Positions 1-23,431 of a stretch of 23,431 nt of DNA are shown here, one piece after another. The stretch is from a virus. Under the pieces are notes generated by a model. It was not told the origin of the DNA. It ran no database searches and saw only the letters and a program-made list of their open reading frames with translations. How positions within the stretch are numbered: position 1 is the first letter of the stretch; every line of letters starts with the position of its first letter. The DNA lies in IMG/VR virus record IMGVR_UViG_3300043413_000122, positions 1 to 23,431 of that record, one strand, 5' to 3'. The position numbers and the translations under genes were made by a program.

Positions 1-1
1 C

Positions 2-1132
2 GAAGACGAAGGCCACCGCATTATCAAGCTCAATATCGGTAACCCGGCCCCGTTCGGTTTCGATGCGCCGGAAGAGATCATCAAGGATGTGATCCTCAAC
101 ATGCCGCTGAGTCAGGGCTACTGCGATTCCAAGGGGCTCTTCTCGGCCCGCAAGGCGGTGATGCAGTACTACCAGCAAAAAGGGATGCGCAAGGTCGATA
201 TCGATGATATCTACATCGGCAATGGCGCGAGCGAACTGATCGTGATGGCGATGCAGGCGCTGCTCAACAACGGCGACGAGATGCTGGTGCCCTCCCCCGA
301 CTATCCGCTCTGGACTGCCGCCGTCACCCTCTCCGGTGGTCATGCGGTGCACTATCGCTGCGACGAAGGCGCCGACTGGTATCCGGATCTCGACGATATC
401 CGCGCCCGTATCACGCCGCGCACCCGCGGCCTGGTGCTGATCAACCCCAACAACCCGACCGGCGCCGTCTACGGCAGCGAATTTCTGCTGGAGGTGATCG
501 AGATCGCCCGCCAGCACAACCTCATCATCTTCGCCGACGAGATCTATGACAAGATCCTCTACGACGACATCTCTCATACCAGCGTCTGCACCCTGTGTGA
601 CGATGTGATGGTGGTGACCTTCAACGGCCTCTCCAAGGCCTACCGTGCCTGCGGCTTCCGTCAGGGCTGGATGGTCATTACCGGTCCCAAGGGCCGTGCC
701 AAGGGGTATATCGAGGGGCTGGAGATGCTGGCCTCCATGCGGCTGTGTGCCAACGTGCCGATGCAGCACGCCATCCAGACCGCGCTCGGTGGCTACCAGA
801 GCATCAATGAGCTGATCCTGCCGGGCGGCCGCCTGCGCCGTCAGCGCGACAAGGCGTGGGAGCTGCTCAACGAGATCCCCGGGGTCTCCTGCGTCAAGCC
901 CAAGGGGGCGCTCTACATGTTCCCGCGCCTGGATCCCAAGGTGTATGACATTCGCGATGACCAGAAGATGGTGTTCGACCTGCTGCAGCAAGAGAAACTG
1001 CTGCTGGTGCAGGGCACCGGCTTCAACTGGCCGGCGCCGGATCACTTCCGACTGGTGTTCCTGCCCCGTGAAGAGGAGCTGGAAGAGGCCATTGGCCGCC
1101 TCGCCCGCTTCCTCAAGGGTTACAAGCAGTAA
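2..1132 (+). CDS. alaA: Glutamate-pyruvate aminotransferase AlaA, 5'-truncated by the window edge
   Basis: This is a PLP-dependent class I/II aminotransferase that makes alanine from pyruvate and glutamate in the cytoplasm. The reading frame is open from base 2, so 376 residues are visible and roughly the first 28 of the usual ~405 are cut off by the window edge; the GTG at 89 is internal, not the start. Seen: the NPNNPTG cofactor-site motif near 445-465, the ADEIYD segment near 535-550, and the SKAYR motif whose lysine (codon 635-637) is the expected Schiff-base lysine. An arginine in the FRLVF segment near the C-terminus fits the substrate carboxylate-binding Arg of the family. The YfbQ/AlaA subfamily call rests on overall sequence recognition; the C-terminus is complete, and a terminator follows directly. 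Confidence 0.9.
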   Translation, partial: EDEGHRIIKLNIGNPAPFGFDAPEEIIKDVILNMPLSQGYCDSKGLFSARKAVMQYYQQKGMRKVDIDDIYIGNGASELIVMAMQALLNNGDEMLVPSPDYPLWTAAVTLSGGHAVHYRCDEGADWYPDLDDIRARITPRTRGLVLINPNNPTGAVYGSEFLLEVIEIARQHNLIIFADEIYDKILYDDISHTSVCTLCDDVMVVTFNGLSKAYRACGFRQGWMVITGPKGRAKGYIEGLEMLASMRLCANVPMQHAIQTALGGYQSINELILPGGRLRRQRDKAWELLNEIPGVSCVKPKGALYMFPRLDPKVYDIRDDQKMVFDLLQQEKLLLVQGTGFNWPAPDHFRLVFLPREEELEEAIGRLARFLKGYKQ

Positions 1133-1149
1133 GCACAACTCATCGCAAT

Positions 1150-1177
1150 AAAAAGGCTCTTTTGGAGCCTTTTTTTC
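1150..1177 (+). terminator. Rho-independent terminator of alaA
   Basis: An A-rich stretch plus GGCTC pairs with GAGCC and a T-run around a 5-nt loop (TTTTG, 1160-1164), followed by seven Ts. It begins about 18 nt after the alaA stop codon. Confidence 0.85.
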
Positions 1178-1272
1178 ATCTTACGCGCCATGATGCTGGC
1201 AACCAATGCGGCACTATCCCTCTCACGACCATAGTGCGAGGCAACCACACCACCGCAACACCATTGCGTTGA

Positions 1273-1307
1273 TAAAAAAAGCCCCCTCTTTTTCCAAAGA
1301 GGGGGCC
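1273..1307 (-). terminator. Rho-independent terminator of fabV
   Basis: An 11-bp perfect stem (1281-1291 with 1296-1306), 4-nt loop, and on the minus strand a run of seven Ts (1274-1280). It sits about 22 nt beyond the fabV stop. Between this and the alaA terminator (1178-1272) nothing recognisable is seen. Confidence 0.9.
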
Positions 1308-1328
1308 CTGTTTTCGCTTACGTCAGGA

Positions 1329-2522
1329 TCAGAGCTCGACCACGTCGAATGTCACGTCCGGGTTGACATCCGCCTCGTAATCCACCTCGGCCAGACCGAA
1401 ACCGAACAGGCGCAGGAACTCCTGCTTGTAGCCGGTGTAGTCGGTCAGATCGGAGAGATTCTCGCTGGTGATGGAGGGCCACAGATCGCGGCAGGTCTGC
1501 TGCACGTCATCACGCAGTTCCCAGTCATCCATACGGATGCGGGCCTGATCGTCCAGCGCCATATCGGAAGCGTAGAGACGGGTGCGCATCATGCGATCCA
1601 CCTGCTCCATGCAGCCCTCGTGAATGCCCTTCTCCTTCATGATCTTGAAGGCCATGGAGATATAGAGCGGCATCACCGGAATGGCGGAGGAGGCCTGGGT
1701 CACCACGGATTTCAGCACGGCCACGTGGGCAGTGCCGCCCTTGGCAGCCAGATCGCCACGGATGGCGGTAGCGGCGCGGTCCAGATCTTCCTTGGCGCGG
1801 CCCAGAGTGCCATGCCAGTAGATGGGCCAGGTCAGATCGGTGCCGATGTAGGAGTAAGCGACGGACTTGGCGCCGTCGGCCAGCACACCCGCGTCACGCA
1901 GGGCCGCCATCCACAGCTCCCAATCCTGACCGCCCATGACGGTGATGGTGTTCTGGATCTCTTCCTCATTCGCCGGCTCGACGGTGGCGGTGATGATCTG
2001 ATCCTTGTTGGTATCGATGGCGGTGGTGGTATAGACCTCACCGATCGGTTTGAGGGCAGAACGCACGACTTCACCGGTTTGTGGCATCTTGCGCACTGGT
2101 GAGGCCAGGGAGTAGACCACCAGATCAATTTGACCCAGATCGGCCTTGATGAGCTCGATGACCTTGGCGCGGCACTCGTTGGAGAAGGCATCGCCGTTGA
2201 CGCTCTTCGCATACAAACCCGCCTCTTTGGCGGCCTTGTCGAAGGCGGCTGAGTTGTACCAACCGGCGGAGCCCGTCTTGGTCTCGCTGCTCGGCTTTTC
2301 GAAGAAGACGCCAATGGTGGCAGCACCGCTACCAAAGGCAGTGGCAATCCGGGAGGCCAGACCATAACCGGTGGAGGCGCCTATTACCAGCACCCGCTTG
2401 GGGCCATTGGCAATCATGCCCTGCTCTTGGGTGTAAGCGATCTGGCGACGAACATTGGCCTCACAGCCAACCGGGTGAGTGGTGGTGCAGATAAAGCCGC
2501 GAACCTTGGGTTTGATAATCAT
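1329..2522 (-). CDS. fabV: Trans-2-enoyl-CoA / enoyl-ACP reductase FabV
   Basis: FabV is an NADH-dependent enoyl reductase of the short-chain dehydrogenase superfamily that carries out the last step of each fatty-acid elongation cycle; family members are typically triclosan-tolerant. At 397 aa it matches the family length. Seen: the N-terminal start [10 protein letters not shown], the nucleotide-binding glycine motif around residues 45-54 (VIGASTGYG), and the FabV-specific catalytic pair Y235-(X8)-K244 in the [12 protein letters not shown]...GRAK region. The start codon is chosen from the conserved N-terminus; the Shine-Dalgarno is poor. The gene converges with alaA. A prophage end lies about 80 bp upstream of the ATG, so the native promoter is either squeezed into 2523-2600 or replaced by phage sequence. 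Confidence 0.95.
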
Positions 2523-2600
2523 ATGGGGGTCTCGGATCCGTTAAATGGATGAAATCGGTGCATAAGATACCTCATCTTGCCGTGATAGGGTGCTCTGATG

Positions 2601-2683
2601 TGTTGAACTGCGGGGAAAATGAACAGATTCATGTAGCCCGCCGCCGAAAATGAAAAAGAGTTACGGGAAAAATGAGAAACTAC
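2601..2683. repeat. Putative prophage end with three transposase-binding-like repeats
   Basis: Three related boxes are visible: GGGGAAAATGAAC (2612-2624), GCCGAAAATGAAA (2643-2655) and CGGGAAAAATGAGAAA (2664-2679). Their ATGA cores are 31 and 22 bp apart. A TGTTGAAC sequence at 2601 would fit the TG terminus of Mu-type phages, with the first box starting about 10 bp inside, as in Mu ends. If correct, TGATG (2596-2600) is the candidate 5-bp target duplication. TG at 2599 or 2596 are alternative ends. Confidence 0.55.
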
Positions 2684-2735
2684 CAGCCCAGTAGTTTATC
2701 AAACTTGATGGCACCGCAATCACTGAATTTGATAA

Positions 2736-2750
2736 GCCGGTTAAACCGGC
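2736..2750. terminator. Perfect inverted repeat after the last tail gene; possible weak terminator
   Basis: GCCGGTTAAACCGGC is a 15-bp perfect palindrome with 7-bp arms, 1 nt beyond the stop of the 74 aa gene. On the minus strand it is followed only by TTATCAAATT, so termination would be weak. A second inverted repeat, TTATCAAA (2696-2703) and TTTGATAA (2728-2735), lies just beyond. Confidence 0.4.
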
Positions 2751-2751
2751 A

Positions 2752-2976
2752 TTAAACCTCTATCTCATAGGTCGGTAAATCCGGCGCATCTCCGGCCAGC
2801 TCCCCTCCCCTGTAAAACGCCTTCTTGCCGATGGCTACCCCGGTACCCCGTACTGTGACCGTCCCACCCGCCAACGAACTGAGAGTGGTCGTTGTGGTAC
2901 CTACTGTGGTCACGGTACCAACCAGCAAGGGATCCGCGCCGGGTACCAGCTCCAGGAATCGCTTAAACAGATTCAT
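2752..2976 (-). CDS. Small phage protein at the end of the tail operon
   Basis: A 74 aa protein beginning MNLFKRFLELVPGADPLLVG. Its ATG overlaps the stop codon of the hub-like gene (ATGA at 2973-2976), which decides the start over a longer in-frame extension. The body is Thr/Val/Gly-rich (TVTTVGTTTTTLSSL...) with an RGT and a YRGGELAGDAPDLP segment. Small proteins of this shape commonly close the tail module of D3112/B3-like phages; the function is unknown, and a small beta-barrel attached to the tail tip is an inference. It is the last phage gene before the prophage end. Confidence 0.75.
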   Translation of the reverse strand: MNLFKRFLELVPGADPLLVGTVTTVGTTTTTLSSLAGGTVTVRGTGVAIGKKAFYRGGELAGDAPDLPTYEIEV

Positions 2977-4922
2977 ACAAATCGCTCCACAGTAAGCTGC
3001 TGACGTACCGTCATGGCCCTGTTCTGCAACGCAGCAGAGACCCTGACGCCCCGGTTGTAACCCTTCCAACCATCCACTGCGAGCAATGCGCCCGGCAGGA
3101 TCAGCCCGGTATCAGCAGACAACGGCAGCTCGATGGTCTGAGTGCGCCTGGGCATGGTCTTGGCCAGCCCCACCACACCTTGGGCACGGGCTGCCGTCAC
3201 ATCACATACCAGCGGGTGGGTAATAGTCGGCGCTTGCTGTTCGCCAGCCGTCCCCTGGCGCACCACCCGCGCACTGATGCCCTGATGGCCTCCAGTCACC
3301 CAGATCCCGTTGGCTGCATGACCCGGCTGAAAGTCACTGCCCAGGGTGGTAATGATGGCGCGGGGGATCGCCACATCGACCACCGCAGTATCGAGCTGCC
3401 ATGGCACAGTGGGATAACGTGGCTTGATGACCAGATGGCGGTTGCTCTGGTGTGGCAGCACAAAACCACCGGCCGCCTCGGCCAGATACTTGACCACCTC
3501 GATCGGGGTCTGGTTATCCAGGCTAAAGAACCAGGCAGGCACCAACCAGTCAGCCGCTTGCCAATCCAACGTCCAACCAACAGGCAATACGGCCGCAGCC
3601 AGCTGGGCCATGGTCGCAGCAGCACGCTCACTCACCGCCTGCGCCAATACATGGGTCGGCGACAAGTAAGCGGTGCGAGAGCGTCCCGTCAGCGTTGCCG
3701 ACTCGCGGCCAAAGCTCTGGCTAGATTGCCAACCATCGCACATGCAGTCCCATTGCTGACCGTTGATATGAATGCTGACCTCTTCCTCATCGGTCAACGC
3801 AGCCGCCGCGATACGGGGGATCTGGGCACTGAACTGCCACGCCCAGGAGTCGGTATCGAGCTCGATACTCACCGCAGTAGCTGGGATATCGAGTCCATCG
3901 CGTACCCGCACGATCTTAGCTGTATTGCTCACCAGATAAACCCTCCGGGTTGGAATGACGATTGCCGCATCACTGCCCTGCCAGACAAGCTCCAGCTCTG
4001 CCGTGTCGCGCTTACGCCCGAACGCCAAGCGCAGCACCCGCTTATCTGGGCGGATGGGTGGCTTGGGTGGTTCTGGCGGCTGCGTCTTGCCCCAGGTGGG
4101 CGTGATGGCCTCATCCCAGCCATCACGCCAGCCCTCTATCAGCAGCTTGCCGTGGTGCCAGGCTTGAGCGGCAACCCCTTTACCGATGGGGATACCCTCT
4201 CGCCACTGGTCAGCCTGCCAAACCTTGTCAAAGCGCGGCGGGTTGGTGAACCCGACCAGGCGCCAGCTGCCAACCGGCGCAGCCTCAATCCACAGGGACT
4301 GATTCGCCACATGGCCAGCGGCCAGGCTGTCATAGCCCTGGCGGTTCTGCTGACTGACCGGCAGCCCCTCGGCAAAGCACTGTTGATTGGCCATAAACGT
4401 CTGGAGCATCTGCTCGCCCAGCTCAGCCACCTGCTGCCGATGCGCATCTGCCTGTTGCCACAGGGAGCGGCTGGTTGCCCGCTCGGTGCCTGCCTTCTGC
4501 CATTCGCTACTGAGGGGCTGGGATTGGCTATCAGCCCGATCCCAAGCATCCCCCATTGCACTGGCAGGGCCCCGGAATACGTTCTGGTCATACTCCCCGG
4601 CGACCACCGGCACCGGGGCGCGGGATGTGCTGGCCATGGCGCACTCAATGACGAACGCACCGACCAGTTCCCCCCGGCTATGGGTATGGCTGCTCAGCCA
4701 CCCCGGCAACACCACCGAACCGCCCAGCTGAGCACGGGTGCGATGCGGGGCGCCAGCCAATATCGATGCCAGCACCAGACCCGGTGACGCACTCAGGCTC
4801 GGCGGCAAGTTGGTACTATTCAGGATGCCGACCAGGCGCACCACTTTGGACTGGTTCAGCTCCAGCTGGCCATTGATGCTGCGGGCCTTACGCAGCTCTA
4901 GGCTGGCATCCTTTCTGGCCAT
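2973..4922 (-). CDS. Phage tail hub-like protein
   Basis: A 649 aa late protein. It divides into an N-terminal part (about 1-280) and a C-terminal part (about 295-649) separated by a proline-rich linker (QPPEPPKPPIRP, about 281-292). The C-terminal part carries a segment near residues 357-430 (DSWAWQFSAQIP..., then GRSRTAYLSP) of the type seen in baseplate/tail-hub proteins of Mu-like siphophages. From this I infer a hub or tail-tip role. Residues 120-180 contain many Gln/Ala and could be helical. The start follows the 134 aa gene by 12 nt with a G-rich but non-canonical ribosome site. It overlaps the 74 aa gene by ATGA. No peptidase or lysozyme motif was recognised. Confidence 0.7.
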   Translation of the reverse strand: MARKDASLELRKARSINGQLELNQSKVVRLVGILNSTNLPPSLSASPGLVLASILAGAPHRTRAQLGGSVVLPGWLSSHTHSRGELVGAFVIECAMASTSRAPVPVVAGEYDQNVFRGPASAMGDAWDRADSQSQPLSSEWQKAGTERATSRSLWQQADAHRQQVAELGEQMLQTFMANQQCFAEGLPVSQQNRQGYDSLAAGHVANQSLWIEAAPVGSWRLVGFTNPPRFDKVWQADQWREGIPIGKGVAAQAWHHGKLLIEGWRDGWDEAITPTWGKTQPPEPPKPPIRPDKRVLRLAFGRKRDTAELELVWQGSDAAIVIPTRRVYLVSNTAKIVRVRDGLDIPATAVSIELDTDSWAWQFSAQIPRIAAAALTDEEEVSIHINGQQWDCMCDGWQSSQSFGRESATLTGRSRTAYLSPTHVLAQAVSERAAATMAQLAAAVLPVGWTLDWQAADWLVPAWFFSLDNQTPIEVVKYLAEAAGGFVLPHQSNRHLVIKPRYPTVPWQLDTAVVDVAIPRAIITTLGSDFQPGHAANGIWVTGGHQGISARVVRQGTAGEQQAPTITHPLVCDVTAARAQGVVGLAKTMPRRTQTIELPLSADTGLILPGALLAVDGWKGYNRGVRVSAALQNRAMTVRQQLTVERFV

Positions 4923-4934
4923 ATGGCCCCCCGG

Positions 4935-5339
4935 TTACGGTTCAGTGATGGTGGCGGTATTGATGCGGATCAGCGCACCGGCAAAAAACTTCGCTGCAGG
5001 CAGCTCCAGATCGGCGCCGCTGCCAGGCACCCCTACATCGAGATCCGCCACAAAGGCCCCGTCCCGGTCAACAATGCGCCCCCAGGTGGGGGCGCCGCTG
5101 CCAGTGGCCATCTGTTCGGCCAAGGGTTTCAAGGTCAGCACCCCACCAGCGATCGTCTTGGCGCAAGGGTGGCTGAACGTGAGCACCACCAGAGCCAGCT
5201 GGTCGGTGATGGCCGCCCCCGGCGCCGGTTTGGTACCGGTGTAGATGGTCAGCTTGGCACTGGCCCCGGTACCCGTATCAATGGCCGTGGCCAACAGCTG
5301 GGCGCGACTGGTGCGCAGCCCTTCGGCATAGGAGATCAT
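4935..5339 (-). CDS. Phage structural protein of unknown function (134 aa)
   Basis: Starts MISYAEGLRTSRAQLLATAI, behind a good AGAGGA Shine-Dalgarno 7 nt from the ATG and 2 nt after the stop of the upstream tail gene. The sequence alternates short beta-prone stretches with Gly/Ala/Thr turns (ATGSGAPTWGRIVDRDGA) and ends INTATITEP, which suggests a small beta-sandwich. Its position between a probable tail-tip protein and a hub-like protein suggests a tail component. No specific family was recognised. Confidence 0.7.
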   Translation of the reverse strand: MISYAEGLRTSRAQLLATAIDTGTGASAKLTIYTGTKPAPGAAITDQLALVVLTFSHPCAKTIAGGVLTLKPLAEQMATGSGAPTWGRIVDRDGAFVADLDVGVPGSGADLELPAAKFFAGALIRINTATITEP

Positions 5340-5341
5340 GG

Positions 5342-6922
5342 TTATTTCCTCTTGAGCGGGGCAATCATGGGGAACGGCGCAGGCGCCACACCACCGCCAA
5401 GCGGGTAGGGTTTCGGCGCCTGATAGTCGGCGGCCACCGCGTTATAGTCGGCGGGGCCATATGCTGGGTCATCCTGGGCGACCAGCATATAACGCTTGTT
5501 CAGCCACAGCAGATCGAACCGATAGACCCCATCCGATGCGCGGCTGTAGGTCTCGCCAACCAGCTCGCCATCCTGGGTGAAGCAGAGCACCCGGCGCCGC
5601 ACTCCCATCCCGCTGATGGTCACCGTGCTTTCAATAAACCCCTGCTCCACGTTGCGCCCCCCATCGCGGATCCAGAAATAGTCCCGCCCCTTGCAGAGCG
5701 GATATTGGGTCTGTTGCTGGAGGTTGACCGGCCCCGCATACATCGGCAGGGCGCCACGCCATGCCACATCTTGTGGCTGGAATTGGCTACGCGACTCTTG
5801 GTTGGCTGCAACGGCGGTGATGGTATGGCGATATACCAGATAGGTGTACTCGGGCAGTAACGGGGTGAACTCGGTGCCTATGGTGGCCAGCGTCTGCCCA
5901 GGCTGTAGCTCTACCCAGATCCGGCTCTTTGGTGGGGCAATAAACTGCGATGAACGCACCACCACCTTGGTCTGGTAGTAACCGAACACCTGGCCATTGA
6001 TGGCCGCCAAGCCCAGATAGGGGGCATCGGTTGCTCCCTCGGTCATTACTCCCCCCACCTTCAACTTGGCCACGCCATTGAGGTAAGCCAGCTTGGCAAC
6101 CACGGCGCCAGCCGCATCAAACAGCACTCCAGTTTGGCCTGGCAAAATGTTTCGAGCCCAGGCGTAGGATGGCGCCGAGCCAGAAGCAACCAGCCCAACC
6201 CCAGGTTGATGGGCAATAGCGGCACCAGCTGGCAATACCAAATCAGGCTGCAAGGCGGTGTACTGCTCCGCTGTCAGTGCTGAAAAGTCGCCATTAAATT
6301 GAGTTGGGCTTTGCTGGATAATCACCCGCACATGAGCAACACCAGTCCCTGTATACGTTGACTGGGCACGGAGATTACTAAACCGCATGGCTGCAAATTT
6401 TTTCGGTTGGCAGGCAAAACTAAACGACTGGTTGCGGTTGCTCGCCGGGTCAGTGGTAAAGACTAAAGCGCTATCGGTGAAGCTCAAGGCACCAAAGGTG
6501 AGAGGGTATGCCCCTGACTGAGCAGCCTTCGTCAAGCTGTCCATGTTCTGGCCATACCAAATTCCATGGCGATAGGCTCCATCATAACGGGTGCGAATTG
6601 CTGCCAGTACCGTACCGGCACCATCCAGAAACTCCAAATCCATATCTGCATAATCTGGATTCCAGTTTCCGTTGCTTATTTCCAACCTGAAAACGTAGTT
6701 TCTGAGAGCCAAGAAAATCGTCTTGGTAGGGAGCACTCCCGTATCCCCCCCAACACCAGAGCCGTAGATAAACTTGAAAATCCCTATATCTACAGTCTCG
6801 CCAAAATTGGCATCCCAATCAGGCCCGTCCGAACTTTCAACGTTGTAAAAAGGGATATTTCCCGATCCAGACTGGGATTGCACAACCACTAAAAAGCCCC
6901 TGTTCGGTGAGAAGGTTGCCAT
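5342..6922 (-). CDS. Putative tail tip / receptor-binding protein (526 aa)
   Basis: A 526 aa protein starting MATFSPNRGFLVVVQSQSGS with a strong GGAGG ribosome site 5 nt from the ATG, 3 nt after the preceding gene. It is rich in aromatic and beta-prone residues and has no coiled coil, cleavage motif or collagen-like repeat. The first ~210 residues are encoded by DNA visibly poorer in GC than the rest of the gene, which suggests an exchanged module. Its position among the distal tail genes supports a host-recognition or tail-tip role by inference; the family was not recognised. Confidence 0.65.
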   Translation of the reverse strand: MATFSPNRGFLVVVQSQSGSGNIPFYNVESSDGPDWDANFGETVDIGIFKFIYGSGVGGDTGVLPTKTIFLALRNYVFRLEISNGNWNPDYADMDLEFLDGAGTVLAAIRTRYDGAYRHGIWYGQNMDSLTKAAQSGAYPLTFGALSFTDSALVFTTDPASNRNQSFSFACQPKKFAAMRFSNLRAQSTYTGTGVAHVRVIIQQSPTQFNGDFSALTAEQYTALQPDLVLPAGAAIAHQPGVGLVASGSAPSYAWARNILPGQTGVLFDAAGAVVAKLAYLNGVAKLKVGGVMTEGATDAPYLGLAAINGQVFGYYQTKVVVRSSQFIAPPKSRIWVELQPGQTLATIGTEFTPLLPEYTYLVYRHTITAVAANQESRSQFQPQDVAWRGALPMYAGPVNLQQQTQYPLCKGRDYFWIRDGGRNVEQGFIESTVTISGMGVRRRVLCFTQDGELVGETYSRASDGVYRFDLLWLNKRYMLVAQDDPAYGPADYNAVAADYQAPKPYPLGGGVAPAPFPMIAPLKRK

Positions 6923-6925
6923 GAC

Positions 6926-8122
6926 TTACCTCCATGGGCCGGTCAGATCAAACCCCATCAATACCTGGCCATTATTGTATGGATCCTCATGTGGCTGCAT
7001 GTTGATAAACCGAATCAACTTGCCAGGTAAGGCTGGCAAGTTATTGAAGTTTTTCCGATCCCAACCGACTACTGTGCCATACGGACACACGACACCAGGC
7101 AAATAACCACGTAAATGGTTGCCACTTTCCACCACCATGATCGGGTCTGTGCTTACATAAAAACCGTTGTCAGGGCCATTGGGTACGTTTAACCCTGAAC
7201 CGAATCGCCCGAACAACCCTTTTAACCACCAAGAGGTAGAGCCAAATAACTGGTGATATGGGCGAGCAATAGAGCGATGTGACGATACATCAAATACGCC
7301 GCCATTGTTGTAATACGCAAAGTATGAAGATGAGGCTACGTCCCAACGGCGTCCTGATTCATCTGCATTCGTTGTTGGGTAGTGAACGAGCAAGGCGTGA
7401 TAGCGATCCCCCGGCCTGACGCTTCGCATATAACCAAACAGGTAGAGCGCTTGGCGGTTATAGGCTCCGTAATAGGGTAGGAAATAAAACAACTGGGCAT
7501 CGCCTATCAGATCCCAACGGCCAGAAGAGTAGCGTTTGGTGGCGGGCCAACGGTGCTCGAAAATAGTGGTGTAGGTGTTGATATCCACCACATCCTCGAC
7601 CATCGCCACTTTGGCAAGGTAAGCGCGATAAGTTACCCCTGCCCACCCGCTGAATCCGGTGTTGTCGATACGCAGGCTGACATTCCCCGACTCGCTGACA
7701 TTGGAGGGGCGCACGATGATGGTCTTTCCATCCCCGCTTTCGTGGGTGATCGTCCAACCCAGCGGCGCCACCTTTATGGTCATGGCCGCGCCAGACCCCG
7801 ACGCCCCCGGATCCCCGGCATCCAGCTCAAACCAGACCTGAGTGGCCGTGACATGCATCACCCGATGCTCGCCGTTGTAGGCAACAGGGGATACCCCATC
7901 GACCTGGACAACTGAGTCTTGCAGATAGGCATGACCACCGGTAAAGGTCGCCACCGCCCACCCCTTGGCGACATCGAAAGCCAGCGCGTTGATGGTCAGG
8001 GTGCCAAAGCCGGTGACCAGCACCGCCTTGAGCAGCGCCGCCAGGGCGCCGTCTTTGTCATCCCCTAAGCTGGGTGCTCCCTGCATCTCGCTTGCGAACC
8101 ATTTGACCTTGTATTCAGCCAT
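6926..8122 (-). CDS. Putative tail tip / adhesion protein (398 aa)
   Basis: The start MAEYKVKWFASEMQGAPSLG at 8122 is preferred over the upstream in-frame ATG (8158), because GGAGAG sits about 8 nt ahead of it. The N-terminal ~200 residues are beta-rich (GTLTINALAFDVAKGWAVAT, later VSLRIDNTGFSGWAGVTYRA) and GC-rich, like a virion-attachment domain. The C-terminal half is Tyr/Gly/Asn-rich (FYFLPYYGAYNRQALYL-like stretches) and encoded by AT-richer DNA. That pattern, a conserved N-terminus and a mosaic C-terminus, is usual in receptor-binding proteins, but no named family was recognised. Confidence 0.65.
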   Translation of the reverse strand: MAEYKVKWFASEMQGAPSLGDDKDGALAALLKAVLVTGFGTLTINALAFDVAKGWAVATFTGGHAYLQDSVVQVDGVSPVAYNGEHRVMHVTATQVWFELDAGDPGASGSGAAMTIKVAPLGWTITHESGDGKTIIVRPSNVSESGNVSLRIDNTGFSGWAGVTYRAYLAKVAMVEDVVDINTYTTIFEHRWPATKRYSSGRWDLIGDAQLFYFLPYYGAYNRQALYLFGYMRSVRPGDRYHALLVHYPTTNADESGRRWDVASSSYFAYYNNGGVFDVSSHRSIARPYHQLFGSTSWWLKGLFGRFGSGLNVPNGPDNGFYVSTDPIMVVESGNHLRGYLPGVVCPYGTVVGWDRKNFNNLPALPGKLIRFINMQPHEDPYNNGQVLMGFDLTGPWR

Positions 8123-8161
8123 CGCTTTTCTCTCCACGGGCAAGGCGCAACGCCTCACCGG

Positions 8162-11100
8162 TTAACGGTTGACGTTGCCCCTGAGCTGGGCCTCGAAACG
8201 GTCGGTATCCACCGCTGCCACCGACTGCAAGATGGTGCGGATAAACCAGATCGGGTAATTGGCGGCGTAGGTGTTGAACCGCAGCACGTTACCCGCCGCC
8301 CAGCCTGCCCCCCAGCCGCGCCGGTCAAGCCTGAAATAGGGCTGGCCGTTGTTGGGGTTGATGGGGGCAAAGTCGGTATTCACGTCCCCCACCGCAATCT
8401 GGCCCACATGTTCCCCCACCAGAATAAACGTGGTGGTGGTCTGGAAGATGATGGCCCATCGCTCTTGCAAGGTGGCCCGGTTGCTCACCGCGATCGGGAA
8501 ATCCGTATCGTTGTATTCCGCCGTGCAGGGGTCGCCAATCAGAAAATCAGACCAGTTATTTGTCCAGGTGCGCTGGTCGAACAGCGACCCATAGCGGGCC
8601 CACAGGTCACCGATGATCAGGGCGCTGGAGACCAGGGTATCCGCCGCCTCATAGTTGTGACTGAGGGGCCGTGCCAGGGTGATGCGGCCCGAGATCTCCA
8701 CATCGGTGGCCAGGCTCATATCCTCGACCCGGTGAACCACGCTCAGCGGCTCCACATAGCCGGTCAGACTCAGCGGGCTGGCTAGGGTCACCATCCCGCT
8801 GTTCATGTTGACGCTGTAGAGCTGCGGCGCCAACTCCTTGCCGTTCTTATCCTCCACCCAGCAATAGGCCAACCGTTCGCGCCCGGTGTTGAGCTGTTGC
8901 CCGGCCTGCACTCCCATGGGGAAGGCAGTGCGCTTGGTGGAATGCACCACTACGATGTAACCCTTGCGAATGAAGGGCACCCGGCCATCGGATGGCAGGC
9001 GCACCGGATCCAGCTTGATGAGATCCGCATCAAGCGGCAGATAGCTATAGACCACCGCATTAAACCGGATGGTGTCAGCCACCACTGACAAGGGGCGCCA
9101 GATCTTGCCATCGACCACCCTATCCGGGTCGTACCAGGGTTTACCCTCGTTGCCCGCCGCCGTCACCAAGCGGCCAAAGCGCACCGATACCACCCCGGTC
9201 TGATAGTCCACCTTGCCGGTCACGTCAGTGCTGGTGATGGTGCCATCGCCGTTGGCGGTCACCTCGAACCGGCGCCCGTCTGCAGTGTTACCGCTTAGGT
9301 AGAGGCTGGATGGCGCAATGGGTGCCCCCGGCGTTCTGAATGTCACCTCGTCCACCGTCTGGGCCACCAGGCTGGTGACCAGCGAATTCAGGGCAGGCAC
9401 GGGCGCCGCGCCGGGGTTCCAGACCGTGACGGTCGCCTTGCCGGTGGCGTAATCCAGCGTCCCGGCCTGCTCACCGGCCCCGGTGGCGGGGTCAATGTTG
9501 CGATAGAGGATCCCTTGCCTGTCCACATAGACAGACCCGCCCAGGACAAAGCGCACTGAGTTGGCCAGGATCGCCTCGCCGTTGCGCGGGGTGATATCCA
9601 GCACCAGCGGGGTGGCTGTCACTGTGTCCTGGCCCGCTTGGCTTGCATTGTTGCTGCGGTACTCCACCTCGACCCAACCACTGTCGTCCACCGGGAACAG
9701 GTAAGCCGCCTGCACGTAGTAGATTTCAACCAACGTCCAGCGCTGGCGGGCTATGGTGTTGCCCTGACTATCGGTGTAGGTGCCGATGGTGCGCCACTCA
9801 TAGCGGGTTTTCGGAATGCCGCCCTGGCCATCCGGCTTGATGGTGATCTTGCCGGTGGTGTAGTTGACGCTGCCCCGCTCCACCCCCGCCGCATCCAGCA
9901 GCTTGCCCACACCGTTGTCGCGCACACTGATGATCGGGTCACGGGTAGCGATCACCAGTTCGGTGTCGTCCTTCACATCCTCATAAAGGGCATTCCAGCG
10001 CAATGAGACCATTCGGGGGGTCAGGTTCTGCTTGGCCAGCTGCAGGGTGATCGTCCCGTCCGGGTTGCGGGCTGGGTAGTCAAAGCGTTGGATGTCCGGG
10101 TCGCCATACTGGTAAACAACCTGGTACTCCTGGCCGCCATCCGGCAGGGTCGCCACCCGCAGGGCCAGATCGCCGGTCACATAATTGATGGTGCCGGAGG
10201 CATCGCCGGTCAGCTGGCCAGCCCCGTTGTCGATGGCGGTTTTAGTCGCGCCACCGGCTTGCCAGGTCAGGGTCAGGCTGTTGGGAGTGATCCCCTCATG
10301 GGCCAGCTTATGGGTCAGCTGCACCGGATCCAGCACCATGCTGGCGCGGTTGAGGTAAGAGACCTTGGTACCCCAGCTGAACATGATCGCGCTGTTCACA
10401 TCCGGCAGCGCCCCCAGAGTCAGCACCACAGAGCCGGTGGTGAAGTTGAGCAGGCCAGAGCCATAGGATTTGTCCTGGCCAAACAGCTCCCCGCGCCCGT
10501 TGTCTTTCAGGTCGTACCATTTGCCCTGGGCCAGATAGCTGACGGTCAGCGAACCGGGGCAAGGGGTAGGCAGCAGGGTCGCGGTGTAGGCATAGCCCCG
10601 ATTGTTGGCGGCGATCTGGATCTGGGCCGTATCAGCGATGCGCGATGGCATCACTGCCGGGCGAAAGCTCACGGTTTTGCTGGCCGCGCCGTAGTTCGGG
10701 CACTGGCTATTGAAGGTCAGCAGACCGCGCCCGTAGTCGATAGCCCCCACCACGGTACCAACCAGGAACAGCTCGCCGCCCTTATCGGTGATCACCGCCG
10801 CGCCGATGGTGACCGATACGCTGCCCGGCATGGCCCCAATCCCCAGGAACAGCCCCTGACTGGGGCTGACCGGTGAGGTGGTGGTGAAAGTGTGGGGACT
10901 GCCCACCCCGGATTCCAGCAGGGCGCCCAGCTCACCGGCAGCGGTCAAATCCACCACAGGGGTTTCACTGCGGGCACTGGGTACCAGCTGGGTGAAGATA
11001 GTCTTGGCCTGCACCCGCATTGCACCCAGCGCCGCATCCGCCACCAGCTTGGTGGTCGAAAAGTAGTTGGCTGCATCGGCCACCACGGTTTCCCGCAGGG

Positions 11101-11755
11101 TGGTCTTGGTGGTTGCCTGGTCATAGGGGCTGGGCTGCTCCCCTTCAAAGGTGTAGCGCAGCGGGTCAGTGATCACGCAAGTGACCACGTTGCGGGTGAA
11201 CTCGCCCTGGTAGCCCGCCACCCCGAACTTGCGCAGCTCGGCGGTTACCCGGTCAACCCGCACATACTGCTCAATCTCGTTCCCCTTCCCTTCGTTGCCG
11301 ACCAGTACCAACACCTCCCCGACCTCCGGCAACCGCACCTCTACCCGTTGCAGGATACGGATCGCCCGCTGCCCTTCCAGCTGGGTATCGTAGAGCACCC
11401 CTTGCCACTTCGGGCCTCGGGCCTGATAGCGCTCCAGGGTGTTGCGGGCGTTGCCTCTGGTATCGTTGTGGTCTTTGGTGGTCATCAGCGTCAGGTTGAC
11501 GCTGGGATCACTGGGCGGCAGCAGCACCATGGCGTTGGCGCCATAGTAGGTGTCGGTGCCGTCCGTCTGCACCGCCAGAAACGCCTTGCGCATATTCACG
11601 GTGCCATAGGCCCGATCCATATCGCTGACGTCAGGGAACAGGCTGTTATGGTTGCCGCTGATGATCTCGCGGCCAGTGATGCGACCGCCGCCGTCATCGG
11701 TATCAACCAGGCGCTGGCTGGCCAACAACACGATATCGCCAGAGAGAATGGTCAT
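8162..11755 (-). CDS. Giant repeat-containing phage tail protein (1197 aa)
   Basis: The start at 11755 (MTILSGDIVLLASQRLVDTD) is set by an ATGA overlap with the preceding gene; the frame stays open about 100 codons further upstream, but that is shadow of the 122 aa gene. Residues about 323-995 contain roughly seven copies of a loose repeat of the pattern DNGxGxLxG...GxxxYxTGxxxLxxxxLPD, clearest at 417-452, 509-540, 612-643 and 835-863. Such alternation suggests a string of small beta domains along the tail tip or a central fibre. The last ~200 residues are Trp/Asn-rich and unlike the repeats. Size and position directly after the distal-tail-like gene suggest a tail-tip or baseplate-like component; the exact role is unknown. 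Confidence 0.75.
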   Translation of the reverse strand: MTILSGDIVLLASQRLVDTDDGGGRITGREIISGNHNSLFPDVSDMDRAYGTVNMRKAFLAVQTDGTDTYYGANAMVLLPPSDPSVNLTLMTTKDHNDTRGNARNTLERYQARGPKWQGVLYDTQLEGQRAIRILQRVEVRLPEVGEVLVLVGNEGKGNEIEQYVRVDRVTAELRKFGVAGYQGEFTRNVVTCVITDPLRYTFEGEQPSPYDQATTKTTLRETVVADAANYFSTTKLVADAALGAMRVQAKTIFTQLVPSARSETPVVDLTAAGELGALLESGVGSPHTFTTTSPVSPSQGLFLGIGAMPGSVSVTIGAAVITDKGGELFLVGTVVGAIDYGRGLLTFNSQCPNYGAASKTVSFRPAVMPSRIADTAQIQIAANNRGYAYTATLLPTPCPGSLTVSYLAQGKWYDLKDNGRGELFGQDKSYGSGLLNFTTGSVVLTLGALPDVNSAIMFSWGTKVSYLNRASMVLDPVQLTHKLAHEGITPNSLTLTWQAGGATKTAIDNGAGQLTGDASGTINYVTGDLALRVATLPDGGQEYQVVYQYGDPDIQRFDYPARNPDGTITLQLAKQNLTPRMVSLRWNALYEDVKDDTELVIATRDPIISVRDNGVGKLLDAAGVERGSVNYTTGKITIKPDGQGGIPKTRYEWRTIGTYTDSQGNTIARQRWTLVEIYYVQAAYLFPVDDSGWVEVEYRSNNASQAGQDTVTATPLVLDITPRNGEAILANSVRFVLGGSVYVDRQGILYRNIDPATGAGEQAGTLDYATGKATVTVWNPGAAPVPALNSLVTSLVAQTVDEVTFRTPGAPIAPSSLYLSGNTADGRRFEVTANGDGTITSTDVTGKVDYQTGVVSVRFGRLVTAAGNEGKPWYDPDRVVDGKIWRPLSVVADTIRFNAVVYSYLPLDADLIKLDPVRLPSDGRVPFIRKGYIVVVHSTKRTAFPMGVQAGQQLNTGRERLAYCWVEDKNGKELAPQLYSVNMNSGMVTLASPLSLTGYVEPLSVVHRVEDMSLATDVEISGRITLARPLSHNYEAADTLVSSALIIGDLWARYGSLFDQRTWTNNWSDFLIGDPCTAEYNDTDFPIAVSNRATLQERWAIIFQTTTTFILVGEHVGQIAVGDVNTDFAPINPNNGQPYFRLDRRGWGAGWAAGNVLRFNTYAANYPIWFIRTILQSVAAVDTDRFEAQLRGNVNR

Positions 11756-12120
11756 GGGGTTACCTCTGTAAGATTCAGGGTCAAGGCATAGGGGTCGCCC
11801 CCTTCCGGGTCGGCCATCTCCACCAGTGGCGTGGCCACCACGCCAGGGCGGCGCCACACCACAGTGCGGGCCACGCCATCGAGCAGGGTCAACGTCATCA
11901 GCTGGGCCACCTGCACCTCCAGCGCCTTGAGCTCCTGCACCTTGGCGCGGGTGCAATGCCCGCTCAGAGTCAGCGGCCGCCCCTCGGGCTTGGCGGTCTC
12001 CTCCACCAACAGGGCGCCACTCAAGGTCGGGGTCACCACCTGCTCGACCGGTGCCCACTCGAACTCGTCGCGCCAGACCAGATCATCTGGCAGCAGCACG
12101 CTGTTTAAGGTCACGTTCAT
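11752..12120 (-). CDS. Distal-tail-like phage protein (122 aa)
   Basis: A 122 aa protein, start MNVTLNSVLLPDDLVWRDEF. It overlaps the tape measure stop (ATGA, 12117-12120) and the giant tail gene start (ATGA, 11752-11755), so all three are translationally coupled. The sequence has the WRDEFEW...LSGALLVEE...GRPLTLSG organisation and alternating beta strands seen in small tail proteins that follow the tape measure and fold like distal tail proteins. This assignment rests on position and general pattern rather than on a diagnostic motif. Confidence 0.7.
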   Translation of the reverse strand: MNVTLNSVLLPDDLVWRDEFEWAPVEQVVTPTLSGALLVEETAKPEGRPLTLSGHCTRAKVQELKALEVQVAQLMTLTLLDGVARTVVWRRPGVVATPLVEMADPEGGDPYALTLNLTEVTP

Positions 12121-14954
12121 TGGCGAAGTCCTTGCTGTTTAAGAAGTGAGATCAGGGCATTCGCATTGGCCTCATCGGCCTGCAGTTCGGCCGAGCCTCC
12201 CGCCCCTTTGAGCTCGATGGTGATCCGCTCGGACAAGGGCCTGCGTGTCCCTGGGGTGTTGGTGCTGGGGGTAGATGACTCTACAGCCGGAGCCGGTGGC
12301 TGAGCTGCGGCCTGGTTGGTTTTGGCACTATCCTTGGCCAACGCTTTGTTGAGCTCCTCTTTGAGGCGGGCCTGCATCGCCTCCATCTCTTTTTGGAACT
12401 TCTCACCGTAATACTTGCTCCACTCGCTGTAGGCCGGAATGTCTTTGACCTTCTGGCTGTAGCGAGCCAGCTCCTCTTCCACGCCGGCAAGCGTGTTGGC
12501 TAGACCATCGGCATTGCCGCGCAGACTGTTGATGTCCACGCTTTTGTAATAGAAAGACCCGGCATTGACGGTGCGGGTGTTGCCACTGCCGCCCCCTCCA
12601 CCACTGGATAGGCTGGTGTTGGTCTGCTCGGCCTCGTCCTGAACGCCCTTGAGCCCGGCCCGCATGGCATCGGTCGCCCCCTTGGCCCGCGCGGCGGCCT
12701 CGTCAAAACTATCGCCAATGGCCGCCACTGCCTTTTTGGCCTCCCCGCTGCCCCCTTTTACCTTGCTCATGGCGTCGCTTGCGATGGCCATGGAGCGAGC
12801 CAGCGCATCGCCGGTGATCTTGCCCTGGGCGGCCAGTTGCTTCTGACGCTCGATCACCGCATCGATCTCGGCGGTGGTCTTGGCGCTGTTGTAGGCAGCG
12901 GCCAGCGCCTCCTCGATGGCGGCACTACTGGCACCCGTGTGCGCCACCAATACATCCAGGGCGCCGATGGTCTTCTGAAAGCCCGCACCGATACGGCCAT
13001 TGGCCTGCTCAAAATCGAGGCCGAGCACCTTAAACGCTTCTGCCAGTTTGGCTGGGCCATCGGCGGCGGTTTGCTTGGCCACGGCATTGATCTCTGCCAG
13101 ATAATCACGGGTACTCTTGGCCTCATCCCCCAGTGCTTTAACTGCGGCGGCGCCTTGTCGCCAGCTGCCGGTGGCATCGTCGTAATGCACCTTCCCCTCG
13201 GCGACCAGGCGATCGAGATCCGCCATGCTGGTGATGGCAAAGCCGAGCTCGGCTGACAGGGCGGCAAACTGACCATTGAGGCGGGCCTGAGTCTCGGAGC
13301 GCAGTGCTTGCGCCTCCCGGAGCGCCAGCTCAGCCTGCACCAGCTGACGCAAGGCAGAGGCAAACTGGGTGATCTGGATGATGGACTCGACCGCCACGGC
13401 GGCCAGTAGCCCCTTGACGGCAGCGCCCAGCACCCTGACCCCGATGGCTGCACCGGCTGCTGCCGTGCCCGCTGTCGTCATACCGCCTGCTGCTGTCGCT
13501 GTCGCCACAGGCATGGCAATAAATTGGGCGTAGAGGCTGCGCAGATCACCCATCCAGCCCGCGATTTTCAGGCCGACCCAAGCCTGGGCCAACACGGTCA
13601 GCGCGGTGCGCCACTCATAGAGGGTCTGGATCAGCGACTTGAGGGTTTCCCCCATGGAGATAAAGCCATCGGAGAGGCGCTGAGCCCACTCCTGCAGGCG
13701 GCCATCCCTGGCCATCGCCTCAAATTCTGCATTAAGGCTGGCCAGCTGGTTTTTGAGCCAGGCCAGCGCCCCGTTCTCGGCCACCATCCGGTAAAACTTG
13801 GCGAGGTTGTCCTGGGCATTGGATATAAGCCCGGAGAGCAGACTCATGTTGTTGGCAGCTGCACCGCGCGATTGGGCAGCAATCTCGTTCATCAGGGCAG
13901 AGATGGTCTCGCGGCCCAGCTTGCCTGCCTCAGAGAGCTTCTGCAGTTCGGCGGTGTTCTTGCCGGTCACCTGCTCCAACATCTGCCAGACCGGCATGCC
14001 CCGCTCAATCAGCTGCAGGATCTCCTCACCCTGCAGCTTCTGCTTGGCCCAGGCTTGGCCAAGGGCCAGGGAGATGCCCTGCACCTCTTCAAAACCGCCG
14101 CCCAACTTGAACGCTTGATCGACAATGCCCTGCATGGCCCCCGCCATGGGGTCGATGCCGAACGCCTTGAGGCGCACGAACACCTGGGTGACTTCACTGA
14201 GCTGCAGGGGGGTGTTCTTGGCAAAGTCCTGGATCCAGGCTGACGCCTCTTTGCCACCGGCAATCGATCCCATCACTGCCTTGAGCTGCACATCGAGGCG
14301 CTCGGCCTGATCGCCTGTCTGGAACATTGCCATCAGTTGGGTGGTGAAGGTCTGGATACCGAACCAGGTACCCGCCAGCGCCACCAGCCGCCCGGTCAAG
14401 CTACCGATAGCCCCTTGCAAGCCACCGGCCTGCTGACTGCCCTGACCTAATCCGCGTCCCAGCCGTTCGGTCTGGGCGACACTCTTGGTCAGCTCACGCT
14501 GCAGGCGCTGCTGCTCCTGGGCAAGGTTCCTGGTATCGAGCCCGGACTGCTTGAGTCCTGCGTGCAAGCGAGTATGACTGGCGGACTGAGCGACTAACTG
14601 GCGCTCCAGCTGCTTGACCTCGGAGGCCAGCAAGCGCTCTTGTTCGGACAGCGCCTTGGCATCGCCGCTGCCCGCTTGTTGCTCACGGCGCAACTGCTCC
14701 AGCTTGTCACGGCTAAGCACCGTCGCCAGTTCGAGCTGGGTCAGGGCGGCTTTTGAGTCATTGAACTGCTGGATCAGCGCCTGCTGGCGACTTAGCGATT
14801 CGAGGGTTTCAGCCAGTTGCGCCGTTTCGGCGGCCGTCTCGTCCGAGATAGGGCCCAGTTCCTGCACCTCACCCGCCAAGGCGGCCAGGTCTTCCCGGCC
14901 GGTGACCTTGGCCGCCAGCTCCAGGGCTAGTTTGAGGGTGCTAGAGGTGGACAT
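12117..14954 (-). CDS. Tail tape measure protein
   Basis: A 945 aa protein that sets tail length and is packed inside the tube. Seen: a long Gln/Glu/Leu-rich heptad region (about 40-165) that should be coiled coil; a tape-measure domain at about 190-375 (QAERLDVQLKAVMGS, EVTQVFVRLKAFGIDP, GEEILQLIERGMPVWQML); an Ala/Gly-rich hydrophobic region near 480-530 that may be membrane-seeking; and more helical sequence to the C-terminus. The start has AGGA 7 nt upstream. It has its own late-promoter-like element, and the tail tube gene that would normally lie close upstream is 2.8 kb away across inserted cargo. Confidence 0.92.
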   Translation of the reverse strand: MSTSSTLKLALELAAKVTGREDLAALAGEVQELGPISDETAAETAQLAETLESLSRQQALIQQFNDSKAALTQLELATVLSRDKLEQLRREQQAGSGDAKALSEQERLLASEVKQLERQLVAQSASHTRLHAGLKQSGLDTRNLAQEQQRLQRELTKSVAQTERLGRGLGQGSQQAGGLQGAIGSLTGRLVALAGTWFGIQTFTTQLMAMFQTGDQAERLDVQLKAVMGSIAGGKEASAWIQDFAKNTPLQLSEVTQVFVRLKAFGIDPMAGAMQGIVDQAFKLGGGFEEVQGISLALGQAWAKQKLQGEEILQLIERGMPVWQMLEQVTGKNTAELQKLSEAGKLGRETISALMNEIAAQSRGAAANNMSLLSGLISNAQDNLAKFYRMVAENGALAWLKNQLASLNAEFEAMARDGRLQEWAQRLSDGFISMGETLKSLIQTLYEWRTALTVLAQAWVGLKIAGWMGDLRSLYAQFIAMPVATATAAGGMTTAGTAAAGAAIGVRVLGAAVKGLLAAVAVESIIQITQFASALRQLVQAELALREAQALRSETQARLNGQFAALSAELGFAITSMADLDRLVAEGKVHYDDATGSWRQGAAAVKALGDEAKSTRDYLAEINAVAKQTAADGPAKLAEAFKVLGLDFEQANGRIGAGFQKTIGALDVLVAHTGASSAAIEEALAAAYNSAKTTAEIDAVIERQKQLAAQGKITGDALARSMAIASDAMSKVKGGSGEAKKAVAAIGDSFDEAAARAKGATDAMRAGLKGVQDEAEQTNTSLSSGGGGGSGNTRTVNAGSFYYKSVDINSLRGNADGLANTLAGVEEELARYSQKVKDIPAYSEWSKYYGEKFQKEMEAMQARLKEELNKALAKDSAKTNQAAAQPPAPAVESSTPSTNTPGTRRPLSERITIELKGAGGSAELQADEANANALISLLKQQGLRQ

Positions 14955-14985
14955 GGGGCATTCCTGAGAGATTCAGATATCCCCC

Positions 14986-15018
14986 ATGATAAAGGGGTGG
15001 AAGAGTGGTGGGATTTAT
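14986..15018 (-). promoter_or_regulatory. Mu C-type late promoter candidate for the tape measure operon
   Basis: On the plus strand TTAT-GGTGAA-TTAC (15015-15028) lies exactly 23 nt from ATGATA (14986-14991), which reads as a TATCAT -10 box on the minus strand. A GGG (15010-15012) flanks the TTAT, giving ATAA-NN-CCC on the minus strand. The layout matches two other copies in the window and the TTAT-N6-ATAA site plus CCC known for Mu C protein. Transcription would begin near 14979, giving a leader of about 25 nt that contains the ribosome site. Confidence 0.55.
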
Positions 15019-15143
15019 GGTGAATTACTGATGGATGCCACAGGAATGGCGTAAAGGTTCGACTACTCTATTCGGGGCAAGTCTATAGTTTAAAAGATCA
15101 AAAACAGTTGCTAAAACTCGCATGCTACTTACAGGAATAAACG

Positions 15144-15536
15144 GTGAAAAAAAGAGCAAAACTTAAGAAATATTCAGAGCTTTTTAATCGACACATCGAG
15201 AGTTACCTCTCTCCAGGAATATCGATCCAAACTGTTATCCATCCAGTAGAACAAGAGGGCGCAGTTTTTGAATTTCACCTAAATAAAAATGGAGTTTCGG
15301 GAGAGCGCTTCGACAAGCCTAGAAGCTCAATTGGCGAAGTTCTTTCTGACATTCCACAGAGAATGATAGGTGGCAACCTTGAACAAGTTCACTTTAGTGG
15401 TACGAATCTCTACCTTGAAGGAAATAGAGTCATTGTTATCAAGGGAGAAGATGACAAGAACTCATGGAGCGGAAACGCTGTAATCCAAGATGTTGAGCGA
15501 GTGGTTTCCACATCAATGGGGGGCAAGAGTTCATGA
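15144..15536 (+). CDS. Unknown protein, first gene of the three-gene cargo operon
   Basis: A 130 aa soluble protein (GTG start, AGGA 7 nt upstream) beginning MKKRAKLKKYSELFNRHIES. Lys-rich N-terminus; the remainder alternates short strands and turns (AVFEFHLNKNG, LYLEGNRVIVIKGED). No signal peptide, membrane segment or known catalytic motif was recognised. Its DNA is much more AT-rich than the phage genes on either side and it is transcribed against them, so it was acquired separately. Its stop overlaps the next start as ATGA, so it is translationally coupled to the membrane protein and presumably acts with it. Confidence 0.75.
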   Translation: MKKRAKLKKYSELFNRHIESYLSPGISIQTVIHPVEQEGAVFEFHLNKNGVSGERFDKPRSSIGEVLSDIPQRMIGGNLEQVHFSGTNLYLEGNRVIVIKGEDDKNSWSGNAVIQDVERVVSTSMGGKSS

Positions 15537-15967
15537 GTGGCAAGCCACAACTGCCGATTGACCAGATTAAACAGTTGGCTGCAGACATCCGAGAAATAAA
15601 TAACTATGCTGCAAACCACGGTTTCGACGCAGGTTTATTTCATGCACAAGTTAATCCAAGCTCACCATCAAAGAGCTGGGTACTCGACTGGACATTGATA
15701 ACTTTAGTAGGATTTTCATTTTTATTTATTATTCTTCTATCTGTGCTGGCATTTTATGAACCAATTTCTTCAAAAGCCTCTAATTTCTTATTTGTCTCCG
15801 GCATGCTTTTAGTTGTTGGTATTTCTACAGCGGCGCATAAGAAATTCGATAACCAAACAATAACTGGCATTATATGTATAGGATTGCTCGGTGTATTACT
15901 TGTTGGCTCTGGTGTTTTTACACCACGGGAAGCTGTTGAACAATTAAAAGAGATGAAAAATGAATAG
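15533..15967 (+). CDS. Three-helix membrane protein, second gene of the cargo operon
   Basis: A 144 aa protein with a ~50 residue soluble N-terminus (QIKQLAADIREINNYAANHG looks helical) and three hydrophobic segments at about 52-74, 82-101 and 109-129, followed by a short charged tail. No signal peptidase site. The start overlaps the first gene by ATGA, and its stop overlaps the HNH gene start by 8 nt, so all three products should be made in fixed proportion. A membrane-anchored sensor, toxin or channel partner for the downstream nuclease is a reasonable inference; no family was recognised. Confidence 0.78.
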   Translation: MSGKPQLPIDQIKQLAADIREINNYAANHGFDAGLFHAQVNPSSPSKSWVLDWTLITLVGFSFLFIILLSVLAFYEPISSKASNFLFVSGMLLVVGISTAAHKKFDNQTITGIICIGLLGVLLVGSGVFTPREAVEQLKEMKNE

Positions 15968-16730
15968 AGAACCACCGAAAGACGTCAAGAAGACTCTGCG
16001 CGAAGAAGTTGGGTTTGGCTGCCCTGTTCCAAACTGTGGTCGACCATACTTAGAGTGGCATCACTTCGATCCTCCCTGGCGTGAAAAAAACCATCATAAC
16101 CCGAAAGGTATGATTGCTCTATGCAGAGAACATCATATACAAGCAGACCATGGTGCTTTCACTCCGGCACAACTGCATGAATTCAAACGTGCAGGTAAAG
16201 AAAACTGGAAACAGATTAGCGGTAAATTTAACTGGATGAGAAACCGTATATTAGCTGTCGTCGGAGGTAATTTTTACTACGAGACTCCAATTATCTTCAT
16301 GTTCAGGGAACAACCTATAATCTGGTTTGAAAGAGACGAAAACAATTACCTGCTACTAAATGTTCACATGTTGTCAACAAGCAGATTACCAAGAGCCTAC
16401 ATTACGAACAATGAGTGGTTCAATGTTGGCAATGAGGAAGATATTGAATGTCCTCCCTCGGCAAAAAGAGTAAAAATTAGTTATCCAAACGGGGATATGG
16501 TGTCTATTGAATTTTTCGAAATAAATACCATTGAAGATGCTAAGAAGCGTTATCCAAAAGCCAGAGTTGGCGACTGGCGTATAGAACTCCCAGTTACTGC
16601 TGTAGAAGTTACAAACATCGTTGCAAATTCAGGCCTTGAGTTTAATGCAAATGAAACCAAATTTGGAATTGGAAATGTAATGAGGAATTGTTTTTTATCA
16701 CATTGTGGTGCTGGTTTTGCAATTAGCTAA
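15960..16730 (+). CDS. HNH-nuclease domain fused to an unknown C-terminal domain, third gene of the cargo operon
   Basis: A 256 aa protein. Residues about 14-80 form an HNH/zinc-finger nuclease module: C21-(X4)-C26, then WHH (33-35) followed by DPPW, N47, then LC55-x2-HH (58-59) and AD near 62-63. These supply the metal-binding and catalytic His/Asn/His set of the HNH superfamily. Residues about 90-250 form a separate domain with alternating aromatic strands (IIWFERDENNYLLLNVHML, VSIEFFEINTIEDAKKRYPK) that was not recognised. The gene is AT-rich, overlaps the membrane-protein gene by 8 nt and ends before a strong terminator. A nuclease effector in phage defence or superinfection exclusion is inferred, not shown. 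Confidence 0.82.
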   Translation: MNREPPKDVKKTLREEVGFGCPVPNCGRPYLEWHHFDPPWREKNHHNPKGMIALCREHHIQADHGAFTPAQLHEFKRAGKENWKQISGKFNWMRNRILAVVGGNFYYETPIIFMFREQPIIWFERDENNYLLLNVHMLSTSRLPRAYITNNEWFNVGNEEDIECPPSAKRVKISYPNGDMVSIEFFEINTIEDAKKRYPKARVGDWRIELPVTAVEVTNIVANSGLEFNANETKFGIGNVMRNCFLSHCGAGFAIS

Positions 16731-16799
16731 CCCCATTCATTGCAATCCCATCAATACAATAAAACCTAATTTGAATTCCAATTTATTTAAAATATTTAT

Positions 16800-16824
16800 A
16801 ACGGCGGGTCTCCCCGCCGTTTTC
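16800..16824. terminator. Terminator A, bidirectional: 3' end of the cargo operon and of the tail-tube remnant
   Basis: A 9-bp perfect stem (AACGGCGGG with CCCGCCGTT) and TCTC loop, followed on the plus strand by TTTTC. It is a near copy of the terminator at 17777-17797, and both lie just beyond tail-tube 3' sequence on the minus strand. Confidence 0.8.
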
Positions 16825-16983
16825 ATTCCCCTGTAACATCAGTCACCGGCCGATCCACGTAGAAGGGGCGGTCTCGCCATCCACAACCAGCAGCTCGAAC
16901 TCGATGAGCTTGTCGCTCAGGAAATCCAGCGCCTTCTTGGGGGACAAGTTGGCACGGGGCAAAGTCAGTTTGAACTCTCCAAA
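16823..16983 (-). pseudogene. Truncated, frameshifted copy of the tail tube 3' end
   Basis: Minus-strand translation gives LTLPRANLSPKKALDFLSDK, closely matching the tail tube C-terminus encoded at 17811-17970 (LTVPRASLAPKKAVDFLSDK). Compared with the intact gene it has a 12-nt in-frame deletion and a 1-nt deletion in the G run near 16864-16867, which destroys the last codons (APFYVDRPV becomes APSTWIGR-stop). Nothing upstream of this segment is present. By eye the two copies agree at over 80% of positions, so they have diverged and are not a very recent duplication. Confidence 0.85.
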
Positions 16984-17000
16984 ACTGACGACACAATGAC

Positions 17001-17029
17001 CTGTCATTTCTGACAGTGGCAAGTTTGCC
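17001..17029. promoter_or_regulatory. Palindromes upstream of the 97 aa gene; possible operator
   Basis: CTGTCATTTCTGACAG (17001-17016) has perfect 6-bp arms around TTTC. It is followed at once by GGCAAGTTTGCC (17018-17029), with 5-bp arms. A TTGCCT (17025-17030) and a TTTAAT-like hexamer 18 nt further on could be a weak promoter for the 97 aa gene, which would place the palindromes over its -35 region. Confidence 0.3.
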
Positions 17030-17066
17030 TAGGGAATCAATACTCAGATTTAATTGAGCAGAGGGT

Positions 17067-17360
17067 ATGGAAGGAATGTATCAATTTGGCGTCTGGCATG
17101 AAGGTGGGCATCAGACTGTCCATGGACTGCCGATTTTGAAACATCTGCTGCAATCCCTTAAGGGAGAAGTGATGGTGCGCTACATTTGTCGTGCGGACAC
17201 GCCATGCACCCTGTTTCTGACCATCAAGGATGGCGTGCCATACCAGAAGTTCAAGGAAGGCACTCCGCCGCTGGATTGGCAATGGTTAGAGAACTCCATC
17301 CTCCCCCTTTCTGCCTCATCTCAGCCACTGGCCATGATTAAGCGGCTGGCATTGCGCTAA
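17067..17360 (+). CDS. Unknown 97 aa protein between the two cargo slots
   Basis: Starts MEGMYQFGVWHEGGHQTVHG; AGAGGG lies close ahead of the first ATG, and GGAAGGA runs into the second Met (M4), so either could be used. No membrane segment. Contains an RYICRADTPCTLFLTIKDG stretch with two cysteines six residues apart. GC content is intermediate between the AT-rich cargo and the phage genes. It lies on the plus strand opposite to the tail genes. The minus-strand alternative over the same DNA has no ribosome site and looks less coding. No family was recognised; it could be another moron. Confidence 0.5.
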   Translation: MEGMYQFGVWHEGGHQTVHGLPILKHLLQSLKGEVMVRYICRADTPCTLFLTIKDGVPYQKFKEGTPPLDWQWLENSILPLSASSQPLAMIKRLALR

Positions 17361-17423
17361 AAACAAGCTCCACCCGCCAACACCACCAGTACCTCCCTAC
17401 AGGTAATCTTGACCACTATGGCA

Positions 17424-17491
17424 TTCTGATCAGAATCAGATATGCCCCATGGTAAAGGGATGGCAAGATATCGGGGCTTATGACGAATTTC
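17424..17491 (-). promoter_or_regulatory. Diverged second copy of the tape-measure upstream region, with late-promoter-like element
   Basis: By eye about three quarters of positions from 17421 to about 17495 match 14958-15033 (shared GCATTC, TCAGATAT, CCCCATG, TAAAGGG, CGAATT/TGAATT blocks). It retains TTAT-GACGAA-TTTC (17478-17491), 23 nt from a TACCAT -10-like hexamer (plus-strand 17449-17454), but the tape-measure start codon is replaced by ATAGTG. Any minus transcript would run antisense through the 97 aa gene. Confidence 0.55.
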
Positions 17492-17518
17492 AGATGCATT
17501 TCACAAGAGGATTTTGAG

Positions 17519-17752
17519 TTGCTTTATTTTTTAATTTTCATACTAGCTTTTGTTTTATGGCACCTTGTTGCAAGAAAAAAACGGTCTCAAACCCGCACTG
17601 CAAACATAAACAGAATAAAAAACTCGCAGACTGAAAAGTCTCACTACACATATCTCGGTGAAGAAGATCCTGTACATCGACCTCATCGATACGAACGCTG
17701 CTCAGAAACTGGGCGTAAAAAAAGAGTTTATCTGGATGAATATGATGATTAA
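17519..17752 (+). CDS. Small signal-anchor membrane protein in the second cargo slot
   Basis: A TTG start at 17519 with a strong AAGAGGA ribosome site 7 nt upstream gives a 77 aa protein that begins directly with a hydrophobic helix (LYFLIFILAFVLWHLVA) followed by KKRSQTR, a classic N-in signal anchor with a positive cytoplasmic flank. The remaining ~50 residues are charged and soluble (GEEDPVHRPHRYERCSETGR) and end in DEYDD. An in-frame ATG at 17480 would add 13 residues but has no ribosome site and lies inside the duplicated promoter element. AT-rich, opposite to the tail genes, terminated by terminator B. Function unknown. Confidence 0.65.
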   Translation: MLYFLIFILAFVLWHLVARKKRSQTRTANINRIKNSQTEKSHYTYLGEEDPVHRPHRYERCSETGRKKRVYLDEYDD

Positions 17753-17776
17753 CTCTGCAACTATTAGATAGATTAA

Positions 17777-17797
17777 ACGACGGGTCTCCCCGCCGTT
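17777..17797. terminator. Terminator B, bidirectional: tail tube operon and small membrane gene
   Basis: ACGACGGG and CCCGCCGT form an 8-bp stem with one mismatch and a TCTC loop. On the minus strand it follows the tail tube stop by about 14 nt and is followed by TTTAAT; on the plus strand it follows the small membrane gene by 24 nt. It is a near copy of terminator A. Confidence 0.7.
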
Positions 17798-17810
17798 CTG
17801 CTATGCAGCA

Positions 17811-18560
17811 TCACACTGTGACCGGCCGATCCACGTAGAAGGGGGCGGTCTCGCCGTCCAGTGCCAACAACTCCCCTTCTAGCTCGATCTCGATGGGCTT
17901 GTCGCTGAGGAAGTCCACCGCCTTCTTGGGTGCAAGCGAGGCGCGGGGCACCGTCAGGGTAATGGACTCGCCACCGATCACGCTGCGCCCGTCCAGAACC
18001 AGCTTGGCTTTCACCTCCGGCTGCACATTGCCGGCGATTCGCGAACCGGTAACGGCGTTATAGCTGGCACTCACAGTCACCGGCCCACCGTCTGCCACGG
18101 TGCCCGCCTTGGTAGCGCGCAGCAGCCCCAGAGCATAGTTGATCTCGAAATCGGTACCAAGCACCAGAGTGGTAGCACCCTCTTTCACCACCAGGCCGGT
18201 GGCCGAGAGGTTGGTCTTGCCGAGTGACAACCATTTCGGATGGGCCGGCAGGGTCAGCGGGACCTCGGTCAGGGTCCCCGCCCCCTGGTTGATAGGGCTC
18301 TCCAGCCCCATAAAGGCAGCAGCCAGCAGGACTGGCGGGATCTCGCTGGTCTTGATGGTGACAGTGGCGGGCTTGGGTACGAAGTAGGTCTCCCGTGCCT
18401 GACCCAGCTTACCCTTGCGCTTGCTCGGAATGCTGATCTTCTCGCTGTCCGGTTTGACCTCCAGGCTGTTGACGTCCACCGGGCCTATCACCCCGTTCGA
18501 CACGTTGTTGGTGAAGGTCTCGATATAGAGATCCCCTTCCAGGTGCAATGTTTCGCTCAT
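17811..18560 (-). CDS. Phage tail tube protein
   Basis: A 249 aa protein starting MSETLHLEGDLYIETFTNNV. It is the subunit that stacks into the non-contractile tail tube. It is beta-rich, with a central GLLRATKAGTVADGGPVTVS region and a C-terminus SDKPIEIELEGELLALDGE. Assigned from its place after the gp36/gp37-type genes and before the tape measure, its length and its fold-like pattern; no sheath gene is present. Start overlaps the previous stop (TGATG). A diverged fragment of its 3' end lies at 16823-16983. The tail assembly chaperone usually found between tube and tape measure is not seen. Confidence 0.8.
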   Translation of the reverse strand: MSETLHLEGDLYIETFTNNVSNGVIGPVDVNSLEVKPDSEKISIPSKRKGKLGQARETYFVPKPATVTIKTSEIPPVLLAAAFMGLESPINQGAGTLTEVPLTLPAHPKWLSLGKTNLSATGLVVKEGATTLVLGTDFEINYALGLLRATKAGTVADGGPVTVSASYNAVTGSRIAGNVQPEVKAKLVLDGRSVIGGESITLTVPRASLAPKKAVDFLSDKPIEIELEGELLALDGETAPFYVDRPVTV

Positions 18561-19006
18561 CAGCGTTCTCCCTTGAATTTCACTGTCGTCTTGAAAGCAA
18601 GGGGCAGATACGCCACCCCGCCCTTATAGCTCGGCCGAACCGATGCGGTTTCACGCCGAAAGGTACTGTCTCCGCAGGCCCGCCCAGCAACGGCCTGCAG
18701 CATCCGCCCCATCCACACACCAGCGCAGGCCTCCTTCGGGCTGGCGCGATGCACCAGCACCAACAGCCAGACCTGATCGAACGCGCTTTGCCGCCCCGAC
18801 TGGGTGGTGTCGCTCTCCCGTTCGCCCTGGTAAATCACATGGATGGCCGGGGTGTGCTGACCCAGGTTAGCCACCGCATCCAGGTCGGTGGCCACAAACA
18901 CCTCCTTGAGCCCTTTCACCTTCAATGGCAGCAGCAGTTCGCGCAGCCACTCACCAGCCGCCAGGTAGTCGAGCTCGGGGGATGAAGTGCTGGCTTGAGT
19001 GCTCAT
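18560..19006 (-). CDS. DUF1834 / Mu gp37-type tail completion protein
   Basis: A 148 aa protein, MSTQASTSSPELDYLAAGEW. It matches the Mu gp37/DUF1834 type by pattern: an N-terminal helix (YLAAGEWLRELLLPLKV), a central AIHVIYQGER strand and the FDQVWLLVLVHRAS strand. Family members probably cap or complete the tail at the head end; that role is inferred. Coupled by ATGA to the gp36-type gene and by TGATG to the tail tube gene. Confidence 0.75.
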   Translation of the reverse strand: MSTQASTSSPELDYLAAGEWLRELLLPLKVKGLKEVFVATDLDAVANLGQHTPAIHVIYQGERESDTTQSGRQSAFDQVWLLVLVHRASPKEACAGVWMGRMLQAVAGRACGDSTFRRETASVRPSYKGGVAYLPLAFKTTVKFKGER

Positions 19007-19419
19007 AGAAAGCCCCCACTGCTTCGGCCAAAGACACGGCCATCAGAGTGCAACTGGGCCAGGTTCTGGCTCTCCACCTGCTCACCATCGACCGCCAGGC
19101 CCAACGCCAGCTCTCCCTTGCCCACCAACTTGAGGAAGGCCAAGGCAGCCTCGTTGCGCTTGGCGATCTGCTCCGGTGCCTGTTCGCCATAGAGGCGGTG
19201 ACGGGCAATATCGGCGCAGATAGGTACCAGGGCACTCGGGGTATGGGCCAGCGGCAAGGGGTAGCGCCCAGCCAGGTAGCCATCGATCAAGGCTCCGGCG
19301 TCCTGCAGGGCGATGGTGATGGCAGGCTGATCCAGCTCGCCGGTCGGCGTCATGGCGAGGCGCAGCAGCTCCGCCTCGCCAAACCGGATCACCATGTCAT
19401 TGATGCTGGCGTAGCTCAT
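19003..19419 (-). CDS. DUF1320 / Mu gp36-type head-tail connector protein
   Basis: A 138 aa protein with the characteristic MSYASINDMVIRFGEAELLR opening, then AGALIDGYLAGRYPLP and ICADIARHRLYG, the conserved blocks of the DUF1320 (Mu gp36) family, thought to be a head-completion/adaptor protein at the neck. ATGA overlaps on both sides place it in the translationally coupled neck gene cluster. Confidence 0.88.
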   Translation of the reverse strand: MSYASINDMVIRFGEAELLRLAMTPTGELDQPAITIALQDAGALIDGYLAGRYPLPLAHTPSALVPICADIARHRLYGEQAPEQIAKRNEAALAFLKLVGKGELALGLAVDGEQVESQNLAQLHSDGRVFGRSSGGFL

Positions 19420-19712
19420 TTGCCCTTACCCTTACCACTGGCGGGCTTGGCAGCAGGCACCTTGCTTTGGGGCTCTGTGCTCAGGCCACCCATTGCTGCG
19501 TCCAGCACCCCGCCCGTCTGAGGTGGGTCAGCTGGCGAAGGCTCGGCATCCTCAGCCAGCCGCACGACCACCAGACGCGGATCGGCCTCCAGGGTCTCGC
19601 ACTGCAGAGGCGACACCGCCATCTCAGACTTGCCTGGATCAATCGCCAAGCCCGCTCGGAAATAGACCTGACGAAGCGTTGATGTAATGCCAACTCGAAT
19701 AGCCTGTTCCAT
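19416..19712 (-). CDS. Mu gp35-position small protein with low-complexity tail
   Basis: A 98 aa protein, MEQAIRVGITSTLRQVYFRA, with GAGGG 9 nt upstream; another ATG six bases earlier is in a different frame. The first ~50 residues look folded; the last ~45 are Pro/Ala/Gly/Lys-rich and end SGKGKGK, so disordered. It occupies the place of Mu gp35 between capsid and gp36. The family match is by position and size more than by sequence; function unknown. Confidence 0.7.
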   Translation of the reverse strand: MEQAIRVGITSTLRQVYFRAGLAIDPGKSEMAVSPLQCETLEADPRLVVVRLAEDAEPSPADPPQTGGVLDAAMGGLSTEPQSKVPAAKPASGKGKGK

Positions 19713-19749
19713 CTCATATTTCCCTCTGTCTCGTTCACTCCAGGATCCT

Positions 19750-19810
19750 GTTTAAACGAGGGTTAAACACCCGCACTGGCTCGTTTAACCTCGCCGTTAA
19801 ACAGCACGGG
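19750..19810. repeat. Cluster of four GTTTAAC / GTTAAAC repeats after the capsid gene
   Basis: GTTTAAAC (19750-19757), GTTAAAC (19762-19768), GTTTAAC (19783-19789) and GTTAAAC (19796-19802) alternate in orientation. They can pair as CGAGGGTTAAAC with GTTTAACCTCG, or through the flanking CACCCG/CGGGTG. There is no T-run, so this is not a normal terminator. Confidence 0.55.
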
Positions 19811-19814
19811 TGGC

Positions 19815-20723
19815 TTACAGATAGTCAGCCACCACCAGCTTCAGCTTGCCCTTGAGCTCGTTGCTGCTGCTATCAGAGAGCTCCCGCTCCAGCATCCGGG
19901 TTGCCAGCTTCTCAAGGGAAGGCGGTACAACCAGCAGGGTGGGTTTCACACCAAGCTTGCGGCCGCCATCCGCCTGAAACTCCCGCATCCTGGAGAAGGC
20001 ATCCCACAGGTTGTCGGGGGTGAGCGCCCGCTTGTTGGCAAACGCCAGCTGCCAGAAACCAAAGCCAGCGGCATCGCGGCAGTCCACCCCGTAGCGGAAC
20101 TCCTTGCGAGTGAACACGGCTTCATCATCGATCTTGGTCATGGCGATAAGCTGCGGCGCCTTGCGCTCCTGGAAGATGATGGGCTTGAGGGCGCGGCTGG
20201 TATCGAGCAGGAACCAGGGCTCACCGGCATAGGCGCCATCCACCACCAGGTTGGCGCTCATTACCGGGGTACCGGTGCCATCGGCTTTGGGATAGACGGG
20301 GTGATCGGTGTCGAAGAAATACTGAGCGTCGTAGCATGGCGTGGTGAAGCCAGCCCCGAGCAGGCCGAAGCAGAGCTCGTCGGGATGTACCCCTGCCGCC
20401 AGACCCATCTCCTGAAACAGGGGGGCATAGATACCCAGCTCGTCATCCTCGATATCGTTGCGATCCACCCCCACGGTGGCCTCGAAGTCTTCGTTGACGA
20501 TTTGGTAACCGTGCGCCTTCATTGACTCGATCACCCGATCCCCGACCCACTTGCGCAGACTGGGAAACTTGCCGAGCCAGCCATAGGTATTGGATTTGGT
20601 GGTCGATTTGATGACGGTCGCGATCTCGGTGTATTGGGTCGGCGCCTCCCCCTTTGCGTCTTCAAAGTTCTTCTTGAAGCCGGTGAAGAGGGACTGCAGC
20701 AACGCAGTTGTAATGATGGCCAT
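19815..20723 (-). CDS. Major capsid protein (Mu gpT type)
   Basis: A 302 aa protein, close to the ~305 aa of Mu gpT, starting MAIITTALLQSLFTGFKKNF. It forms the icosahedral head. Typical features: TTKSNTYGWLGKFPSLRKWV, the VGVDRNDIEDDELGIY segment and a FDTDHPVYP segment, all recognisable Mu-type capsid blocks. AAGGA lies 8 nt from the ATG. It follows the protease/scaffold gene after an 80-nt gap holding a large hairpin. Confidence 0.92.
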   Translation of the reverse strand: MAIITTALLQSLFTGFKKNFEDAKGEAPTQYTEIATVIKSTTKSNTYGWLGKFPSLRKWVGDRVIESMKAHGYQIVNEDFEATVGVDRNDIEDDELGIYAPLFQEMGLAAGVHPDELCFGLLGAGFTTPCYDAQYFFDTDHPVYPKADGTGTPVMSANLVVDGAYAGEPWFLLDTSRALKPIIFQERKAPQLIAMTKIDDEAVFTRKEFRYGVDCRDAAGFGFWQLAFANKRALTPDNLWDAFSRMREFQADGGRKLGVKPTLLVVPPSLEKLATRMLERELSDSSSNELKGKLKLVVADYL

Positions 20724-20774
20724 AGCGGTGTTCCTTCTCTGGATAAACAGGTTGGTCTGGCGGTCGCGTTCGTC

Positions 20775-20800
20775 CGATTACGCCGCTGCGCGGCTAATCG
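20775..20800. repeat. REP-like hairpin between scaffold and capsid genes
   Basis: CGATTA-C-GCCGC-TGC-GCGGC-TAATCG forms an 11-bp stem with one bulged C and a 3-nt loop. Its composition resembles the extragenic palindromic (REP-type) elements dispersed in gammaproteobacterial chromosomes. No T-run follows on either strand. Confidence 0.6.
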
Positions 20801-20803
20801 CAC

Positions 20804-21358
20804 CTACCGGCCTTTTGCCTTGGCAAACTCTTCGTAACTGATACCGAGCTGGTCGGCTGCGTACTTGTCATCCGCCGAGAGCACCGCATTCCCCGCTCGA
20901 TCGGGCAGGGTCACTTGGGTGGTCTGGCTGGCGGCCAGTGCGGCAATCGCCGGACGGGGTTCCAGCAGAGCCTTTAGCGCTGCCACCCCCTTCTGGGCAG
21001 CGTAGGCGGTCAGGTACTCCTCTTCGGCGGCCACCACCTTGCCCTGGGTGCGGGCTTCCTTGATCAGGGTCGCGGCATCCGTGGTTTCGACCTTGGCGCT
21101 TAAGCTCGCCACCTGAGTCACCAGGGCGTTATAGGTTTCCACCGGCACATACTTGGCCAGGTCAATCTGGCCACCCTCTTGTACCGGTTGGGCCTTGAGG
21201 GCGGCCAAGGCGGCTTCGGCGCTGGCGGTCTTGCCTGCCGCGCTTTTCAGAGTGTCGAGGGCCGACAGTGCAGCCTGCCCCTGTTCGGTGGTGAGCTCGC
21301 TGCCCTCCTCCACCTGAATGCCTAGCTTGGCCAGCAGGGCGAGCATTGCCTCGTTCAT
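20804..21358 (-). CDS. Nested scaffold protein (Mu gpZ-like) from an internal in-frame start
   Basis: The ATG at 21358 lies inside the protease gene, in frame, preceded by a near-perfect AAGGAG ribosome site 6 nt upstream. It would give a 184 aa protein starting MNEAMLALLAKLGIQVEEGS, equal to the scaffold half alone. In Mu and other phages the same gene makes protease (I) and scaffold (Z) this way. The strength of the internal site compared with the main start argues for more scaffold than protease, as assembly needs. Confidence 0.8.
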   Translation of the reverse strand: MNEAMLALLAKLGIQVEEGSELTTEQGQAALSALDTLKSAAGKTASAEAALAALKAQPVQEGGQIDLAKYVPVETYNALVTQVASLSAKVETTDAATLIKEARTQGKVVAAEEEYLTAYAAQKGVAALKALLEPRPAIAALAASQTTQVTLPDRAGNAVLSADDKYAADQLGISYEEFAKAKGR

Positions 21359-21958
21359 GGGTCTCTCCTTAGGTACAGTGGCCAACTGGCCGGGTTGATT
21401 GGTCTTGGGGGGTAAGGCACTGAGAGCGGCCAGCGCCTGCATGCCCACCACACCAGGATCATTGGTGATGGCAGTCATGCGCAGCTCCAGCGGGCGCCCG
21501 AGGGCGTCATAGGGGAAAACGGCTGACAGGAAGCGGTACTCTTTGGCAGCCACCAGGGCAGAGGCGCGATCGGTCCAGCGCGGCTTGATAAAGAGGCCCT
21601 GCCCTTCGCGCCACTCAATTTCGTCGGCGTTGTACCAGCCAGCCGCTGGGGCAGGCTGGCCGTTCTGGTCCGTCTTGAGGGTCTGGTGGTCGTAATCTAT
21701 CAGGATGTCTTGCCCAAGGGCTTTGGCACGGGCAATCAGGGCAGCAGCGATCTGCCCGTCCAGTTGCCAGTGACCACTCGCCACATCGAATGGGCGACCA
21801 TCACGGGCCTTGAAGGGGCCGACCGGCAGCAGCTGGTACCAGCCATCGCCTTGAGGAGTGAGTTGCGCATCGAGCACCGCCAGCCGCTCCCCGCTGACGG
21901 GGTTGGCTTGGAGGATGGCCACGAAAGGCGCTGAGTATGGGGTCTTGGATATGTTCAT
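20804..21958 (-). CDS. Mu I-type prohead protease with C-terminal scaffold
   Basis: A 384 aa protein. The N-terminal ~190 residues are the protease (WYQLLPVGPFKARDGRPFDV, ILIDYDHQTL, YRFLSAVFPYDALGRPLELR), which matures the prohead by cutting the scaffold. The C-terminal half is Ala/Gln/Lys-rich and helical, the scaffold. The start MNISKTPYSA at 21958 is preferred to an in-frame ATG at 21979; neither has a ribosome site, and the upstream promoter element would start transcription almost at the 21958 codon. The scaffold half has its own start at 21358. Confidence 0.88.
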   Translation of the reverse strand: MNISKTPYSAPFVAILQANPVSGERLAVLDAQLTPQGDGWYQLLPVGPFKARDGRPFDVASGHWQLDGQIAAALIARAKALGQDILIDYDHQTLKTDQNGQPAPAAGWYNADEIEWREGQGLFIKPRWTDRASALVAAKEYRFLSAVFPYDALGRPLELRMTAITNDPGVVGMQALAALSALPPKTNQPGQLATVPKERPMNEAMLALLAKLGIQVEEGSELTTEQGQAALSALDTLKSAAGKTASAEAALAALKAQPVQEGGQIDLAKYVPVETYNALVTQVASLSAKVETTDAATLIKEARTQGKVVAAEEEYLTAYAAQKGVAALKALLEPRPAIAALAASQTTQVTLPDRAGNAVLSADDKYAADQLGISYEEFAKAKGR

Positions 21959-21980
21959 GCCGCCATAGTGCGGCGGCATG
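21956..21980. repeat. Inverted repeat over the protease start codon
   Basis: CATGCCGCC and GGCGGCATG are perfect 9-bp arms around a 7-bp spacer; the left arm contains the ATG at 21958. If transcription starts upstream it would form a start-masking hairpin; if it starts near 21958, only the DNA palindrome matters. Confidence 0.6.
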
Positions 21981-22007
21981 AAGGGGGATGGGTTTATGGT
22001 GGGTTAA
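21965..22007 (-). promoter_or_regulatory. Mu C-type late promoter candidate (P_I equivalent) for the head operon
   Basis: Plus-strand TTAT-GGTGGG-TTAA (21994-22007), flanked by GGG (21990-21992), is 23 nt from ATAGTG (21965-21970), which reads CACTAT as a minus-strand -10. The same geometry occurs at the tape measure promoter. Mu has a C-dependent late promoter directly ahead of gene I. The predicted transcription start falls at about 21958. Confidence 0.5.
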
Positions 22008-22016
22008 TGAACAATT

Positions 22017-22553
22017 TCATTTTATGCTATTTTCAATTCCACTTCCCATCCTCAATGAGACTAGATTCAAAGTTTTTGTCCCATCGGGCCAGATATAAAA
22101 CACAGAGAATTTATCTAAAGCATCCTTCAACAATCCGATATCGATTATATTATTTGGAACCAGAACCTTAAATGAGGAGGAAATTACATTGCCACTCAAT
22201 GTACTGTTTTCAATGAAGTCAAATTCACTCAGTTCATTTTTCAACTGAGAGTACCCTCCAATTAGTCGAGAGACCCCTCTTTTAACATCCCCAACAAATA
22301 CAACACCTAAAGACAAAACATACACATAAGACAACAAGTCAATACTATCAGCCTTGTTTTCTTTTTCATTAGATGGGACAAGGTAAGTTTTAGATTCCCC
22401 ATGAACATCGGAGTGATATAGAGTCAAATTGTATGTAGGTGTAGTAATACCTTCATATACCTTATCCAAGCTATCAAGCCATTGCGCAGAGGAATATAAC
22501 AAACCTATTCCAAATACAGCAGCAATCTTCGTTATTTTAAACTTTGCAAACAC
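22017..22553 (-). CDS. AT-rich putative membrane protein of unknown function (moron-like)
   Basis: A 178 aa protein from a GTG start with AGGAG 6 nt upstream. N-terminal KFKITKIAAVFGIGLLYSSA is a signal-anchor or signal peptide-like helix; a second hydrophobic segment lies at about 72-90 (LLSYVYVLSLGVVFVGDV). The C-terminal half is soluble and mixed. Base composition is far more AT-rich than the phage head genes. It ends about 10 nt before the late-promoter element of the protease gene, so it is likely transcribed separately. No family was recognised; superinfection exclusion or lysogenic conversion is possible but not shown. Confidence 0.7.
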   Translation of the reverse strand: MFAKFKITKIAAVFGIGLLYSSAQWLDSLDKVYEGITTPTYNLTLYHSDVHGESKTYLVPSNEKENKADSIDLLSYVYVLSLGVVFVGDVKRGVSRLIGGYSQLKNELSEFDFIENSTLSGNVISSSFKVLVPNNIIDIGLLKDALDKFSVFYIWPDGTKTLNLVSLRMGSGIENSIK

Positions 22554-22750
22554 TAATATCTCCTAACCCACCAATGATTTTGGTAGAAGCTTATAGTTAT
22601 AACCGCACCACAATAACCGACACTCTATATTCCATAATCTCTCAAAATTGGACCTGTTTGTGACTATGGTATCACGTTTAATCTCCCAACTTGATGACTT
22701 TACAATCAGTAAAAAACACGCTATTACTTGTGTGCCGCTGTATCTGTGGA

Positions 22751-22898
22751 GAGCGGTGTAAGGCTGATCCGGTTGTGCCGGTCAGTACCCGCTCTGAGCC
22801 AGTCAGGCCGACGGGACTTCAACTTGAACCGAAGTCCGTCCGGCCATCATCCAATCCATACCGTGACGGACTTCAATATCAAACTGATTGAGGTCACG
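22751..22898 (+). promoter_or_regulatory. Structured leader of the HNH gene with alternative hairpins
   Basis: Segment 1 (22806-22820) can pair with segment 2 (22831-22845) over about 14 bp with small bulges and a 10-nt loop. Segment 2 (GAAGTCCGTC, 22831-22840) is also perfectly complementary to segment 3 (GACGGACTTC, 22865-22874). CGTGAC (22862-22867), overlapping segment 3, can pair with GTCACG (22893-22898), which covers part of the GAGGT ribosome site. The rest of the gap 22554-22750 is AT-rich with no convincing gene. Confidence 0.45.
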
Positions 22899-22901
22899 AC
22901 C

Positions 22902-23270
22902 ATGGGCAACATCACCAAACAACGCCACCAAGCTGCCGTTCGTCAATCCTTTCACTGCTTCTATTGCGGACTGCCGATGTGGGAAGCTTCCCCTGCCGCA
23001 CTGATGCAGCAATATCGCCTCACCCCTGCCGAAGCCCGGCTATTGCAGTGCACGGGGGAACATCTGCAGCCACGCAGCGACGGCGGTTCGAACCAGCCCG
23101 CCAATATCGTGGCCGCCTGTCGGCACTGCAACGGCAACCGCCACAAAACGCCCAGGGTGCTATCCCCTGAGCAGTATCAGAAAAAGGTGCGTGCACGGGT
23201 GGGTAAAGGGGGCTGGTTTCCGAAAGGGATCACCAGCAAGGTCATGGGGAACAAAACCAATGGTGTTTAA
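22902..23270 (+). CDS. Small HNH endonuclease
   Basis: The start MGNITKQRHQAAVRQSFHCF at 22902 is set by GAGGT 7 nt upstream; the frame is open further upstream, but that part is structured leader, not protein-like. 122 aa. Seen: C19-x2-C22, then an insert of about 30 residues, GEHLQPRSDGG with H54, ANIV with N68, and C73-x2-C76-N77-x3-H81. This is a zinc-stabilised HNH nuclease domain. Related small HNH proteins are found as phage packaging helpers or free-standing nucleases. It is on the strand opposite the head genes. Its role in this phage is not known. Confidence 0.85.
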   Translation: MGNITKQRHQAAVRQSFHCFYCGLPMWEASPAALMQQYRLTPAEARLLQCTGEHLQPRSDGGSNQPANIVAACRHCNGNRHKTPRVLSPEQYQKKVRARVGKGGWFPKGITSKVMGNKTNGV

Positions 23271-23350
23271 GGCTGTTTAACCGCGCCTATGGCTCACACC
23301 TTGCTATCAGGCTGACTAGATTGGCCCCTTGAAGATCCAGACACTTCGCC

Positions 23351-23367
23351 CCTCTTAACTTAAGAGG
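23351..23367. repeat. Perfect palindrome downstream of the HNH gene
   Basis: CCTCTTAACTTAAGAGG has 8-bp arms around one base. There is no T-run. Nearby ACACTTCG (23341-23348) and CGAAGTGT (23414-23421) form a wider inverted repeat. No gene is seen in 23271-23431. Confidence 0.5.
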
Positions 23368-23431
23368 TAGTCTTGGAACTATGTTCAGTACTAGTCGCAA
23401 CGAGAAGATGGTCGAAGTGTTAACAGGGGTC

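Follow-up and report, generated by a model that had tools for sequence, protein, structure and literature searches.

The fabV locus and the phage junction

The window, meaning the whole stretch of DNA analysed here, is a virus record of 23,431 bases. It is a fragment without the left end and early genes of its own prophage copy, and its first 2.6 kb are Aeromonas chromosome carrying an intact fabV (Table 1). Searching GenBank phage DNA with the window as query gave no match.

Table 1. Features of the host–phage boundary and of the phage region within the window
Feature	Position	Strand	Basis
fabV, host enoyl-ACP reductase, intact, 397 aa	1329..2522	−	ORF; 98 % identity with fabV of A. popoffii
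Conserved core of the fabV leader, AACACATCAGAGCACC; zero point for insertion distances	2589..2604	−	At most 1 mismatch in 37/37 Aeromonas genomes
Host box GCGGGGAAAATGAACAGA (box 1 of the sequence-only reading), resembling the phage R2 box in the same orientation	2610..2627	+	Kept in uninterrupted A. popoffii; outscores all 304,078 background windows
Predicted target-site duplication of 5 bp (fabV strand: TGAAT)	2627..2631		First 5 host bases at the junction; second copy outside the record
Prophage right end, terminus TGTAGCCCGCC	2632..2690		Comparison with uninterrupted leader; same end in other genomes
Phage R1 end box (box 2)	2641..2658	+	Common to 28 distinct right ends, with variation
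Phage R2 end box (box 3)	2663..2680	+	Right-end collection and box matrix
Tail and tape-measure genes, reading toward fabV	2752..14954	−	ORFs
Tail protein	2973..4922	−	Present in 12/37 Aeromonas genomes
Tape measure, TMP_3	12117..14954	−	Domain match
Mu-like major head subunit gpT	19815..20723	−	Pfam PF10124, E 1e-124

Comparison with the uninterrupted fabV leader of A. popoffii (L002) locates the junction. Over 2520–2631 the two sequences agree at 111 of 112 bases, and over the next 60 bases at only 18. Since the host match stops at 2631, the phage starts at 2632 (TGTAGCCC... / TGTAGCCCGCCGCC); the end sequence TGTAGCCCGCCGC... adjoins different, unrelated host DNA in other genomes. By this comparison the window carries the right end of a Mu-like prophage beside Aeromonas fabV. 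An earlier sequence-only reading had proposed a transposable-phage end in the fabV upstream region, which the junction bears out. It had placed the terminus at about 2590–2601, about 80 bp from the fabV ATG, with a TGATG duplication; host DNA runs on to 2631, the measured distance is 109 bp and the duplication predicted here is TGAAT. It had also taken uninterrupted strains that keep 2601–2690 as evidence against a phage end: A. popoffii keeps 2520–2631 and not 2632–2690.

Exact copies of GAAAATGA lie at 2615 and 2646, and a third box at 2668, AAAAATGA, has one mismatch; the spacings are 31 and 22 bp. Matches with at most one mismatch number 24 across the window against 13.5 expected, a count reached in 2 of 100 shuffles. 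As host DNA extends to 2631, the box at 2615 belongs to the host, and it is kept in uninterrupted A. popoffii, leaving the other two as phage-owned boxes R1 and R2. All three had been credited to the phage; the 22-bp spacing of two of them stands, the third being a near rather than an exact copy.

An end-box matrix derived from 22 distinct R1/R2 boxes was scored on 30 fabV leaders, uninterrupted ones included. In 23 of the 30 leaders the top-scoring position is 23 bp upstream of the core, oriented as the R boxes of the phage are, and in two more it is at 24 bp; many species thus have a leader that looks like a phage end box. In four genomes the leader box outscores all 304,078 background windows, other leaders score poorly, and scores are mildly higher in occupied genomes (7 vs 23 genomes, p = 0.08). 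No leader-type end box was found at the other target loci described below. The leader core has a single exact match per genome and is likewise absent near those loci.

A Mu-like phage family

A complete relative in A. veronii (G003) is 38.5 kb long, with CCATT on each side. The early genes of this copy code for a repressor of the S24 type, a small HTH protein at the place of Ner (PHROG matches only), a Mu-family transposase (MuA) with HTH_Tnp_Mu_1, rve and Mu-transpos_C domains and, side by side with the transposase, an AAA ATPase (MuB) matching AAA_22, TniB and PHROG 296 (‘DNA transposition protein’). The early region is completed by a PHROG 2030 protein, another HTH protein, GemA and Mor. 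GemA and Mor in this relative, and gpT in the window, are Mu-type genes.

The TG/CA termini and 5-bp duplication expected by the sequence-only reading are present in relatives of the window phage. Five further copies have an identical 5-bp duplication at both ends, namely GTTCA (G005), CCTGA (G001), CGAGA (G034), GGTGC (G037) and GTATT (G059), and both ends match with TG...CA in these five as well as in G003. At the fabV site itself, duplications at both ends are CCATT (G003) and GTTCA (G005). One more duplication, CTTCG, is split across two contigs of one metagenome. With these genes and ends, the window phage is, at the level of sequence, a Mu-type transposable prophage. E. coli phage Mu likewise has a transposase, a MuB-type ATPase, Mor, GemA, gpT, a 5-bp duplication and TG/CA ends. 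The ATPase of the window-phage family has 240 aa, and MuB of Mu is longer, at 312 aa.

Three records (G068, L113/L200; G071, L139/L201; G060, L140/L204) have their two ends, left and right, at separate positions within one target locus, with host bases missing in two and duplicated in one; deletion, duplication, recombination between two copies or misassembly could each produce this. Some copies also carry probable cargo. An opposite-strand cluster within the tail region of the window (15144–17752) has no convincing Pfam or PADLOC match. In the G003 early region, part of a reverse-strand cargo gene in the GemA–Mor interval (L129, 18525–19001) matches PADLOC BnzB (E 9e-22); this BnzB-like gene, possible anti-phage defence cargo, occurs only in G003 and G071 of the 12 compared.

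Recurrent insertion upstream of fabV

A right-end pattern, whose reversed control gave zero matches, was searched in 37 Aeromonas genomes and identified 19 right ends in 12 of them. Eight of the 19 lie at most 300 bp upstream of the fabV leader, where uniform insertion predicts 0.0013, and chance insertion was rejected on this comparison. The eight are in G003, G004, G005, G006, G027, G034, G036 and G001, the last at an old leader beside gpmB; the ends in G006 and G027 are degenerate. Further ends at the fabV site occur in the window, in two virus records (L085/L133 and L113/L132) and in G002, whose more degenerate end has too many mismatches for the pattern that defined the 19.

Distances from junction to core in 12 cases, G002 included, are 27, 27, 172, 18, 83, 4, 27, −4, 28, 28, 14 and 29 bp, where −4 is read from a broken core and 29 is measured to the old leader at the gpmB locus. 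Ten of the 12 junctions thus fall between −4 and 29 bp of the core, within 33 bp, while exact positions and species differ; at the fabV-site junctions measured, at least 77 bp remain before the ATG of fabV, which the sequence-only reading had suggested might come under phage-end control. A right end in G032, at 511 bp from the ATG (L147), lies outside both the eight and the 12. The right end faces fabV in 14 of 14 cases, two left-end cases (L261, L278) being counted, and no left end faces fabV in any of 30 leader loci.

As sequences and positions differ between species, most of these insertions are separate events; a few of the fabV-site insertions may share common descent. A preference of the phage family for the fabV site is well supported by these sequence comparisons. 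Phage Mu inserts nearly at random and is the textbook random inserter. Near-random target choice, usual rather than defining for Mu-like phages, is not seen among the established prophages here. The recurrent, oriented target, and the identity of box 1 as a host element resembling a phage end box, were both absent from the sequence-only reading.

A stray leader copy in A. popoffii (L158) was considered as an independent target and rejected: it is the old gpmB–fabV locus, from which fabV has been lost, and is therefore counted as a fabV site. In this genome (G001; L158/L175, L002/L229) fabV is gone from the gpmB side, where the phage right end and a decayed leader remain, and now adjoins a gene judged MCP-like by eye from its translation; the phage may have had a part in this rearrangement. 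Outside Aeromonas, the fabV leader of Edwardsiella hoshinae (L029, 4904–4924) keeps most of the core, and a weak right-end-like sequence (at most 3 mismatches) stands directly before it.

Other target loci

Right flanks from 21 ends were compared all against all, left flanks being added later and genes named from translations. Six flanks (L135, L136, L138, L142, L144, L155) fall in ssrA attachment regions, the tmRNA gene being confirmed in L135 only; L138 and L142 probably record one event. Four (L139, L140, L146, L152) fall in a gene for an AEC-type permease, where L140 was placed because it matches left flanks from this gene. Two (L149, L156) fall at an alcohol dehydrogenase gene that neighbours udp, either within the gene or beside it. 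L137, L143, L145 and L159 are singletons, and L134 lies near the AEC locus. Within each shared non-fabV locus the orientation is constant. In the AEC gene the junctions are scattered across some 700 bp, and several other copies lie inside genes. Copies away from fabV are often found where the fabV site is occupied (G001, G005, G006, G027, G034), with G011, G015 and G037 as exceptions. None of 18 other right flanks contains a sequence resembling the fabV core that scores above its own shuffles, whereas the fabV controls do. In L143 (G011) the right end lies directly beside sequence resembling a small phage tail-end gene; one prophage has probably inserted into another.

The PHROG 2030 gene and the target

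The PHROG 2030 gene sits directly after MuB. Across 12 prophages compared with G003, MuB is 98–100 % identical, MuA 86–99 %, the gene after PHROG 2030 78–99 %, and PHROG 2030 itself 43 to 100 %. Scanning virus records with MuB returned 54 loci; the 39 that reached 80 % identity were kept, and a target was assigned only where the left flank was present. Among 18 phages with a known target, a small sample, pairs sharing a target are 19.9 percentage points more alike in PHROG 2030 (z = 5.5, permutation p = 0.0005), labels being permuted as if the phages were independent. The same test, for which some genes were present in only 12–16 of the 18, gave p = 0.09 for MuA, 0.40 for MuB, 0.37 for the following gene, 0.54 for DUF3164, 0.49 for GemA, 0.89 for Mor and 0.14 for Ner; the repressor shows a weak correlation (p = 0.03). 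L279, a likely duplicate of G005 with an identical PHROG 2030 protein and the same junction, was left out of this set, and L289 and L291 were left out of the PHROG 2030 alignment.

By type, PHROG 2030 Ib is found in the AEC gene in 4 of 4 cases (p = 0.0016) and type II at fabV in 4 of 5 (p = 0.022). Three phages are exceptions to this pattern: G003, of type I, and L278, of type III, have inserted at fabV, and L272, of type II, elsewhere. Nearest neighbours by PHROG 2030 share a target in 6 of 11 cases only. The exceptions could be prophages whose early genes were replaced once integrated, or phages that found the fabV site taken and went elsewhere.

An AlphaFold model of the PHROG 2030 protein (mean pLDDT 77, pTM 0.47) shows two domains resembling winged helices plus a small, conserved C-terminal portion, their relative placement being uncertain. 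Foldseek searches with the model returned generic matches only, mostly winged helices, and Pfam matches are weak. No Pfam match to the TniQ/TnsD family was found in 10 early proteins of G003 or in four PHROG 2030 proteins. The G003 phage was also searched for a copy of the fabV leader; its best local match, 13, lies within the shuffle range of 11–15.

Relatives in Shewanella

In 129 Shewanella genomes, 15 relatives of MuB were found at 52 % identity or more, 14 of them with host flank. Half of these (7 of 14) share a host locus with another phage, at differing exact positions: three beside a tRNA-like repeat region and a GGDEF-like gene, two beside a proX-like gene and two at dsbA (names from translations). 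Two Shewanella phages are 99 % identical in MuB and only 51 % in their PHROG 2030 homologues. Phages at the same locus share the gene type but are also close kin, so the Shewanella set supports site preference more than it supports a selector.

Interpretation

The reading we favour, to which we give about even odds (roughly 0.5), is that of a Mu-type family which prefers a few loci, above all a 33-bp stretch upstream of the fabV leader, and is steered there by the PHROG 2030 protein as a putative target selector. This small DNA-binding protein would bind the target locus and capture MuB there; MuB would then recruit the complex of MuA and phage ends, and strand transfer would follow at a short distance on one side of the target. 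Such protein-directed homing would resemble that by TnsD of Tn7, with wide transposition presumably kept in lytic growth, as in phage Mu. Slightly short of even, in our estimate, is the wider proposition of a Mu-like subgroup with a modular selector (PHROG 2030 beside MuB) that would steer lysogenic integration to a small number of safe loci and be swapped between phages to change the address. Such a selector would be a counterpart of TnsD that arose without TniQ, and fabV would be its main Aeromonas address.

A separate selector would be unnecessary if the transposase itself were drawn to the fabV leader by the end-like box, which has the same orientation. The R2-like box, placed 23 bp ahead of the core in most leaders (23 of 30) and stronger in four genomes than every background window, is consistent with this, as are junctions that fall at or inside the leader box. 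However, occupied genomes score only mildly higher, some leaders score poorly, the other target loci lack the box and, by the extrapolated background rate, boxes equal to the weaker leaders occur many times per genome; we regard attraction by the box as unlikely. Still somewhat less probable is a hotspot set by the host, whether through DNA structure or through a protein at the fabV promoter (of nucleoid or regulatory type), as REP/BIME sequences are for Ab30 and 2P1. The fabV leader core is conserved across the genus, and such hotspots exist in P. aeruginosa phages, yet the published Ab30 hotspot is without orientation bias in the accessible part of its source (PMC5977238), against 14 of 14 here. 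A host feature also leaves the tracking of the target by one phage gene unexplained, and no sequence common to the fabV core and the other target loci was found.

Recurrence might instead arise after random insertion, through selection for harmless sites and a replication-friendly orientation. The fabV junctions do spare the conserved leader, and an orientation bias of prophages along the direction of replication is generally known. Thousands of intergenic regions would be equally harmless, though, and 8 of 19 ends are at fabV; a clustering of 10 of 12 junctions in 33 bp is tighter than such selection would give, and several other copies lie inside genes, all of which makes this explanation improbable. 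The view of the sequence-only reading, that of a chance Mu-type insertion important through altered fabV expression, we hold to be very improbable. Late phage genes do point toward fabV, and a promoter and terminator scan of the fabV leader found none, with no terminator-like site within 2480–2800; against it, the recurrence excludes chance and the conserved leader is intact. With the leader left intact, the fabV site probably serves the phage as a safe harbour, not as a means of controlling fabV.

The favoured reading, a family steered by the PHROG 2030 protein, has its closest mechanistic parallel in Tn7 (TnsC with TnsD/TniQ), where an ATPase works with a separate, swappable DNA-binding protein, an arrangement predicted from sequence for the phages. 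Oriented insertion at a short distance, beside a conserved gene that is left intact, is also shared. The phages differ from Tn7 in having no TniQ/TnsD match, junctions spread over tens of base pairs and many copies elsewhere; site use by Tn7 is tighter than insertion at the fabV site. In the accessible part of Faure 2023 a conserved gene in one operon with MuB is described for the Mu clade, with no function given; it may or may not be PHROG 2030 (PMC10293859).

The Mu-like siphovirus vB_SspS_MuM16-1 of Shewanella (MZ568827) has the same early order of repressor, Ner, transposase, ATPase, HTH protein and second HTH protein. Its first HTH protein is 31 % identical to the PHROG 2030 query over 86 % of the query, and its left end likewise begins TGTAACCGACC. 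The accessible text on MuM16-1 infers random integration sites from variable host ends and reports no target preference (PMC8541194). The nearest published case found is that of Ab30-type hotspots, as presented in the accessible part of PMC5977238. Ab30 and 2P1, transposable phages of P. aeruginosa (D3112 group), likewise have hotspots beside a conserved sequence: 14 major hotspots align 55–61 bp from a 35-bp REP-like consensus, and 42 repeated REP/BIME-linked sites take about 5 % of the lytic insertions of Ab30/2P1 (PMC5977238). In contrast, the present family uses few loci, is seen as established prophages in fixed orientation, and has a phage gene that tracks the locus. In the accessible portion of the open-licence literature, no report of a fabV hotspot or of a target selector in a Mu-like phage was found.

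The insertion in the window is not a chance event: it joins many others in the same orientation at a preferred site, and a phage protein probably directs them. If this is true, a family with preferred and oriented addresses, in which one small gene follows the address, would connect Mu with Tn7-type targeting. It would explain the repeated finding of prophages at one gene, and would provide a simple module that directs a Mu-type transposase.
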